DNA of 64,000 nucleotides from a virus, in IMG/VR virus record IMGVR_UViG_3300042695_002264, positions 106,519-170,518 of that record; one strand, given 5' to 3'. A program made the position numbers and the translations under genes. The notes under the pieces were generated by a model. That model worked only from the letters and a program-made list of their open reading frames with translations. It did no database searches and had not been told where the DNA came from. Of this stretch, positions 1 through 64,000 are shown one piece after another (the stretch's first letter is position 1; each line of letters opens with the position of its first letter).

Positions 1-577
1 TTGTATGGTCTTGTTTCGGCTAGTTTCCTAACTTGATTGCGGCATTCTTCTTGAGGCCAAGAGCATAAATTAGGAACAATGGCCCATTTATCAGCTAATA
101 ATTTTCTATTATTGTCGCTTGGGGGCCAAGAGCTTGGAATATTTAAAAATGGTATTTCTAAATCATAATAATACGCAATATTTGCTTCATTTAATCTAAA
201 TAAAAAATCCATATCTTCTTGACCGCCGCCGACAAATCTTTCATCAAAAAACCCTACCCTTCTTATAGTTTCTTTATGTATGCCAAAAAAACCAAGAGCA
301 TATAGGCCAACCAGCCCATAGCCAGATCTAAGTAATTGAATTATTTTATAAAAACTTTTGGATGATTCTGGTCTAGCCTTATCCGATAAGAATATGCAAT
401 ATTCTGATTTAGAGCTTAAAATAGATTGATTCATCATCTCGGAATAACTTTTGGGGTTATTTGGAGTAAATAAATCAAAATTTATATCAGGGGTTGAGCG
501 TATTAATTCGTCCGCCAAATGTTGCCTATTGGAGTTAATTGTGCAAGAAAATAAAGTCTCGTTAAAAAAATTATTCA
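1..577 (-). CDS. GT-A (GT2/GT7-like) glycosyltransferase, C-terminus cut by window edge
   Basis: The reading frame opens with ATG at 577 and runs off the left edge without a stop, giving about 192 residues. It begins MNNFFNETLFSC. Near residue 115 it has FFDERFVGGGQEDMDFLFRL-like sequence; the G-G-x-E-D pattern is typical of the acceptor/metal site of GT2 and GT7-type glycosyltransferases. The start overlaps the stop of the methyltransferase upstream (ATGAATAA), so the two are translationally coupled and belong to one leftward operon. Donor and acceptor sugars cannot be read from the sequence. The call rests on the E-D motif and on the surrounding glycosyltransferase genes. Confidence 0.7.
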
Positions 578-1785
578 TAAACTTTTATTTCTGGTAATGG
601 AATGATCCATTTGCCATTAAAATTTTTATTTCTTTTTATTATTTCATCAATAAAAGTATACGCAAAGCATAGGATATAGTCTGGCGGATCTGTATTTAAA
701 ATTTCAGAATTTACTATTGGTATATGATTATTTGGAGTAAAACATCCAACTTTTAAAGGCGCATCATCAATAATTAGTGGTATCTCAGACTTATTTATAT
801 TATAAAATGCCATAAGTGTATTTGCTTGGCCAGAAGCTCCATATCCATAAATTTTTTTATTTTCACTTTTGAGTCTAGATATCAAAGATTTAAGTTCAGC
901 GCCAAGAGACTTTACATTATCAGAATAATCAAGATATGTATTGATATCATAAAGTTTTAAATCAATCTCCTCTTTTTCTAAAGATGATACGCTATCTTTA
1001 ATTTCGTATGCTCCATTATGGCAAATATAATAGCGTACAGATCCGCCGTGTATGTCAATATGTTTAACATCGAATATTGATAAATCAAACTGATCCATTA
1101 AATATTTCATAGCTTTAAGGCTATAATAATACATATGCTCATGATATATGAAAGGAAATTGAAAATTTTTAATAATATTTCCAAGCCAATGTACCTCTAT
1201 AATCGCTACCCCTTCGCTAGATAATAATTTTTTAATTCCAAAAGTAACATCTTTAATATTTTCGATATGGGCAAAGCAGTTGCTGGCGCTTATAATATCT
1301 GCCGTTCCATGTTCAGAACTTATTTTATCTGCAAGGCTACTATTAAAGCATGTGTTATACAGTATAGTACCATCTGGTTGAAAGTTTTTTGCAACATTGC
1401 TTGGGTCTACGCCAATAATTTTTTCATACTGTGTGCCTATCAGATTGCCAAGCATAGAAAAATCATTGCAACCAATTTCAACTATATTTTTATTATTTTT
1501 TGCTGACTTATATTCATTTGCCATTTCACCAAAATGAATTTTAAGAGTATTTATTGATCCTGTTTTGTAGAAATAATCGCTAAATAAAACTTCTGGAGAA
1601 ATTACTTCATTCACTTGGACTAAAGAGCTTTCTGGGCAAAAAGAGACTGTTAGCGGATATTTAGATTCTGTTTTACATGACCCTTCATCTTTTAAAAATC
1701 CACCAGCCAATGCCGTATCGAAAGAAAAAAATGTTATTAAATTTTTTGATTCAGAAATTCTGCAATGATTATATTTTTTATACAT
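571..1785 (-). CDS. SAM-dependent C-methyltransferase, sugar type
   Basis: 404 residues with the layout of the NovU/TylC-type sugar C-methyltransferases. An N-terminal region (about 1-75) resembles their zinc-binding domain. The SAM-binding Rossmann motif IVEIGCNDFS lies at 101-110, followed by a GVDPS acidic loop. The C-terminal domain carries YGYGASGQANT near 315, which corresponds to the YGAxxxGNT motif of the family. Such enzymes methylate a nucleotide-linked keto-deoxy-sugar. In this copy each expected C-x2-C pair of the N-terminal domain keeps only its first cysteine (CRIS near 8, FCPES near 50), so zinc binding may be lost. It overlaps both neighbours by a few bases, inside the glycosyltransferase operon. 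Family call is firm, substrate unknown. Confidence 0.8.
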   Translation of the reverse strand: MYKKYNHCRISESKNLITFFSFDTALAGGFLKDEGSCKTESKYPLTVSFCPESSLVQVNEVISPEVLFSDYFYKTGSINTLKIHFGEMANEYKSAKNNKNIVEIGCNDFSMLGNLIGTQYEKIIGVDPSNVAKNFQPDGTILYNTCFNSSLADKISSEHGTADIISASNCFAHIENIKDVTFGIKKLLSSEGVAIIEVHWLGNIIKNFQFPFIYHEHMYYYSLKAMKYLMDQFDLSIFDVKHIDIHGGSVRYYICHNGAYEIKDSVSSLEKEEIDLKLYDINTYLDYSDNVKSLGAELKSLISRLKSENKKIYGYGASGQANTLMAFYNINKSEIPLIIDDAPLKVGCFTPNNHIPIVNSEILNTDPPDYILCFAYTFIDEIIKRNKNFNGKWIIPLPEIKVYE

Positions 1786-2578
1786 AGGATCCTAGTGATA
1801 TTTTTTGTCTAAATTGTTGAATTGAAATTCCTGCTTTTAACTGAAAGTTTTCTAAATTATTTTCATTTTTAAGTTCTTGTGGAAGCCTCTTCATTGAAGC
1901 AGAAGATGTGTGAAAAACAAAGGATTTATTTGAGCAAATATGTTTAAAGTTAAATCCGTGCAATTTCCATAGGTTGTAGGCAAACATATCATCGCGTCCG
2001 TACCCGCTACGAAAAGTCATATCCCATTCTCCAGAATATCCACCAATAGAGAGATAATCTTTGGATTTTACGCATATTGGGTGACAATATGATATGATCA
2101 TTTTGTCTTGATTGTAAAGATTGTTACTCCATTTGCCAATGAATACGTTGTAGGTTTCAATAGAAATTTCTGATTTTAAATCTGTATCCACAACAACGCA
2201 TGGGTTATTGCTGTAAAAATTTTCCACAAGCATACATGAAGATGATGCTGGGTAATTTTTTTCTATAATTTGAATCAGATCATCTGCAAAATCTAGACAA
2301 AAAAGCATATCATCATTGGTGTTTAAAAAATATTCAGAATTCTCTATAAATGGCTTTAAATAATCTATTGCCAATACGCCTCTGTTTTCTGGAACAGCAA
2401 CGAATGGTATTTTCAAATTTAAAAGAAAATCTATCGACTCTATATCGGCCTCATTTAAAACAACAGCAATCCCGTCTTTGCTAAAATCAAGGCTTTGCAT
2501 TATTGAAAAAATACAACCCTTTAAAAGATTTGGGTTATTCCAAGAGCATAATCCAACTAATAATCTTTTTTTATGCAT
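1778..2578 (-). CDS. GT2-like glycosyltransferase
   Basis: 266 residues from the ATG at 2578. A longer frame from 2647 exists but would overlap the upstream gene by 77 nt; the ATG at 2578 gives the ATGCATAA stop/start overlap seen throughout this operon, so I chose it. The protein starts with a Rossmann-like strand (MHKKRLLVGLCSWNN), shows PENRGVLAIDY near 63-73 and NTNDDML at 86-92 (DxD-like metal site), and has GYGRDDMF in the C-terminal half. This is the usual GT-A order of nucleotide-binding strand, DxD and late acidic pair. It presumably transfers a sugar from a nucleotide donor in the cytoplasm; the acceptor is unknown. Confidence 0.72.
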   Translation of the reverse strand: MHKKRLLVGLCSWNNPNLLKGCIFSIMQSLDFSKDGIAVVLNEADIESIDFLLNLKIPFVAVPENRGVLAIDYLKPFIENSEYFLNTNDDMLFCLDFADDLIQIIEKNYPASSSCMLVENFYSNNPCVVVDTDLKSEISIETYNVFIGKWSNNLYNQDKMIISYCHPICVKSKDYLSIGGYSGEWDMTFRSGYGRDDMFAYNLWKLHGFNFKHICSNKSFVFHTSSASMKRLPQELKNENNLENFQLKAGISIQQFRQKISLGSYV

Positions 2579-3329
2579 ATGTATCATTGTATATTGTTGG
2601 CGGCAATTGGCCAGATTTTTTATAAAAATCTTTATTAATTTCAACACAATTTTTTAAAGGATTCCAATTGTAAGAGCATGCGCCAAAATGTGCCTCTTGG
2701 TATTCTATTTTATTCTTGCTTCTCTCATTATTAAGCCAAGTCATATGTTTTACATGAATATTATTTTTAGGAATAATTATGCTAGAAAGCTGCTTATAAT
2801 CTACAGGCGCTCCATCTTTATTGCTATATAAAATATCATTATCCCAATAAAATTTATCAATAGTATAATTTTGATATGTTTTTTTGAATAATCTCGGCGG
2901 ACAAAAACCATCTATCCAAGATTTTTCATCAAATATATAATTTTTAAAATTAATTTTGGCCCAAGCAACCCAGCTAAAATCATCTCCATTTATAAAGTTT
3001 AGTAAACTTTCTATTTCTTTTTCTGTATAAAACTCATCTATATCTAAAATAAGAAACGTATCAGTGTTTGTATTTTGTTTTAAAAATTCCAATGGAACAT
3101 TTCTAGCATTATGTTCGTTTACAATATTTTCATTATTATGAAATATATGACTATCTGGAATAAACTTGCTAAGCTCGTCTAGGCACGGTTTATTGTTTTG
3201 TTTTTGAAAATTTTCGAATTGAAAGCTGGCACATGCAGTTGGTATATTAAAATTCTTCCAAGGAGATAGGCATGGCTGCACATACTCTTCAAGGGCGTAA
3301 GCTGACAGTATAATGGCTAAATTTCTCAT
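2571..3329 (-). CDS. GT2-like glycosyltransferase
   Basis: 252 residues. The N-terminus (MRNLAIILSAYALEEYVQPCL) resembles a GT-A first strand with a WxxFNIPTA helix region. The key motif is LILDIDEFYTEKE at 94-106, which matches the DxDEF motif of GT2/GT92-like enzymes. Aromatic-rich segments after residue 110 (FKKTYQNYTIDKFYWDND) are also typical. The start overlaps the upstream stop as ATGA. Probably one step of a shared glycan pathway with its neighbours; specificity is not readable. Confidence 0.65.
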   Translation of the reverse strand: MRNLAIILSAYALEEYVQPCLSPWKNFNIPTACASFQFENFQKQNNKPCLDELSKFIPDSHIFHNNENIVNEHNARNVPLEFLKQNTNTDTFLILDIDEFYTEKEIESLLNFINGDDFSWVAWAKINFKNYIFDEKSWIDGFCPPRLFKKTYQNYTIDKFYWDNDILYSNKDGAPVDYKQLSSIIIPKNNIHVKHMTWLNNERSKNKIEYQEAHFGACSYNWNPLKNCVEINKDFYKKSGQLPPTIYNDTYA

Positions 3330-4117
3330 ATATCTAATCCATGTTTGAAGTATTCGTCTTTAAAATCAGACTCTTGAGTGTTTAATACAACATCTCTTCC
3401 ACTATAGCCTGACCATTCGTTTTGCCAAAAATTTTTATTAATCTCTCCTCGCCTGCTTAAATCTTGATATCCGTAGTGGATAACAAATGGTATTTGTAAT
3501 GTTTTTAGAATTTCTATTGGAGATTTATGTTTAAAGTCTGGATGATGTGTAATATTTATAGATTTGCACAAATTGCCCAGTTCGTCTATTAGCTCGCAAC
3601 CATCGCTTTTATCTTTATCAAATTTACCATCAGATCTTCTTGCAAAATTAACAATGCCTCTATGCATACCCTTTTTTCTATGGATATACCATTTTGTGCC
3701 TATATCTCTATAGTGATTTTTATCCTTATAAAGGTTAATAACGGGAATCATAAAAGCATATCCATCTAAAATTATATCTTTATTGACCTTGATAAAGTTT
3801 TTCCAAATATTTGGATCATTAATTCTTTCATCTCCGTCAAGTTGAACACATATATCATTTGAGCAATTTTGAAGGGCAATATTCTTTAGCTTTCCATCTT
3901 TAGCAAATGTTGTAGAATTTGCATCATAACTCATAAATACTTTAACTTTGCTATTGTTGTTTGCAATATTTTGTAATATGTCTTGTGTATTGTCTTCATT
4001 ATCAGGTATTGTGGCAATACAAATCTCGTCAGCTAATTGAGAAAAATTTTCTATAGCAGAATTTATATCAAACTTATTCTTTTCTATATTGAACGCTGTT
4101 GTATAAATTGATATCAT
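3326..4117 (-). CDS. GT2-like glycosyltransferase
   Basis: 263 residues from the ATG at 4117, preceded by GGGATTAATT, a possible weak ribosome site. A TTG at 4129 would lengthen it by four residues but is less likely. The N-terminus MISIYTTAFNIEKNKFD and the motif VQLDGDERI at 91-99 (D-x-D) place it in the GT-A fold. HH near LCKSINITHHPDFKHKSP and RRKGMHRGIVNF resemble acceptor-binding segments of beta-glycosyltransferases. It overlaps the next gene by ATGA. Substrate unknown. Confidence 0.7.
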   Translation of the reverse strand: MISIYTTAFNIEKNKFDINSAIENFSQLADEICIATIPDNEDNTQDILQNIANNNSKVKVFMSYDANSTTFAKDGKLKNIALQNCSNDICVQLDGDERINDPNIWKNFIKVNKDIILDGYAFMIPVINLYKDKNHYRDIGTKWYIHRKKGMHRGIVNFARRSDGKFDKDKSDGCELIDELGNLCKSINITHHPDFKHKSPIEILKTLQIPFVIHYGYQDLSRRGEINKNFWQNEWSGYSGRDVVLNTQESDFKDEYFKHGLDI

Positions 4118-4119
4118 AA

Positions 4120-4908
4120 TTAATCCCAATACTTAAAAACATGCGCTTTCCATCCTTCAGGGACTATATTATCACATTTTTTTGTAGATAAAATTTCTTT
4201 CCATTGATCTTCTGAAAATGGATAGTATGTATGTTTCATCCTGACATCTCCCGATACTATGCTAACAACCTTTGTATCAGTTCTATGCCTCCATACTGTT
4301 CCATCTTTTTCTTGGCGTACGCTCCATTTGCCACAATCTGCAAAAATAGGATAATTTTTACCATTATGGCTTATATAAATAGATTTATATTTTAAATTAT
4401 TTTCTTTTATATAATTTTGGATACACTCCTCGGTCCATTTGATTTCACTCCATGGGCCTGGACCACCAATACTCTTTGGTATTTTATTGTAGAATGATGG
4501 ACTTATAAACTGAGCCCTTTCTGAATAGTTGCCATGTCCTTGGTTACCAGCAAGATCTATATAAGCGTACCTATCGTTTTCAATAAGTTTTACCATTGAT
4601 TCAATAAAATTATCATCAATTACTGCTAATTGAAGCTGGTCTACTTGTATATAGAATGCATAATCGGCAAAGGATTGAGCAAATAGCTGTATTGTTCCTG
4701 CGCCGCAACCATTATTTCGGCTATTAACTATAAGATCATCTATTAACCCATCCTGCTTGAACTTCTCTGAATATCTCTCGGAAGATCCATTATCTAAATA
4801 TGTAATTTTATAATCAAACTTAGAATTTGATCTTATACTATTTAATAAGTTTTTGGCTTCATCTGGCCTATTATAGTCAAGTATAAGATACTCAATAACA
4901 TATTTCAT
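4120..4908 (-). CDS. GT2-like glycosyltransferase
   Basis: 262 residues. It opens with YLILDYNRPDEAKNLLNSI, then ITYLDNGSSERY and NSRNNGCGAGT (62-72), the standard GT2 order: first strand, D-N-G-S, N-x-G. The expected DxD is replaced by IQVDQLQL (about 87-94), so metal binding may be altered. PSFYNKIPKSIGGPGPW looks like an acceptor loop. It overlaps the downstream gene start (ATGA). The N-terminal half is convincing; the atypical DxD leaves open that it is inactive or uses another mechanism. Confidence 0.65.
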   Translation of the reverse strand: MKYVIEYLILDYNRPDEAKNLLNSIRSNSKFDYKITYLDNGSSERYSEKFKQDGLIDDLIVNSRNNGCGAGTIQLFAQSFADYAFYIQVDQLQLAVIDDNFIESMVKLIENDRYAYIDLAGNQGHGNYSERAQFISPSFYNKIPKSIGGPGPWSEIKWTEECIQNYIKENNLKYKSIYISHNGKNYPIFADCGKWSVRQEKDGTVWRHRTDTKVVSIVSGDVRMKHTYYPFSEDQWKEILSTKKCDNIVPEGWKAHVFKYWD

Positions 4909-5294
4909 GTAGTTATTTTTAATCCAGTTTTCTTTTCTAACTTCTTAATTCTTTCTTTTCGTTCTTTTTGAACTACTTCTGGATGTTTTGCGCCATGCCT
5001 CTTTGCGGAATAGTCTTTATAATATTTTTTTCTAATAGGATCATTAAACCCGCCACGCTTTTCGCTTAATTCCCTAGAATAGTCCTGAATATCTCCTATG
5101 GTGCCTCTCATTTTTCCAGTCTTCTCTATAAAAGAGTTTTCAGAAGAAATATTTGTATCTATAGAGGCATTTGGAGAGTAGTAAATTCTTCTTAATTTTT
5201 TTCCATTGTGATAATATTCATGAACGTCATTCATGCCCTGAACTATATCATGAACTTCGCCACTATCATCATCAATGTAAGAATATATTGGCAT
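4905..5294 (-). CDS. FmdB-like small protein without zinc ligands
   Basis: 129 residues. The opening MPIYSYIDDDSGEVHDIVQG and MNDVHEYY-NGKKLRRIYYSP follows the layout of FmdB-type zinc ribbons (MPxYEYxCxxCGHxFE...SMSDP...CPxCG..VxRV), but every cysteine position is substituted. The C-terminal half is very basic (RKKYYKDYSAKRHG, KERKERIKKLEKKTG), suggesting nucleic acid or ribosome contact. Such cysteine-less versions occur in phages and their role is not known to me. It is embedded in the glycosyltransferase operon, with TAATG coupling to the gene upstream. Confidence 0.5.
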   Translation of the reverse strand: MPIYSYIDDDSGEVHDIVQGMNDVHEYYHNGKKLRRIYYSPNASIDTNISSENSFIEKTGKMRGTIGDIQDYSRELSEKRGGFNDPIRKKYYKDYSAKRHGAKHPEVVQKERKERIKKLEKKTGLKITT

Positions 5295-5515
5295 TATTTA
5301 TAGTCTTTGCTATTTCTTATAATTTCACACTTTGGGGTAACTCTTCTCCAAGAGCCATCTGGCATAATTTTATAAGATCTATCAGAGTGTTTAATAAGAT
5401 TTCCAGAGTTTTCTTTTAAGAAATCATTTCTAGTATGTTCAGCAAGTTTCTGCTTTAACTCCTCTTTATGCTTATTGTATTTTTGAATTTCTTTATTTTT
5501 ACTTTTTGATCCCAT
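5294..5515 (-). CDS. Small basic protein, function unknown
   Basis: 73 residues, rich in Lys and Arg, starting MGSKSKNKEIQKYNKHKEELKQ and predicted largely helical. It contains SYKIMPDGSWRRVTPK, a pattern I associate with uncharacterised small phage proteins. Two bases separate it from the upstream GT4 gene, and it is coupled to the FmdB-like gene downstream. I do not recognise a function. Confidence 0.5.
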   Translation of the reverse strand: MGSKSKNKEIQKYNKHKEELKQKLAEHTRNDFLKENSGNLIKHSDRSYKIMPDGSWRRVTPKCEIIRNSKDYK

Positions 5516-5516
5516 A

Positions 5517-6593
5517 TTATTTTATACTTTCTAGTATTTGACTGGTAGTTTTTTCCCAAGTAAATTCTTCTTGGAGTTTTAGCCCATTTTCATTTACAGG
5601 ATTAGATTTTACCTTTTCGATTGCTGCATCACATGCGTCAATAAATTCACTTGATGAAAAATCAAAAATATTACCTTGATTAAATGGCTGACCCTCTCTA
5701 AAGAAAATATTATCATATGCTGGAATTTTACCATTTGGAGTTACGCAAACAGAATTTTCTTCGTTCATCCAATCTTTATATCCATGAGCTTTTAGCCCAA
5801 CGCAATGCTTTCCAAGAGCAACAGAAGTGAATTCTGGTAACCCCCATGTTTCACCACCAGACATAGCAATTATAATGTGATTTGCATTTAAAAATTTATT
5901 ATAATCCGCGTTGTTGGGCATCCATGGCAGAAAATTGATATTAAAATAACTTTTACCCTCTAATGCCTGAGATATCATTGCGCTTTGATCTTCTGGCTTC
6001 AAGAAATTATTAAAAATGGCACAATTTAAATAAACATCATGCCTATTTCCATATTTTTTTGCCCATGCATTTAAAATTTTGAGGTGATGCTTTCTTTTTT
6101 CTAGTTTTCCAGCCAGACCAAAGCATATTCGATTGTCAGGATAGTTAATATTTTCAATTTTAAATGTATTTGAATCAAAACCAAGGGGTATGGCCTTACA
6201 ATTAATATCAAAATTAGAAAAAAGATTTGCGTAATGCTTTGATGGGACAAATACCATTTCTTGATTTTTCAAAATATTAAGCTCACGCGCAGTTGGGCTA
6301 TCCAACTCATAAAAAGTATAGAGATATTGTTTTTCTGAAACACTTTCTAGACTTCCGGTAATATGCCATAATTTTAGAACAGGATTCTTTTTAGAATGGG
6401 TTTCTTCTGATTTAATAGAGTTTGAAACAATCCAATTCACAAAATCATTTTCTGATTCAAGCATCGAATGATCAGGTTGACCTATATGAAATATAGATGG
6501 GTTTATTTGCTTTTTAAAAATCTCTCTAGCAATATTATTTGAACATTGACCCAAGCTAGTCTGATTGAATGGAAAATTTATAGCGAATTTCAT
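5517..6593 (-). CDS. GT4-family (GT-B fold) glycosyltransferase
   Basis: 358 residues. The N-terminal domain starts MKFAINFPFNQTSLGQCSNN, matching the glycine-rich acceptor loop of GT4 enzymes. LGFDSNTFK, then CFGLAGKLEKRKH and the motif GGETWGLPEFTSVALGK (about 243-260) give the donor-binding C-terminal domain with the E-x7-E retaining-transferase motif. It is the first gene of the leftward operon after the terminator at 6622-6656, so it probably has its own promoter in 6594-6621, although no clear box is visible. Likely transfers a sugar in the cytoplasm; substrate unknown. Confidence 0.8.
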   Translation of the reverse strand: MKFAINFPFNQTSLGQCSNNIAREIFKKQINPSIFHIGQPDHSMLESENDFVNWIVSNSIKSEETHSKKNPVLKLWHITGSLESVSEKQYLYTFYELDSPTARELNILKNQEMVFVPSKHYANLFSNFDINCKAIPLGFDSNTFKIENINYPDNRICFGLAGKLEKRKHHLKILNAWAKKYGNRHDVYLNCAIFNNFLKPEDQSAMISQALEGKSYFNINFLPWMPNNADYNKFLNANHIIIAMSGGETWGLPEFTSVALGKHCVGLKAHGYKDWMNEENSVCVTPNGKIPAYDNIFFREGQPFNQGNIFDFSSSEFIDACDAAIEKVKSNPVNENGLKLQEEFTWEKTTSQILESIK

Positions 6594-6621
6594 AAACGAT
6601 AATATTTAAATGATTTGAAAA

Positions 6622-6656
6622 ATCTAAAAAATAAAAGCCCAATTTTAGGTTGGGCT
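6622..6656 (-). terminator. Rho-independent terminator after the SSB-like gene
   Basis: Stem AGCCCAA (6636-6642) pairs with TTGGGCT (6650-6656) around a 7-nt loop. Read leftwards it is followed by TTTTATTTTTTAG. It separates the SSB/sigma unit from the glycosyltransferase operon. Confidence 0.75.
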
Positions 6657-6682
6657 CTTATTTGATTTATAGATAGTTAGAA

Positions 6683-6973
6683 TTAAAACGGAATATCGTC
6701 TTGATTATCTACCTCTTGAGAACTCTCTGACTGTTGTGGCTTTTTAGCCTTCGATTCAGGTTTAAGATCCTCCGATAGGTCGGAGAGTGTCAATCGGTAA
6801 TCAGGCTGGTTTGGCTTTGTCTTATTATTTTTAAAAATAAAAGCAGTATATTCGCCAGAACCAATCTTTACCTTTCCCGAAAGGAATTGTTTTCCATTTT
6901 TTTCTTTTTTCCAGAAGGCACCAACATCTGTTAGATCTGATGCATTATTACTTTTTTGCTTTGTATCGCTCAT
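6683..6973 (-). CDS. SSB-like / DUF736-like protein with acidic DDIPF tail
   Basis: 96 residues. The core GAFWKKEKNGKQFLSGKV, then YTAFIFKNNK and QPDYRLTLSD, resembles DUF736-type small beta proteins (G-x-F-K-K...G-x-G...NP-DYR). The tail QEVDNQDDIPF at 86-96 is the hallmark of bacterial SSB C-termini, which recruit replication and repair partners. The whole protein is shorter than classical SSB (about 150-180 aa). I infer a minimal ssDNA-binding or SSB-interactome decoy protein. It lies 5 nt after the sigma-like gene and is followed by a terminator. Confidence 0.55.
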   Translation of the reverse strand: MSDTKQKSNNASDLTDVGAFWKKEKNGKQFLSGKVKIGSGEYTAFIFKNNKTKPNQPDYRLTLSDLSEDLKPESKAKKPQQSESSQEVDNQDDIPF

Positions 6974-6978
6974 AGTTT

Positions 6979-7578
6979 TTATACTATATCTAGATTTGAT
7001 GTAGATTTCAATTTATTTTTCAAAAATGAAATAAATTTGTCATGCCAGTTTACAACTGTCTGTGTAGAAACCCCAAAATGATCAGCTATTTCTTTGAAGG
7101 TTTTTACTTTATTGCCTTCAGTAAAATATCTCATTTTTATTACTTCCTTTGCTGTTTCGTCTGATGACATGCTGATTATATTTTTAATATGTGATAGTAT
7201 ATCATTATCTTTTGCCTGATATGAGGCCTCTTCATTAGAGTACTGATCAGCCAAATATTTTAAAACATCGCTGTCCATTGTTGATTCTTTTTTGTACTGA
7301 TTGCATGCATTGAGACATGCATAAGTTACAATATTACCAAGCCAAGTTGAAAACTTCGCGCCAAATGATGGATCGAATGTTTTAGCTGCTTGATAAATAA
7401 GCGAATCTTTTTGCTCCTCAACGTCTTTTGCAATAGTTGAAGTGTTATTATGAAAATACTTGTTATATATTTTGTAACATATTCCAGAATGCCTATCAAT
7501 AAGGATTGACAGTGCGTCCTGACTTGCTTGATTCCTTACCATGTCGGCCAGATCGTTATCTTGTAGTTTATTAATCAT
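6979..7578 (-). CDS. Phage sigma-70-like factor (regions 2 and 4)
   Basis: 199 residues from the ATG at 7578. Residues about 20-110 look like sigma region 2 (ALSILIDRHSGICYKIYNKYF, then FDPSFGAKFSTWLGNIVTYAC, the 'F-S-T-W' of regions 2.3/2.4). Residues about 145-190 look like region 4 with a helix-turn-helix (VIKMRYF...TFKEIADHFGVSTQTVVNWHDKF). An in-frame ATG at 7626 exists, but that extension would be encoded by two strong hairpins, so I prefer 7578. It probably directs RNA polymerase to phage promoters. A second sigma-like protein is encoded at 46438-47121. Confidence 0.68.
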   Translation of the reverse strand: MINKLQDNDLADMVRNQASQDALSILIDRHSGICYKIYNKYFHNNTSTIAKDVEEQKDSLIYQAAKTFDPSFGAKFSTWLGNIVTYACLNACNQYKKESTMDSDVLKYLADQYSNEEASYQAKDNDILSHIKNIISMSSDETAKEVIKMRYFTEGNKVKTFKEIADHFGVSTQTVVNWHDKFISFLKNKLKSTSNLDIV

Positions 7579-7590
7579 AATGAATTTTAT

Positions 7591-7624
7591 AAAAACGCCT
7601 AGCGTTTTTGCGGCCTTTGGCCGC
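7591..7624 (-). promoter_or_regulatory. Twin hairpins in the leader of the sigma-like gene
   Basis: Two abutting perfect stems: AAAAACGC/GCGTTTTT (7591-7609, 3-nt loop) and GCGGCC/GGCCGC (7610-7624, loop TTT). Read leftwards, the first stem ends in a T-run followed by ATAAAA, like a terminator or attenuator just before the ATG at 7578. Read rightwards, the second is followed by ATTTATTTTTTT. A role as attenuator or insulator in this divergent region is inference. Confidence 0.45.
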
Positions 7625-7661
7625 ATTTATTTTTTTGTTCTAACATAAATTAATATTTAAC

Positions 7662-8084
7662 ATGTTTTGTTTGAAAAAGCAATATATTTTTTTATTATCT
7701 GTCATGGATATCTACTCAATACTCCTTATTTCAATAACAATATCAATGATTCTTTACTATGTGTATGAGACGAATGTTTTGTGGGAATATTTAAATAAAA
7801 TTTCTGATTTATTAAATTTTAATGGATCTAATAAGATTTTTTGCGGCATACTTTTGGTTAAGGCATATCCTAGCAGTGAAGAGCCAAACTATTTACAGTT
7901 TATTAATAAAATATATAATACTTTTACAACAAGACTACTATCGTGCCCAATATGTTTAGGATTTTGGATATGTCTAATCGCTGGTGTATTATCTGATATT
8001 ATTTTAGTGCCAACCTTTGCTTTTATTTCTCTAACAATGTATTACTTTATAAAAATTTTGACAAAACTATCTGCAAAAATATAA
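7662..8084 (+). CDS. Integral membrane protein with CPICLGFW motif (DUF1360-like)
   Basis: 140 residues. Hydrophobic stretches lie near residues 8-36 and 100-133. The motif LLSCPICLGFWICLIAGVL (about 93-111) matches the C-P-x-C-L-G-F-W signature of DUF1360-type membrane proteins found in phages and Firmicutes. A shorter start at ATG 7704 is possible and would still keep one N-terminal membrane segment. No function is established for this family; it is not clearly a holin. First gene of a rightward operon. Confidence 0.5.
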   Translation: MFCLKKQYIFLLSVMDIYSILLISITISMILYYVYETNVLWEYLNKISDLLNFNGSNKIFCGILLVKAYPSSEEPNYLQFINKIYNTFTTRLLSCPICLGFWICLIAGVLSDIILVPTFAFISLTMYYFIKILTKLSAKI

Positions 8085-8090
8085 TCCCTT

Positions 8091-8582
8091 ATGAAAAGCA
8101 TATCGTACTATAAACCAAATAGTCAAAACAAAGGTTCTGCTGCTCAATTTCAATTTGGAGCCAAAGAAAATGACTATGGCCTTTACCTTGGCATTGTTAA
8201 GCAATTCGGGTGGAATAGCCAATCGAAGCGCGGATCATTTTCTGAAAACTCAAAAAATCCACTAAAAAATAAAAAAATCAAGTTCAACAATACAGAGGCA
8301 TCTGCAATGTGTAGGGTGATAGAATCATCTTCTGAAAAATGGTCAACGGTGCATAAAAGTGAAACTAAAACCACCTCAATATCATTCTCTCACTATATCA
8401 AGGATGGCATAAAGTTGGGGTATGGCCTTTCTATAAGCGAAAAGGATGGAGAGGCATTCATGATTGGATTCAATAATGATGAAGGTTATTTACTTAAAGA
8501 ATTTTTAAAATCATATATTTTATTTACTTTCGATAAAAATAATGTTAATGATAGTGAAAATAAAAAACAATCAAATTTTTAA
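8091..8582 (+). CDS. Conserved phage protein, possible PC4/whirly-like ssDNA-binding fold
   Basis: 163 residues. The pattern YYKPNSQNKGSAAQFQFGAK, then KQFGWNSQSKRGSFSEN, SFSHYIKDGIKLGYGLSI and FNNDEGYLLKEFLKSYI recalls an uncharacterised family seen in large aquatic phages. The alternating polar strands followed by a C-terminal helix would fit a PC4/whirly-like beta-sheet plus helix fold, which binds ssDNA. That fold is my inference from the pattern. It sits one gene before the glycosyltransferase genes and lies in the same operon. Confidence 0.35.
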   Translation: MKSISYYKPNSQNKGSAAQFQFGAKENDYGLYLGIVKQFGWNSQSKRGSFSENSKNPLKNKKIKFNNTEASAMCRVIESSSEKWSTVHKSETKTTSISFSHYIKDGIKLGYGLSISEKDGEAFMIGFNNDEGYLLKEFLKSYILFTFDKNNVNDSENKKQSNF

Positions 8583-10535
8583 ATGAGAAAAAAGCGAGTA
8601 CTTTTCCTTACAGACTATGCAGGTGTAAATACTGGATTTGGTAAAAATATAAAATTACTTTTAACGTATTTATATAAAACAAAAAAATACGAATTATTTC
8701 ATGCAGCTTGCGGTGTTGGTAGGGATAATCCAGAATTTCAAAAATTTCCTTGGAAAACTATAGGGGTAATACCAAATGATCAGTCTTTTATTAGCAGAAT
8801 GCAACAAGATCAGCATTTTGCCAGAATGGCCAGCTATGGAGAGCCAGAAATAGCTAAAATTGTAGAAGAAACAAAACCAGATGTTATTTTTGCTATACAA
8901 GACAGCTGGGGCGCATTATTCGTAGCAGATAAGCCATTTTTTAAAAAAATTCCGACAGTTTGCTGGATTACATTTGATAGCCTTCCTCTTCTTCCAGACA
9001 CCGTTGAAAAAGCCAGCAAGATAGCCAACTATTGGACATGGTCAGATTTTGCAGAAAATGAATTTCATAAACTTGGATTTGATCACGTAAAAACTCAATA
9101 TCCATTAACTAATACGGATAACTTTTATCCGCTTTCAGAAAATGAAGTGCTTACTATAAAGCAGCAGCATGGTATTGAGAAAGATTGTAAAATATTTGGT
9201 TTTGTATTCAGAAATCAATTGAGAAAACTAGTTGGTACATTAATATCTGGATATTCAGAATTTTTAAAGCAAAATCCAGAGATGTCTAAAAAAACAAAGC
9301 TTTTGCTGCATACGCATTTTGCAGAAGGGTGGGATATTATGAGATTTGCAAAGCAATATGGGGTTCCTGAAGAAAATATTTTATGCACCTATATTTGCAA
9401 AGAAACTTATAAATACTTCATTCTCCCATACGCTGGGCAAGATATAGAAAATCCAACAACCAAAAGAAAAACATTAATAACCACAAATGTCAGTATTGGC
9501 GTAACTGATTCGCAATTAAACGAAATATATAATATAATGGATGCCTACCTGCATCCTGCAACATCTGGCGCATGCGAAATACCAATTGTTGAGGCTGCAT
9601 TAGCTGAAAAAATAGTATCTACATGCGACTATTCATTTGGCTGGAATGTTGTAAATCATAATAAGGGGTGTATTCCTATGGATTATTCACTTTACAATGA
9701 ACCTCCAATGGGATCAAGTACTCAGTTTTTAAAATCTCAACCTTATCCATCATCCATATCAAAAATAATGAAAAAAATTTGCGAAATGAAGAAAGATCGC
9801 AAAAAAGAAATGGAAAGACATTCTAGAGAATGGGCATTAAAAAATTATTCAGTTTCTGTAAATGGTGAAAAAATAGAAAATTTTATAGATTCGCAAAAAT
9901 TTATCGAAGATGAGCAGGCATGGGTAGACAAAGAAGTTAAAAATATCAATCCAAAAGCACAAATTCAAAATATTGATGATGACTTGCAGTGGGTATTGCA
10001 GCTTTATAGTAAAATATTAGACACTAATCCTGACCTCAACGATGATGGTGTTAGACATTGGATGATGCAAATTGAAAGAGGAATGCCAAGACAAAATATT
10101 GAATTATATTTTAGAGATGTTGCTAATAAAGAATTGCAAAAAGAAAATCCACAAACATTGGATGTTTTATTTGACAGTAGCGATAAGTTGAATAAATTAA
10201 AAAGACTATTAATTGTACAGCCACAAAGTGCTGGAGATATTTTTATAGTAACATCATTACTTGAATCAATCAGGTCAAAATTTACTAAAGACAAATGGAA
10301 GATATATTTTGCATGCGAGCCTAAATTTTTTGAAATCTTAGCTGGTAATGAAAACATAGATAAAATTATCCCATACAATCAAATTATGGATAATCAAATA
10401 ATTATGGAAGGTCATGGAGATCACAATGGTTATGTTGATATTTGCTTAAATCCATACTTTTCAACACAGAAGTTATTAAATTATACTCATAACAGTTATA
10501 GCATTTCTCAATTCGATCACGAGTTTAAAAAATAA
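8583..10535 (+). CDS. GT4 glycosyltransferase fused to DUF4214-like and N-terminal GT9 segments
   Basis: 650 residues in three parts. Residues 1 to about 440 form a GT-B transferase: VLFLTDYAGVNTGFGKNI at the N-terminus and HPATSGACEIPIVEAAL near 322-340 as the donor-site E-x7-E motif. Residues about 470-515 (LYSKILDTNPDLNDDGVRHW and RNIELYF-like helix) resemble a DUF4214 repeat, which often links glycan enzymes. Residues about 535-650 (RLLIVQPQSAGDIFIVTSLL, FACEPKFFEILAGN, IDKIIPYN) are the N-terminal half of a GT9 heptosyltransferase fold. The frame then stops at TAA (10533) in the middle of the GT9 domain, and the rest continues in the next gene in the +1 frame. Confidence 0.72.
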   Translation: MRKKRVLFLTDYAGVNTGFGKNIKLLLTYLYKTKKYELFHAACGVGRDNPEFQKFPWKTIGVIPNDQSFISRMQQDQHFARMASYGEPEIAKIVEETKPDVIFAIQDSWGALFVADKPFFKKIPTVCWITFDSLPLLPDTVEKASKIANYWTWSDFAENEFHKLGFDHVKTQYPLTNTDNFYPLSENEVLTIKQQHGIEKDCKIFGFVFRNQLRKLVGTLISGYSEFLKQNPEMSKKTKLLLHTHFAEGWDIMRFAKQYGVPEENILCTYICKETYKYFILPYAGQDIENPTTKRKTLITTNVSIGVTDSQLNEIYNIMDAYLHPATSGACEIPIVEAALAEKIVSTCDYSFGWNVVNHNKGCIPMDYSLYNEPPMGSSTQFLKSQPYPSSISKIMKKICEMKKDRKKEMERHSREWALKNYSVSVNGEKIENFIDSQKFIEDEQAWVDKEVKNINPKAQIQNIDDDLQWVLQLYSKILDTNPDLNDDGVRHWMMQIERGMPRQNIELYFRDVANKELQKENPQTLDVLFDSSDKLNKLKRLLIVQPQSAGDIFIVTSLLESIRSKFTKDKWKIYFACEPKFFEILAGNENIDKIIPYNQIMDNQIIMEGHGDHNGYVDICLNPYFSTQKLLNYTHNSYSISQFDHEFKK

Positions 10536-10536
10536 T

Positions 10537-11760
10537 ATGTCACATCTATTAGAAACTTACAGCTTGCAAACTGGAGCAAAGGCATCAAAGCCTTTTATAA
10601 TTAAAAACTTTTTCCCAGTACCAAAAAAGTACATAACCATTCACAATTCTAGCGGAATGGGCGCAAAAAATTATGATCATTTTCAAGATGTAATTGATGA
10701 GATTTTAGTGAAGTTAAAAGACAATGGTATTGAAATTGTACAAATTGGTGGAGCAGAAGATCTAGCCCTCAATGGATGCGTTCATTTACATGGCAGAACA
10801 AATTATCACCAAACCGCATATATCATTCAAAATTCACTCCTTCATATTGGAAATGACAGTTTTCCCGTCCATATCGCATCTGCGGCGGACAGGCCCATTA
10901 TAGCTCTATATAGTATAACCACGCCAAGTATTGCTGGCCCATGCTTTAATTCAAAAGAAATAAATGACTATAAAGTTTTTTGCTTTTCTCCAGACTATAA
11001 AGGCAAAAAGCCATCCTTTAATCCCAACGAAAGTCCAAAAACAATAAATACAATAAATTTTGAAAATATTATTGAAGCAATTGAAAAGATATTAAATATC
11101 GATACTGGATATAATATAAAAACTATATTCAAAGGGGACAAATATCTTGCAAGAGTTATAGAATTTATTCCAGATACATTGCTTAGACCAGACTTTGCTG
11201 GCGGTAGTTTGATAAACATGAGAGTTGATCTGTGTAACGGCGATATTGATGAAAATTTAATATTTGCAAATTTAAAAAGTAGGAAGTTTAACATATTTTT
11301 AAAAAATTCTAAAAAAATTAAAAATTTGCATATATTGCCTATGTTAAAAGAAAATATTGCTAATATATTCATTGATGTTACTGATGAGGTGGTAGATATT
11401 GAATACATATCATCATTAGTAAATTATGGAATAAAACCAACAATATTATATACTGGAGAAGATGAAGATTATTTTAACGAAATTAAAATAAATTTAATAA
11501 ATTTTAATTTGAATTTTATAAAATACTCTCCACAAAAAATAAAAATAGAGGATATTGTAAAAAATAACAATATTGATAATATTATATTCAAAACAAATCG
11601 CCTCATTTTAAGTTCTGGAAAATTATACCTTTCCATAGCATCTTACTTAAATGGTCAAAGCTCAAACAGTAATTTTGAAAAATTAAACGAAATTAAAAAC
11701 TACAAAGATCTTGACAAAGAATTAGAATTCTGTTATCTTTATATCAAAGAAGATAAATAA
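10537..11760 (+). CDS. C-terminal half of GT9 heptosyltransferase domain plus unknown region
   Basis: 407 residues starting one base after the previous stop. Residues about 30-150 carry the GT9 donor-binding half: YITIHNSSGMGAKNYDHF, IVQIGGAEDLAL, HLHGRTNYHQTAYIIQNS, HIGNDSFPVHIASAADRP and IALYSITTPSIAGPC. Together with the end of the previous gene this makes one complete GT9 fold. The remainder (about 180-407) is a Rossmann-like or wrapping domain rich in Ile, Asn and Lys that I do not recognise. It may be translated separately by reinitiation or as a fusion by +1 frameshifting. GT9 enzymes add heptose to lipopolysaccharide core; the real acceptor here is unknown. Confidence 0.68.
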   Translation: MSHLLETYSLQTGAKASKPFIIKNFFPVPKKYITIHNSSGMGAKNYDHFQDVIDEILVKLKDNGIEIVQIGGAEDLALNGCVHLHGRTNYHQTAYIIQNSLLHIGNDSFPVHIASAADRPIIALYSITTPSIAGPCFNSKEINDYKVFCFSPDYKGKKPSFNPNESPKTINTINFENIIEAIEKILNIDTGYNIKTIFKGDKYLARVIEFIPDTLLRPDFAGGSLINMRVDLCNGDIDENLIFANLKSRKFNIFLKNSKKIKNLHILPMLKENIANIFIDVTDEVVDIEYISSLVNYGIKPTILYTGEDEDYFNEIKINLINFNLNFIKYSPQKIKIEDIVKNNNIDNIIFKTNRLILSSGKLYLSIASYLNGQSSNSNFEKLNEIKNYKDLDKELEFCYLYIKEDK

Positions 11761-11762
11761 TT

Positions 11763-12539
11763 ATGCCTAAAACATCTCAAAAAACAGAAACAGTCGTAGT
11801 CAATTCAGATAGCAATCCTACTGTAGATAGTGATTCGAAAATTTTTTCTAGAAATGAAAGTGGTCTTTTAAATAATACCAAATATAAATACAGCGACGAT
11901 GGAACAATTAACTGGAAATCCATGGTTAAACCAGAATTCTTAGTCCCAAACAAGGATAAATTTACAGCAACAACAGATTTTAATTCTATTGACGTAACCC
12001 AGCTCGACGACAGTCAGCTTTTAATCCTTCTTGGCGGCATTAAAGATGTTGCTTGCATAAGGGGATTCTCTTCCGTTGATTATGATGTTATTACTGCCAG
12101 ACAGGACTATGTTGCAGTTAAATGTAATATATCTTGGATTGCTAATTATGAAACTGGAATGATACCTGTAAAATTTTCAGCCTTAGCTGACGCCCATTTC
12201 GAGAATACGAGTGGTTTTGGTAATAAGTTTTTAATGGCAATTGCAGAAAATAGAGCGTTTATTCGCGCAGTTCGTAATTTTCTTAGAATTAATATTGTTG
12301 GCCAAGACGAAATCGATCCAAAAAAGAAAAATGAAATTATTGAAGAATCCCAACCAACAAATCCAGCTAGTGTTTTAAACAAAGTTATGTCTGAGGTGGG
12401 CTTGAGTTTTGAAACAATAAAGGCAAAGCTTGTAACTGAAAATGATCAAGATGCGGCTGAATGGAATGCAATTTCAGATATTCCCAAAAAACGAATATTT
12501 GAAATTATAGAGAGAATTAAAAGAAAAAATAAAAACTGA
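11763..12539 (+). CDS. Possible ssDNA-annealing recombinase (Erf/Rad52/DdrA-like motif)
   Basis: 258 residues. After a low-complexity N-terminus, residues about 95-185 contain strands (DYDVITARQDYVAVKCNISW) and then ALADAHFENTSGFGNKFL and MAIAENRAFIRAVRNFLRIN. The A-E-x-R-A-x-x-R-A-x-R helix is the recognisable motif of Erf/Sak/DdrA-type annealing proteins. The C-terminus (about 205-258) looks like a small UBA- or HHH-like helical tail with basic end KRKNKN. With the SSB-like gene on the other strand it could serve recombination. The call rests mainly on one motif. Confidence 0.4.
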   Translation: MPKTSQKTETVVVNSDSNPTVDSDSKIFSRNESGLLNNTKYKYSDDGTINWKSMVKPEFLVPNKDKFTATTDFNSIDVTQLDDSQLLILLGGIKDVACIRGFSSVDYDVITARQDYVAVKCNISWIANYETGMIPVKFSALADAHFENTSGFGNKFLMAIAENRAFIRAVRNFLRINIVGQDEIDPKKKNEIIEESQPTNPASVLNKVMSEVGLSFETIKAKLVTENDQDAAEWNAISDIPKKRIFEIIERIKRKNKN

Positions 12540-12543
12540 CAAG

Positions 12544-13107
12544 TTATTCGCCTTCACTTGGCAAATCTGGCGGCTTCGAAAACGGTGAAGGCAAGAACAT
12601 AAAGCCATCACATGATTGAAAAAGTATTAAATCATTTGTTACGTGTCTTTGAATTTTAAATAAAGTATCATTAAATTCAAAAATAGAGCCGTCACCATCA
12701 AAGCTAGCAAGCGGATAGATACTCAGTATAGGGATCCTTAATGCAACTTGCCCAGACAATGTTTTTGATTGTTCGTCACTATATTCTTGCATAGATGGAT
12801 AATTTTCCCACCATTGATTGTTATAATTAAAATTTGCAGCAAATGGATTTCCATTATTAAAAAAAACTTCCAACCAAACCTTCCATAACGAATCGCTTGT
12901 AACTGGGATAGCAACATCCTTATTGGATATATTTAGAGTACTATCTGCTGACAAACCAATAAAAATATTAGAATTTGTATTGATATTGACAGTATTTAAT
13001 GTTGAAGAGCATATTGGCGCAAATGGTCCAATTTCAGCCCTTTCTGGATATTTTGTGCTGATCCCTGGCGAACCAAATGGCTCATTTTTTAATATAAAGT
13101 TGCTCAT
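12544..13107 (-). CDS. Virion structural protein, function unknown
   Basis: 187 residues with no recognised domain. It is rich in Asn, Ser, Pro and Phe, with aromatic clusters (NNQWWENYPSMQEY) typical of virion accessory proteins. It is the last gene of the leftward morphogenesis operon and converges with the annealing-protein gene only 4 nt away, without an obvious terminator. Position after the baseplate-type genes suggests a distal tail component. Confidence 0.5.
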   Translation of the reverse strand: MSNFILKNEPFGSPGISTKYPERAEIGPFAPICSSTLNTVNINTNSNIFIGLSADSTLNISNKDVAIPVTSDSLWKVWLEVFFNNGNPFAANFNYNNQWWENYPSMQEYSDEQSKTLSGQVALRIPILSIYPLASFDGDGSIFEFNDTLFKIQRHVTNDLILFQSCDGFMFLPSPFSKPPDLPSEGE

Positions 13108-13113
13108 AATTAA

Positions 13114-14280
13114 TTATACAACATAGGAGTAATATTCCCTAAAAATATTTATATTAGAACCCAAGATCCCTGTTTTATAAAAATTATTACCAGAAATAGA
13201 ATAGAATGCTGAACCAGTAAAGCCTATATTTTGATTTGGTTGTTCTATCTGCTTGTATACTTCGATTTTTTTATTCTGCTCAAATATATTTGGGCTAACA
13301 TTCATTTTTCCACTATACAATTCGCCTGTTAGCAAAGCATTTTGCCCATCAATTATAAGAGACCAAGATCCGGTAAATGTATCTTGATAGCCATTTTGAT
13401 TAATATTATTACCTTCATATCCACTAATAAAAATATACGCTTCTGATGTTTCTTTATCAGTATTTTTGAAAGTAAGATCAAATATAAAAGATGATCTCAA
13501 TAATGAATTAGCTTCTGATATGGAAGTTGACGGATTAATACTCAATAATAAATCTTGTGTTGGAGATTTTTTATACCTAGATATAAACAAATTTCTTCCT
13601 ATAATTCCAGCATTTGTATGTAAAATTAATGGTATATAAGTATCAACAAATGGAAGTCTATCTTGTATTTGTTCGATATTAAAATTAAAAATTTGATTTT
13701 TATCTATTTTAATTCCAGTTTTCCAATCATTTACTCCAGATATTTGAAAATAAAGTGATTGAATATTATTATTAAAATTACTATTTCTGCCTATTTCTCC
13801 AGAATATAAAATGAATGGGCCATTGTTATTTTTATTTCCAGATATTGTAACTTGCACATTTTCAGTGGAAAAGCCTGAATTTTCATATATAAAATCTATA
13901 ATAGGTAATTCCCCATAAAAAAAGGTTTTAGGAAAAAAATCTTTACTATCCCAACTATATCCTGTTGTCCAATTAAATGAGAACCCACTGGCTTTTCCAA
14001 AATTTCCAGTTTTTGAATAAATGTATTGATCGTTTAAAAATATATTAAAATAATTTTCAGAATAATTTCCTGAAATATTTACAATACTTTGCGGCTGAAA
14101 AGAATAAATAAAATTATTTTCATCAAAAATTTTTCCACTAACAAAATTTATATTTAAATTTTGATTTGTATTGGTGACAATTTCAAAATTGCCACTCCAA
14201 TCATTTTGTTCATTATTCCAAAAAAAATTAAATATACAATTTTTTTGCGGATATATATAGTTTGTAAATCCAGTAATCAT
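13114..14280 (-). CDS. Tail-tip/fibre-like protein, unknown
   Basis: 388 residues with many short beta-strand-like stretches rich in G, N, S, F and I, and repeated V/I-S-G turns (FVSGKIF, NISGNYS, QISGVND, FISGYEG, SISGNNF). This resembles the fibre proteins elsewhere in the window in composition rather than by alignment. The ATG overlaps the upstream stop as ATGA, so translation is coupled. Probably a distal tail or adhesion protein; no catalytic motif seen. Confidence 0.5.
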   Translation of the reverse strand: MITGFTNYIYPQKNCIFNFFWNNEQNDWSGNFEIVTNTNQNLNINFVSGKIFDENNFIYSFQPQSIVNISGNYSENYFNIFLNDQYIYSKTGNFGKASGFSFNWTTGYSWDSKDFFPKTFFYGELPIIDFIYENSGFSTENVQVTISGNKNNNGPFILYSGEIGRNSNFNNNIQSLYFQISGVNDWKTGIKIDKNQIFNFNIEQIQDRLPFVDTYIPLILHTNAGIIGRNLFISRYKKSPTQDLLLSINPSTSISEANSLLRSSFIFDLTFKNTDKETSEAYIFISGYEGNNINQNGYQDTFTGSWSLIIDGQNALLTGELYSGKMNVSPNIFEQNKKIEVYKQIEQPNQNIGFTGSAFYSISGNNFYKTGILGSNINIFREYYSYVV

Positions 14281-16550
14281 GAAAATGTATTAGATGTATT
14301 GTTTCTTTTTGAAGAAGTTATTATCCTAAAAGATTTTGGACGTATAGGTATTTCTTTATATGAGTAAGAAACTCTAAGACCCCTGCTATCTAAAGATGCG
14401 CTTAAAGACTCTAAACCAGGGACAATTGGCAGGAAAAAACCATCACATTCCGCAGACAGAGTAGATAGCCATTTTTGACCATTTCCACCAATAGCCGCAG
14501 GAACTTCAAAAGAAGTAGATGGTTCATTTTCATTTGGCGTCACATCGGTTACGATAACACTGTGCGATAGCCCATAATCGCTATTGACTGGACCAGAAAA
14601 TCCCCAAGAATTTATAGCCTGAGCATATCCAGTTTGATTAGATGAGGAATATTCGCTTTTTATGGTTCTAATCGCTTTAAAGCTAGCAAGTGATGGCATA
14701 ACTACCTTTATTGACTTTCCATTACAATCAATAGAGTAAGATTTTCCTCTGGCATGCTCTAATCCTGGAGATAATTCTGCTGAATTTTCGGAACCATTAT
14801 TAATTACAACATCACGATTTGCATTAATTAAATTTGGAACAATATCTGCGCATTCATCAACTATATCAGGCTTGTCTTGAGGCGGAACAGGATCAAGTAT
14901 TGCATTTGGGTCCTCATAATCATAAACTTCTGTTAAGTCATTTGGATTTTCAGATTCAGATGCTGAAGTAATAGTAATATTATATCTTGGTCGCTTTACA
15001 AATATAATAACCTTTCCATCTTCTTCTATTTGCTTTCTTAATCTTTCCCCAGAAGATACGTAACCCCCAGACTCTTCATTGTTAGTAGTCGGTGCAACTA
15101 AAGTAACTGGAGTGCCTTCTTGGGGGAGGCTTTTTTGGTCATAAATTTGACATATTAAATCATGAGAAACTGTTTTAATACAATCTTCAACTGCCTGAGC
15201 AAAATCTGCCGCCTCAACATCTCCAGAAACATGCTCGCTTACACTGCGCCAATAGCCCTTTCTAACAATATTATTTTGATCTTCAAATGTGCTATTGTAT
15301 GGATTTTTGCCTCTCTGTGAAGGGGGTGGATTAAAAGAAGTTTGTATTTTTTTAAAATTAAACTCGTCTCCACCAGAGCCATTAAAATCGTAAGATTCAT
15401 CATAAGGATAATACAATTCTTGAGTATATTCCTTTGATTGAATATTATTATTCAAAGGATATGCCAAATAAAAATCACCATCTCCATCAATATTTAAATA
15501 TTTAAATATTGCATCTCGAAAATTAGTATTTTTTGAATCAAAATTAAAGTTTGTTGATAAAAAATTTCTCCATTTTGGATCTGTAAGATTTAAAGACATT
15601 TCAATTTTAGATAATACATTATAGCCTAATTTTCTATAGTCTCCATTTGTTAATGCATTATAAACTGATAATGATGGGCAAACTTTTTCTAAAACTTCAT
15701 TATCGGTTGGAAAATTTGGGTGAAGAATTGGAGAAATTGAAACATGCTTATTATCTGTAATATTTAACGCAGCTTCTTGGGTTTGTTTAGTTGGCCATCT
15801 TTCAAAAAACCAAGATGATTGAGAAGATACCCCATCTCTAGTCGCTCCATAATCAAGAGACAAAATCCCACAACCTCCTTGAGGAACATTAATTCTTATA
15901 GAGCCATTTTTTATAGCAACTATTTCATCTTTTCTCCAGTCCCACCACCATCCAATTCCCACATCTGAATAAATACCACCTAAAACACTTCTGTATGTTC
16001 CTTCATAAGAGCACCTTAAATTTTCAGAAATTTTAGGCGCACCAATTATAGCTAATGCTTGATTTGCATTATATGTGACATTGCTAGAGTCACATGGGTT
16101 TGATGACCACTCTTCCTGCCCCAAACCTCCAGCCGAATAGCCAGCCTGTCTTTGCACAACTATATTTAAATTTTTAACTCCAAAACTAAAACTAACTCTT
16201 CCCCTATCATAGCTCGCATTTACTGCTGGAACACTTACGGTTTTTGCTATATTAATTGGCCTTCCGCCAAGCCCTCTTCTAAATAAAACTATGCATTTTT
16301 GATCAAGAGTTATAGAATTATCTATATACTCATAAGTTGTTAAAAATTTTCCTTGTTCTTTATGCGTAGAATAAGAAATTAGCTGCCCAATAAATTCTAT
16401 ACCACCAATGCCGCCGATATTAGATCGATTAAATCCACGATCGCCCAATGTAGTAACTGATAATTTTGCTGGAGAATCGCTAACAGAAGCGCTTAAAGAT
16501 AGCGAAACTATATCTTTATTTGCTCCAATACTTCTTATTTGAATAGCCAT
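14277..16550 (-). CDS. Large baseplate or tail-hub candidate
   Basis: 757 residues, starting at ATG 16550. The N-terminus (MAIQIRSIGANKDIVSLSLSA) is followed by beta-rich sequence and an unusual WWWDWRKDE tract near 205. Acidic linkers (EDPNAILDPVPPQDKPDIVD) lie in the middle, and a C-terminal beta domain contains SLSASLDSRGLRVSYSYKEI. Size and position (fourth gene after the tape measure) suit a hub or tail-tip protein, but I cannot match a family. The TAA of the upstream gene falls in TGTAAT just before this start. Confidence 0.45.
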   Translation of the reverse strand: MAIQIRSIGANKDIVSLSLSASVSDSPAKLSVTTLGDRGFNRSNIGGIGGIEFIGQLISYSTHKEQGKFLTTYEYIDNSITLDQKCIVLFRRGLGGRPINIAKTVSVPAVNASYDRGRVSFSFGVKNLNIVVQRQAGYSAGGLGQEEWSSNPCDSSNVTYNANQALAIIGAPKISENLRCSYEGTYRSVLGGIYSDVGIGWWWDWRKDEIVAIKNGSIRINVPQGGCGILSLDYGATRDGVSSQSSWFFERWPTKQTQEAALNITDNKHVSISPILHPNFPTDNEVLEKVCPSLSVYNALTNGDYRKLGYNVLSKIEMSLNLTDPKWRNFLSTNFNFDSKNTNFRDAIFKYLNIDGDGDFYLAYPLNNNIQSKEYTQELYYPYDESYDFNGSGGDEFNFKKIQTSFNPPPSQRGKNPYNSTFEDQNNIVRKGYWRSVSEHVSGDVEAADFAQAVEDCIKTVSHDLICQIYDQKSLPQEGTPVTLVAPTTNNEESGGYVSSGERLRKQIEEDGKVIIFVKRPRYNITITSASESENPNDLTEVYDYEDPNAILDPVPPQDKPDIVDECADIVPNLINANRDVVINNGSENSAELSPGLEHARGKSYSIDCNGKSIKVVMPSLASFKAIRTIKSEYSSSNQTGYAQAINSWGFSGPVNSDYGLSHSVIVTDVTPNENEPSTSFEVPAAIGGNGQKWLSTLSAECDGFFLPIVPGLESLSASLDSRGLRVSYSYKEIPIRPKSFRIITSSKRNNTSNTFS

Positions 16551-16561
16551 AAATTGAAAAA

Positions 16562-18346
16562 TTACAGATTATAAATGATTACACCAGTATTGTAGGTTAT
16601 TATATCAATTTCATCGCTTTTTTCTACTTCTTGATAATCAAATCCAAGATAAAGCCTTTGCCCGTTTAGCCAAATCATGGATGTTTTTTTATTAAAATTA
16701 AATGGTACTAAAAAATAAGAACCAGAAGTGTTTTTAATATTATAAGTACCAAAGCCTAATGTATTTTTTTGAACTGTTAATACATTATAGTTTCCACTTA
16801 TATTTCTTAATATCGTATTGGTACCACTGTAATCAATTCCAGAATTTAAAAGTTGACCATTTAAAAAAACAAATGAATTATTAAAATTTAAACTTGATAT
16901 ATTATTGCCACTATTTATCTGCCCAGTCATTAACAGTTCAGATTTTGGCCAAAAATCAATAAGTGAATTATTTTGATTTATAAAACCATAATTTGAATTA
17001 CTAAATATTTTATTTCCAGAAATAAAGTAATCTTCTGATGGTAAATAGTTAATATTTCCACTTTGAATAAGCTCATCATATCCAGAAGATCTCGTTTGCA
17101 ATTGCCCATTATAGTATAATCCAGAAAAATCTTCGCCTATAATGCTATCATATCCATAAGAATTATCTGCATTAATATAATAAAGATTTGTGAAGTTTAT
17201 TCCCGCATCAATTCCAGAATATCCATATATTGATAAAATATCATTAGGATCGATATTAAATGATAAAGATATAGCATTTTGATAATTATAAATATATTCT
17301 GGCCGAGATACAAATGCGGAATTATTAGTAATTGAATATTCGATATAATAACCAGAATCATATTCAAATACATTTGTTCCAGTAAATACACTTGAGCAAA
17401 GTGAAAATAAATTTTGTCCACTAGAATATCCTAAAAAATAACCAGTAAAAACTTTTTGAGCGAATTGATTGAAAATCTCATTATTAAAATCTAAAAATGA
17501 TTCGTGTGTTGCAAAATATTCTCCACTACCAGTACTTAATACAATCTCATTCAGCACGCCACTTGATTGAGCAGAGCACTGTGTTATTTTTATAATATCG
17601 CCATTTAATATGCCAGTTTGTCCAGAGATAGCGCCAGTAATAGTATTTGAATTAATAGATGAAATAATGCCACTAACAAATTCATTTTCAAATATGGAAG
17701 AGCTTAAATAATCTGAATTGTAAATAAATATTTCAGCAACTTCAGCAGATAAAAATCTTCCAGATGGCAAGCTTTGACTTCCTCCAATATAATAATTATT
17801 TGATTTTTTAAAATTTTCATCAAGTGGAGCAAATATTTTTTGAAACGAATTAGATTCTGCATCAAATAAGCCCATTGAAATAGAATTCGATCCATTAATA
17901 GAAAAGCTTACAATTCCAGTTTTATTTGCTTTTAAGCTGTGGCATACAGTAATAGGCCCATAAATTTTATGAGCGTATTCAAAATATGGATAGCCAGCAT
18001 AGTTTATTCCAAAATTGATTCCGGAATCATAATTATAATTTGCAAAAAAAACATTGTCAGATTTTGCATTCCCTAATTTATACGCAAAAATAAAAGATAA
18101 AGAATCTCCACTAAAATAATTTAATTTGGCATAGCTTTGGCCATCAAAACTTGCAAATCCAGATTTCGTCCAAAAATTTCCAGAATTTACCAGCTGTAAT
18201 TGTTCAGCGCGACTTGTCCAGCTTTCGCTTGGAATATTAATTAGCCCAGATATTCCAGTATTAGAAAAATCAAAATAACCAACTATCTGCTCCGTAGATA
18301 GATTTTCATTTTTATCAAAAAAATATTTCATTGAATTTGCTGGCAT
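16562..18346 (-). CDS. Tail protein with LamG/concanavalin-like N-terminal domain
   Basis: 594 residues from the ATG at 18346. That start has the clearest Shine-Dalgarno in the operon (GGGAGG, 7 nt upstream) and a TAATG overlap with the upstream stop; a TTG at 18361 is less likely. Residues about 20-220 show a LamG-like pattern: GYFDFSNTG, FASFDGQSYAKLNYF, SLSFIFAYKLGN, GIVSFSINGSNSISM, and SGRFLSAEVAEIFIYN. This is a jelly-roll sandwich often used in tail adhesins. The rest is repetitive, with S-G-x-x-S-G turns and YNYQN-type strands. Likely a tail-tip adhesin. Confidence 0.5.
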   Translation of the reverse strand: MPANSMKYFFDKNENLSTEQIVGYFDFSNTGISGLINIPSESWTSRAEQLQLVNSGNFWTKSGFASFDGQSYAKLNYFSGDSLSFIFAYKLGNAKSDNVFFANYNYDSGINFGINYAGYPYFEYAHKIYGPITVCHSLKANKTGIVSFSINGSNSISMGLFDAESNSFQKIFAPLDENFKKSNNYYIGGSQSLPSGRFLSAEVAEIFIYNSDYLSSSIFENEFVSGIISSINSNTITGAISGQTGILNGDIIKITQCSAQSSGVLNEIVLSTGSGEYFATHESFLDFNNEIFNQFAQKVFTGYFLGYSSGQNLFSLCSSVFTGTNVFEYDSGYYIEYSITNNSAFVSRPEYIYNYQNAISLSFNIDPNDILSIYGYSGIDAGINFTNLYYINADNSYGYDSIIGEDFSGLYYNGQLQTRSSGYDELIQSGNINYLPSEDYFISGNKIFSNSNYGFINQNNSLIDFWPKSELLMTGQINSGNNISSLNFNNSFVFLNGQLLNSGIDYSGTNTILRNISGNYNVLTVQKNTLGFGTYNIKNTSGSYFLVPFNFNKKTSMIWLNGQRLYLGFDYQEVEKSDEIDIITYNTGVIIYNL

Positions 18347-19878
18347 TAGTTTTCCTCCCAAGTAATTTGAAATGATATTCTCCCATCAGAAGTTTCATTT
18401 GTGAATGTTTTAGTTTTTATAATTGTCATCGCGTATCTGTTAGCAATTGATTCTATATATGCTTTGGCTTTAGCAGAATTTCCAACCTCTACTTCCATTT
18501 GACCGTCAAACGATACAGTGGTTTTAGATCTATGCGTGCCATAAGCTGCCCAATCACTACAAAGTGGTTGTACAAATTCATATTGCTGCAATCCATATGT
18601 TTTAGTGACTGTATAGGAAATATTTTTTATGTAACAAGGCAAAGATGCATTTATTGGATTTATATCCCAAGATATTGAATAAGATAATGACCCATCTATC
18701 TGATTTTCAGATAGCGATTCTGAGCTTTGCTTGAAATGAGTAACATTAAAATCATTATTTAACCCAGTAATATTCTTACGAAATTCTTGCATTGGATTAA
18801 AAGAATTTTGGAAAAAGTTATTTACTTGCGCAAGTCTTTCTGTTGGATTTCCAACCCTACATCTTATATTAGAATTTAAAGATGCAGAATTTTCCGAATC
18901 ACCTCCATAACCAATATTATAAGTAGCTGTCGAATCTATATATATAATTGGACTATTATCATTATTGAATGTAACTGAAAATGAAATTTGCTTATTTGAT
19001 AAATCTTCATCTACGCCAGAGTTTACATAAATACTATTTAGATCTCCAGAATTTGTACATCCGCTATAAATATCAAAAGTTAAATTCCACAAGTTCAGAC
19101 TTTTATACCTATTTCTTATCAAATCCATTGATCCACTTATGCCAGCATTTAATGTTCCATTGATTGTTGCTGTGGAAAAATTAAATTTATCATACCCAAT
19201 ATCAACAGAATATCTTAATAATCCATTTCCCGTTTGTGACTGATCAATCGTATAATTTTCAATCCATTGACAGTTGCCATTCATTCTATCCATTGTTTCG
19301 GATATAGAATTTAATATTGGAAAAGATTGTTGATTTATTTTTATAAAAGCTGTGCTTGGAATATTTTTTAGTCCAGTTCTGGAGTAAACAAAATTTGTAG
19401 CATTTTTAATTGCTGGCAAGTTTGAATTAATACCAACAGCAGAAACCCTATGTGTAAGAGATAGCGTTCCGTCATTATTTTCAACAAATTCAAAAGAATC
19501 TTCCGGCTCTTTAACAAAAAATTGCCCACTAAAAATATCAGAATCAAATGCTTCAATTTCTACTGTATAAGGCAAAATAAAAGCATAGTTTGACTCATCA
19601 AAGTTTACACCCCTAATTAAAGCATAATCTGATTTAAAAATATCAGAACCATTTTCCTTAATCTGAAATCTTTTAAAATTTTGTGAAAAATTATTTATTA
19701 ATGCATTTTGCTTTCCAACCATTCCAGAATAATCAGTCCCGCACCCAACTATTTCACCTACAAGAGAAAATGATTTGTTTGAGCCCCACCACCCATCAAA
19801 TTCTTGAGAATATGAAACAAATGGCGTATATGAAACCCCACTAAAAGCATTTTTATTATTATACCAAATTTCGTTCAT
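18346..19878 (-). CDS. Tail-tip/baseplate protein, paralogue of the gene upstream
   Basis: 510 residues, beta-rich. It shares an organisation with the 19880-21436 product: a region with RVSAVGINSN and SISETMDRMNG resembling SFTERLDKNI there; a conserved FDGQMEVEV segment matching FNGTIELET; and related Y-S-V-S-W/Y-T strands. It ends with ATIIKTKTF-like strands and SFQITWEEN. Position directly after tape measure and its paralogue suggests baseplate (Dit/Tal-like position), but no family match is evident. Confidence 0.45.
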   Translation of the reverse strand: MNEIWYNNKNAFSGVSYTPFVSYSQEFDGWWGSNKSFSLVGEIVGCGTDYSGMVGKQNALINNFSQNFKRFQIKENGSDIFKSDYALIRGVNFDESNYAFILPYTVEIEAFDSDIFSGQFFVKEPEDSFEFVENNDGTLSLTHRVSAVGINSNLPAIKNATNFVYSRTGLKNIPSTAFIKINQQSFPILNSISETMDRMNGNCQWIENYTIDQSQTGNGLLRYSVDIGYDKFNFSTATINGTLNAGISGSMDLIRNRYKSLNLWNLTFDIYSGCTNSGDLNSIYVNSGVDEDLSNKQISFSVTFNNDNSPIIYIDSTATYNIGYGGDSENSASLNSNIRCRVGNPTERLAQVNNFFQNSFNPMQEFRKNITGLNNDFNVTHFKQSSESLSENQIDGSLSYSISWDINPINASLPCYIKNISYTVTKTYGLQQYEFVQPLCSDWAAYGTHRSKTTVSFDGQMEVEVGNSAKAKAYIESIANRYAMTIIKTKTFTNETSDGRISFQITWEEN

Positions 19879-19879
19879 A

Positions 19880-21436
19880 TTATGCTATAGTCGTTACATT
19901 ATAAGTTGCACTTCTGTCCATCGGACTTATAGATAAAGACTCATCTTGTTTTATTGCTGATGTTGAAATCCTCATATCCTCTGGAAACGAAACCAAATTT
20001 ACATTTTTTCCATATTTTCTATTTTTATTTATAGTTACTTCATAAAATGTTTTTTGATCATGCTGCTGCCTAACAATGCTATTATTTATATAATAATCAG
20101 TATAAATATTTACAGGATATTTTTCAGAAATTGACTCCTTCTCCTCTTCTATTCCGTTTGGATTATTATTTATAGTCTTGTTTGTATAAGATACGCTATA
20201 CTGAACTGTTCCATTGTACTTGCTAGAAGTAAATGTTTCATTGCTTTTATTTAATATGCCGCTAGAACTACAGCGGTTTGTATTTATTGATAAAAATCTA
20301 GAATATAAACTATTTATTTTTGACAATAATAATGATTCTTTTTGATTGTAGCCATAAATAGCATTATTATATTTTCTATCTGTATTTGGCACGCCATCAC
20401 CTTGAATAGACAGATTAGCTGTGCAGTTAATTAGGTAAGTATCGCCAAGATCGACAGATGTTTCAATAGACCAATCATACCTATTCTCTATAAATGGATT
20501 ATCCGTATAGACTGTTTCTAATTCAATTGTACCATTAAATCTATCTACGTTATATCCTTGGGTTATTGGAAAATTATTAAGAGATCCAGTCACATAATTA
20601 ACATAAAAATTCTGTGATCTTTGATAACAGTTAGGCTTTAATTCTGCTAGTTTATTTTTAACGGTTGTAAATTTAGGATCTTGATTGGCCTGTATCTGAA
20701 CAGATTCAGTAACTTCAGTAATTCCATTTTCATCTCTACGAAGTGAATATGAAAAATCAGCGTTTGATGAATCTCCGCTTATGTTTTTATCTAACCTTTC
20801 TGTAAAAGAAAAAATTTTATTTATTACATCAAAGCTTTCTTCGTAATATTTTTTTCCAGATAAAAAATTAGCATTCCCACTTATAAGATTAAATGGCACT
20901 TCTTTTCCAATAATTCCAGACGCAATATTTTTTGCTAATAAATCCGCGCTACCATACGCAAGCGCATTTTCAAAACTAAAACTCACACTATGTTCATAGC
21001 TATAATTATTGCTTGAATCAAGATCTAAAGAAAAATTTTCCGAAAAATCATTCATTAAATGAAGGGATAATCCTGTAAAATTTTGGAGACCAGTAAAATA
21101 ATTACCAGTCATATTATATAAATTACCCGTAGATAAAATTAAAATATCAGCCGTATATTCACCACGCCTTACCCAGTTTCCTTCATCTACATTAATATTT
21201 CTTATATATCCAGATCCAAAATTTATCCCATTTAAAACAATATCATCGCTAACTTTTGCCAAATTTATAAGGGCATATATTCCACTTGATACCCCACTTA
21301 CACCACTTGTGTTGTAAAAATCTGCAATTGTTCCACGTACAGTAAGATTTTTTTCAATACTATAAACAAAATTATCTCCTAAAAATTTAGGAGAATGTGA
21401 GTATGATAGTAATGCTGCATTATTAAAAGTTATCAT
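19880..21436 (-). CDS. Tail-tip/baseplate protein (Dit/Tal position)
   Basis: 518 residues, starting one base inside the tape measure stop (TAATG overlap). It is made of alternating beta strands rich in Asn, Ser and Tyr. The region IRNINVDEGNWVRRGEYTAD near 80-100 and GTIELETVYTDNPF near 300 have the look of tail-tip ring proteins. It is the first gene downstream of the tape measure gene, where siphophages encode the distal tail protein. It appears to be a divergent duplicate of the next gene. No enzymatic motif is visible. Confidence 0.45.
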   Translation of the reverse strand: MITFNNAALLSYSHSPKFLGDNFVYSIEKNLTVRGTIADFYNTSGVSGVSSGIYALINLAKVSDDIVLNGINFGSGYIRNINVDEGNWVRRGEYTADILILSTGNLYNMTGNYFTGLQNFTGLSLHLMNDFSENFSLDLDSSNNYSYEHSVSFSFENALAYGSADLLAKNIASGIIGKEVPFNLISGNANFLSGKKYYEESFDVINKIFSFTERLDKNISGDSSNADFSYSLRRDENGITEVTESVQIQANQDPKFTTVKNKLAELKPNCYQRSQNFYVNYVTGSLNNFPITQGYNVDRFNGTIELETVYTDNPFIENRYDWSIETSVDLGDTYLINCTANLSIQGDGVPNTDRKYNNAIYGYNQKESLLLSKINSLYSRFLSINTNRCSSSGILNKSNETFTSSKYNGTVQYSVSYTNKTINNNPNGIEEEKESISEKYPVNIYTDYYINNSIVRQQHDQKTFYEVTINKNRKYGKNVNLVSFPEDMRISTSAIKQDESLSISPMDRSATYNVTTIA

Positions 21437-24400
21437 TACTTAAGATTATTTTGCGCTTTTAATTGTTGCATTTTCGCACTGAATTCATCTAATATTCTTT
21501 GTTTTTCTGCTGTTAACTTAAGATCTAAATCCTCTCGTGTTAAACCGCCCAAAGTAAAAGATACTGGGCCAGGATTTATATTTATAGACGGGACAACTGA
21601 AGGGGAATCAGTCAAGCTTATTGGTTTTTCAAAATTAGATGGCTGCGGCTTATCTTTGCCAGACTTTTCTGCAGTAGTTGTGAAATATTCCAACATAGCT
21701 TGTACTGAACTTTCTATTAATTTGAAATTTGCAGCAGCTTGTTCTGCTGAAGTTGTAAGATCAAAAGCCATAGCGTTAACAATTGTTTCATATGCCTTAA
21801 AAGCTTCGCTTCGATCAGCAAATCCGCCAAGTTGCTGAAGTGCCTTTATAGCAGCCTCAACCTCTTTCGACGAACCTTCAAACTTGCCACCTTCCGGTAA
21901 AAATCTATTTTTTAAATAATCAATACCTAATTTGCTTGTGCCAGTAGCCTCCCCAACAGCCTGTTGGTTTAACATTCTTGCCCTGTTTTGATAATCTACT
22001 GGAAGCCCAAGATCAAAAGCCCTTTGCGCTGCGTTATTACCAGCCTGCCTCCTCACATTCATTACATCTGATCCAAATCTTGTAAATATCTCTTCTGGAG
22101 TGGCGCCCAAAGACAAAGCCTCTTTTATTCTTTCTTGTGATCTTCTGGCAACAAACTCATTTTGTCCAATTTCACCACCAAAAAAATCACTCTCTAATTG
22201 GCTAATCGCAGATTTGTTTTTATTATAGCTTAATAAGCTATCTATATCTTGAGACAGTTGCTGCGCTATTTTTTTAGAAGCATCCTTTATTGCTCCAGCC
22301 GCAAGGCTTCTAGTTTTTTCTGCTTGGCCTTTGATATTTATACCAACTTCATCGAAAACTTCTCCATATAATTCTGATAAAACCTTTTTAAAACCAGAAG
22401 ATTCTTCTATAGCTCTTGGGTCAATGTTTAATGTATCACTTATTAATTTTCCAAAATCTTTTTGTATTTGTTCTTTTCCGCCCAATTCTTTTAATCTAGT
22501 TTCTAAATCTGAATCTGTTAAGCCTTGAGTTATACCTGCATTTATTTGTTTTTTAAAAGCATCTCTAATATCTTTTGTCATTTCTCCAGAATATGTTTCT
22601 ATTGGTGGCTGCTTGCCTACCAGCATGCCTGGGGCATTTGGGCCAGAGCCAGATCTTCCAACAAACTCAAAAGCCCTTGCTATTATAGATCTTCTTTGTG
22701 TATTCAATAACTGCTCAACTGATACATCCGCTTGATTCCTGGCTGTTTGTTCTGCTTGTTTTTGTGTAATTTGACCAGAAACTTCCGTTAATCCTTGCAT
22801 TCCGCGCTCTTTAATTGCATTTGTAAATTTTTTAGCAGTTTCAGGATCAAAACTATTTAAATAATTTATATAATTTTGCTCTGCTTTTCTAAGCTCTGAC
22901 TGTGGAGCATTTTCTTCTAATAATCTAGTATATGTTTCGTAAGATGTTGCTAGCCCTTGAGTTTTTTCGTTAACCTTGGCCAATTCTTCGGTAGATTTTT
23001 CTGCTTTAGCCTGCAATTCTGGAAGATTTGTGTTTAATTGTTTTAATATATCTGTTAATCCTATTAGCCCGCCAGTAACCGCACCAAGTGCCGCGCCGAC
23101 TGCCGCTCCCTTTGGTCCAAATGCCATGCCAACCATTCCGCCAGTTCCAGCAAAAGATGCAATTTGGCCAGCGCCACTTACTGCAGATGCCCCAACCCTT
23201 CCGCCTTGTGTATTTTGCGGTATTGCGTTTGCAATTGTTTCTGCAATGATTGGCGCAGCAAATGCCGTTCCAATACCTGGTCTAAAGCCTTTTGCTGATG
23301 ATATTCCCCGTTGAAGAATGCCTGCACCTGACCTTCTAGCTGCACGTTGAGCTTGCGCCCTTTGCTCAATATCAAGCATGGCAGCATTATATCCAGACGA
23401 TCCTCTTTGTAGTGGGCCAGGCCCCATAGTTGACATTTTTTGAAGATTTGCTTTTTGTTGGGATATAGATTTCCTTTCAAGCTCAGCCCTTTGCTTATAC
23501 GTTTCCTTTAATTCATTTACATCTTTTTTTCCTAATTGAGAAATACTAGCAAACAATGCGATTTGCGCGGCAACTGCCCCAATAGATTTAGCAAAATCTG
23601 AAATACCGCCTTGGGCTTCACCTTCACTACCAACTGCAAAATTTGGAGTAAATCCGGTAGCATACATCCCCATACCTTTGCGCTCGCGCCCAATTGCATC
23701 TTTTAATCCATTAGGTTCGTCACGCGTGTTTGTTACTGCAACTGGATTTCCACTCTTATCAAAGTGCGCGCGAATTTGTGAAACTGGAACTCCACGATTT
23801 GTAGATGAAAAATTTGGTATAAAACCAGAAGCTTTTGATCTTGATAATTGTCCAGGTTTAATTTTTAATTTATTACTGATAAAAGCTTTTCTAGCAACAT
23901 CATTTATTAAATTTTGTTGATTCCCAATTTTTGCTTCGTAGTCTCCAGGAATATTATTAAATAATTTTCTTAATTTGTCATTTGGGTTAACAAAGTCAAT
24001 AATAGCACTTGATCCACCAGACCTTCCGGCCTGTGTAACAGCAGAATCTGTAGCCTGCGTCACGGCACTTTCAAATATATTACCAGCAATACTTCTAAAA
24101 GATCCATAATTTGCAAGCTGTTGTACTGATTTTATTCTAGCATTTGGAGAATAATTGCCGAAAATGCTTATAAATCGATTTGTAAAATCAATAACTTGAT
24201 CTCCTAATAATTTTTCTAACTGAGCATCTTCTGGTTTAACTTTGGCATTGTAACCACTTGATTTAAATCCTACTTTATAAGTTTTTCCATTTGGTGTTTT
24301 TTTATCTGTAATAAGGCCCTTTTGATCTGTATTGAAAAATCCTGTCTCATCTTTTATCCCAGCTTTTTCGCCATATATTAAACTTAAAGTACTAGTTTTG

Positions 24401-26478
24401 CCAAGATCAATAGTACTAGATGAACTTTTTCCCAGAGATGGTTTTTTTGCTGTGCCTAGTCTAGAATTAACAGCTTCAGCCGTAAATCTTTGACTTAATT
24501 GTGATCTAGAATATTGATTGCTTTGTATTGCCTCTTCTAATGAAATATTTGGTGGCAATTTTGTTTTTGCAAAATTTGGAATAAAACCAGAAGATGAAAT
24601 TTTACGAGCACCACTTGGCAACCCATACTTTGCTTTCATATCTTTGTTAAAGATAGCAGTTCCATCCCCACCAGCAAAATTTGGCACAACCCACTCTCCG
24701 GTATGTGCAGTTATTTTACCTTTCTTGCCTCCACCAAATGCAAAATTCGGAATAGTAACGGGCCTATCAGTTGCCGGATTTGCGCCACCAACTCTTGCAT
24801 TAATATTCGCTTGCTCAATTGATTCTGGTAAATATCCAGCAGCAGCAGTTTTTGTCTTTGTAGCTACAAACTGCCTTCCTCCTATTGTTTGTACCCCAAC
24901 AGATCCAGCAAGTGATTTAGATATCGATGCAGCAACAGAATTTTGCCTTTGCAAAGCTGCTGTCTGTTGTTGTATAACTGCCAAATATTCTTTGGCCGCA
25001 GTTGAAACAGAAACCTGCCCCTTTAAAATAGAATTATACAAACCGCTATTGTTTTGTAAAAATTTTGCTATATTTTGCTGAACCACCACCTGCTCTTTTC
25101 CTGCCTGATTTGTTCCCAAAATACTTTTAAAAGCCTCTGCTCCATACTTTGTAAACTCAGCTAATAACTTAACGATTATTGCCGTTGCTAAAGCGAGCCC
25201 AGGCCCAGCAATAAATTTACCAAGACCATCAATTACCCCTCTACCAATCTGACCACCAACGCTTTGCGAATCTGCATTTCCCACAGACTCTGTTAATAAA
25301 TTTGTTAAGTTTAAAACATTTCTAGCAGCATCTCCAAATAACCCCTCTCCAAGAGTTCCAGCAACTTTTTGAACATTTGCCAATGTTTTTGTTCCCAACG
25401 CAGATAACGTTTGATTTAACTGTTCATTTCTTTGAATGGCCTGATCGGTACTCGATAATGATGTTTTAAGCGCACGGTCGTAAATTGAATACTCCTTACC
25501 TAAATCACCTAAAGCAGCTTTTAAGATGTTAATCTGGAAAACGCCGCCAACCTGCTCTGCTACATAATTTTTTTGAGTAGCTCCAAGCGTATCATAAACT
25601 AATGCAAGCTCTTTTAAAAGTTGAATTTGTGTTTTTACCTGACCGCTTTCATCAGTTGCGCTAATTCCAAGACCGCCCAAAACCTCTTGAACTTTTTCTC
25701 GACCAAGTCTTGTAAAAATTGTTTTCAGTGAGTTTCCTATAACCGCACCTCCACGAGCAGTAATTTGCTGCGCAGTTGTCACTAAAGCTATCAATTCGTC
25801 AAAAGAAATTCCAGCATCGTCAGCAGAAGATCCAACACGACTCAATGCATTAGCCAAATCTGCAGAGCTAACAGCAAATGCGGCATCAACATTAGCCAGC
25901 TTATTTACAATTTCTGTCGCTTCCAATGTCGCACTCTGAAAAGAGTTCATTGTAGCAGTAAGAGCCGCAACACTTGCTGCAGCATCCAGACCACTTAAAC
26001 GAGTCAAGATTAGCGCTGCCTCAGTACGTTTTAATGTTTCTTCTACCCCAAGGCCCTGACGAGACAACTCTGTTGCTGCTTCTGCAACAACATCAAATGC
26101 TTGCGCTGTATTTCCAGCAATATCAAATAATGAGCTTCCAAAAGCCGCAAGATTTTTTTCTGACAAATTTAATATAACATTTATGTCTTGTAATTTTTTC
26201 TCTGTATTTACAAAACTCTGAAATAAAGACACTACTGCATTTTGTAATGCAAAAATACTTCCAGCAGCTGCGCCGAATGCAATAACACGAGCATTAGCAG
26301 CAGCCAAAGACTTATCAATTTCAGTTATTTGGCCGCTTAATTTTCCTAATGGTTGAGCGGCCCCCCTACCACCAGCCTGCACATCAATAACTAGTGGCTG
26401 CTTAGCAACTTGGTTTATCTGTTGCCTAAGCTTCGCTGTATTACCGCTAACATCTACGCTAATATTTGGGTTTGCCAT
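21436..26478 (-). CDS. Phage tail tape measure protein (TP901 core)
   Basis: 1680 residues, the longest gene in the window. Residues about 60-350 contain the TP901-type tape measure core, including SADLANALSRVGSSADDAG and GGAVIGNSLKTIFTRLGREK. A glycine- and alanine-rich hydrophobic segment (about 1085-1145) could be the membrane-inserting part released at DNA ejection. Five copies of a P-N-F motif (GFIPNFA type) sit near residues 576, 596, 634, 885 and 945. The start is preceded by AAAAAGGATTAC, a plausible ribosome site, and further upstream by a TGTAATTTATAG motif. Tail length should follow from this protein. Confidence 0.92.
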   Translation of the reverse strand: MANPNISVDVSGNTAKLRQQINQVAKQPLVIDVQAGGRGAAQPLGKLSGQITEIDKSLAAANARVIAFGAAAGSIFALQNAVVSLFQSFVNTEKKLQDINVILNLSEKNLAAFGSSLFDIAGNTAQAFDVVAEAATELSRQGLGVEETLKRTEAALILTRLSGLDAAASVAALTATMNSFQSATLEATEIVNKLANVDAAFAVSSADLANALSRVGSSADDAGISFDELIALVTTAQQITARGGAVIGNSLKTIFTRLGREKVQEVLGGLGISATDESGQVKTQIQLLKELALVYDTLGATQKNYVAEQVGGVFQINILKAALGDLGKEYSIYDRALKTSLSSTDQAIQRNEQLNQTLSALGTKTLANVQKVAGTLGEGLFGDAARNVLNLTNLLTESVGNADSQSVGGQIGRGVIDGLGKFIAGPGLALATAIIVKLLAEFTKYGAEAFKSILGTNQAGKEQVVVQQNIAKFLQNNSGLYNSILKGQVSVSTAAKEYLAVIQQQTAALQRQNSVAASISKSLAGSVGVQTIGGRQFVATKTKTAAAGYLPESIEQANINARVGGANPATDRPVTIPNFAFGGGKKGKITAHTGEWVVPNFAGGDGTAIFNKDMKAKYGLPSGARKISSSGFIPNFAKTKLPPNISLEEAIQSNQYSRSQLSQRFTAEAVNSRLGTAKKPSLGKSSSSTIDLGKTSTLSLIYGEKAGIKDETGFFNTDQKGLITDKKTPNGKTYKVGFKSSGYNAKVKPEDAQLEKLLGDQVIDFTNRFISIFGNYSPNARIKSVQQLANYGSFRSIAGNIFESAVTQATDSAVTQAGRSGGSSAIIDFVNPNDKLRKLFNNIPGDYEAKIGNQQNLINDVARKAFISNKLKIKPGQLSRSKASGFIPNFSSTNRGVPVSQIRAHFDKSGNPVAVTNTRDEPNGLKDAIGRERKGMGMYATGFTPNFAVGSEGEAQGGISDFAKSIGAVAAQIALFASISQLGKKDVNELKETYKQRAELERKSISQQKANLQKMSTMGPGPLQRGSSGYNAAMLDIEQRAQAQRAARRSGAGILQRGISSAKGFRPGIGTAFAAPIIAETIANAIPQNTQGGRVGASAVSGAGQIASFAGTGGMVGMAFGPKGAAVGAALGAVTGGLIGLTDILKQLNTNLPELQAKAEKSTEELAKVNEKTQGLATSYETYTRLLEENAPQSELRKAEQNYINYLNSFDPETAKKFTNAIKERGMQGLTEVSGQITQKQAEQTARNQADVSVEQLLNTQRRSIIARAFEFVGRSGSGPNAPGMLVGKQPPIETYSGEMTKDIRDAFKKQINAGITQGLTDSDLETRLKELGGKEQIQKDFGKLISDTLNIDPRAIEESSGFKKVLSELYGEVFDEVGINIKGQAEKTRSLAAGAIKDASKKIAQQLSQDIDSLLSYNKNKSAISQLESDFFGGEIGQNEFVARRSQERIKEALSLGATPEEIFTRFGSDVMNVRRQAGNNAAQRAFDLGLPVDYQNRARMLNQQAVGEATGTSKLGIDYLKNRFLPEGGKFEGSSKEVEAAIKALQQLGGFADRSEAFKAYETIVNAMAFDLTTSAEQAAANFKLIESSVQAMLEYFTTTAEKSGKDKPQPSNFEKPISLTDSPSVVPSININPGPVSFTLGGLTREDLDLKLTAEKQRILDEFSAKMQQLKAQNNLK

Positions 26479-26505
26479 GCCTTGTAATCCTTTTTCCTTC
26501 TATAA

Positions 26506-26511
26506 ATTACA
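26506..26511 (-). promoter_or_regulatory. TGTAAT-N3-TA motif before the tape measure gene
   Basis: TGTAATTTATAGAAGG, 27 nt before the ATG at 26478, in a 75-bp intergenic gap. One of at least eight similar sites; see the finding on this motif. Promoter function is inferred. Confidence 0.35.
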
Positions 26512-26553
26512 TTTTTTTAATACAAAATCGCATAAGCAAAAATGTAATAATTT

Positions 26554-27567
26554 TTATTTTTTTATTAAATCATAGATCCCCAAATCACCCCTCTGATTTG
26601 TTTCTTGTATAATTTTATCCCCAGATACCTCGCCACCACCAATGGCCTTAACTTCATCCCTATTTCCAAATAAAAATGAAGAGCTATTATCTGAGCCAGA
26701 TTTATTTTTTAATTTATTACGGGCATCTGACATTGTTTCTTTTTGCTTTTTAGACGCCTCAAACCAGTCAATTATTTTGTCTGGATCCTCATAAATGCTA
26801 TCTGGAATATTGCCATCTGAATTTTTGATAATATTTTGATAATACTTTCCAAAAATAAGCAAATCAGACTGATGTTTTGTCAAATCTATAGCACATTTTC
26901 CAAACACATCTTTTGGGTTTGATCCTGAAATATAAATAATATTTTGAAAAAGTGACGAGATAGCCAGCTGTTTAATTTTCTTTTCTGCGAAATCTGTTAA
27001 AAATTTATAGTAATAAATAGTTAATTCATCAACAAGCAAATCGTCAGATAATTCAAAATCATCTATCTGTTCAAAAAACCTTTTATTAAAATATTGATCT
27101 TTAAATACAAAATTTTGCAAAAAATAATCTACGGTTTTCTTGCTAGACCAATCTTCAGCAGTCATTACAATATAAGCACTTCTTTCATCTTTTAACTTCT
27201 TAAGACGATTTTCTTGCTCTTTAATCTGTTCTGATATTCTAGACTTATCAGATTCGTAAATTAGCTTTGATTGAGTTTTTTTTAACCTATCTATGGAAAT
27301 TTTAGTAGATTCAAGCGCACCCTCTTTTTCTTTTGTCCACCACCCATTATCATAAGCAGTTTGAATTTGCTCTTTTTCTGGAAAAATTCCATGATGTCTC
27401 GCCAGCTTTAAATTACCAGCATAATCATTTCTTATTCCAAGAAGTTCAAAATGATTTAAGTGCTTAAAATACGCTGGCTGTTTTTCACTAGAAATCAGCA
27501 CATATTTGCTATAGCCATTAGATATATCTTCTAATACGGCCAATAATATATCAATTTGGCCATCCAT
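26554..27567 (-). CDS. Tail assembly chaperone candidate
   Basis: 337 residues, mostly helical with a Lys/Glu-rich coiled-coil stretch around 85-135 (KSRISEQIKEQENRLKKLKD). The C-terminal 60 residues are polar and disordered. It lies between the tail tube and the tape measure genes, where tailed phages encode the chaperones that coat the tape measure. There is no sequence match to gpG/gpT that I can see and no slippery overlap with the gene upstream (13 nt apart). The call is positional. Confidence 0.4.
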   Translation of the reverse strand: MDGQIDILLAVLEDISNGYSKYVLISSEKQPAYFKHLNHFELLGIRNDYAGNLKLARHHGIFPEKEQIQTAYDNGWWTKEKEGALESTKISIDRLKKTQSKLIYESDKSRISEQIKEQENRLKKLKDERSAYIVMTAEDWSSKKTVDYFLQNFVFKDQYFNKRFFEQIDDFELSDDLLVDELTIYYYKFLTDFAEKKIKQLAISSLFQNIIYISGSNPKDVFGKCAIDLTKHQSDLLIFGKYYQNIIKNSDGNIPDSIYEDPDKIIDWFEASKKQKETMSDARNKLKNKSGSDNSSSFLFGNRDEVKAIGGGEVSGDKIIQETNQRGDLGIYDLIKK

Positions 27568-27580
27568 GGATTATTATATT

Positions 27581-28312
27581 TTAACTAGATTCTTTTTGTG
27601 ATGCAGAGTCAACCAAAACAAAATCTTGCCATTGATTAATTTTATTTAAAAACCATAAAGTTATTAAATAGTTAAATCTTTGACCAATTTTTACCAAATA
27701 GACATCATTTTCATCATCTAAATTTAAACCATCATACCAGTCTAATTTTTGATCAAAACTTGTGCCTTCAAAAAATTTTTCGTTTTCATTTTTATATGCC
27801 AGCTCTGTCAACCACCATTGAATCGACATATTTCTAGCTTTTGCCTCTGCTGTGTTTTCAAAAATATAAATCTGTTCAAGTTCAAATGTTTGTATATCTT
27901 TTTTAACTTGATCAATTTCCTCTTGCAGCCGTGCTTGTTTTACCGTCTGCTCTTCGTTTAATTCTGAAATTTGTTCAAGTTTATTTAATTCTATACTGTA
28001 TTCAAAAAATTTTTTCCTGGCATCGGTATATTGCTGAGCCTCTGATTCTGAAATTGTTCCACCCAAATTTTCTAAAATAGTATTCCATGCAGCTTTTGGT
28101 AAAAGCCCAGACTTCACAAAGCTTGCAAGTTGCTTTGCATATTCTATTTCGCCCATTTGCCTTAAAGAGCGCGAAGGTTTTAGGATATAAAATGTATTTT
28201 CTTCACCTTTTGGATTTTTAGCCTCAAAAGCATAAAGCCATTTTTTAGTATCAAAATCTGCTTTTATTTCGTTCTGATTTTGGTCGTTTTGGTTATCAAT
28301 ATTTTCACTCAT
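27581..28312 (-). CDS. Tail assembly chaperone candidate
   Basis: 243 residues. After a polar N-terminus it reads KKWLYAFEAKNPKGEENTFY and ILKPSRSLRQMGEIEYAKQL, then a helical coiled-coil region (about 100-155) and WYDGLNLDDENDVYLVKIGQ. The overall pattern, a small folded domain reading like a tail-tube partner followed by helices, is common for the first of the two tail chaperones. Position supports this; sequence alone does not prove it. Confidence 0.4.
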   Translation of the reverse strand: MSENIDNQNDQNQNEIKADFDTKKWLYAFEAKNPKGEENTFYILKPSRSLRQMGEIEYAKQLASFVKSGLLPKAAWNTILENLGGTISESEAQQYTDARKKFFEYSIELNKLEQISELNEEQTVKQARLQEEIDQVKKDIQTFELEQIYIFENTAEAKARNMSIQWWLTELAYKNENEKFFEGTSFDQKLDWYDGLNLDDENDVYLVKIGQRFNYLITLWFLNKINQWQDFVLVDSASQKESS

Positions 28313-28314
28313 AT

Positions 28315-28551
28315 TTACTTATTATTATCCTTATTAATTAAAACAAAATCAAAATTTTCTATCTCTTGTAGAATTTCTCTTATGCAGTTATTTCCATTAT
28401 CAAGAATTCTTTTTCTTATTTTTTGAAATTCTTCCTCAGACATTCGACCGTCAGCAACAATGTCTTCTAGACAGTATATAAAGAATAAAAAGAGACGAGT
28501 AACAGATTTTTTAATAAAACCTTTAATAAATTCTTTAATATCAAATTTCAC
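28315..28551 (-). CDS. Small helical protein, unknown
   Basis: 78 residues starting with GTG at 28551, with AAGG upstream and a TGTAATACCTATTAAGG motif 27 nt before the start. The protein is helical (FIKGFIKKSVTRLFLFFIYC with a hydrophobic face, then RMSEEEFQKIRKRIL). It is the first gene after the tail tube terminator and leads the chaperone/tape measure unit. I do not recognise a family. Confidence 0.45.
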   Translation of the reverse strand: MKFDIKEFIKGFIKKSVTRLFLFFIYCLEDIVADGRMSEEEFQKIRKRILDNGNNCIREILQEIENFDFVLINKDNNK

Positions 28552-28578
28552 CTTTATAAACCTTTTTCCTTAATAGGT

Positions 28579-28584
28579 ATTACA
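28579..28584 (-). promoter_or_regulatory. TGTAAT-N3-TA motif after the tail tube terminator
   Basis: TGTAATACCTATTAAGG lies between the tail tube terminator and the GTG at 28551 (27 nt). It is in the right place to restart transcription after that terminator. Confidence 0.4.
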
Positions 28585-28587
28585 CTT

Positions 28588-28620
28588 AAAAAACAAAAAG
28601 GGCAGGATTTCTCCTGCCCT
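28588..28620 (-). terminator. Rho-independent terminator after the tail tube gene
   Basis: A perfect 9-bp stem, AGGGCAGGA (28599-28607) with TCCTGCCCT (28612-28620), closed on the transcribed strand by a GAAA loop and followed leftwards by TTTTTGTTTTTT. Strong terminator for the highly expressed tube gene. Confidence 0.88.
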
Positions 28621-28641
28621 TTATTTGTTAAGTTTTATTGA

Positions 28642-29754
28642 TTAGCTTAATGCTGCCACTGGATAACTTCCAGATAAGAAAATACCGCGAACAGTATCTT
28701 CTGGTCCGCCAATTGGAACTTCGAAATCGGCACTTAATGTTGCATTTCCACCAATTGTTGTAGCAAGGGCTTGGCTTACCAATTTGGCGCCCTTTAGCGT
28801 AGCGCTCATAGCTACATCTCCTTGCCCAGAACAGTTGATTTTTTTCAATTTCAATGTTAAATCGTATGTTCCAGTTTGGCACAATAAATCAGAAACGCTA
28901 CCATTAGTTAAATCTCCAATTTCTGTTTCAACAGAAAGAGTTGCTGTAACAGGGAAATCAATTTCTCTTGCAAAAGAGAATCTACTGCCCAATTTATTGA
29001 TTGGCGTACGTGTTAAGTCAAAGCTCATAGAAGCGCTTTGAATTTTTAAGTCGCTTGCGGCAAAACCAACAACGCCAGTTAAATCAAGAGTTGCATCGCC
29101 TGGAAGTAGTGCCGTTGGTTGTGCTCCGTATGCATTTGTTTTATGTTGTGGCAAAACAAAGTACTGACCCGCAATAGACAATCCATTTTCAGGATTTACT
29201 GCAGGAACATCATTTGTTCCAGTAACATTTCCATAAATTTTTGTATTTAATGCCTCTAAGGCAACTGTTGCTGTAGGTATATCTCCAACGGCAACATCAA
29301 GCGTATAAGAAGTGATGAATGTATTTCCAATACCAACAACGCCGCTAACACTTCCAGCAAAACTAGAAGCATCACTTCCTTCAGATGTTACTAAAAGATA
29401 TAAATTTTTTTCATCTGTATTCTTTTGAAGAATATCTTTAATGCAAGATACTCCAGCTTGGTTACCAGTTGTTACCGTTAGCCCCAAAAATTTTTCATTA
29501 AGGCCATCTGTAACATAATAAGAAACGTTAGAAGTAACGGTTGGTGCTTCTGCATCAAGACGATCAATGAACGCCAAGTTACCAAATTGGTTGATGTCTG
29601 TTAAATTGCGTGTAAAATCTGAGTCAAAAGACTGTACACGGGTTAACTGTTTGATGTCGCTAGCGCCAGTTTGCATGATTCTAGCACCATTTGAGCCAGT
29701 TGTTTGGCTGGCAAAAACTCCTAGTGATTGATAAATAATTCGATTTCTGCTCAT
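28642..29754 (-). CDS. Major tail tube protein
   Basis: 370 residues. It begins MSRNRIIYQSLGVFAS and shows a tube-like beta pattern, with IQSASMSFDLTRTPINKLGS, FPVTATLSVETEIGDLTNGS and a final LSADFEVPIGGPED strand. Codons are richer in G and C and better chosen than in neighbouring genes, as for other abundant virion proteins. It is followed by a strong terminator and led by a TGTAATTATATAAG motif, so it looks like a separately tuned high-level unit. Location upstream of chaperones and tape measure is standard. No sheath gene accompanies it. Confidence 0.72.
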   Translation of the reverse strand: MSRNRIIYQSLGVFASQTTGSNGARIMQTGASDIKQLTRVQSFDSDFTRNLTDINQFGNLAFIDRLDAEAPTVTSNVSYYVTDGLNEKFLGLTVTTGNQAGVSCIKDILQKNTDEKNLYLLVTSEGSDASSFAGSVSGVVGIGNTFITSYTLDVAVGDIPTATVALEALNTKIYGNVTGTNDVPAVNPENGLSIAGQYFVLPQHKTNAYGAQPTALLPGDATLDLTGVVGFAASDLKIQSASMSFDLTRTPINKLGSRFSFAREIDFPVTATLSVETEIGDLTNGSVSDLLCQTGTYDLTLKLKKINCSGQGDVAMSATLKGAKLVSQALATTIGGNATLSADFEVPIGGPEDTVRGIFLSGSYPVAALS

Positions 29755-29794
29755 ATTTTTATATTAATTTAAATTAAAGTATTACTCTTATATA

Positions 29795-29800
29795 ATTACA
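29795..29800 (-). promoter_or_regulatory. TGTAAT-N3-TA motif before the tail tube gene
   Basis: TGTAATTATATAAGAG, 40 nt before the ATG at 29754, preceded by TTTTTAAA as at several sister sites. Confidence 0.4.
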
Positions 29801-29831
29801 TTTAAAAAGCATGAAAGGCACATTTTTTTTG

Positions 29832-30707
29832 TTATAATCTTGGCTGCCTCACATACTTCACTGTAAAATCAGCAAATCCACCATAGGCGTTATTTCCTAA
29901 AAGTTTATTAACAGAAGGTGCAAATCTGGATATTTTAACAGATTCAACTAGCGCCATTAGAGAGCCAGTCTGGCAATATTGTGAGTATAAATTATTAAAA
30001 TTATAATTTAATCCATTTTTATAATCACCATAAATATTAAAAGGCATATCTTTAGGATGTAGTACTGGAAAATATTTTCTTGCCATATCTGTGGCTATAG
30101 AAACGCCAGCATCTAGCAAATATGGCGAATCAGCCAAAAATATACATCTAATATCCAAAACAGTTTCATCTAATCCGCCAAATGCGAATGGTAAATTTTC
30201 TGTATATTGACTTTTTACAAAAATAGCTGGATATGTAACTTGGTCATGTTGAAGTGGCGTATTCGCAATATTTCCATAATTGTCCGTTGGCCTTACTGGA
30301 TATTTTGCCTCAAATATAAGCTCTTCGTCTTGAGATTCGTTATAATAAACATTATATTCTTTATAAGCATATGATAGTTTTAAGTTATTAAGATTTGAGG
30401 GGGCAGATCCATTAAATATTGTCCTGCCCATATCATAATCAATATAAAGCCCACTCGAACCTTTATTTATAATAACATTGCCAGCACTTACTCCAGATGG
30501 AATATTTGCCCCTATAACTGAGCTATCTGCAACAAATTGTCTATATGGACTAGAATAAATTTTTTTATCTGGAAAATTTGGATCTTCAGTTTGATACAAT
30601 TGCCCGCTATTAACATTTACAAACCCATTACCTTTATAAAGCATTTCATGATCTATAAAGAGCGTGAAGCTTGGTGCTATTCGATTTAAAAACTGTGGAG
30701 ACATCAT
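29832..30707 (-). CDS. Neck/tail completion structural protein
   Basis: 291 residues, beta-rich with several aromatic strands (LSYAYKEYNVYYNESQDEEL, DFTVKYVRQPRL). The gene starts MMSPQFLNRIAPSFTLFIDH and is followed by the 120-bp leader of the tail tube gene. In siphophages this place holds tail terminator or tail completion proteins. I cannot assign it more closely. Confidence 0.45.
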   Translation of the reverse strand: MMSPQFLNRIAPSFTLFIDHEMLYKGNGFVNVNSGQLYQTEDPNFPDKKIYSSPYRQFVADSSVIGANIPSGVSAGNVIINKGSSGLYIDYDMGRTIFNGSAPSNLNNLKLSYAYKEYNVYYNESQDEELIFEAKYPVRPTDNYGNIANTPLQHDQVTYPAIFVKSQYTENLPFAFGGLDETVLDIRCIFLADSPYLLDAGVSIATDMARKYFPVLHPKDMPFNIYGDYKNGLNYNFNNLYSQYCQTGSLMALVESVKISRFAPSVNKLLGNNAYGGFADFTVKYVRQPRL

Positions 30708-30711
30708 GCGA

Positions 30712-31302
30712 TTATAATTCCTTTAAATTTTTAATAAATTTTGTCCAAATTGGAGACCAGTATTTTGTTGTTCTATATATTGATCCTCTTACAGGACTTT
30801 TTGCTTGTATACCGCCGCCAGAACGTCCAAGCTTTTTAGATATAAAGTTTGAAAATCCAGAAATTCCGCGCTCAATAGATATTATCCATGACTTTCCAGA
30901 CTCCCATGGCATTCCAGCATTAGAGACATATTCATTATTTTTAATTTGATCTACTTGAAACTCAAGCACAAAACCATTATTGCCATTTTGACGCTCGCCA
31001 CTTTTGCGTAAAATTCTTATCTTTTGCTCTATAAAATTTACCCACTGATCTACCGGATTATCACCATTATCAAAACCTATAAAAGAAAATAGATTTCCAT
31101 ATCCACCCAAAGTACCAGACGAATTTGAAGACGATGAACCTCCTGCAATTTCTGCAGAAACTGGATGCGCTTTAAAATCATTTATAAGTTCAATTTTTGC
31201 GTTCGCTAGTTTTGTTTCCGCAACTGCACGCATTTGTTTTTGAACATTTGACGTTTTTAAAACTGCTAAATTTAAAAGTTTTGGATCGACAAGTTTTGGC
31301 AT
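30712..31302 (-). CDS. Neck protein, possible tail completion factor (HK97 gp10 position)
   Basis: 196 residues. The N-terminus is helical (AVLKTSNVQKQMRAVAETKL), followed by a Ser/Gly linker and then a domain with QWVNFIEQKIRIL and SWIISIERGISGFSNFISKK. The helix-then-sheet layout and its location between the head closure candidate and the tail tube suit HK97 gp10-like proteins, but the similarity is weak. Confidence 0.4.
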   Translation of the reverse strand: MPKLVDPKLLNLAVLKTSNVQKQMRAVAETKLANAKIELINDFKAHPVSAEIAGGSSSSNSSGTLGGYGNLFSFIGFDNGDNPVDQWVNFIEQKIRILRKSGERQNGNNGFVLEFQVDQIKNNEYVSNAGMPWESGKSWIISIERGISGFSNFISKKLGRSGGGIQAKSPVRGSIYRTTKYWSPIWTKFIKNLKEL

Positions 31303-31745
31303 TATTGCATATCCCTTCTTTTTGCGTATATTGTATAAAAATTAATATCAAATAAACCATGTGGCTTTGGAACTCCAACTATTTCACATGGCAAATCATC
31401 AACATAAAAAGATTGATATCCACTTAAAAAATCATATGCATCTTTTTTCATTTTTAGCCTACATAATTGCCCAGGTAGTGGATTTTCAATTGGTAAATTT
31501 TCTTCTTTACGAGGGTCTAGCCACTGTATTCTCATTAAAAATGTTCCTGATACTGGTGTCGTATCATACTGCAAATTGGCACCCTGCTTATAGCCCCTAT
31601 ACGCTGAAATATAATCATCATTACTTATAATATCAATACGCTCTGGCATTTTATATATAATAACATTTCTTCCAAATGTATCATGCAAATTATTAAATTG
31701 CGAAGACATTTCTGCTTTTTCTGCAGCTGATAAAAAAGATGGCAT
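31302..31745 (-). CDS. Head-tail closure/connector protein candidate
   Basis: 147 residues. An N-terminal helix (FLSAAEKAEMSSQFNNLHD) precedes a small beta barrel ending in FYVDDLPCEIVGVPKPHG and FYTIYAKRRDM. This resembles head closure (stopper) proteins, whose last strand often has the form 'Y-E-V-x-G-V'. An AGGGA site lies 10 nt before the start. The gene overlaps the next one by a single base. Confidence 0.45.
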   Translation of the reverse strand: MPSFLSAAEKAEMSSQFNNLHDTFGRNVIIYKMPERIDIISNDDYISAYRGYKQGANLQYDTTPVSGTFLMRIQWLDPRKEENLPIENPLPGQLCRLKMKKDAYDFLSGYQSFYVDDLPCEIVGVPKPHGLFDINFYTIYAKRRDMQ

Positions 31746-31748
31746 AAA

Positions 31749-32297
31749 TTATAAACCAGGTTCGCTTCTTGGATAATACACGCTACGATTTGCTTCCGCC
31801 CAATAACCGCCATCGACAACATCAGTTCCATCAACCGATTGTGGTTTGGATTTTGATTTCAAGTATTGTTTTACCAAGTTATTGGCATTATCTTGAGCAT
31901 CCTTACGAAAACCTTGGTAAGTTCTGGCAAGCTCTGATCTATTAACTCTTGTTATTGTGGAATCGCCCTCTTTTAATGTAGTCCATGCGCCAATATTATA
32001 TGCACCAGAAAGGGCCATTTTAGCCTCTCTACCATAAAAAAATGTATCAAAATTAGCCTTATAAATTGATTGCTCTTGATTTCCCAATTGAGGCTCTATG
32101 CCAATACCAGTAACCTTTCCGGCATTAGAAAAATAAGGCGTTACTTGATAACATCCATCAATTTGATTATTCAAATAGCCAAGATTTGCAGGGTCTAAAA
32201 ACCAACCAACCAAATATGTGCTAGAATAATCGTCTCTGTCGCCCAAATCAGAAGAGACATTATTTACAAAATCATTTAACCATTTAGGGTATTGCAT
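31749..32297 (-). CDS. Head-tail adaptor candidate
   Basis: 182 residues from the ATG at 32297; a TTG at 32315 is in frame but would put the TGTAATTAATAA motif inside the gene. The protein reads MQYPKWLNDFVNNVSSDLG, TYLVGWFLDPANLGYLNNQI and then a central segment with FDTFFYGREAKMALSGAY. The mainly helical N-terminal half suits an adaptor that docks under the portal. Position between capsid and closure supports it; no clear family match. Confidence 0.4.
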   Translation of the reverse strand: MQYPKWLNDFVNNVSSDLGDRDDYSSTYLVGWFLDPANLGYLNNQIDGCYQVTPYFSNAGKVTGIGIEPQLGNQEQSIYKANFDTFFYGREAKMALSGAYNIGAWTTLKEGDSTITRVNRSELARTYQGFRKDAQDNANNLVKQYLKSKSKPQSVDGTDVVDGGYWAEANRSVYYPRSEPGL

Positions 32298-32304
32298 GTT
32301 ATTA

Positions 32305-32310
32305 ATTACA
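32305..32310 (-). promoter_or_regulatory. TGTAAT-N3-TA motif before the adaptor gene
   Basis: TGTAATTAATAAC lies only 7 nt before the ATG at 32297. If this is a promoter the transcript would be almost leaderless. Confidence 0.3.
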
Positions 32311-32339
32311 CGCAATCAGTGCTTAATTAATCTACAAAA

Positions 32340-32705
32340 TTAAGCGCCCTCTCTGAGTATTTTATGAACGTTTTTTGGTACCGATGATGGTACAGAGGCT
32401 GTATTTACCTGTCCGGATTTGAACGATGCCACATGTCTCAAAAATTCATTTACCAATCTTTCTTTTAAGATATGTGATTCAACGTCTGGTCTAAGCCCAA
32501 CATCTCTAGCATGATTTTGAAGATCAACTGGCAACATGTCATTTAATTTTGCAGTATATACCTCTAAATCCATAGTTCCATATTTTGACAAACCATCAGA
32601 TCCCCAAATTTGCTCTAGAGCAGTTGGCTTATTAGCAGCAATTTTTCCATCAATTTCAATATTTTGATTTAATGCTTCTTTAGATGTGTGTTTCTTTCTT
32701 GGCAT
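32340..32705 (-). CDS. Small head-associated protein, unknown
   Basis: 121 residues, helical, with a basic N-terminus (MPRKKHTSKEAL). It contains LSKYGTMDLEVYTAKLNDML and DLQNHARDVGLRPDVESHIL, a SAP- or HTH-like arrangement of helices. It lies just after the capsid terminator and starts the neck gene unit. I do not recognise a function; it may bind DNA or the capsid. Confidence 0.4.
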   Translation of the reverse strand: MPRKKHTSKEALNQNIEIDGKIAANKPTALEQIWGSDGLSKYGTMDLEVYTAKLNDMLPVDLQNHARDVGLRPDVESHILKERLVNEFLRHVASFKSGQVNTASVPSSVPKNVHKILREGA

Positions 32706-32767
32706 AATATTATTTATTTAATTTATTATAATAATAGCCTAGGCACAATTCTAAATTAATATTTAAT

Positions 32768-32802
32768 ATAAAAAAAGAAAAAGCCCTGATTTCTCAGGGC
32801 TT
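32768..32802 (-). terminator. Rho-independent terminator after the major capsid gene
   Basis: 9-bp stem AAGCCCTGA (32781-32789) with TCAGGGCTT (32794-32802), GAAA loop on the transcribed strand, followed leftwards by TTTCTTTTTTT. Same design as the tail tube terminator. Confidence 0.88.
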
Positions 32803-32830
32803 AATCTTTGATTAACTTCTTGAACTTTGA

Positions 32831-33946
32831 TTAGACAATCAAGCCAACTACTGCGCGGCTGTCGAGACATACGCGACCTTCGCGTAGTTTCATGTACCAG
32901 CCCATCTTGTTTGCGCGAGCTTGGAACTGATCATCAACAAGCGTTTGAACTTGACCACCGTTGTCGTCGTATGTTTCAACTGGACGTAGGAAAGCTCCAC
33001 GAGCCATGTCGAAACCGACTAGGAGTTCGTCTGTTGCGTTTGCGAATTGTGCTCCACTTGTTCCGTCAGCTTTTGTGAATGATTTGCTTCCAGCGAAGAA
33101 GTCGAAGAGTTCATTGTATCTCTTACCTTCACCAAGTTCTAGCAATTCGTGAATTGTTACTCCGAAGATTTCAGATGTTCCAGCACTACGATAGATTTGG
33201 CTACGAACTTCATCAGGAAGAGCAACGTTACCAGCAGTTGTTCCAGCACCGCTACGGGTGTTAACTGGATTGTAAGCAAAGGCGCGAATTTGTCCTTTGA
33301 TTTCTGGGCTTACATATAGATCTGTAAGTCCAGCTGCTGATGCTGTTGATGTACCACCAAGATAGTCAGCATTGAAGCGGCTAATTAGTGTCCAGAGAGC
33401 GCTAAGATCATCAGGAATGAATGTTCCAGCTGTTGATGCGCGGAAAGCATGATTTCTTCCACTTGTTGATGCGTCTGCAAGAACTTTCATGATAACAGCC
33501 CATGCGTTGCGCTCTTGTTTTACTAAGAGTTGGTTAGCTGCGAATTCGATGTAGCGAGCTACAACGTTTAGGCGTGCTCTGCGAGCATAACGCTTGTCAA
33601 AGCTGATTGCGCTGTCGAGATCATATGTACGAAGTTTGATTTCGCTTGCTCCAGCAACTTCATTGGTTGGAAGACCGCCACCAACAGTTTGTGACCAGAT
33701 GGAAATGTCGCCATATCCTTGACCAAAAAGCGTGTCGATTGGGAATGAAGGAGAATCATCTTCGTTGTATGCTTCATCACGATAAATTTGAGCAGCTGAT
33801 CCAGCATGCATCAAAACTTCTTCAACAACTGGGCTTAAGAAGGCTGCGAAAGCTTCTTGAGCTTCAGCGGCTTCGACTTTATTGTTGGATGCCATAGCCT
33901 TGATTAGGGCTACTTGCTCTGGTGTATTTTTGAATTCGATTTTCAT
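32831..33946 (-). CDS. Major capsid protein (HK97 fold)
   Basis: 371 residues. An N-terminal helical part (FKNTPEQVALIKAMASNNKV) is followed by YNEDDSPSFPIDTLFGQGYG, a long alpha segment with RLNVVARYIEFAANQLLVKQ, LYVSPEIKGQIRAFAYNP in the P-domain, and SEIFGVTIHELLELGEG before the last strands. That order is the HK97 capsid layout. Base composition is richer in G and C than the surrounding genes, and a strong terminator follows, both signs of very high expression. It comes after a protease/scaffold and a decoration protein gene, the usual order. Confidence 0.85.
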   Translation of the reverse strand: MKIEFKNTPEQVALIKAMASNNKVEAAEAQEAFAAFLSPVVEEVLMHAGSAAQIYRDEAYNEDDSPSFPIDTLFGQGYGDISIWSQTVGGGLPTNEVAGASEIKLRTYDLDSAISFDKRYARRARLNVVARYIEFAANQLLVKQERNAWAVIMKVLADASTSGRNHAFRASTAGTFIPDDLSALWTLISRFNADYLGGTSTASAAGLTDLYVSPEIKGQIRAFAYNPVNTRSGAGTTAGNVALPDEVRSQIYRSAGTSEIFGVTIHELLELGEGKRYNELFDFFAGSKSFTKADGTSGAQFANATDELLVGFDMARGAFLRPVETYDDNGGQVQTLVDDQFQARANKMGWYMKLREGRVCLDSRAVVGLIV

Positions 33947-33974
33947 ATTTTTAATTATTTATTCTCCTTTTAAA

Positions 33975-34514
33975 TTAGTTAAGATTGAACTCTAGAGGAG
34001 CATATCCTTGGTCATTTACTGGTCCTAGGAAGCGTCCGATTGCGTTTGCGGCCGTTGCTGCAACAACCTTAAGTGATCCGTCGCCAGCATCAGCGATTGC
34101 TGCGCCAGAGCCAAATGCTGGTGTTCCAACAATACCACTATAAAGAACAAAGCCCTTTGTTGCAACTGGAGCGGCTTGTCCGCTTACTGTTACATCCATT
34201 TCGGCTGCCTTACGTGGATCATAAATTAATGGGTACCCATTTTCGTCAACTGTGCGAACATCTTTGAGAAGCATTCCGAGAACGCTTGCTTTTGCTGTGC
34301 CAGATGGGGCTGCGGTTACGAGCCAAGGAACATTGAATGTTGCTGAAAGTGTACCATCAACAGATGATAGATTTTCAAGCGTTAGCTCGTCTTTTAGGTT
34401 TAGACCAGAACCAACAGCGGTAACAAATGTACCTTTGTTGGCTGTTGCTCCGTTATATGAGAAGAACGGAACAATGTCGTATTGATTGATTGCACGTAGA
34501 GGTTTGATATTCAT
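33975..34514 (-). CDS. Capsid decoration/head accessory protein
   Basis: 179 residues, beta-rich and Ala/Gly/Val-rich, with VPFFSYNGATANKGTFVTAV near the N-terminus and FLGPVNDQGYAPLEFNLN at the end. Its codon use resembles that of the capsid gene it precedes by 28 nt. Head decoration proteins commonly stand in this place between scaffold/protease and capsid. A TGTAATATATACTAAG motif lies 25 nt before its ATG and may drive both genes. Confidence 0.6.
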   Translation of the reverse strand: MNIKPLRAINQYDIVPFFSYNGATANKGTFVTAVGSGLNLKDELTLENLSSVDGTLSATFNVPWLVTAAPSGTAKASVLGMLLKDVRTVDENGYPLIYDPRKAAEMDVTVSGQAAPVATKGFVLYSGIVGTPAFGSGAAIADAGDGSLKVVAATAANAIGRFLGPVNDQGYAPLEFNLN

Positions 34515-34539
34515 AGTGTTTTATTTTTTCTTAGTATAT

Positions 34540-34545
34540 ATTACA
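34540..34545 (-). promoter_or_regulatory. TGTAAT-N3-TA motif before decoration and capsid genes
   Basis: TGTAATATATACTAAG, 25 nt before the ATG at 34514. Placed to drive the decoration and capsid genes up to the terminator at 32768-32802. Confidence 0.4.
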
Positions 34546-34571
34546 GTTAAATTTTATTTTTTTCCTAAATT

Positions 34572-36164
34572 TTATCTATTTAATTTAATTTTGATGTTAT
34601 CTCCGCTAAATGCAGCAGCCATACGATCTTTTAAAGACTCTACTGCACCCGCAGCATTGGCTACATCATTTTTTACAGAAGCTTCGGAAACAGCCTCGGC
34701 AACAACTTCTTCTGCCTTAGCTTCTTCTTTTACTTCTTCGGTTACAACAGTTGTTTCTTCAGCGACAGTTTCTTCGCTTGCTTTGGCCATTTTCATTTTT
34801 TCTTCTTCGTTTTTCATCATCTTTTCGGCCATTTGTTTTTTATAAGCTTTGCTCTTAGCAGAAGCTAATGTGGAAAATTTCTTGAACCATTTTTGAAAAT
34901 CTTCTTCGCTAGCAATAGCTTTTAGATCTTCAGCAATAATTTCACGATCTTCATCTGCAAGATCATATTCTGAATCGATTGTTGCCATGCGAGCTTGAAA
35001 TACTTCTTCAGCTTCTTTAGCGGCGATTTGATTTTTAAGTTCATTTAGAGCTGTTTCTGAATCTTCTTTTGATTTCTTAAGCTCATCTAGTTGTGCTTGC
35101 AATTGGGCAATTTGTTCGCCAAGATTTGTTGCAAGAACTTGCTTTTCATCGGCTTCTTTTTTCCATACTTCAGAATTTTCTGCAATTTTTTCAGCGATAA
35201 AGTCAGTTATTGCTGAAGCTGAAAGTTCTTTCATAGAATCTTCATTAATGTCTTTGATGTCTGTTATTTTCATAATTAAATTAATTGATGCTTCCTGAGT
35301 TATTACATTTTCTAATTGAATTTTATCACATTTTTTTTCATCCTCTTCAGATCCAACCTTTACAAGTTTTAAATCTACAGAGTCTTCTCCAGAATTGTCT
35401 GTTGTAATAATGCCTTTAACTTCTGCTGCTGGAGTTTCAGTCAATCCAATGCCAAGGCTTAAAATAGTATCGCCTTGCAAGTTTAAATATACTGGATTGC
35501 CTTCTTCGTCAGCACCATTACCGCCAAATGTTTTCAATCTGGCTTTTAATTCATTAACGGCTTCGCCATCTACAATTTCACACTCTTTAAGATATTTAGA
35601 TCCTTTAGCAATATTAAATTCTTTAAATGCAACTTCCCACGAGGCAGAAATTGAACCAAATTTATCTGAAGTAGCATCTCCAGATTCTGATACAACATCG
35701 GCAAAGTCAGGATTGACTGCCCTCCAAACAATCCCAGACAAAACAACATTAAATACCTTACCTTCTGAAGCAAGTTCGCGCGCAGTTGCTTCAGCTATTG
35801 GCTGATCATCAGGAAAAGAAGAAAATCCATAATCAGTAATACATCCAACTACATTTTTTCTTTCATGCTCGATATTTATATACTTTCCTTTGAAACTTTT
35901 AGCAATTGCAATGCCTTTCTCGCCAGAAATCATATGTCCATTTTTATTGCCAAGATTTGGGGTATAGGCATTAAAAGCTACCCCAAGAATATCGTAACTA
36001 GATTCAAAATCAAAATCTTTTGGAAGAAGATTTTTTAACTTATCCGCACTTGCTTTGGCAATATATTGTAAATCTTCCTTATCCATAGATACTGCTTTGA
36101 TTTGAATGCTATCAAAGCGAATATGGAATGGATACTCTTCTAATTTTTTACTTTTTTTTGCCAT
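34572..36164 (-). CDS. Prohead protease fused to scaffold domain
   Basis: 530 residues from the ATG at 36164, four nt after the upstream stop; the longer frame from 36275 would overlap that gene. Residues about 10-190 resemble T4 gp21/HK97-type (U9/S77-like) prohead proteases: KGKYINIEHERKNVVG with candidate catalytic His100, and KFGSISASWEVAF with candidate Ser171-175. Residues about 320-470 form a long Glu/Lys/Gln-rich coiled coil, and the end is acidic, as in scaffolds. An internal ATG at 35273 (MKITDIKDINEDS) could give a separate scaffold of about 233 residues. The protein probably directs procapsid assembly and then removes the scaffold. Confidence 0.72.
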   Translation of the reverse strand: MAKKSKKLEEYPFHIRFDSIQIKAVSMDKEDLQYIAKASADKLKNLLPKDFDFESSYDILGVAFNAYTPNLGNKNGHMISGEKGIAIAKSFKGKYINIEHERKNVVGCITDYGFSSFPDDQPIAEATARELASEGKVFNVVLSGIVWRAVNPDFADVVSESGDATSDKFGSISASWEVAFKEFNIAKGSKYLKECEIVDGEAVNELKARLKTFGGNGADEEGNPVYLNLQGDTILSLGIGLTETPAAEVKGIITTDNSGEDSVDLKLVKVGSEEDEKKCDKIQLENVITQEASINLIMKITDIKDINEDSMKELSASAITDFIAEKIAENSEVWKKEADEKQVLATNLGEQIAQLQAQLDELKKSKEDSETALNELKNQIAAKEAEEVFQARMATIDSEYDLADEDREIIAEDLKAIASEEDFQKWFKKFSTLASAKSKAYKKQMAEKMMKNEEEKMKMAKASEETVAEETTVVTEEVKEEAKAEEVVAEAVSEASVKNDVANAAGAVESLKDRMAAAFSGDNIKIKLNR

Positions 36165-36165
36165 A

Positions 36166-36468
36166 TTAATTTTGTTGTGTAATTGCACACCAGTATCGAC
36201 TGCTTCCGCTAGATATTGCACGGACCTCTCCCATTGGAGACGTAGAAAAAACTGGAGCGGCATAGCCAGATCCACTCAATACAATATCGTAAAATGGAAC
36301 GCCTTGATCGATAAAAAATGGGCTCCTATATTGTAATCTGATAGTTCCAGAAGCATTTCCAAAAGCGCTAAATAAGTTTTCACGACTCCGACCAATTTCT
36401 GCCCATTGACCAGTAAATGGAGCCTGCTGTCCTGTTAAAAGATGTATTGTGTTTAAGAAATCGCTCAT
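36166..36468 (-). CDS. Small structural protein, unknown
   Basis: 100 residues with FLNTIHLLTGQQAPFTGQWA at the N-terminus and YDIVLSGSGYAAPVFSTSP in the second half; mostly beta. It sits between the fibre-like cassette and the protease gene, two bases before the latter. A TGTAATAAATAAATAA motif lies 14 nt before the ATG. Function not recognised; probably a minor head protein. Confidence 0.45.
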   Translation of the reverse strand: MSDFLNTIHLLTGQQAPFTGQWAEIGRSRENLFSAFGNASGTIRLQYRSPFFIDQGVPFYDIVLSGSGYAAPVFSTSPMGEVRAISSGSSRYWCAITQQN

Positions 36469-36482
36469 AATATTATTTATTT

Positions 36483-36488
36483 ATTACA
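36483..36488 (-). promoter_or_regulatory. TGTAAT-N3-TA motif before the protease unit
   Basis: TGTAATAAATAAATAA, 14 nt before the ATG at 36468, preceded by TTTTTAAAATG. Confidence 0.35.
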
Positions 36489-36539
36489 CATTTTAAAAAG
36501 AAATTCCAAATTTGGACTAAATAAAAATTTTTATAATTA

Positions 36540-37193
36540 TTACCATGTAATCCAATGCGACCAAATTCCACTTCTATTATTGTATGATGCGACTGCAGTT
36601 CCAGTTCCCCAAATTAAATCATTTAGACTACTACCACAATTAGTTCCATCAAATCCAGCACCAATAGACCCACTAGAATTCGACCAAGCGCATGCAAGCT
36701 GAGAGGTATTATAAATACCATGTCCACCAGGGCTACCAAGCATCACCCTTCTTGGGGAATATCCAGATGTAGCAGTGTCAATCGGGCCAGTAGGGTTATA
36801 AAGTATGGGGGTAGTCCAATACACAGCAGCTCTTATATCAAGAGCGTCTCTTTGAACTAAAAGCCCGCCCATTGGAATATTCAAACCAAGCATATTTGTT
36901 GTTGCGATAGATCTATATACAGATCTAAAAACACAAACCCAGCCTCTAGATTCATAATAATCTGGCTCAAATTCTAAAAGCACAGCAGAAGACATACTTC
37001 CAGATCTAAAAAAGTATCTACCACTTCTATATCTTAACTGCATAGCCTCAGATGGGCTAGAAAGAGGCTTGCCGGGCGTGATCCCCTTATTGAATTTATC
37101 CATTATTATAAATGGCTTCATAGAGCCACCTAATGCACCATTATGCAATCCATTATTTAACGAGCCGCTTAGCTTTGCCAATAGACTGCTCAT
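36540..37193 (-). CDS. Virion adhesion protein with fibrinogen-like C-terminal motif
   Basis: 217 residues. The segment from about 130 to the end (RVMLGSPGGHGIYNTSQLAC, then SIGAGFDGTNCGSSLNDLIW, GTGTAVASYNNRSGIWSHWI) has the regular G-x-G-x-D and C...C pattern of a compact extracellular-type domain. I recall similar sequences at the ends of aquatic phage virion proteins, loosely like fibrinogen C-domains. The two cysteines (about 155 and 177) could form a disulphide. It probably binds a surface glycan; because it sits in the head gene region it may be a capsid fibre. Confidence 0.45.
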   Translation of the reverse strand: MSSLLAKLSGSLNNGLHNGALGGSMKPFIIMDKFNKGITPGKPLSSPSEAMQLRYRSGRYFFRSGSMSSAVLLEFEPDYYESRGWVCVFRSVYRSIATTNMLGLNIPMGGLLVQRDALDIRAAVYWTTPILYNPTGPIDTATSGYSPRRVMLGSPGGHGIYNTSQLACAWSNSSGSIGAGFDGTNCGSSLNDLIWGTGTAVASYNNRSGIWSHWITW

Positions 37194-37198
37194 ATAGT

Positions 37199-37654
37199 TT
37201 AATAATTTTCAGCAATAACAGTAACTGTAATCTGGCCATTAAGACCCAAATTATTCATATATCTTGCAACTAACTGGGCTCCTGATTCAACAGGATAATA
37301 TCTTTTGCCAGCACTGTCTATTGGATATGCCGGAGATCCACTAGCAGAAAGAACATCTATTGGCGGTGTTGCTCCAGAGCCTGCCATTGGCGGAATACTA
37401 AGGGTTGTAAATGGATGTATTGCTGTTGGCTCATTTCTATTTGCGCCAGAAATAGCAAACTGCATCGGTATTGTCAATGCAGCAGGAGCGACGGCACCAG
37501 TTACTGTAGCGATAACGTTTATTGATTTAACCAAACTGTCATCATTACCAGCTGTAAAAATAGTTTTATAAATTCCACTTTCTCCAAAAGCAGTAAATGT
37601 CTGTCCAGCGTTTATTATTTCTTTAGTTAAAAAAAGTGATGTTTGTTTTGCCAT
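37199..37654 (-). CDS. Small virion protein, unknown
   Basis: 151 residues, a single beta-sandwich-like domain: LFLTKEIINAGQTFTAFGES, VKSINVIATVTGAVAPAALT and GQITVTVIAENY as the last strand. The preceding AAGGA site (10 nt before ATG at 37654) is one of the few clear ribosome sites here. It lies in the cassette between portal and protease and may be a head decoration or fibre base. Confidence 0.45.
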   Translation of the reverse strand: MAKQTSLFLTKEIINAGQTFTAFGESGIYKTIFTAGNDDSLVKSINVIATVTGAVAPAALTIPMQFAISGANRNEPTAIHPFTTLSIPPMAGSGATPPIDVLSASGSPAYPIDSAGKRYYPVESGAQLVARYMNNLGLNGQITVTVIAENY

Positions 37655-37671
37655 ATTATATAATCCTTACA

Positions 37672-39111
37672 TTAAATATATCTTAAAATAACTAAATTTC
37701 TAATAGTTTCATTTTCTGCTTGTTGCGCTGCTTCTTGCTCTGGGGTTATTGTAACTAATCTACCACTATTAATATTCAATGTTTTTGTATTATTGCTGTA
37801 ATATAATCTACCCTCTTGGTACGGAATATTCGTGTCAGAGTTCGGAATAAAATCAATTGTATTAAAATTTCCACTCGTATATTTGACTGTTATGGTTTGT
37901 GATGGGTAACCATCTTTGCTAATCTCTATTCCGCTTACGCCATCTATATTCACTGCACCATATGAATTATTTAAACTTGTAATTCCAGAATTTCCTGCCT
38001 CAATAAGTCCTGTCAAAAATCCAGAAAGATTATCTAAATATCCTGATATAATTTGAATACCAGTATTCAATGTAGAAGTTGCTTGTCCAGAAAAAATATC
38101 AAAAATATCTTTTGTTACTACATTTTTAACATAATTTGCTGAAGCAATTGCGCGACCCCCAAGAACAATATGTAAATTTGTAAGATTATTTAGCCCCCTA
38201 TAGATATCTATTCCAACAATTTGTCTTGGTAAAATATATTTATCTTGACCTATTAAATTAAAAGACGCAAATGTGCCAGTCGGCATTGTAAAATTTGTTA
38301 TTGTTGTTCGCGTATTAGATTTTGGATCACGATAATAAAATCTACCACTAAGCGGCTGCTGAATTGTTAATGGATCGCCATTTCCAATCGTACTAGATCC
38401 AGTTGATGCCGAATAAACACCCCATCTTGTAGCTATAAATTCATTTGGCAAATAATATTCCAGAACGGTTTCTCCAGTTATAGATCCATATTCCAAGAAA
38501 AAAGAAATGGCAGAATCTCCACTACTCATTATTACGCCATCGCTTACATTGGCTTCATTTATATCGTTATATCTCCCTCTTAAAGAAACTATTAAGTCTT
38601 CTGCCCCAGACAATCCAGAATATATATTCCATCCAATAATCGTATCACCGCTAATTGTAGTTTCTGGAATTACTCCAAAATTAAAAAACTCACCAGAATT
38701 TATCCAAAACGAAGTAACTGTTGTTTTGCTATTTGGATCGGTCAAACTTCTAGTATAAAAATCTCCAGTAAGTGGGCCAAATAATAGTTGACTTGGATTT
38801 GACGGATTTACATGCGTTGGTCCAAGACCACTTCTTCCTAAAGAAACGCTCCATCCAGTAACAATATATGATGATGCTGTATATTCCTCATATAATGACA
38901 TTCCAGTATATGGAAAAGATGCAAAATAACTTGGGGGCTGTAGGCCTATTTCGTATGGCAATACAATAAATGGATTTGCTCCAGGCACAGCCAATGGCCT
39001 TCCATCAATAAGTAAAGTTTCTTTCCAATCATCAACTGTCACATGGCTGCCGCTCATAAAAATAGAGGCAACATTCAGATGTGAACTAGATGTTTTAATT
39101 CTATTTTTCAT
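37672..39111 (-). CDS. Head or tail fibre protein with duplicated adhesion module
   Basis: 479 residues. Two copies of a roughly 100-residue module are visible. The first runs about 80-185 and ends TIIGWNIYSGLSGAEDLIVS; the second runs about 225-325 and ends QIVGIDIYRGLNNLTNLHIV. Each has the order G-x-F-Y-x-R, T-T-x-x-F, I-x-G-x-x-I-Y. The same ending appears in the rightward fibre gene 53862-56372 (RIIGLNIYNAPEDMRSISIH). The C-terminus has a YSNNTKTLNINSGRL strand and then a helix. It is coupled to the portal-side gene by overlap. Confidence 0.5.
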   Translation of the reverse strand: MKNRIKTSSSHLNVASIFMSGSHVTVDDWKETLLIDGRPLAVPGANPFIVLPYEIGLQPPSYFASFPYTGMSLYEEYTASSYIVTGWSVSLGRSGLGPTHVNPSNPSQLLFGPLTGDFYTRSLTDPNSKTTVTSFWINSGEFFNFGVIPETTISGDTIIGWNIYSGLSGAEDLIVSLRGRYNDINEANVSDGVIMSSGDSAISFFLEYGSITGETVLEYYLPNEFIATRWGVYSASTGSSTIGNGDPLTIQQPLSGRFYYRDPKSNTRTTITNFTMPTGTFASFNLIGQDKYILPRQIVGIDIYRGLNNLTNLHIVLGGRAIASANYVKNVVTKDIFDIFSGQATSTLNTGIQIISGYLDNLSGFLTGLIEAGNSGITSLNNSYGAVNIDGVSGIEISKDGYPSQTITVKYTSGNFNTIDFIPNSDTNIPYQEGRLYYSNNTKTLNINSGRLVTITPEQEAAQQAENETIRNLVILRYI

Positions 39112-40547
39112 TATTCAATATATGGAGAAACGCTAAAATTTGTGAAATTTAAGTTTGCAGTGAAAATAACATCATGAACGCCATCCAGACCATCCCCAGG
39201 ATCATTTCCAGAATATCCACTTGCCCATACATACAATCTTTCATCGTTTCCTCCGCTCAAAAAAATGTTATATTTATTTGTGCCACCAAAAAGATCTGAT
39301 TCGTCTTTTATATCAATTTGTAAATTTGTTGCACGTTGAGCCATGAAATATTTTTTACCATATATTCCAAAATTTTTTGCATCAAAACTTGCATCAAAAT
39401 CTGTAATATCATACCTAACGGCCATATAATTTATCTCGCCAAATAAAATTGTTCCCGTTTGAAGAAAAATTCCAGAATATGAAGTTTTTGGAACTTTCAA
39501 GGTTTTCATAATTTCCTTTCCAGATAAGAAAGCTTTCATATGCATATTTGTAGTAAATGTATTATCTACAGACCCACCAAAAGCAACAGCATATGGGTGT
39601 TTAAATGTTTGATTGTTAAAAATTCCATTTATTAATGAAGACCCTGTTACATTAACAAAATTACTTCCAGTATTATTTACAAAAGTCGAAAAACTATTTT
39701 GTAAATATCTAGAATCAACTGAATTAAAAGTATTTATGCCAGTATTTCCCTGCAACCTATTGCGATCTCCATCAATTAAACATGATGTATTTTGATTAAT
39801 TATATTCTCGTTGCCAATATAATTAATATTTAAATTATTACCTGCAAAAAACTGATTAACGCCCCAGCCTCTACCCGTATATCCAACAAAAATACTGTTT
39901 AATCCAGTAACGGTGTTTAGATTAATATCTGAAGTTCCAATCAAAGAAACTGGATTTCCTTGAAGTCCATTTATTGAATTTACCCCAGAAAATGCTGCTT
40001 GACCTGCATCAATAAAAATTGATTGGCCTGTAACAGTAACTTGAGCGCCATTTCTGCCAATTAAAGATATGTTACCAGTGGCATTGTTTAATTTTCCTAT
40101 ACCAGAATTACGAATTGTTAATAAAGTTTTATTAGAATTATATACTGTTTCTATACTATTTGCCCCAGTAATAGAAATCCCACTAATGGCCAATGTGGAT
40201 AAATTAATTGGCCAAACATCAACATTTCCATATCCAGAAATATTCTGAAAGCTAAATCCTCCTCCAGCACCGCCAGAAGATCCAATATAAATTGTGTTTC
40301 CGCTTACTCTCGTATAAATTCCGCTTACTCCAGTGACAGAAACATTTCCAGCCAATCCGCCCAAAGATTGAACAAAATTTCCATTTTCGCCATTTAGTGC
40401 GAAAAATAACGTATTTCCAATAGGAACAGATTTTAATCCAGAAACTCCACTTAAATTGCTATAATTTGGATATAAAGGATCTCCGTATGTTTTAACTAAG
40501 CCAGAAATATCTGGGTGAAGTTGTGAAGCGCGAATTAATGTTCTCAT
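39111..40547 (-). CDS. Fibre protein with beta-helix-like repeats
   Basis: 478 residues. The first two thirds show recurring short strands with V-S-G, V-T-G and L-x-G turns ([59 protein letters not shown]), as in beta-helical or triple-stranded fibre shafts. The C-terminal third has an Asn-rich [20 protein letters not shown]-like tract and then a globular domain. It overlaps the portal gene by 4 nt, so it is made together with it, which favours a portal- or head-linked fibre over a tail fibre. Confidence 0.5.
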
Positions 40548-42439
40548 TTTTTAGCGTGATAAAGAATTGCAGCTTCGTCTTGTCCAATTTCGTGATGTGC
40601 AGCAATATCAAAAATTTCTTTTGAAATATTATTTTTTGTCACATCTTGAACTGGATTTTCAATATATTGATTGGCTTTATTTTTCCATTCAGATTTTTCT
40701 TCTGAAGAAATAATTATATTAGCTATATCAGAAGATATTTTTTTCTGTGATTGGTTTAATTTTTTAATTTTATATTTCTTCTTTAGCGTTTCAGAAATTA
40801 AATTTTCTAATTCATCTTTTTCTTTTAATACAGAGGCGATAAGAGTAGTACTAAATTTGTAAGACGCAACAGATCTCTGACCAGCTGGAGTAATTTTTTG
40901 CGTTGTTTGTTTTGTCGATATACCCGATGGCCTTCCAGATTGTTCTACGCCCTGCTTTGGATTTAATAATGGTGCATAAAATCCTTGCTCTTTTTCTGAA
41001 ATCATTTCCTTTTGAGACTCTTCAAGCTCGTAAGGCTCTGGCAATACATTAGTATTAATTGCAGATATTGCATCTTTTGGGGAAATTGCTCCAAGCTCAA
41101 GAAGTCTAGTATATACCCTAGAAAGCACAGCCGAATCATTTCTAAAATTATGTGTTTTCCATTTTGGAACAGGAACAGACTTAAAATTCATAGTTTTTGC
41201 TATATCACGAATTTGTGGCTCTAAAAATTTATTCATGAATTCGTGTCTTGCAAATTCAAGTCTTTTAAAGAAAGCATCCATTTTGGCGCTAGCATTTGCA
41301 TATTTATCATCGCCAAAAATAATATTATTTAAGCCAAGTCGAATATCTCTATCTACAATTTCGTATTTTTTTGGATCAAGAATATCGCCAATTTGTGGAA
41401 TTACGAATTGTGCTTTTGTTGTATAATCCGCTATTAAAACTCTTCCAACGCTACCATTTTCAAAAATTTTACGAAGCACTTCCTGGCTTTTTTGGCTTGG
41501 TGGCCCAAGCTGTTCATCGCCTTGAGTAATTAATAATACAGCTTGTTGAATTGTTCTAGAAATAGCCATATCAACCTTTTTAAGCTCAAGCTTCCAGTTT
41601 ATATCCTCTAATACAGGGAATCCCATCGGAACAGCCAATGGCTCATAATCCTGCTTTTTATAAAAAATACTAACAAGACGCTCAGAGTCCAAAGAAATTT
41701 CCAAAGACTGATTTCCATTTTTTATATTTCTAAGCTCTGGTATTGTAGATGCTATTTTCTTATCTTCTTCATTGCTTGGTCTTAATAGGGCACCAATCTC
41801 AAAAGAATTTAGTCTTTTTCTATATATTGGCGCAGTAAAGCTAGAAGAAGCTAATACTTGTATATCATATGGATTTAATATAATATATTTAAGTGGCACC
41901 TTCAATGCAGCTTCCGCAATATTCATTTGTTGAAGTTTTCGCAAACTTTCTCTTGGAAATTCTCCAAATAGTTTATATACAAAAACATTTCCACTACGAA
42001 AATATTCTCGAAAAAACATATCGGTTAACTGCCACAAATTAATTTTTTCAGCCCAAATATTAAAAAAGTTTCTTGACTCTTTGTTTCCGCCAGAAAATGT
42101 AATTTCTGAGATTGCAAATTCTGTCATTAAGTCAATTGTGTTTCTAAAAATTGGCACATTCCAATATGCCTTTTGACACAATAAAATAGTATCTTGCAAT
42201 GAGATATTTGTAGCATATCTACTGCTATTTTTTTCATATAAAAATGGAGCAACGCCAGCTTCAAGATTAGCAAATCTTTGAATTCTGGTTATGCTACCAG
42301 CAGAATTTGACCTTGAGCCTCTCTCTGGAGTCGTATCGCAAGAGCCAATTAGCTTATCATAATCATCCAAGCTAGCTGTTAATGGCTCCGAAATCTCCCT
42401 TTTGCTCTTTTTAGACCTTGTACCTTTTTTAGATATCAT
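40544..42439 (-). CDS. Portal protein
   Basis: 631 residues. Features expected of a portal are visible: a basic N-terminus, helical [20 protein letters not shown] and [20 protein letters not shown], a wing region with [35 protein letters not shown], then the long helix region around [20 protein letters not shown] and a C-terminal Lys/Glu/Gln-rich tail. It lies directly downstream of the large terminase gene. It forms the dodecameric DNA channel at one capsid vertex. A TGTAATAAATAACTG motif lies 12 nt before the ATG. Confidence 0.85.
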
Positions 42440-42451
42440 ATGCAGTTATTT

Positions 42452-42457
42452 ATTACA
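42452..42457 (-). promoter_or_regulatory. TGTAAT-N3-TA motif before the portal gene
   Basis: TGTAATAAATAACTG, 12 nt before the ATG at 42439, in the 56-bp gap after the terminase gene. Confidence 0.35.
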
Positions 42458-42495
42458 GTAATGTATTCTGAAATTCATTTTATTTAAAAATTAAA

Positions 42496-44400
42496 TTAAA
42501 TTAGAGTTGGTATAAACTGTTCTCTTTTAATTTGAACATGGGTTTTGATTAATTCAAAATAACACTTTACGCCCCAGTTTCCTAATAATAGGGTGCTATA
42601 GTTATCTTTTCTAGGTTTATTATTTGCCGTTGAAGTTCTGGCCGATCTTGGAAGGTCAAAGCTTTGATGACCTCTGGAGGTTGATGTTACCTCAATATTT
42701 GCACACTGTTCTTTTGTTGAAATAATAATATCATCCTGAAGTTCAATAAATTCTCTTATTGATAATTTTCTATTATCTTCTTTAGAGTCGCCCTCTATAA
42801 CGCCAGATCCATGAGGAAATACTAATTTTAATGGAATTCTTAAATTAAACATATAAGACATATATTCTGGATGATTGCTCGCGCGAGAAGCAAACCATAT
42901 TTTTTTATGATCAATGCATGACTGCAAATAAGAATTAGATCTCATAATCCAATCCGTGCTTGGCGTTTGTCTAATGCACATGCATCCCATGTCTGGACTA
43001 TATTGTTTTTTTGCTTTAATAAGCATATCCACTTGATCCTGACCATCTTTAGTAGAATCCCATTCTGTTATATATGTTATTTTCTTATTTGCACCTTTAA
43101 ACAATTCGCTTTCATTGCATGCATCAATTATTGTATCTATGTTTGAAGAGTCTGCTATAATTAAAACCGTATTAAAATGCGTTAATACATAATAGATATA
43201 TTTTATGTGGTCCTGTAAATCTGCGCCAATTCTTTGATAGCCATGTACCAAAACCCCTTCTTCTTTTTCTTCATCAATCTCTATAACCGACATTGCAAAA
43301 AAGTCTGATGATGCACTTTTTGAATAATTTGGGTCAATTGATAATATATATTTTTTTAAAGGATCACCAGTAACTTTAGAATGTGGATATTCACCATCTG
43401 GAATGGTACATTCATTCATTTTACGCATGGAAAAATATCCATCGCCACCATCACGAAATTGTGCGCCATATTCGCGTTGAAATGAATCTTCTGATATACT
43501 TGCTCTTTGTGACTGAATAAACTCTCGGTTTAATATGGTTGCTGGTATAGCTTCCCATCCCATTTGTGATATAAAATAAGTTGGCCTTTCCTCTTCCTTA
43601 TTATTCATCGTCAAAATATCTGGACGTTCTACAAAATCATTCCAGTCAGAGTACATTTTATATAAATGCTGAAATTGATAAGATGCAGATGACAAGCAAA
43701 TCATTTGCGCGGCATTTTCAAAAATCATTTTATTATTAGGATGTAATGTGCCAGCTTTAATTAGCTCGTCCTCTAATTTTCTAACTTTAATTCTAAACGC
43801 AGCATCTCTTGGTGAAGACAGGAATGGTGCTAATACATCATTAATCATCTGTGGAGATAATAGCAAAACCTCATCAAGGATAAGAACGTCACAGCGCATA
43901 CCTCGCGTATCTTCAGAAAGTGGAATGGCGCATATATATCCACCATTAACGTCCCATTGAAATTTATCGTTTCTTAAATATGGTTTTTTGTCAAAGCATG
44001 ATCTTGCAAGCTGAGCTTCTTCTGTGTTTAATAGCCTTACAATTTCTTCAAAAATTCTACGGCTTGTTCTAAAATTCGCTGAAGCAATAACAATTCTAGT
44101 ACCAGGCTCAAATATGCATTTTAATATACAATACCAACCAGCTAAAGTAGATTTCCCACCACCACGACTAAAAATAAGCATGCAATTATTCTTTTCAAAC
44201 ATTGCATTTATATGCATAACCTGCATAGGCTCCATATTAATACCAAGAATTAATTGTGATGTAAATCCAATATTATGGCGCAAAAATTTTGCTAAAGTTA
44301 TTTTAGCCGTTCTATCATCAAGCTCTCCATGAAGATTTAGCAGTTCTTTATTTACATCTGCTATATCTTTTACTGGTTGATTTCCTGCCCAAATTGCCAT
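42496..44400 (-). CDS. terL: Terminase large subunit
   Basis: 634 residues. The N-terminal ATPase has Walker A MLIFSRGGGKST (74-85) and Walker B DVLILDEVLLLSP (about 170-182), with a coupling-type segment AAQMICLSSASYQF near 235. The C-terminal RNase H-like nuclease begins with ILSIDPNYSKSASSDFFAM (about 350), where the first Asp is catalytic, and LIIADSSNID near 415 supplies the second acidic residue. The enzyme cuts and packages DNA into the procapsid through the portal encoded next to it. Length is usual for large terminases. It starts 2 nt after the nuclease-like gene upstream. Confidence 0.93.
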   Translation of the reverse strand: MAIWAGNQPVKDIADVNKELLNLHGELDDRTAKITLAKFLRHNIGFTSQLILGINMEPMQVMHINAMFEKNNCMLIFSRGGGKSTLAGWYCILKCIFEPGTRIVIASANFRTSRRIFEEIVRLLNTEEAQLARSCFDKKPYLRNDKFQWDVNGGYICAIPLSEDTRGMRCDVLILDEVLLLSPQMINDVLAPFLSSPRDAAFRIKVRKLEDELIKAGTLHPNNKMIFENAAQMICLSSASYQFQHLYKMYSDWNDFVERPDILTMNNKEEERPTYFISQMGWEAIPATILNREFIQSQRASISEDSFQREYGAQFRDGGDGYFSMRKMNECTIPDGEYPHSKVTGDPLKKYILSIDPNYSKSASSDFFAMSVIEIDEEKEEGVLVHGYQRIGADLQDHIKYIYYVLTHFNTVLIIADSSNIDTIIDACNESELFKGANKKITYITEWDSTKDGQDQVDMLIKAKKQYSPDMGCMCIRQTPSTDWIMRSNSYLQSCIDHKKIWFASRASNHPEYMSYMFNLRIPLKLVFPHGSGVIEGDSKEDNRKLSIREFIELQDDIIISTKEQCANIEVTSTSRGHQSFDLPRSARTSTANNKPRKDNYSTLLLGNWGVKCYFELIKTHVQIKREQFIPTLI

Positions 44401-44401
44401 A

Positions 44402-45322
44402 CTATATTATTTCTTTTTCAATGCAATATTGCAAATCTATTTTTTTAACTTCATCACCAAGGCCTAAAATTTTTAAAATTAAATCAGTCATATGCTTTCT
44501 GCCATCACAATATACAATTTGAAAACATTCATATTTTTTATATAAATCTCTAACCCGATGAAATATATACTCTGGGCTTGTTGCAAACCACCGTTTTTTA
44601 TTATAGGCCAAAGAGCTATATGATGCTTCGACCATTATAATAATATATCCATTATTATTTTGCGCTCTTAACAGTTCCCTTTCAAACCTTTCAAGGTTGG
44701 CACCAAAAGTTCCAAAAAAATCACTGAAACTTTTACGCTCAATAACAATTCTTGAAGCTGGAGATAATGCATAGTCGCCATAATCAAGCGCAACATTTAC
44801 TTTTCTCAAATCTTTTGCAAATTTTAAAGGTCTTTTTTCGCGGGTGTCAATTACTATTTGCTTTGCAGGTTTTGAATTAGTAGCTCGTATATCTAAATTA
44901 TAATAATCATATTTAGACTCTTTATTGCTTTTGATACATATTTCATTATAGTTAGCCGAGCATAATTTTTCTATAAACCTAATTGATGGTAAACAGCTTA
45001 CTGTTTGTACAAAAAATTCTGGTGGTGCATTTTTTAAATTTTTAATATCACAGTATTTTTTAATTTTTCCAGATATATAATCTAAAGCTTTTTCTTTACC
45101 AACTTTAGCAAGCCAAGATTTCATAGAAATTTTATCTTCAAAATCTGAAAGAAAATACTGCTCTACTGATTTGAAATGTATTTTTTTCTTGTTTGATAGG
45201 TCATGTCTGGGATAAAATTGTTCGAAATATCTTTTTTGAGATATCTTGTGTTGCTTTAAATGTTTTGAAAGCTCTATCACGCCACTAAATTTTTTAGTGC
45301 AAAATTCACATTTAAGTTCCAT
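44402..45322 (-). CDS. C2H2 zinc finger fused to ERCC4-type nuclease
   Basis: 306 residues. The N-terminus is a classical finger, CEFCTKKFSGVIELSKHLKQH (C-x2-C-x12-H-x4-H spacing, residues about 5-25). The C-terminal half is an ERCC4/XPF-type nuclease: IVIDTREKRPL near 157, LDYGDYALSPASRIVIERKS near 177-196 with the catalytic E-R-K followed by D, then ELLRAQNNNGYIIIMVEAS. ERCC4 nucleases cut branched or flap DNA. Encoded between a possible small terminase and the large terminase, it may trim branches before packaging or act in recombination. Both domains are well supported; the combined role is inference. Confidence 0.78.
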   Translation of the reverse strand: MELKCEFCTKKFSGVIELSKHLKQHKISQKRYFEQFYPRHDLSNKKKIHFKSVEQYFLSDFEDKISMKSWLAKVGKEKALDYISGKIKKYCDIKNLKNAPPEFFVQTVSCLPSIRFIEKLCSANYNEICIKSNKESKYDYYNLDIRATNSKPAKQIVIDTREKRPLKFAKDLRKVNVALDYGDYALSPASRIVIERKSFSDFFGTFGANLERFERELLRAQNNNGYIIIMVEASYSSLAYNKKRWFATSPEYIFHRVRDLYKKYECFQIVYCDGRKHMTDLILKILGLGDEVKKIDLQYCIEKEII

Positions 45323-45323
45323 A

Positions 45324-46436
45324 TTAACCCACCAATTCTTCTATTGTTGCTCCGCGAAGAAGAGCTTTTATTTCACTCATTGAATTAATACGACCAGCCT
45401 CCTCTTTTATTTTCATTTTTTCTAGATCAGCTAGGTGTATTGTTTTTTTTCTAAACTCTTCATCTTTCCAAGCTTGTACTAAATTTATAAGCTTTTCAAA
45501 TCCATCGCTTTTTTCTTCTAAGCGTTTATTTCTTTTTGTTGTTAAATCGTTATATAATTTTGTTTTAATATTTTCGCATGAATTAAGCTCAGTCTGCAGT
45601 ACATTTATAGCCTCGTTCATTTTCATAGAAATTTCTCCTGCGGCCATGGTTGCGCGCAGAGATTCTATTCGCCTTTGAATTTCAGCCGCTCTTACAATTT
45701 GATTGCACAAAGTAATAAATTGATCCAAATCTTCCTGTGTTAAATCTGGCTTATCATGAGTATATCGAATAAAAGCATCTTCAAAAAGATCTCGATCTCC
45801 TTGAATTTTATAAGTATTAATTTGATATATGAAGCGAAATATATTTAAATATTTTTTAAGCTGCTGCATTTCAAAAAGCTGTTGTTTTTTTAATACCTCT
45901 TCGTTATATCCATAATTTAAATATTTATTTACGCGTTCAATTGTTTGTTTTAAAGTTTTTGGTGGTTTATATTCAGAATCTATTAACTCTTCTGGATTAT
46001 AATTAATATTAACAATTTCTAGTTCGTCTTTTGGCTGCGGTATATTATCTCTTTTAATAGTATCTTTAATTTCTTCAATTTTTGCATTAATTGTTCTATA
46101 CTCTTGACTTAAATTGGTAAGAGCATCATTATTAAAAAGTTCTTTTGCTATCTCTAGCGCGCTTTTAACTCTAAAATTATTTTGTATATAAATAACCTGC
46201 TCTTCTGTTAAATCAATAAATCCTTTTAAAATAACCGTTCTTGTTTTAAATTTCAGCCCACTCTCTTTGCAGAAGGCTTTAATTGCCCTAGCTTCTTTTG
46301 TTTTTCCATCCAGAGCATCATTTTCAAAAACACTCTTGACAATGTTTGAAAGTTCAGGCTCCAAATCTACAGAAAAAAAATCAAGCACTTTCTTTTTGTG
46401 CTCTTCAGAAAGTTCAAAATTTACTGAATCAGACAT
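45324..46436 (-). CDS. Helical protein, possible small terminase subunit
   Basis: 370 residues, almost wholly helical. Two segments could be helix-turn-helices (KEARAIKAFCKESGLKFKTR near 47-66, and VKSALEIAKELFNND near 88). A coiled coil follows at about 235-330 (RIESLRATMAAGEISMKMNE). DNA-binding N-terminus plus oligomerising coiled coil is the plan of small terminases, and the gene lies close to terL, separated by the nuclease gene. At 370 residues it is longer than most TerS. Function is a positional guess. Confidence 0.35.
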   Translation of the reverse strand: MSDSVNFELSEEHKKKVLDFFSVDLEPELSNIVKSVFENDALDGKTKEARAIKAFCKESGLKFKTRTVILKGFIDLTEEQVIYIQNNFRVKSALEIAKELFNNDALTNLSQEYRTINAKIEEIKDTIKRDNIPQPKDELEIVNINYNPEELIDSEYKPPKTLKQTIERVNKYLNYGYNEEVLKKQQLFEMQQLKKYLNIFRFIYQINTYKIQGDRDLFEDAFIRYTHDKPDLTQEDLDQFITLCNQIVRAAEIQRRIESLRATMAAGEISMKMNEAINVLQTELNSCENIKTKLYNDLTTKRNKRLEEKSDGFEKLINLVQAWKDEEFRKKTIHLADLEKMKIKEEAGRINSMSEIKALLRGATIEELVG

Positions 46437-46437
46437 A

Positions 46438-47121
46438 TTACATTATCATTTCTTTGACAATTTTCTTTGCTTTTATTACAATCTGCGCTCTTATTTTTTT
46501 AACAAATTTATATCCAGTTTTTGTAGATCCATTTTTATAACCAAGCATTGTTATAACTTCTGTTTCTGGATATCCATCTACAAATAAATATGTATAAACC
46601 TTTTGCTGAACTGGCGTTAAAGATTTTAACATTTCGCTATGAACTTTTGGAACAAACGATTCAAAATCAAAACCGCTGGAATCTGATGCGCGAGCATCAA
46701 ACTCATTGCCCTCACCAAAAATTCTTTCATCATTTACGCTAACTGGCAACTTAACATCATAAGCATGTTTCTTTGTTTTCTCCCATTTTGCATAATCAGC
46801 ACATTTAGAAGATTGAACATTATATAATTTACAATTATTTCCGCCAGCATTATGTGGACAATTTAAGCATGGTCGGGCATAGTTAGAGTAATTATTTCTA
46901 ACAAGATTTATAATCTGATTTGTAATAACAGTATTTAGCCACGGAAGTAGCGCCATCTCTGGATTCCACTTTTCCCATTTTTTAAAAATATGCAGTCTTA
47001 ACTTTTGCTCTACATCATTAAAATCCATCCATGCAATGGATGTTAATTTCCACTGAGAACGTCTTTTAGCTATCTCTTGATTTATTATATCCAAGCAGGA
47101 CTCGAAAGATGGGCGTTCCAT
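46438..47121 (-). CDS. Sigma-70-like factor with cysteine-rich insert
   Basis: 227 residues. Region 2-like sequence FNDVEQKLRLHIFKKWEKWN and LLPWLNTVITNQIINLVRNN (about 32-80) is followed by a cysteine cluster C-x2-C-x8-C-x9-C (about 85-108), probably a zinc site. Region 4-like sequence lies near 170-215: LTPVQQKVYTYLFVDGYPET, EVITMLGYKNGSTKTGYKFV. It sits in the head of the morphogenesis operon, so it is well placed to act as a late sigma factor. A second sigma-like protein is encoded at 6979-7578. Confidence 0.65.
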   Translation of the reverse strand: MERPSFESCLDIINQEIAKRRSQWKLTSIAWMDFNDVEQKLRLHIFKKWEKWNPEMALLPWLNTVITNQIINLVRNNYSNYARPCLNCPHNAGGNNCKLYNVQSSKCADYAKWEKTKKHAYDVKLPVSVNDERIFGEGNEFDARASDSSGFDFESFVPKVHSEMLKSLTPVQQKVYTYLFVDGYPETEVITMLGYKNGSTKTGYKFVKKIRAQIVIKAKKIVKEMIM

Positions 47122-47123
47122 AC

Positions 47124-47597
47124 TTATTCTTCGTTATCTATCATATCAATATTATTTTGATAATTTCGACCTGACATCTTAGCTTCAGAAACAAAACTTT
47201 CAGGTAGTGTTTTTGCTATTTTTTTTCTTCCACGCTTTTGCTTCGCTGATTGCTTTATAGATGTAGATTGTTTTTTCTGGCTTGGCTCATCTGATACTAA
47301 ATCGCCAAGCCTAATTCCGTTGCTTTGATTATTTTTTTCTATATTTACATCAAGGCCACGCATTGAACTATAATCACCAATAATTTCAGGATCAAATACT
47401 TCATCCACATGATCAACGCTATCCTTTTTATTTACAGCGATTGGATTTGTTATATTAACTTGAAATTGATTTGATTTAATAATACTTGTTTGCGGTGCCA
47501 CAATAGAAAATGAAGACCCACAATGAGAACAAAATTTTGGTTTTTGAAATTGGTAAAGGTTTTTACCGCCACACTTTGGACAAAAATAACTTAACAT
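47124..47597 (-). CDS. Zinc-ribbon protein with basic tail
   Basis: 157 residues. The N-terminal ribbon has C6-P-K-C9 and C23-S-H-C26, a rubredoxin-like zinc knuckle pair. A disordered middle and a very basic KQKRGRKKIAKTLPESF segment near 120 follow; R-G-R-K-K is AT-hook-like. It lies two bases before the sigma-like gene. It may be a transcription or DNA-binding accessory protein. Family not recognised beyond the ribbon. Confidence 0.5.
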   Translation of the reverse strand: MLSYFCPKCGGKNLYQFQKPKFCSHCGSSFSIVAPQTSIIKSNQFQVNITNPIAVNKKDSVDHVDEVFDPEIIGDYSSMRGLDVNIEKNNQSNGIRLGDLVSDEPSQKKQSTSIKQSAKQKRGRKKIAKTLPESFVSEAKMSGRNYQNNIDMIDNEE

Positions 47598-47664
47598 AAT
47601 TAAAATAAATTTATTATGTATTATTCTACAAAATAATAGAATAAAAATCTAATTTTAATTTATT

Positions 47665-48516
47665 TTATAATTTTTGGCTTGGGCACCAGCTATCTTGATA
47701 AACTTGAGAAATGTTTGTGCTATGAGCTTTAGTTTTCTTTTCTTTTTCTTTTTCAGCTAATTTGATTGCATCTTCTTTTTTGCGCTCTGTTATTTTTTTA
47801 ACCACAAATTTGCAAAGCTCAGATCTTAAAATATCATCCTCTGTAAATTGAAAATGATGGATTCCCATCCTTTTTGATTCTTCGCATGAGAATAATTCAA
47901 CAATTTTATCAAAAGCACCCTGTTTATTAAATGGAAGATCTGACTGCGATGAATCTGCACATATAATCATTTTTGTAAATTTTCCAATTCTTGTAAGTAA
48001 TGTGGCAAACTCTGATAATGTGGCGTTTTGCATTTCGTCCATAAGCACTACCCTTGCTGCAAAACTCAGTCCACGACAAAAGTTAATAGGCTGATTTGTA
48101 ATTCTATTATCTGTTTTTAATCTTTTTATCTGATCAATTGGCAAAAGTTCTTCTAGCTTGTCAGCAAATGGCATCATATAGACATCATATTTAGATTGCA
48201 GATCGCCAGGCAAATATCCAAGCTTTGAATCGGCACTTTCTACAGCCGCTCTAACACATATAATATCAGAGACCTTTTTATCATTTAACATTTGAAGTGC
48301 GGCCCTAACAGCAATTAATGTTTTGGATGAGCCAGCTGGTCCACTTACAAAAACAATTCTGGCTTCTTTATTATTAATTAAATTAAAAAATTCTTTTTGC
48401 TTGCTAGTCCACTCCAACTCTCTTACTTTTAATTCAAAATCAATTTTGTCTCTTTGATATATTTTTGGACTTTTATCCTCAATACGTACCTTTTTACTTC
48501 TTTTTTGATGTGACAT
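47665..48516 (-). CDS. phoH: PhoH-like ATPase
   Basis: 283 residues. Walker A FVSGPAGSSKT (56-66) and Walker B VVLMDEMQNAT (about 156-166) lie in the PhoH order, with LGYLPGDLQSKYDVYMMPF between them and ADSSQSDLPF after. The family is a P-loop NTPase related to the helicase half of superfamily 1 and is common in marine and freshwater phages; its job in phages is not settled. It is the first gene of the leftward morphogenesis unit, preceded by a TGTAATTGCTATTAAG motif 13 nt before the ATG. Confidence 0.88.
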   Translation of the reverse strand: MSHQKRSKKVRIEDKSPKIYQRDKIDFELKVRELEWTSKQKEFFNLINNKEARIVFVSGPAGSSKTLIAVRAALQMLNDKKVSDIICVRAAVESADSKLGYLPGDLQSKYDVYMMPFADKLEELLPIDQIKRLKTDNRITNQPINFCRGLSFAARVVLMDEMQNATLSEFATLLTRIGKFTKMIICADSSQSDLPFNKQGAFDKIVELFSCEESKRMGIHHFQFTEDDILRSELCKFVVKKITERKKEDAIKLAEKEKEKKTKAHSTNISQVYQDSWCPSQKL

Positions 48517-48637
48517 ACGCTTAATAGCAATTACATTGTTTTAATTACAAATAATATCATTTTTCATTTAATTGAATAATTAATATTTAAATTTATAATA
48601 TAGGTGTATCGCGCTATAAGATCTGTAATATTTACCA
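48517..48637. promoter_or_regulatory. Divergent regulatory region between phoH and the fibre operon
   Basis: 121 bp, AT-rich. Leftwards it holds TGTAATTGCTATTAAG (TGTAAT at 48530-48535) and a second TGTAATTAAAAC (48544-48549). Rightwards it holds TATAATATAGG near 48595 and TGTAATATTTACC (48624-48629), the latter 8 nt before the ATG at 48638. Both the morphogenesis and the fibre operons must start here. Confidence 0.5.
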
Positions 48638-49834
48638 ATGCCAACAAATTTTCAACAGTCAAAAGATGTTCTTCACCCATTAGCGTTTGAATTTATAAAT
48701 AAATGTAAAAATTTAAATGCCCAGCTCGATGCATCCGAAATAAATGCAATTGATTTTTTAACAAGGCAACTTTTACAAAACAATCTTTGGGATAAATTCA
48801 AAGCAATATACCCATTTGTTGGAAAAAGCTCACAAACACATTCTTTAAATTTAAAAAATTTACAGAGGCATACTATAGTGTGGTATAATCAAAATGATTT
48901 AAAACACGATAAATTTGGAGTTACAAATAGCAATATTGGATATGGCAACACTATGGTTGCCCCAAGCTGGTTTAGTGATAATGATATACATATATCAGTA
49001 TATAACTCGACGTATTGGCAAAACACAAATGATACCGCTCCAATAATAGGATCTTCACCCGCAAGTGACCCGACTAAGGGATGGATGCATACAATTTACT
49101 TAAGGTCATTAGCTCCTATTTTAAATTCACAAATAAATACATTATGGGACAGGGCACCAATCTTCACCTATTCCTGTGGTTATTCATCCAATTCATCAGT
49201 GAGATTTGCAGGAACAGATGGTTCAGAGTTTCAACATGTAGAAACGTATGGTTTTATTGTTGGTGTAAATGGCATAAAATGCTATGTGAATGGAAATTTA
49301 TATGGAAGACAGGGGGTAATTAACGATGTCTCAACGCAACCAATAAATCAAGTATCAACCAGAACTGTAAATGGAAATACCGCTCAAATACCAAACATAT
49401 CTCAATTTCCATTCTTGTTATTCACAAATGGCAGATTCACGTCTACTAATGGACAAGCAAGGGCAAATATAAGATTTGCAAGTATTGGATATGAATTAAC
49501 AGATCAAGAGAATAAAGTTTTATATAATATTATTCAAGAGTTCCAAAAAATACTTGGAAGAAGTGTTGAGCCAATAATATTAAAAACATTCCAGCAAAAT
49601 CTTATAGACCAATATTTAACATTAAATATTAAAATAAATAAAATTTTTATACAACCAACAAAGCCATATCGTGAATATTTAAATATTGAAATGCCACCAA
49701 AACAACAAAAGAAAATAAATGCGCTTTCAGCAAGCGTAGATATTTCAAGAATCGAAGTTTTCGGCCCAGTGCGGGTATTTTGCGCAGATACTTCAAAAAC
49801 AACCGTATCAATACAGTCTTTAGTAGAATTATAA
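48638..49834 (+). CDS. Virion adhesion protein with concanavalin-like domain
   Basis: 398 residues. The N-terminal EINAIDFLTRQLLQNNLWDK then FKAIYPFVGKSSQTHSLNLK is a recurrent opening of aquatic phage adhesion proteins (N-L-W-x-K-x-x-A-I-Y-P-F-V-G). Residues about 95-300 form a LamG/concanavalin-like sandwich ending ANIRFASIGYELTDQENKVL. The last 80 residues form a small beta domain. The 52987-53853 product is a paralogue. It leads the rightward fibre operon. Probably tail fibre or tip. Confidence 0.6.
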   Translation: MPTNFQQSKDVLHPLAFEFINKCKNLNAQLDASEINAIDFLTRQLLQNNLWDKFKAIYPFVGKSSQTHSLNLKNLQRHTIVWYNQNDLKHDKFGVTNSNIGYGNTMVAPSWFSDNDIHISVYNSTYWQNTNDTAPIIGSSPASDPTKGWMHTIYLRSLAPILNSQINTLWDRAPIFTYSCGYSSNSSVRFAGTDGSEFQHVETYGFIVGVNGIKCYVNGNLYGRQGVINDVSTQPINQVSTRTVNGNTAQIPNISQFPFLLFTNGRFTSTNGQARANIRFASIGYELTDQENKVLYNIIQEFQKILGRSVEPIILKTFQQNLIDQYLTLNIKINKIFIQPTKPYREYLNIEMPPKQQKKINALSASVDISRIEVFGPVRVFCADTSKTTVSIQSLVEL

Positions 49835-50953
49835 ATGAATATTTTAGTCAAACAATTTCAAGAATTTTATAAAGAACCACAAACCAAAGTGTGTGGAAAA
49901 TGGAATATTTCTATTTTAGATAGAAACGGTAACGAATCTTTTCCATTTGGAAAAGAAATGAAAAAAAATCTGATATTAAATCAAGGCTTAGATCTGTTAA
50001 TTGCTGGCAAATATTATGGCGAATATTCAATTTTTAACTGGAATACAATACCATCATTTTTAATTGGTGGCGCTGTATATGGAAACGGATTGCTGCCAGC
50101 AAATGAATCTGACATATCATTAACAAATGAAATTGCAGAAACTTCTATAATTAATGATGATTCTTGTAGCATTACAGATAATTATACGAACGGAACGCGC
50201 ACGTACAGAAAGGTATATGACTTTCCAACAATAGAGATTGGAGATCCGAATACTCAAATTAGTGAAGTTGGCCTATTTTCAAACTGGCGAAATAATAAAA
50301 CTCTTTTTTCAAAATTTCTTTTACCAAGAGTTTTGCGGCTAGATTATGGGCAATGGATTAGATTATTTTATGATTTTACAATTGGTTCGGATATGATTGT
50401 AACCCCAAATAATATTAATTTATCGTCAGGCAGTTTTAACGCGTCTGGTTTAATGAAATTATGCGGAAGATTTGATGATATATTTGGCAGTTTTGATGCG
50501 AATGGGAACCCTGTAATTGTTTTCGGAGATTCTCCTCGTGCTTCTTTTATACCATTTTATGAAAATTTTTGCGCCGAGATATCCACATGTCAAACAGAAT
50601 GTTTTGGAACCGCATATTTGTTAGCGCCAGGGATAAGCAACTTTAACGATACAAACACAAAAATCATATCCGAATGGATTGGCAATAGATTAGAAAAAAA
50701 TTTAAATACAATAAATCCATCAGAATATATAGATGGAAATTTTTATAGAGATATTGAATATATATTTGATTATAATAATCCAATTTATAATGAATTAACT
50801 GAAGGAATATTATTTACAGTCCTTCGTGGTTCTGATACTAGCCCAAGACAAAACACAATTGATGGGTGGTTGTGGAAATTTAATAATGGTCAAATTAAAC
50901 AATCATCAAAAAAAATTGTAATAGGATTAAGACAATCTATAAATAGAATATAA
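49835..50953 (+). CDS. Fibre/adhesion protein, paralogue family A
   Basis: 372 residues. The opening GKWNISILDRNGNESFPFGK then KNLILNQGLDLLIAG recurs in the 50954-52990 and 60232-61527 products, defining a three-member family. A mid-protein FLLPRVLRLDYGQWIRLFYD segment and SSGSFNASGLMKLCGRFDDI are also shared. The segment around 215-235 has C-x-T-E-C cysteines. It starts at an ATG immediately after the previous stop (TATAAATG). No enzymatic motif; likely a tail fibre or whisker component. Confidence 0.55.
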   Translation: MNILVKQFQEFYKEPQTKVCGKWNISILDRNGNESFPFGKEMKKNLILNQGLDLLIAGKYYGEYSIFNWNTIPSFLIGGAVYGNGLLPANESDISLTNEIAETSIINDDSCSITDNYTNGTRTYRKVYDFPTIEIGDPNTQISEVGLFSNWRNNKTLFSKFLLPRVLRLDYGQWIRLFYDFTIGSDMIVTPNNINLSSGSFNASGLMKLCGRFDDIFGSFDANGNPVIVFGDSPRASFIPFYENFCAEISTCQTECFGTAYLLAPGISNFNDTNTKIISEWIGNRLEKNLNTINPSEYIDGNFYRDIEYIFDYNNPIYNELTEGILFTVLRGSDTSPRQNTIDGWLWKFNNGQIKQSSKKIVIGLRQSINRI

Positions 50954-52990
50954 ATGAATACCGCGAATATAAATACATATTTTGGTGCAAAGTGGAATAT
51001 CGAAGTATGTAAGTCTGGTGAAAATGGTATAGAATCTTATTTTCCATTAGGTGAAAAACTTAAAAATAATATGATTCTAGATCATTGGCTAGAATCACTT
51101 ATTTATTTATATTCTCCTTCTGGTGGGGCAGTAAAGGCATATTGCGATAATGGGCTATCATTGGCAGGAATAACAAGAGGAGCAATGCATATAGGTGCAG
51201 GTTCCATCCCGCCAAACTATCAACAAACTGGATTACAAATTCCATTAAAATCAACTTCATATATAAGGCCATTTTTTAATCAATGCACGGGCATTTATTA
51301 TCCAGAATCAGGCATGGCCGTTATTAGTAAAAATTACGACTTTGGTATTGAAAATAATATAGTAACTTATTCAGAAGCTGGATTTCGGCCTGGCATTGCT
51401 GATGCGTTACCTACCGGAAAAAGAAATTGGCTATGGTCAAGATTTGTATTTACTAAAGAGACTGGAGTTTCTGGATATATATATGCAAACAGCGGAAGTA
51501 TGGGAATTACTGGAATGGATCTTAGCGGTGTATTTGTAGATAATAATCAGTATGATTTAAGAAAACCAACGGATCCACTTTATAATGGACTTAGTGGATT
51601 GCCATCATTTGAATTGGGATGGAGATATAACTGGCCAGAAAATTCTGGTATGTTTTTAATTGATCAAAGCGGCAGCACTACAGGTTTTGTTTATAACCCT
51701 AAAAATATTACAGAGCTAGTAACTGGATTTATAAGTGGATATTTAAGTGGCGGAAATTTTTATCCATTTACATTATCATCTTATCCAGCAGAATCAAGTG
51801 GACTTAGTGGAATTTATTTGCAAGATGGGATAACAAATACTTTATATTTTTCATCTGGTGGATTTAATGAATTTTCTGGATTCACTGGAAAATATTTTAA
51901 TACGAGTAGTGGATTTCAATACACTGGATTCGATCAAGGCTATTCTTTATACGGTAGTGGTTTTTATCCAACTAGCGGGATATTAACTGGTAGCATGACA
52001 GGAATTATTGGCTCAAGAAACGTACTAAAACTTGACGGGTATATTACAGGAACTATTGGATTTAAAAATATTACAAACCCAATAACTTTAAGCACAGGAG
52101 AATTTTTAAAATTAAGATATGATGTTTATATGCAGATACCTGCAATAGTTAACCCAATTTTAGTTACCGGCGACGATATAACTCATGGAGAATTTAACGG
52201 AAGCGGTCAATTAAAACTAATAGGCAAACAAACAAGCATGTTTGGCACAATCGATGGGGATGGAAAAGTTACCCCAGGTATTGGAATTTGGTGGCCACTT
52301 CATAGAACAAACTATTCAAAATATAGCCGAAGCCAATGGGATAATCTGGCGGAACCAAATGCTCACTTATCTGCATTAATGGTAGCAAGTGGAGTTAGCG
52401 GTGGTGGGGTAAATTTTAATGACTCTTTTCCAGAAACAAACACAACCTCTCCAATTGTTAGCGCGCAGCTTGATGATGAAATACGTTTTTGTGATACTCT
52501 TGAGCCAAAAATTGGAGACTGTGGAACCGGACTAAATAAACGATCTTATTTTGAAAAACGATACTATTCAAGCAAAGGATTAATGCAAAGCCCTTCATGG
52601 CCACTATACTCACATTCTGGTGTGCGCGTGTACAATTATATAGCGCATAACCGTCCATCTGCAATATGGCCAAAAAGCATAGATATTCAAATGATTTTTC
52701 CTGGACCTTATCCAAATCAAGATACTGGAATTAATGGTTTTTCTATATGTGGCGCATCAGAAGGAACGGTTTGCGGTGGAAGAACCATTGCGGATGGTCA
52801 AGGAAACGCATATAGACCCGAGCAATACATTAAGCCTACTTTATACGAAAATACAGGGGCGTATCTTGATTGCGGATTAACACTTCCATACTCTGCGTGG
52901 TATTATAAATTCAACAATCCACAAATGAAATATGAAGATCAAATAATTAATTTATATTTAACATTTTCTTTGGATAGAATAACTGTATGA
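50954..52990 (+). CDS. Fibre/adhesion protein of family A with inserted SG-repeat module
   Basis: 678 residues. The ends match the family A relatives: GAKWNIEVCKSGENGIESYF and KNNMILDHWLESLI at the start, LKLRYDVYMQIPAIVNPILV and GEFNGSGQLKLIGKQTSMFG later. Between them, about 215-385, is an insert absent from the relatives: FISGYLSGGNFYPFTL, LSGIYLQDG, FSGFTGKYF, FQYTGFDQGY, SGILTGSMTGIIGSRNVLKL. That insert is the same module type that builds the next two giant genes. It appears to be a module transfer inside the operon. The C-terminus has a C-G-A-S-E-G-T-V-C-G loop. Confidence 0.6.
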   Translation: MNTANINTYFGAKWNIEVCKSGENGIESYFPLGEKLKNNMILDHWLESLIYLYSPSGGAVKAYCDNGLSLAGITRGAMHIGAGSIPPNYQQTGLQIPLKSTSYIRPFFNQCTGIYYPESGMAVISKNYDFGIENNIVTYSEAGFRPGIADALPTGKRNWLWSRFVFTKETGVSGYIYANSGSMGITGMDLSGVFVDNNQYDLRKPTDPLYNGLSGLPSFELGWRYNWPENSGMFLIDQSGSTTGFVYNPKNITELVTGFISGYLSGGNFYPFTLSSYPAESSGLSGIYLQDGITNTLYFSSGGFNEFSGFTGKYFNTSSGFQYTGFDQGYSLYGSGFYPTSGILTGSMTGIIGSRNVLKLDGYITGTIGFKNITNPITLSTGEFLKLRYDVYMQIPAIVNPILVTGDDITHGEFNGSGQLKLIGKQTSMFGTIDGDGKVTPGIGIWWPLHRTNYSKYSRSQWDNLAEPNAHLSALMVASGVSGGGVNFNDSFPETNTTSPIVSAQLDDEIRFCDTLEPKIGDCGTGLNKRSYFEKRYYSSKGLMQSPSWPLYSHSGVRVYNYIAHNRPSAIWPKSIDIQMIFPGPYPNQDTGINGFSICGASEGTVCGGRTIADGQGNAYRPEQYIKPTLYENTGAYLDCGLTLPYSAWYYKFNNPQMKYEDQIINLYLTFSLDRITV

Positions 52991-53853
52991 TTATAGCCAA
53001 TCAAAGATCTTCTGAAAAGCATAAATTCATACTTGTAGCCAATCAGTATTTTTCGCTAATTAATAAGCCACGAAACCTTCCAACTTACCAAATAGGGGCA
53101 ATAACAGAATTGATAAACGCACTGTACGAATCAAATTTATGGGAAAAATTTGTTGCAGTATATCCATTCGTTGGCGATGGTAGTTCTGAAAAAAACAGTT
53201 TAAATTTAATAGATCCATATAAATATAAAATTAGCTGGAGCGGATCTATTATATTTAATAAATTTGGTATTAATGGAAATGGTGGGATAGGATTGACAGG
53301 AATTAAATTGGTTGATTTAAGCGATTTTACAAACGTTCATTTAAGCGCGTATACGCGCACAGCAATAACCAATACTATTGGGCGAGGAAGACTTATTGGG
53401 GCAAATACACAAAATAGACTTGTTGCCATAAGAGACGTTGGCGCGCTAGAAATAAATTATAATAAAGAAAATGGTATAGTTGGATTTGTTTATAATGTGC
53501 TAAACAATAGCGGTGGATTTGGTATGATTTATGAAAATATGTTAAATAATTCAATTTCTGGAAATGGCTTTTTAATAGCAAATAACAACAATAAAGAAAA
53601 AAAATACGCAAAATGTTATCTCAATGGTTCTATTTTTGGAGAGCAATTTCCATTACTTCCAACAGAAATACACACAGCAAACCAGAGAACGTTAACAATA
53701 TTTGGAGATGGGTATGAAAACCTAAACACATCACCACTACGAGCCAATATTGCATTTGCCAGTATTGGATACGGTCTTTCAGATAATGATATATTTAATT
53801 TTAATAAAATAGTACAATCTTTTCAGGTGGCAATGGATAGATCAGTAATGTAA
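52987..53853 (+). CDS. Concanavalin-like adhesion protein, paralogue of 48638-49834
   Basis: 288 residues. It repeats the plan of 48638-49834: YQIGAITELINALYESNLWE, KFVAVYPFVGDGSSEKNSLN, a sandwich domain with GIGLTGIKLVDLSDFTNVHL, and SPLRANIAFASIGYGLSDND near the end. It lacks the C-terminal extra domain of that protein. It overlaps the upstream stop by 4 nt (ATGA). Probably a glycan-binding virion protein. Confidence 0.6.
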   Translation: MIIANQRSSEKHKFILVANQYFSLINKPRNLPTYQIGAITELINALYESNLWEKFVAVYPFVGDGSSEKNSLNLIDPYKYKISWSGSIIFNKFGINGNGGIGLTGIKLVDLSDFTNVHLSAYTRTAITNTIGRGRLIGANTQNRLVAIRDVGALEINYNKENGIVGFVYNVLNNSGGFGMIYENMLNNSISGNGFLIANNNNKEKKYAKCYLNGSIFGEQFPLLPTEIHTANQRTLTIFGDGYENLNTSPLRANIAFASIGYGLSDNDIFNFNKIVQSFQVAMDRSVM

Positions 53854-53861
53854 TAAAAATA

Positions 53862-56372
53862 ATGGCAAGCGTTTTTTCAATTGAGAGTATCAACCTAAAT
53901 GGCGATATATTAACCGCAAATAATGGCAGTTTATATATTAACAATAATTTAGTAAAAAATACATCTGGAATACAACTTTCAGATAGATTTTTTATAAAAG
54001 GCTATGCTCCGATATCATTTTACTCCAAATGGCCACAGCAAGGAGATTATTTAAATGAAACGTATTTGAATGATTTTTTTATGGCTACTGGAATGCTTGT
54101 AACATGCAGCCAGCCAAGTACCGGAAATCAAATATTTTGGGGTGGATTTTATCAACGCCCAGCATCATCATCAATAGATACAACTGTATTTGCAAACTTT
54201 GAATTACAACCAAAGCAAATCATACAGCATAACCCTATAAATTATAAAATTGAACGTGACAGAATTATAGGGCTAAATATATATAATGCACCCGAAGATA
54301 TGCGCTCTATCTCAATTCATTTGTTGGGATATTTTCCAGCAGCAGCTCATTTTGATAGGATGCCTAAGCAAATTAATTTTTATGCAAAAAATGCTCCTAT
54401 CTATGGAGACAGTATTCATGAAGAATATTCTCAATGGGATTCGCTATATACTGGTGTTGGAATATACTGCTCAACGACTGGAATTGACAAATTAACATAC
54501 ACCCAACTAATAACTGGATATATTAGTGGCGTAGCTCAAAATGAACCATTATATGTATTATCTAAAAGTTTAGCAAAACAAAAATGCGACCCATGCGATC
54601 CAGATATGGATTTTTCATCATGGAGTGGTTATTATTTAAATGAAAATAAAATAAATTTTCCAACAGGAAATAATTTTTCTGGACTATCTGGGCAAAATGG
54701 ATTTTCCAACACTTCTGGCTTTTCATATACAGGATTTCAAATATTAAACAATCAAACAATATTAAATGGAATATATAGCGGCTACGGAGATTCACTATTT
54801 GGATCTGGGGAAATGTTGCAAAGTATAGGATGGAGAAGTGGGGCTTTTATAGAGCCAATATCTGGATTTGTAAGCGGCTATACTGATCAATACGGCACAT
54901 TCAAACGCCTTTCCATTATTACCACTGGAGTTTCCGGCTCTGGGATAGATACTGGAATATTTAGGCTAGACTTAACTGGGTTTGTAATTGGATCAAGTGG
55001 TTACTTTATTAATGGTAAAAAATATTTTTTTCCATCAGATAGGCCAATTTCTTATAATATAGTTGGTTTCATGAGTGGCTATATGGATTCTATCGGTCGA
55101 TTTTCAGGTTTTCAAAATCTAAATATCATATCAGGATCAAGTGGATATTTTATAAATACACCATCCGATTATGTGCAAGTATTTTTTCCTACTGGAAACT
55201 CTTTCAATAACTTTATTGGTATGTATGGAATTTATACTGGTAGCGGATACTCATCATATCATACTGGATTTTCATTTCCTCTTGGAAGTGGATTTTCTGG
55301 AATTGACGGGCTGACATCGAATACTTATGGCATTATGACTGGCATAATTGGAGCAGCAAACATTTTCATTCCATTTTCTGGATTTTCTGGACGACCAAAT
55401 GTTGATATTGGTTTGGGCTTTGATTATAGCGGATTGCGAGGAGATTTATACAAGACTTCATTTTCTGGACAAAGCTATGATGGTTTTGGATATACTGGTC
55501 AATTAATTTCTATATTTGGAAAAAGAAATGTTTCTGGGAGGCAAGACATAACTGGCTTTGTTAGAACTGATGCAAAAATAAATTTTATACCCACAGCATC
55601 TTCACCAACAGTTTCTGGCATAAGTGGATACTATTTGGACAATAATATATATAGATTTCCAATAGGCCCATTCTATCCGCCATATTATGAATTTCCAAAA
55701 TTTGATGATAACCCTGCATTTACAAAGTACGGAAATAGTTATAGTGGATTCTATCCATTTGAAAGCGGGTTCAGCGGTTTTGGAGTTACTGGAATTAGAA
55801 AAGAATATATAATTGGGTTTATAAGTGGATACAAGGATGTATTTGAACAATTTTTCCAATTTACAGGACCAAGTGGCAGTAGCGGATTTATAACTGGAAG
55901 TCAAAAATTTTTCTTTCCATCCGGTTCGCAATTTTCTGGATTTTCTGGATTTTCTGGATTTGATAATAATTTAGGATTTTTATATTCAGGCTTTAGCTCA
56001 AATCCTTATAGAAATGAAAATTTTATTGGAGATATTTATTCCACATCTGGATCTGGAATAATCACTGGAATTGTTGGTTGGAGAAATGTTGAGTTTGTTA
56101 CAAAAGAATATGGTACTGGAATAATGACAGGCTTTATTGGTAGTAGAAATGCCCCATACTCTGGCATATTGACTGGAAATTTTTACCATAAAGATAAATT
56201 TAGCAATAAAATAATTGGACCAAAATTTGGTTTAAATACTGGACAATTATATAATGAATCATTTGGTATTGGATTTAAAGTTCCTTATGGAAATAGGGTA
56301 GGAATTGATTTGTACAATCCACTATCTGGAATATCAGACATAAATATAACTATGTTTGGTTACTATGAATAA
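53862..56372 (+). CDS. Giant fibre protein with SG-rich repeat modules
   Basis: 836 residues. Residues about 45-165 match the module seen in 37672-39111 (IFWGGFYQRPASSSIDTTVF; RIIGLNIYNAPEDMRSISIH). From about 205 on, at least four modules follow, each opening G-F/Y-x-S-G-Y (ITGYISGVAQN, GFVSGYTDQYG, GFMSGYMDSIG, GFISGYKDVFE), with S-G-Y-F/Y strands, F-P-T/S-G-N/S, F-S-G-F-S-G runs and I-I-G-x-R-N-V. The C-terminus returns to VGIDLYNPLSGISDINITMF. A repetitive, Gly/Ser/Phe-rich shaft capped by adhesion domains is typical of long fibres. Confidence 0.6.
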   Translation: MASVFSIESINLNGDILTANNGSLYINNNLVKNTSGIQLSDRFFIKGYAPISFYSKWPQQGDYLNETYLNDFFMATGMLVTCSQPSTGNQIFWGGFYQRPASSSIDTTVFANFELQPKQIIQHNPINYKIERDRIIGLNIYNAPEDMRSISIHLLGYFPAAAHFDRMPKQINFYAKNAPIYGDSIHEEYSQWDSLYTGVGIYCSTTGIDKLTYTQLITGYISGVAQNEPLYVLSKSLAKQKCDPCDPDMDFSSWSGYYLNENKINFPTGNNFSGLSGQNGFSNTSGFSYTGFQILNNQTILNGIYSGYGDSLFGSGEMLQSIGWRSGAFIEPISGFVSGYTDQYGTFKRLSIITTGVSGSGIDTGIFRLDLTGFVIGSSGYFINGKKYFFPSDRPISYNIVGFMSGYMDSIGRFSGFQNLNIISGSSGYFINTPSDYVQVFFPTGNSFNNFIGMYGIYTGSGYSSYHTGFSFPLGSGFSGIDGLTSNTYGIMTGIIGAANIFIPFSGFSGRPNVDIGLGFDYSGLRGDLYKTSFSGQSYDGFGYTGQLISIFGKRNVSGRQDITGFVRTDAKINFIPTASSPTVSGISGYYLDNNIYRFPIGPFYPPYYEFPKFDDNPAFTKYGNSYSGFYPFESGFSGFGVTGIRKEYIIGFISGYKDVFEQFFQFTGPSGSSGFITGSQKFFFPSGSQFSGFSGFSGFDNNLGFLYSGFSSNPYRNENFIGDIYSTSGSGIITGIVGWRNVEFVTKEYGTGIMTGFIGSRNAPYSGILTGNFYHKDKFSNKIIGPKFGLNTGQLYNESFGIGFKVPYGNRVGIDLYNPLSGISDINITMFGYYE

Positions 56373-56378
56373 TATGTT

Positions 56379-59300
56379 ATGCTATTTGAAGACATAAAGC
56401 ATCCACTTGTTAGCGATTTTTTAACTAGAATCAGTGGGTCTGGCTATACATATTTAAATACTGAGTCTTCTAGTAGAATAAATGATTTTGTTAAATATTT
56501 GGGATCCATCACTGCAGATAATGGTGACGATTTTGCTTTTTATCCCCTAAGGCAAGCGCAAAATATAGGAATAGGAAATCAGATATTTGGCATTGGATAT
56601 ATGGCATCTGGCACAAATATTGTTTTTCCCCAAAATATAAACTGGACAGAGTCTGGCATTTTACTAAATAGCATTAAAAATTGTGGTATTTTAAATTTTT
56701 CTGGCAAATTAAAAGATTCAAAATTTCAATTTAGAAAAAATGAAACTTCTATCTTTTATTTTTTAAAACATAATAGGCCTAAATATGAAACATCGTTATA
56801 TAGGGATGGACAAGTATGTCCATATTTTTGGTTCGATGATTCCTTAGATAATTTTGGCGTAATTGCTCCAGAATTTTCTACCAGCGATTTTAGAACAACC
56901 GGGACAACATACCTTTATGACGAAATATATGGTGGAGATAAAAAGGGCTACCAGATTGATTTTTCATCAGATGATCCAACAAAATATAATGTGTTTAATT
57001 CTAATACTGGAAGGGCGATAGGCACTGGTATAGCTCCATATGTACCACCAGCAGTTTCATTTTATGAAATGGACAATAATGAAAATAAATTTGTATGTAT
57101 TAACGCAGTAATACGAGAAAGCCAATATTCTATTAGATCATTTTTTGGCCGCGATTATAGAAGTTTAACTGGAAATTTTCCAAATCCATATCAATCTATT
57201 GAAGTTACTGATCCAAAAACTCAAGAAGTTTATATTGATAATTTTTTTCCAAGAAGAATGGTAATTGGCGCTGGCGTAAGAAACAAAAGCGCAGCTGGCT
57301 ATGATTTGGATGGCACAGATCATATATGTGCTGGAATTTTAATATTAAGAGGCGACTATAGCAATAAATCAAAAGATATTGCCGAAAATATGGCTGAGGC
57401 TATTGGTATAAAAATTCGCCCTCCTAAAAATTTGGATACAACATTTGCTTTTGGAAATATATTAAATGATAGATTTGCCTGTAGCGGATATATAGCATCA
57501 ATCAATTATTATGATTATACAAGTCCAGTTTTATACAAAACATATAGCGACTATTATGATATTGTAAACTTTACAGCTTCAATATACAGCGGATCATACA
57601 TTGACTATGGCCAATGGACATATAATGTGGTCAATAGCGTTACTGGAGAATTAAGATCGCCACAAATCGGTGATACAATTAATAATGATAGCAATATAAC
57701 TGGAATAGTAAATTTAATTGGCTTCCAAAATGGCATAACAGCTCCGTTTGGTGCATTTTATAATCAAGGAGTAATAGGTTTTGTTAGTGGATATGCTACA
57801 AAAATAAATAACGAATTTATCTTTAACAGATTCACAGAGCAGACAGAAAGTGGAGCGAGCGGTTTTTATAGATCAAATATCAGCGGTATAGCAACGGGGC
57901 AAATTTTCTTTCCACCAATAAGAAAAATATTTCAAGAATTAATTACTGGATATGTTAGTGGCATTAAAGACTCAGATAGTTTATTTACTCCCTTTGATTC
58001 TAGCTCCAACCTATATTCTAGTGGATATTATTATGGTGATCAAGTATATGCATACCCACAAATTGGCATTATACCGCAAAAAATAACTGGCTATATTAGC
58101 GGATTTTTATCTGAAAACGGAATATTCTCAGAATTTGATAAAAATTATTTGGATAGTTCTAGTGGATATTTTTATAGCGAAAATTCATACGAATTCTTGC
58201 CTAAAAAAACTATTACTAATTCTCCCGTAACAGGATTTTTAGTTGGAATGAAAAGCGGAGATTATTTTTCCGGATACTATCAAAATACACCAACTGACGG
58301 CTTGTACAGTGGATTTTTTATAGATAATGATTTTTCTAACCCAGCAGAAATAGAACCAGTTATTGAAATATATTTTCCAACAGGCTCTGGGTTGTTTTCT
58401 GGATTTAGCGGCATGTCCGGAATAGATGAGCGTCTTGGCTTTAATTTTACAGGATTTTTTCAGAACATATTTGATATAAATGGTGATCCGATTTTGGATG
58501 AGAGCGGAAATGCAATCATACTGTCATTTGATGGAAGTAGTGGATTTATTGATATTGGTGCTGGGCCATTTCCAAACACAAGAACAGCTTCATGCACCGG
58601 AATTATAGGGTCAAAGAATGTTTTAAATTTTTCTGGAAGTTTTGATGGCTTTAATAATATAGAAGTACCAGATATAAATTATGGATCTTCATATAGTGGA
58701 TTTTTCATTGAATCTAGTGGGTTTGTCGGTACAGGAAATTTTGGAAGTGGAATGTTTACAGGATTTATTGGATCTATAAATATACTTGAATACATCAACT
58801 TAACAGGATTTCAAGATAACTTAGATTTTCTTGCCGGAGGATTATTTACAGGATTTTCGTTTCCGCTTGGGTCTGGTTTTAGTGGATTATATGATAATCT
58901 TTCTGGAACTGGAATACAAACAGGATTTATTGGATCAAGATATTATCTTATGGAATCTGGATCTTTTTCTGGATTTTCTGGCTTTTCAGGATTTTCTGAT
59001 GCATTTTTAAATGAAATAAATATTGATTTTTCTTTTCAAAATGGAAGTGGATTTTCTGGACTATATTTTCAAGATTCTGGCTACGGTGTTATCTCTGGAT
59101 TAATTACTACCGGAAAATCTCCATTGCTATTTGGGGATCCATTATATTTCGTTCCTTCTATATTGGCAATATCATATGGTGGCAATTTTACGCAATTCAT
59201 AACTGGTGACTTTATTTTTACTGGCGTTATTCCAGATATTACTGGTATTAGATATTTATCTGGTGCTGTATTTACCTATGCAATTAATACAGGATCATTA

Positions 59301-60164
59301 ATAACTGGAGACATTTTTGTAACAGGAACGCACCCAGAAATAACCTCATTAAACTACTTTGCTACTACAGGCGAAGATATTATATTGTCTGGCTTTGATG
59401 GCAATGCACTTTCATATATATTTAGATTGGAAGCATATGAGGGGCAAAAGCTTGAAAGTGGAGTAAGGGTAGAAATTAATAAATTTATATCAGGATTAAA
59501 AACTGATGGTATATGGGATAGTATTACAGATTGCTGTTTGATGGCTGGACCAAGAACATTTTCTGGAGCTTTTGTTCCATTAAAAGGAAATAGCGGTATT
59601 GGTTATAACTTTATTAGTAGTGATTATAATCGCGCTAGCGGTTTAATTGGTGATGCATCATCAAAATATGTTGATTCTAATCGAAGCTTAAACATAGAAC
59701 CTTCAGGAAACCAACACTTGGCAGTTTATATAACTAAAACTGGATCGCCATCATTTAATCAGTACTATATCGGCGCTGGTGTTCAAAACGTAACTGGATC
59801 AAGCGCTATTTATGCTAGCGGTGCAGGTGCGCTTTTCCAAAAATCTAGAGCAAGTGGAATAGCTAATTATCAAAATTTTGGACCATCCACGGGCTTCATG
59901 GCGGTCTCAAGATTTAGCACGGGTATTTGGGCTGCAAGAAATACATATATATCAGAAACAGCCTTTGTTTATGTAGAAAGTGGGGCGCAACCAGCGAATG
60001 TGTATGTTTTTGCCAATAATAATACTGGCATTGGGGCTGGTATGCCAGAGGGTTATAGCGATGCAAGAATTGCCATTTATTCTATCGGCACGAATATTAA
60101 TATATTATCAAATTATGAAAATAGAGTTATTTCATACCTTAGTGGTATTAAGAAATATGTTTAA
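56379..60164 (+). CDS. Giant fibre/adhesin with SG-rich repeat modules
   Basis: 1261 residues, second-longest protein in the window. The N-terminal 400 residues form a globular part (HPLVSDFLTRISGSGYTYLN, later AGILILRGDYSNKSKDIAEN). Residues about 465-900 hold modules of the same type as the preceding gene: VIGFVSGYATK, ITGYVSGIKDS, ITGYISGFLSE, VTGFLVGMKSG, and TGIIGSKNVLNFSG, FIGSINILEY, SFSGFSGFSGFSD. The last 250 residues form another globular domain ending ARIAIYSIGTNINILSNYEN, like the concanavalin ends of its neighbours. Likely the main receptor-binding fibre. Confidence 0.6.
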   Translation: MLFEDIKHPLVSDFLTRISGSGYTYLNTESSSRINDFVKYLGSITADNGDDFAFYPLRQAQNIGIGNQIFGIGYMASGTNIVFPQNINWTESGILLNSIKNCGILNFSGKLKDSKFQFRKNETSIFYFLKHNRPKYETSLYRDGQVCPYFWFDDSLDNFGVIAPEFSTSDFRTTGTTYLYDEIYGGDKKGYQIDFSSDDPTKYNVFNSNTGRAIGTGIAPYVPPAVSFYEMDNNENKFVCINAVIRESQYSIRSFFGRDYRSLTGNFPNPYQSIEVTDPKTQEVYIDNFFPRRMVIGAGVRNKSAAGYDLDGTDHICAGILILRGDYSNKSKDIAENMAEAIGIKIRPPKNLDTTFAFGNILNDRFACSGYIASINYYDYTSPVLYKTYSDYYDIVNFTASIYSGSYIDYGQWTYNVVNSVTGELRSPQIGDTINNDSNITGIVNLIGFQNGITAPFGAFYNQGVIGFVSGYATKINNEFIFNRFTEQTESGASGFYRSNISGIATGQIFFPPIRKIFQELITGYVSGIKDSDSLFTPFDSSSNLYSSGYYYGDQVYAYPQIGIIPQKITGYISGFLSENGIFSEFDKNYLDSSSGYFYSENSYEFLPKKTITNSPVTGFLVGMKSGDYFSGYYQNTPTDGLYSGFFIDNDFSNPAEIEPVIEIYFPTGSGLFSGFSGMSGIDERLGFNFTGFFQNIFDINGDPILDESGNAIILSFDGSSGFIDIGAGPFPNTRTASCTGIIGSKNVLNFSGSFDGFNNIEVPDINYGSSYSGFFIESSGFVGTGNFGSGMFTGFIGSINILEYINLTGFQDNLDFLAGGLFTGFSFPLGSGFSGLYDNLSGTGIQTGFIGSRYYLMESGSFSGFSGFSGFSDAFLNEINIDFSFQNGSGFSGLYFQDSGYGVISGLITTGKSPLLFGDPLYFVPSILAISYGGNFTQFITGDFIFTGVIPDITGIRYLSGAVFTYAINTGSLITGDIFVTGTHPEITSLNYFATTGEDIILSGFDGNALSYIFRLEAYEGQKLESGVRVEINKFISGLKTDGIWDSITDCCLMAGPRTFSGAFVPLKGNSGIGYNFISSDYNRASGLIGDASSKYVDSNRSLNIEPSGNQHLAVYITKTGSPSFNQYYIGAGVQNVTGSSAIYASGAGALFQKSRASGIANYQNFGPSTGFMAVSRFSTGIWAARNTYISETAFVYVESGAQPANVYVFANNNTGIGAGMPEGYSDARIAIYSIGTNINILSNYENRVISYLSGIKKYV

Positions 60165-60231
60165 TTATTAATTAATAAAAAATTAAATTTTACAATATTA
60201 GAAATGTATATATAATAAGGGAAATAAAGTT

Positions 60232-61527
60232 ATGCCTCTAAATATTTTAAAAAAACGCCATATCGAAACAGAAATTGAGAATAACACTCATGTAGATGGT
60301 GAATGGAAAGTTGAGATTGTATGCCAAAATGGTGAAATTAAAAAGCCTCTTGGAGATAAATGGCGAAAAAACTTAATTCAAGATAGAGGATTGAATATAT
60401 TCAATGGCACGTATGGAAGTTTTAGCAGCAATGCTAATGCGAATACTAATTCAATATCAGCCTTTATAAGTTCGGCATATTTTGGAAATAGCAGTGCTGA
60501 TCCGTTTGCTACAGATAAAACATTTTTAACTAGCACAAACAATAATATATACTATACAAGAAGAAACACTCTAAACGTACCAGAAAATACAAATCCAAAC
60601 AGCGATGATTTAGTAACGGGGTCACGAACTTTTACAAAAGTATGGGATTTTGCATCTCTGGCTGCTGGCGAAACGCGCGATGTTAGAGAAATAGTGATTG
60701 CGGCCAATACTTATGATGGTTTTAATAATTCTACCGATCAAAGCAAGGGGACCCAAGGAACATTTACAACAAACATACCAGTAATTTCGCGCTTTATTCT
60801 TCCATCAACAGTAACTCTAACTGAATTTCAATTTTTAAGACTTTACTATTCAATAAAAGTAACAGTTCCAGCAATAGTTACGCCAGTTCCGATTACATTG
60901 TCAAATAACGGTTTTGATGGAACTGGTCAATTAAAATTAATAGGCCTATGGTCTAGTATATTTTCTGGAAATGGCCACTTATGGCAGCGCAGAAACTTTG
61001 GCACTTTGATTAACGTAGTTTCAACTCCACATACGCCATGGTCGCTAATCGGAAGAGATGGAATGGCAGCTTTACCGCTTAAAGGCAATTCAAATCCAAA
61101 TTTAAATTTTAATTTTCCAGCAGTTGGTGCTGATTTTTCAATATCGTATGCAAATGCGTTATATGATGCAACACAAACTGTACTCCATACTTCACCAGGC
61201 TGCTCTGTTAGTCCATCGTCAGCAGTTCAACAAACGGTTGTAAACCAGTCTGTGTCAAGAGAGGCTACTATGCTGTTTCAAGCAAATAACCCAAGCGTGA
61301 ATAGCCCACTTGCTGGATTTGTTTTCCTTCCTCGCGGTGAAGGCAATAATTTTACGGGAGGATCGACTCCAACTTTTACCGAAGCTCTTACTACAGATAC
61401 TGCTCTTGGAAGATACATGTGGTACTGGAGGTTCACAGACCCAACATTTACAAATCCAAGATCTGTAATTAAAGATGTCAACTATGGCCTTGTGGTTAAT
61501 TTGCGGCAAACAATTGCAAGAGGCTAA
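60232..61527 (+). CDS. Fibre/adhesion protein, paralogue family A
   Basis: 431 residues. It shares the family A opening (DGEWKVEIVCQNGEIKKPLG, then KNLIQDRGLNIFNG) and later FLRLYYSIKVTVPAIVTPVP and DGTGQLKLIGLWSSIF with 49835-50953 and 50954-52990, but lacks the SG insert. A 67-bp leader precedes it, with ATAAGGG 11 nt before the ATG, a better ribosome site than in most neighbours. It is the last gene of the fibre operon and ends exactly at the base before the stop of the opposing phosphoesterase gene. Confidence 0.55.
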   Translation: MPLNILKKRHIETEIENNTHVDGEWKVEIVCQNGEIKKPLGDKWRKNLIQDRGLNIFNGTYGSFSSNANANTNSISAFISSAYFGNSSADPFATDKTFLTSTNNNIYYTRRNTLNVPENTNPNSDDLVTGSRTFTKVWDFASLAAGETRDVREIVIAANTYDGFNNSTDQSKGTQGTFTTNIPVISRFILPSTVTLTEFQFLRLYYSIKVTVPAIVTPVPITLSNNGFDGTGQLKLIGLWSSIFSGNGHLWQRRNFGTLINVVSTPHTPWSLIGRDGMAALPLKGNSNPNLNFNFPAVGADFSISYANALYDATQTVLHTSPGCSVSPSSAVQQTVVNQSVSREATMLFQANNPSVNSPLAGFVFLPRGEGNNFTGGSTPTFTEALTTDTALGRYMWYWRFTDPTFTNPRSVIKDVNYGLVVNLRQTIARG

Positions 61528-62193
61528 TTATTTATCTAAAAATTTTAGTTTGATTTTGCCATTACTGTCTATTAATGCATAGCTAACTGGTAGGTCGCAT
61601 TGGGAGCCCAAGTTAACGCATTCAACCCAATCCACAGTTTTGTGTTCGGGCATATGGGTGTGGCCAAACACCACAGTACTGCATCCTAGATCGCGGCCAT
61701 GATGTGCAACCCGGCGCAACACTCTTTCAGCCGAAGAACGCCACGTTTTTATTTTTCGCTTGAGCTTGCGGGTGAATTTTTGCCCCTTGTCAATTTTTTG
61801 CAAGAAATAATATATTCCAGATGCTATTTCAGTGAGTACTGGCCGCATTTTAATAATATAATCCCAACGATCACCGTGGACAAAATAGAAACGCTTTCCA
61901 TTAATAACCTCAATGTGTTCGTGTTTAAAATCAAAACCTAATAGCGCACTAACAGTATCCAGATCGCGGTCATGATTACCCTTAATAAAAATGCATTTTT
62001 TATTTTTTGATAGTTTGCGCAATAATGATAATACTTTCCACTGACGTTTGCATAAACGATGAATATTGTACGAATCCAGCAAATCTCCACATATTATTAA
62101 ACTATCATACGTTTCCTCTTCAAGTATTTTTAAAACTAAATCTGCTTGGCATACAGGGCTGCCAAGATGTATGTCTGAAAGGCACAGTATCAT
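61528..62193 (-). CDS. Calcineurin-like phosphoesterase, LpxH-like
   Basis: 221 residues. All metallophosphoesterase blocks are present: SDIHLG (6-11), GDLLD (36-40), GNHDRD (72-77), HGDRWD (106-111) and VFGHTHMPEH near 175-184. Order and length fit UDP-2,3-diacylglucosamine pyrophosphatase (LpxH) and its relatives, which make lipid X in lipid A synthesis; nucleotide phosphodiesterase activity is also possible. It is a lone leftward gene facing the fibre operon, with a GTAATAAATAA stretch upstream. A role in changing host lipid A is inference. Confidence 0.75.
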   Translation of the reverse strand: MILCLSDIHLGSPVCQADLVLKILEEETYDSLIICGDLLDSYNIHRLCKRQWKVLSLLRKLSKNKKCIFIKGNHDRDLDTVSALLGFDFKHEHIEVINGKRFYFVHGDRWDYIIKMRPVLTEIASGIYYFLQKIDKGQKFTRKLKRKIKTWRSSAERVLRRVAHHGRDLGCSTVVFGHTHMPEHKTVDWVECVNLGSQCDLPVSYALIDSNGKIKLKFLDK

Positions 62194-62295
62194 AATGTTT
62201 TATATTATTTTTTTTATTTATTACTTTTTTACCTCACTTGATTACACTCTTCAATCATTTATAGCATATTACAATATAGAAACAAACAGTCCATG

Positions 62296-62319
62296 TATTT
62301 TTAATTCTTTTTTATTATA
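62296..62319 (+). repeat. 24-bp direct repeat, copy 1
   Basis: TATTTTTAATTC followed by TTTTTTATTATA; identical to copy 2 at 62378-62401, 82 bp away. Similar but not identical bases continue downstream (TATATG...TGAT). Confidence 0.7.
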
Positions 62320-62377
62320 ATATATGCTGATATTTACAAAGATCGATATATACCAGTCTATTAATAAAGCCATCCTT

Positions 62378-62401
62378 TATTTTTAATTCTTTTTTATTAT
62401 A
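62378..62401 (+). repeat. 24-bp direct repeat, copy 2
   Basis: Second identical copy. Could be an operator pair or replication-related iteron; two copies are too few to decide. Confidence 0.7.
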
Positions 62402-62590
62402 TATGGGTTGATTTTATTGGCGTTAGGATACCCTAACCACCCTGATAAGTAAAAGAAGGATAGATTTAAAAGTTGTAGAGTTTTAAAAATAGGCCCTAGC
62501 GACCAAAAGCTCAAACGCTTGTATGAATTTTTTTCAAAAATAGGGGGTACTTGTCAACAAAAAAAAGTTTTAAAAAAGATAAAAAATCCC

Positions 62591-62618
62591 TTGCTTTCTC
62601 GGTGATCTGTGGTAGAGT
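62591..62618 (+). promoter_or_regulatory. Leaderless promoter P1
   Basis: TTGCTT (62591-62596), 16-bp spacer, TAGAGT (62613-62618), then 6 nt to the ATG at 62625. Preceded by an A-rich tract (UP-element-like) and the shared ATCCC before the -35. Confidence 0.8.
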
Positions 62619-62624
62619 GTAGAC

Positions 62625-62810
62625 ATGAAGAAGAAATACTACACCAGCACAGAGATCCTTGAGTATGCGAATAAGAACAACGCAGCTTGCATCTCTGCAT
62701 CTGTGAGCCTGCGAGTGTTCCGCTACTGGACTAGCAAAGGTCAATACGAAGTGAAGTTCTACAGGGTAGAGCCTTGCGTGTGGGAGAAAAAAATCGTAAA
62801 AAAACCCTAA
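62625..62810 (+). CDS. Small early-type protein, unknown
   Basis: 61 residues, basic (MKKKYYTSTEILEYANKNNA ... VWEKKIVKKP). STEILEYANKNN looks like the start of a small helix-turn-helix of MerR/excisionase type, followed by a strand with RYWTSKGQYEVKFYRVEP; this reading is tentative. Expected transcript starts at or next to the ATG, so no ribosome site is needed and none is seen. First of four similarly organised genes. Confidence 0.55.
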   Translation: MKKKYYTSTEILEYANKNNAACISASVSLRVFRYWTSKGQYEVKFYRVEPCVWEKKIVKKP

Positions 62811-62817
62811 AGATCCC

Positions 62818-62845
62818 TTGACTTTAATGACAGCTCTGATAGATT
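62818..62845 (+). promoter_or_regulatory. Leaderless promoter P2
   Basis: TTGACT (62818-62823), 16-bp spacer, TAGATT (62840-62845), then 6 nt to the ATG at 62852. Same ATCCC before the -35 box. Confidence 0.8.
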
Positions 62846-62851
62846 AAATAC

Positions 62852-63082
62852 ATGAATACATTCGAAGACTACATCAAACACAACGGCAAAGAATACTACC
62901 TCTGCACAGAGTATGCGTTCGATCACACTGATCAGTTGCAACTCTCTGGCTTTGTCTTGACTGATGAAGACGGCGAAGACATCTCGCAAGATGACTTCGA
63001 AGCGAACAAGGATCTTTACGATCATGTCTGCATGGTTCTTGCTAACGAAGATGCTACCTGCTACGGCGGCGCACCTTGCTAA
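62852..63082 (+). CDS. Small acidic early-type protein, unknown
   Basis: 76 residues, strongly acidic (TDEDGEDISQDDFEANKD). It has a YYLCTEYAFDHTDQLQLSGF strand region and ends DATCYGGAPC, with four cysteines in all. Acidic small early proteins are often inhibitors of host enzymes or defence systems, but nothing in the sequence proves that here. It has its own leaderless promoter. Confidence 0.5.
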   Translation: MNTFEDYIKHNGKEYYLCTEYAFDHTDQLQLSGFVLTDEDGEDISQDDFEANKDLYDHVCMVLANEDATCYGGAPC

Positions 63083-63086
63083 CACT

Positions 63087-63173
63087 ATGACACACATCAT
63101 TATGACATACATTGCAGAGGCGCTTGCCGTGGTGCTTATCCTCCTGCTTGGCGTTGCGATTCTCTCGATCTAA
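63087..63173 (+). CDS. Very small single-pass membrane peptide
   Basis: 28 residues, MTHIIMTYIAEALAVVLILL and LGVAILSI. The stretch from about 8 to 28 is hydrophobic enough to span the membrane. It starts 4 nt after the stop of the acidic gene, so it could be made from the same transcript by reinitiation. Its stop codon is the first triplet of the left 25-bp palindrome. No ribosome site is visible, so whether it is translated is uncertain. Confidence 0.35.
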   Translation: MTHIIMTYIAEALAVVLILLLGVAILSI

Positions 63174-63195
63174 GTTGTTCTAAATCAACGACTTA
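63171..63195. repeat. 25-bp imperfect palindrome, left copy
   Basis: TAAGT-N15-ACTTA; the 9-bp arms TAAGTTGTT and AACGACTTA match at 8 of 9 positions when paired. Partner of the copy at 63221-63245. Operator-like. Confidence 0.6.
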
Positions 63196-63220
63196 CAACG
63201 GGCCACCCTGCGCGCGCGCG

Positions 63221-63245
63221 TAAGTCCTTGATAATGAGGCACTTA
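63221..63245. repeat. 25-bp imperfect palindrome, right copy
   Basis: TAAGT-N15-ACTTA; arms TAAGTCCTT and AGGCACTTA match at 7 of 9. Starts 50 bp after the left copy, with a 25-bp GC-rich spacer containing a CGCGCGCGCG run. Confidence 0.6.
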
Positions 63246-63299
63246 CGAATGTCAAGTAAAAAAGATAAAAAAAATTTCACACAATCGCAAAAAAATCCC

Positions 63300-63327
63300 T
63301 TGCTTTTTCGGTGGCCTGTGATACATT
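63300..63327 (+). promoter_or_regulatory. Leaderless promoter P3
   Basis: TTGCTT (63300-63305), 16-bp spacer ending in the extended-type TGA, TACATT (63322-63327), then 6 nt to the ATG at 63334. Closely resembles P1, including the upstream A-rich tract and CGGTG in the spacer. Confidence 0.82.
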
Positions 63328-63333
63328 GTATGT

Positions 63334-63681
63334 ATGAAAGATAAAGAAAACACCACGTTCAACGTCAACGGAACCCTTTGCACGCTCGTCGTCTCGGAAG
63401 ATCGGGAGGATGATTGCACGAAGCTTTGGCATGACCTCGTCAGCGTTGACACTGGCAAGGTCGTCGCAACCCTCGACTGGTCGCCCTACTCTTGCCCCTC
63501 TAATGAGGAAGTGCAGCAGATCATCGACCTCGGCCTGCCTAATGGCTTGCGTTGGGCTAACTCTCACCCTTCTTCTCGCTTCAACTTCGATAGCCTCATG
63601 CTGGCGAAATACCTCTCTGGCTACGAGCATCCCGATGGCGGCAAGATCGAACTGGTCTTCCGCGTTCGCTTGGCCGCATAA
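63334..63681 (+). CDS. Small early-type protein, unknown
   Basis: 115 residues. A first strand pair NTTFNVNGTLCTLVVSEDRE and LVSVDTGKVVATLDWSPYSC is followed by a helix (SNEEVQQIIDLGLPNGLRWA) and a C-terminal KIELVFRVRL strand. A small alpha/beta protein with no family I recognise. Codons are rich in G and C compared with the virion genes. It has its own leaderless promoter. Confidence 0.55.
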   Translation: MKDKENTTFNVNGTLCTLVVSEDREDDCTKLWHDLVSVDTGKVVATLDWSPYSCPSNEEVQQIIDLGLPNGLRWANSHPSSRFNFDSLMLAKYLSGYEHPDGGKIELVFRVRLAA

Positions 63682-63689
63682 AAAAACTC

Positions 63690-63718
63690 TTGCGCTTCCA
63701 CTCAACATCCCATACTCT
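63690..63718 (+). promoter_or_regulatory. Leaderless promoter P4
   Basis: TTGCGC (63690-63695), 17-bp spacer, TACTCT (63713-63718), then 6 nt to the ATG at 63725. Boxes are weaker than in P1-P3, but position and geometry are the same. Confidence 0.6.
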
Positions 63719-63724
63719 AACAAT

Positions 63725-63934
63725 ATGAACAGCATCCACGACGACTACAACACGCAACCGCAATCCGACGAATACGCGACCGAGCACGAGGAAGTGCGCG
63801 GCACGTTCGCCGCCGAGCCTGCCGTTGAGCAGGAGCCGCAACCCTATGATGGGTTTGAGGGGCAGTGGGCTGTGGATGGGTCGGGCTTCGACGACCTCGC
63901 AGACTGGGGCGAGCAGGAGGGCTGGGACACGTAA
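63725..63934 (+). CDS. Small, highly acidic protein, possible DNA mimic
   Basis: 69 residues, dominated by Asp, Glu, Gln, Gly and Trp (EYATEHEEVRGTFAAEPAVE, FDDLADWGEQEGWDT), with only two Arg/Lys residues apart from His. The start ATG at 63725 follows P4 by 6 nt; a longer frame from 63410 in the same phase overlaps the preceding gene and is rejected. Very acidic small early proteins include DNA mimics that block restriction or polymerase, such as Ocr; that is only an analogy here. Composition is the most GC-rich of the window. Confidence 0.5.
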   Translation: MNSIHDDYNTQPQSDEYATEHEEVRGTFAAEPAVEQEPQPYDGFEGQWAVDGSGFDDLADWGEQEGWDT

Positions 63935-64000
63935 GAGTGTCATAAACTTTCTCCGAACGTTTCGATGCGTGTCTCCATGACGCGGGAATAAACGATGAGG

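Follow-up and report, generated by a model that had tools for sequence, protein, structure and literature searches.

Small genes at the end of a virus contig very probably form an array of leaderless transcription units, in which sigma70-type promoters would be set to start transcription on the A of the ATG and the messages would be translated without Shine-Dalgarno (SD) pairing. The window, a stretch of 64,000 nucleotides, comprised bases 106519-170518 of this 170,518-base contig and contained four of the promoters (P1-P4), all on the forward strand. An earlier note on this DNA had described four small genes, each behind a promoter whose -10 box ends exactly 6 nt before the ATG, and these positions were confirmed by direct reading.

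P1 (62591..62624) was composed of TTGCTT (62591-62596), 16 bp, TAGAGT (62613-62618) and 6 nt, followed by the ATG at 62625. P2 (62818..62851) had TTGACT (62818-62823), 16 bp, TAGATT (62840-62845) and 6 nt before the ATG at 62852. P3 (63300..63333) had TTGCTT (63300-63305), 16 bp, TACATT (63322-63327) and 6 nt before the ATG at 63334. In P4 (63690..63724) the spacer was 17 bp, between TTGCGC (63690-63695) and TACTCT (63713-63718), again with 6 nt before the ATG at 63725. The ATCCC and A-rich stretch reported upstream of three promoters were seen at P1-P3, and reading of the sequence gave no SD-like site before any of the four genes.

Genes behind P1-P4

The four genes, all on the forward strand, encode proteins of 61 aa (gene 1, 62625..62810), 76 aa (gene 2, 62852..63082), 115 aa (gene 3, 63334..63681) and 69 aa (gene 4, 63725..63934), none with a significant match in Pfam or PHROGs. 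Orthologues in two relatives, G003 and G011, had identities of 46-100%, and their alignments began at Met 1 or no more than a few residues away. Gene 1 was 53-54% identical to its G011 orthologue and gene 2 was 78% (G003) and 88% (G011) identical, in both cases from Met 1. The values were 76-77% in both relatives for gene 3, and 96% (G003) and 84% (G011) for gene 4. Differences fell mostly at third codon positions, most clearly in genes 2-4. Counts at codon positions 1/2/3 were 8/9/34 (G003) and 8/3/23 (G011) for gene 2, 23/11/52 (G003) and 17/12/43 (G011) for gene 3, and 1/2/9 (G003) and 6/7/24 (G011) for gene 4, with a weaker third-position bias in gene 1 (16/19/25). Judged from these alignments, the ORFs behind P1-P4 are real genes.

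Where the orthologue has retained a promoter of its own (P1, P3 and P4), the segment from the -35 box to the ATG was free of indels. At P1, the stretch from promoter to ATG aligned in this way to the G011 orthologue. The orthologous promoters of P3 kept the spacing in both G003 and G011, and P4 was conserved in both. The P2 promoter, by contrast, was missing before the orthologues of gene 2 in both relatives, where the gene sits behind another gene. Promoter and gene therefore appear to be recombinable, in units of one or several genes, and gene 2 is not always a unit of its own. The claim that each gene is its own transcription unit was thus only partly upheld. P1-P4 are each a promoter of their gene's own, but multi-gene units occur, and a hydrophobic 28-aa ORF (63087..63173, forward strand) begins 4 nt after gene 2 as a possible second gene of the P2 unit. 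This candidate gene had no match in G003 or G011, and the first TAA of an intergenic element, element E, treated below, serves as its stop codon.

Extent of the array

Positions 63746-64000 of the window repeated contig 1-255 with one mismatch. The two contig ends therefore join, and the array carries on from contig position 1. The junction is also crossed by G001, a near-identical relative, in which P3 and the promoter before contig 2098 are separated by 2509 bases, as they are here. The contig is probably a complete genome. The record is classed as linear, though its ends overlap by these 255 bases.

At least 9.6 kb of further array lay past the junction. Promoters with this geometry were found before the ATGs at contig 750, 1462, 2098, 2867, 3051, 3264, 4231, 5617, 7331, 8538 and 9302, some of them lacking one base of TANNNT, and a TCGCTT variant promoter was found before contig 524. 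The array in total held 12 sites of the strict pattern (TTGNNN-N16/17-TANNNT-N6-ATG) and about 16 promoters by looser criteria, in about 11 kb. Its units hold one to about six genes.

Two classes of promoter were present. In the TTGC class, ATCCCTTGC...CTGTGNTA was common to many units and relatives. The second class, TTGACA with 17 bp (for example at contig 1462, 3264, 7331 and 8538), also had the 6 nt and was unrelated in sequence. Median pairwise identity over the 35 nt upstream of the ATGs was 0.40. The spacer between the -35 and -10 boxes varied from 16 to 17 bp, while the 6 nt between the -10 box and the ATG were constant.

Spacing between the -10 box and the ATG

The 6-nt spacing was far commoner than expected. 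Between 62591 and 63727 there were 4 strict sites, whereas 2000 dinucleotide shuffles averaged 0.0075 (maximum 1), and in the 11.15-kb array the 12 strict sites compared with a mean of 0.055 in 1000 such shuffles (maximum 2). A scan of motif density against shuffled controls had been proposed in the earlier note, together with a refutation test set in advance on whether the spacing is commoner than chance in the adjoining genome. Both were run, and the attempt at refutation failed.

At other distances from 0 to 20 nt the strict pattern gave 0-2 sites each in the array. A slightly looser pattern, followed over distances of 0-40 nt, gave 11 sites at 6 nt and 0-3 elsewhere. With a generic E. coli sigma70 matrix, which was not trained on this phage, 13 matches were found in the array at 6 nt and 0-2 at each other distance, and this spike was repeated in G003 (10), G011 (11) and G015 (11). 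The spike was confined to ATGs that open ORFs and was absent from control ATGs. It was weakest in G003, where the looser count was broad over 4-7 nt. Outside the array the contig had a wider maximum, spanning 4-9 nt and highest at 6, and the AT-rich remainder contained many loose matches at all distances. Over the whole 170,518-base contig, the motif of the earlier note matched 7 times on the forward and 3 times on the reverse strand (reversed pattern: 0 and 0), and 7 of these 10 matches fell in the array.

Position of the transcription start

We compiled 217 distinct 6-nt promoters of the lineage, a set that includes near relatives and does not represent independent events. The base before the ATG was C in 50% of them and C or T in 79%. 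The corresponding values were 15% and 49% for ATG-opened ORFs of at least 100 aa, and 15% and 40% for control ATGs. In this phage, all 16 promoters examined had C or T at -1. The logo of the 217 promoters also contained an extended -10 (TG at -15/-14, 65% and 60%), and positions +4 to +8 after the start were A-rich. At bacterial transcription starts, -1 is preferably a pyrimidine and +1 a purine, and the -1 preference found here is what transcription beginning on the A of the ATG would be expected to show. This evidence is indirect, though independent of the spacing. Bacterial start sites usually vary by one or two bases around the -10 box, and some messages may therefore carry a leader of 1-2 nt.

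We suggest that the first gene of each transcription unit would have its own strong sigma70-type promoter, made up of TTGACA or TTGC, 16-17 bp and usually an extended TGN TANNNT, and that the A-rich DNA upstream would suit an UP element. RNA polymerase would start on the A of the ATG, leaving no leader or one of 1-2 bases at most, and host ribosomes would initiate at the AUG of the 5' end without SD pairing. Promoter activity and the exact start sites in the array are predicted from sequence, as is use by the unmodified host RNA polymerase early in infection. The leaderless reading given in the earlier note finds support in the 6-nt spacing, the pyrimidine at -1 and the lack of SD sites.

The promoters could also be real while their starts scatter 1-5 nt upstream, which would give very short leaders and SD-free initiation and make leaderlessness incidental. 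The wider spread of distances outside the array would agree with such scatter, as would the many genes with neither an SD site nor a near promoter. However, the distance in the array is almost always 6 nt across sequences otherwise little alike, and the -1 pyrimidine preference points to the A of the ATG. We consider scattered starts unlikely.

The constant spacing might instead be due to descent, one promoter-ATG block having been copied and the genes behind it swapped. The sequence shared across the TTGC class in many units and relatives is what such copying would leave, and gene 2 has a promoter that its orthologues lack, as if it had been fused to a promoter module. Copying may explain part of the TTGC class. 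As a general explanation it is improbable, however, given that the 6 nt also occur in the TTGACA/17-bp class, whose sequence is unrelated, that identity before the ATG is low and that the spacer varies where the 6 nt do not. Recent block duplication as the sole cause was rejected, since the 6 nt are common to two promoter classes that have no sequence relationship.

A still smaller probability attaches to the boxes being a translation signal associated with the start, or the binding site of a regulator, and not promoters. Such a role was proposed for the SAS of cluster K mycobacteriophages (PMC3203893), which the boxes do resemble as a motif that recurs a short, fixed number of bases before the starts of small non-structural genes. 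The motif is nevertheless scored by a generic sigma70 matrix, with the -35 box, spacer, extended -10 and -10 box all present, and it has no anti-SD complementarity, whereas SAS holds AGGAG. Chance matches are a negligible explanation and were rejected, for although AT-rich phage DNA has many loose hexamers, the spike was absent from shuffles, the reversed pattern, other distances and control ATGs, and it was repeated in relatives.

Translation and Shine-Dalgarno sites

None of 15 array genes had an SD-like site, in agreement with the earlier note, which had seen no ribosome sites there. In the other genes of the contig such sites occurred at 6%, against a background of 6%. The same count gave 47% in T4, 59% in SPO1, 58% in P23-45 and 41% in an Acidobacteriota phage, and a distant relative (G023) was intermediate, with 22% against 3%. 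Since SD-like sites are at background throughout the contig, SD-free initiation would be phage-wide, and the idea that bypass of SD pairing is special to the array fails. Leaderless initiation is probably not the sole SD-free route, because several genes inside units have neither a promoter nor an SD site. Translation without SD pairing looks like the normal mode of the lineage.

Leaderless initiation is usually seen as a side route in bacteria and as an oddity in phages. Here a widespread uncultured lineage appears to use leaderless messages for the majority of genes in an expression block, and to be without SD sites elsewhere. Gene callers that rely on SD sites or on the longest ORFs will misplace starts in such genomes, and the array is a source of compact promoter-ATG parts.

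A two-dyad element between units

Element E (63171..63245, 75 bp) was made up of a pair of 25-bp dyads (TAAGTNNTTGANNNTCAANNACTTA), set at exactly 50 bp from each other, and a GC-rich core. There were about 14 copies in this genome, the one in the window and about 13 at contig 310-15660 (L011), located between transcription units. Seven copies were found in G003 and five in G011. A search of IMG/VR with element E alone recovered 19 contigs, most of which also had 6-nt promoters.

RNA folding of the element gave z values of -0.8 to -2.6. Positions were conserved without compensatory changes, and the core was unpaired in many copies, both of which disfavour an RNA terminator. Because of this conservation without compensatory change, element E is more likely to be a DNA site, apparently one that binds a protein, than an RNA hairpin. 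It may be an operator, an insulator or a recombination site. The sequence of element E was not found in the literature searched, and two-dyad 75-bp elements between units are new. A tentative extension, which we regard as possible but rather doubtful, is that the lineage has a leaderless early transcriptome of interchangeable modules (element E, A-rich DNA, promoter, +1 start codon and gene), in which E, with a protein of phage or host bound to it, would either insulate the units or allow their exchange, as with gene cassettes.

A single dyad with the sequence of those in element E was also present in the Bordetella plasmid BPP5P1 (L179:1502-1528). It was intergenic, with a mobilization gene on one side and a type IV secretion gene on the other, and the plasmid is IncP-typed. 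Other plasmids gave similar matches, the hits being from a Providencia rettgeri plasmid, an uncultured source and Cupriavidus (H28, H29 and H30). Variants of the two-dyad element in which the core is an AT-rich hairpin were found at L182:2707-2781, L196:7384-7458 and L198:5127-5201, on phage contigs that had neither the 6-nt promoters nor the terminase.

Timing and the rest of the genome

The array units are probably expressed early, because their promoters are of sigma70 type, their genes are small and of unassigned function, and they lie beside tRNAs. Their products may act in host takeover. Before structural genes (window 1-62195 and L014), TGTAAT was 8.5-fold enriched, and 4 of 66 structural genes had a promoter of the 6-nt type near the ATG. 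This is consistent with the structural genes forming a separate late class, with TGTAAT as a candidate late promoter element.

The phage carried 21 tRNA genes in several clusters (L011-L014), none of them in the window. It also encoded a UV endonuclease UvdE, an IMP dehydrogenase-like protein, a RuvB-like helicase and a bacterial-type DNA polymerase III alpha subunit. Their genes lie at L011:18321-19220, L013:2645-3643, L012:15378-16346 and L015:570-3152, all on the minus strand.

Relatives, lineage and host

The large terminase (window 42496-44400, (-)) served as the marker of the lineage. In IMG/VR it had 44 close relatives by its own patterns and at least 584 by profile, and a few dozen of these relatives were tested for the 6-nt excess. 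No close named phage relative was found; among the matches listed, GenBank phage terminases were 20-27% identical. The 6-nt promoters outnumbered the reversed pattern in G001 (7 and 2 vs 0) and G003 (8 and 2 vs 0), as well as in a 154-kb record (G025, 36 vs 5) and a 140-kb record (G026, 33 vs 6). Members with terminases 35-58% identical had the same arrays.

A homologous large terminase was present in 15 of the 22 tested records that had the array or element E. The terminase-less records were G048, G060 and G061, which had no 6-nt promoters, and four contigs shorter than 23 kb. By these sequence comparisons, the array layout is one that recurs throughout a terminase-sharing lineage of uncultured water phages.

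When the terminase profile was compared with GTDB genomes, one relative was detected, in a MAG labelled Flavobacteriales. The motif was not in excess in this MAG (8 vs 7). Across 61 Bacteroidota genomes, the MAG included, there were 163 motif matches against 215 of the reversed pattern, and so no excess in the one phylum that the test covered. The suggestion that the array tells the host group was not borne out in this form, as the array names no host. What can be read from it is a bacterium whose promoters are of sigma70 type (TTGACA, extended TGN TATAAT) and whose translation initiation is SD-independent. The lineage thereby gives a testable prediction for its host: sigma70-type promoters and SD-independent ribosomes.

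Comparison with known systems

Leaderless genes of bacteria have been defined by a TANNNT about 12 bp before the start (Zheng et al. 2011, PMC3160421). In Deinococcus such boxes were shown experimentally to act as promoters, the -10 motif alone being sufficient and the -35 enhancing it (PMC12340547). The array units are like these TA-led genes of Actinobacteria and Deinococcus-Thermus in having the first T at -12 (4 of 4 in P1-P4) and no SD site, and in that the message is expected to start at the ATG, here from sequence and the -1 pyrimidine preference. In the array units examined a -35 box was present. TA-led genes are also scattered over the chromosome, whereas the units here are packed in a phage array with repeated spacer elements.

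In the cluster O mycobacteriophage Corndog, PL1 and PR2 are predicted to be leaderless, and 17-bp dyad repeats are present (PMC4351075). Both phages thus share phage promoters of sigmaA type, a +1 that is the first base of the start codon, and many short dyad repeats. Here about 16 promoters stand in a row, compared with two or three per genome in Corndog, and unlike element E the Corndog dyads are single, of another sequence and mostly not tied to promoters.

In cluster K mycobacteriophages, many small non-structural genes have a Start-Associated Sequence (SAS/ESAS), a repeat lying 3-7 bp before the ATG and often preceded by inverted repeats (PMC3203893). The end of the -10 box 6 nt before the ATG in nearly every array unit is a similar arrangement. 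Unlike SAS, the array had neither the consensus GGGATAGGAGCCC with its anti-SD complementarity nor an SD-like site before its genes; SAS holds the AGGAG core of the SD sequence, while the repeated part here is the promoter. The host-takeover module of SPO1 contains small genes mostly of unassigned function and several promoters (PMC6873191). The array is like it as a cluster of small genes, with some 16 promoters of their own in 11 kb. The strong ribosome-binding sites of SPO1 have no counterpart here.

The lambda cI message from PRM is a phage message translated without a leader, and Thermus phage P23-45 reportedly has leaderless transcripts. Unlike P23-45, more than half of whose genes have SD-like sites, the present phage had none above background. 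The literature searched gave no description of a phage array of such density and uniformity. The remark in the earlier note that no described system with this exact layout was known stands for the systematic array and does not stand for its single units, as leaderless TANNNT genes are known in bacteria and predicted in Corndog. What is new is the systematic array of leaderless promoters, whereas leaderless TANNNT genes as such were already known.
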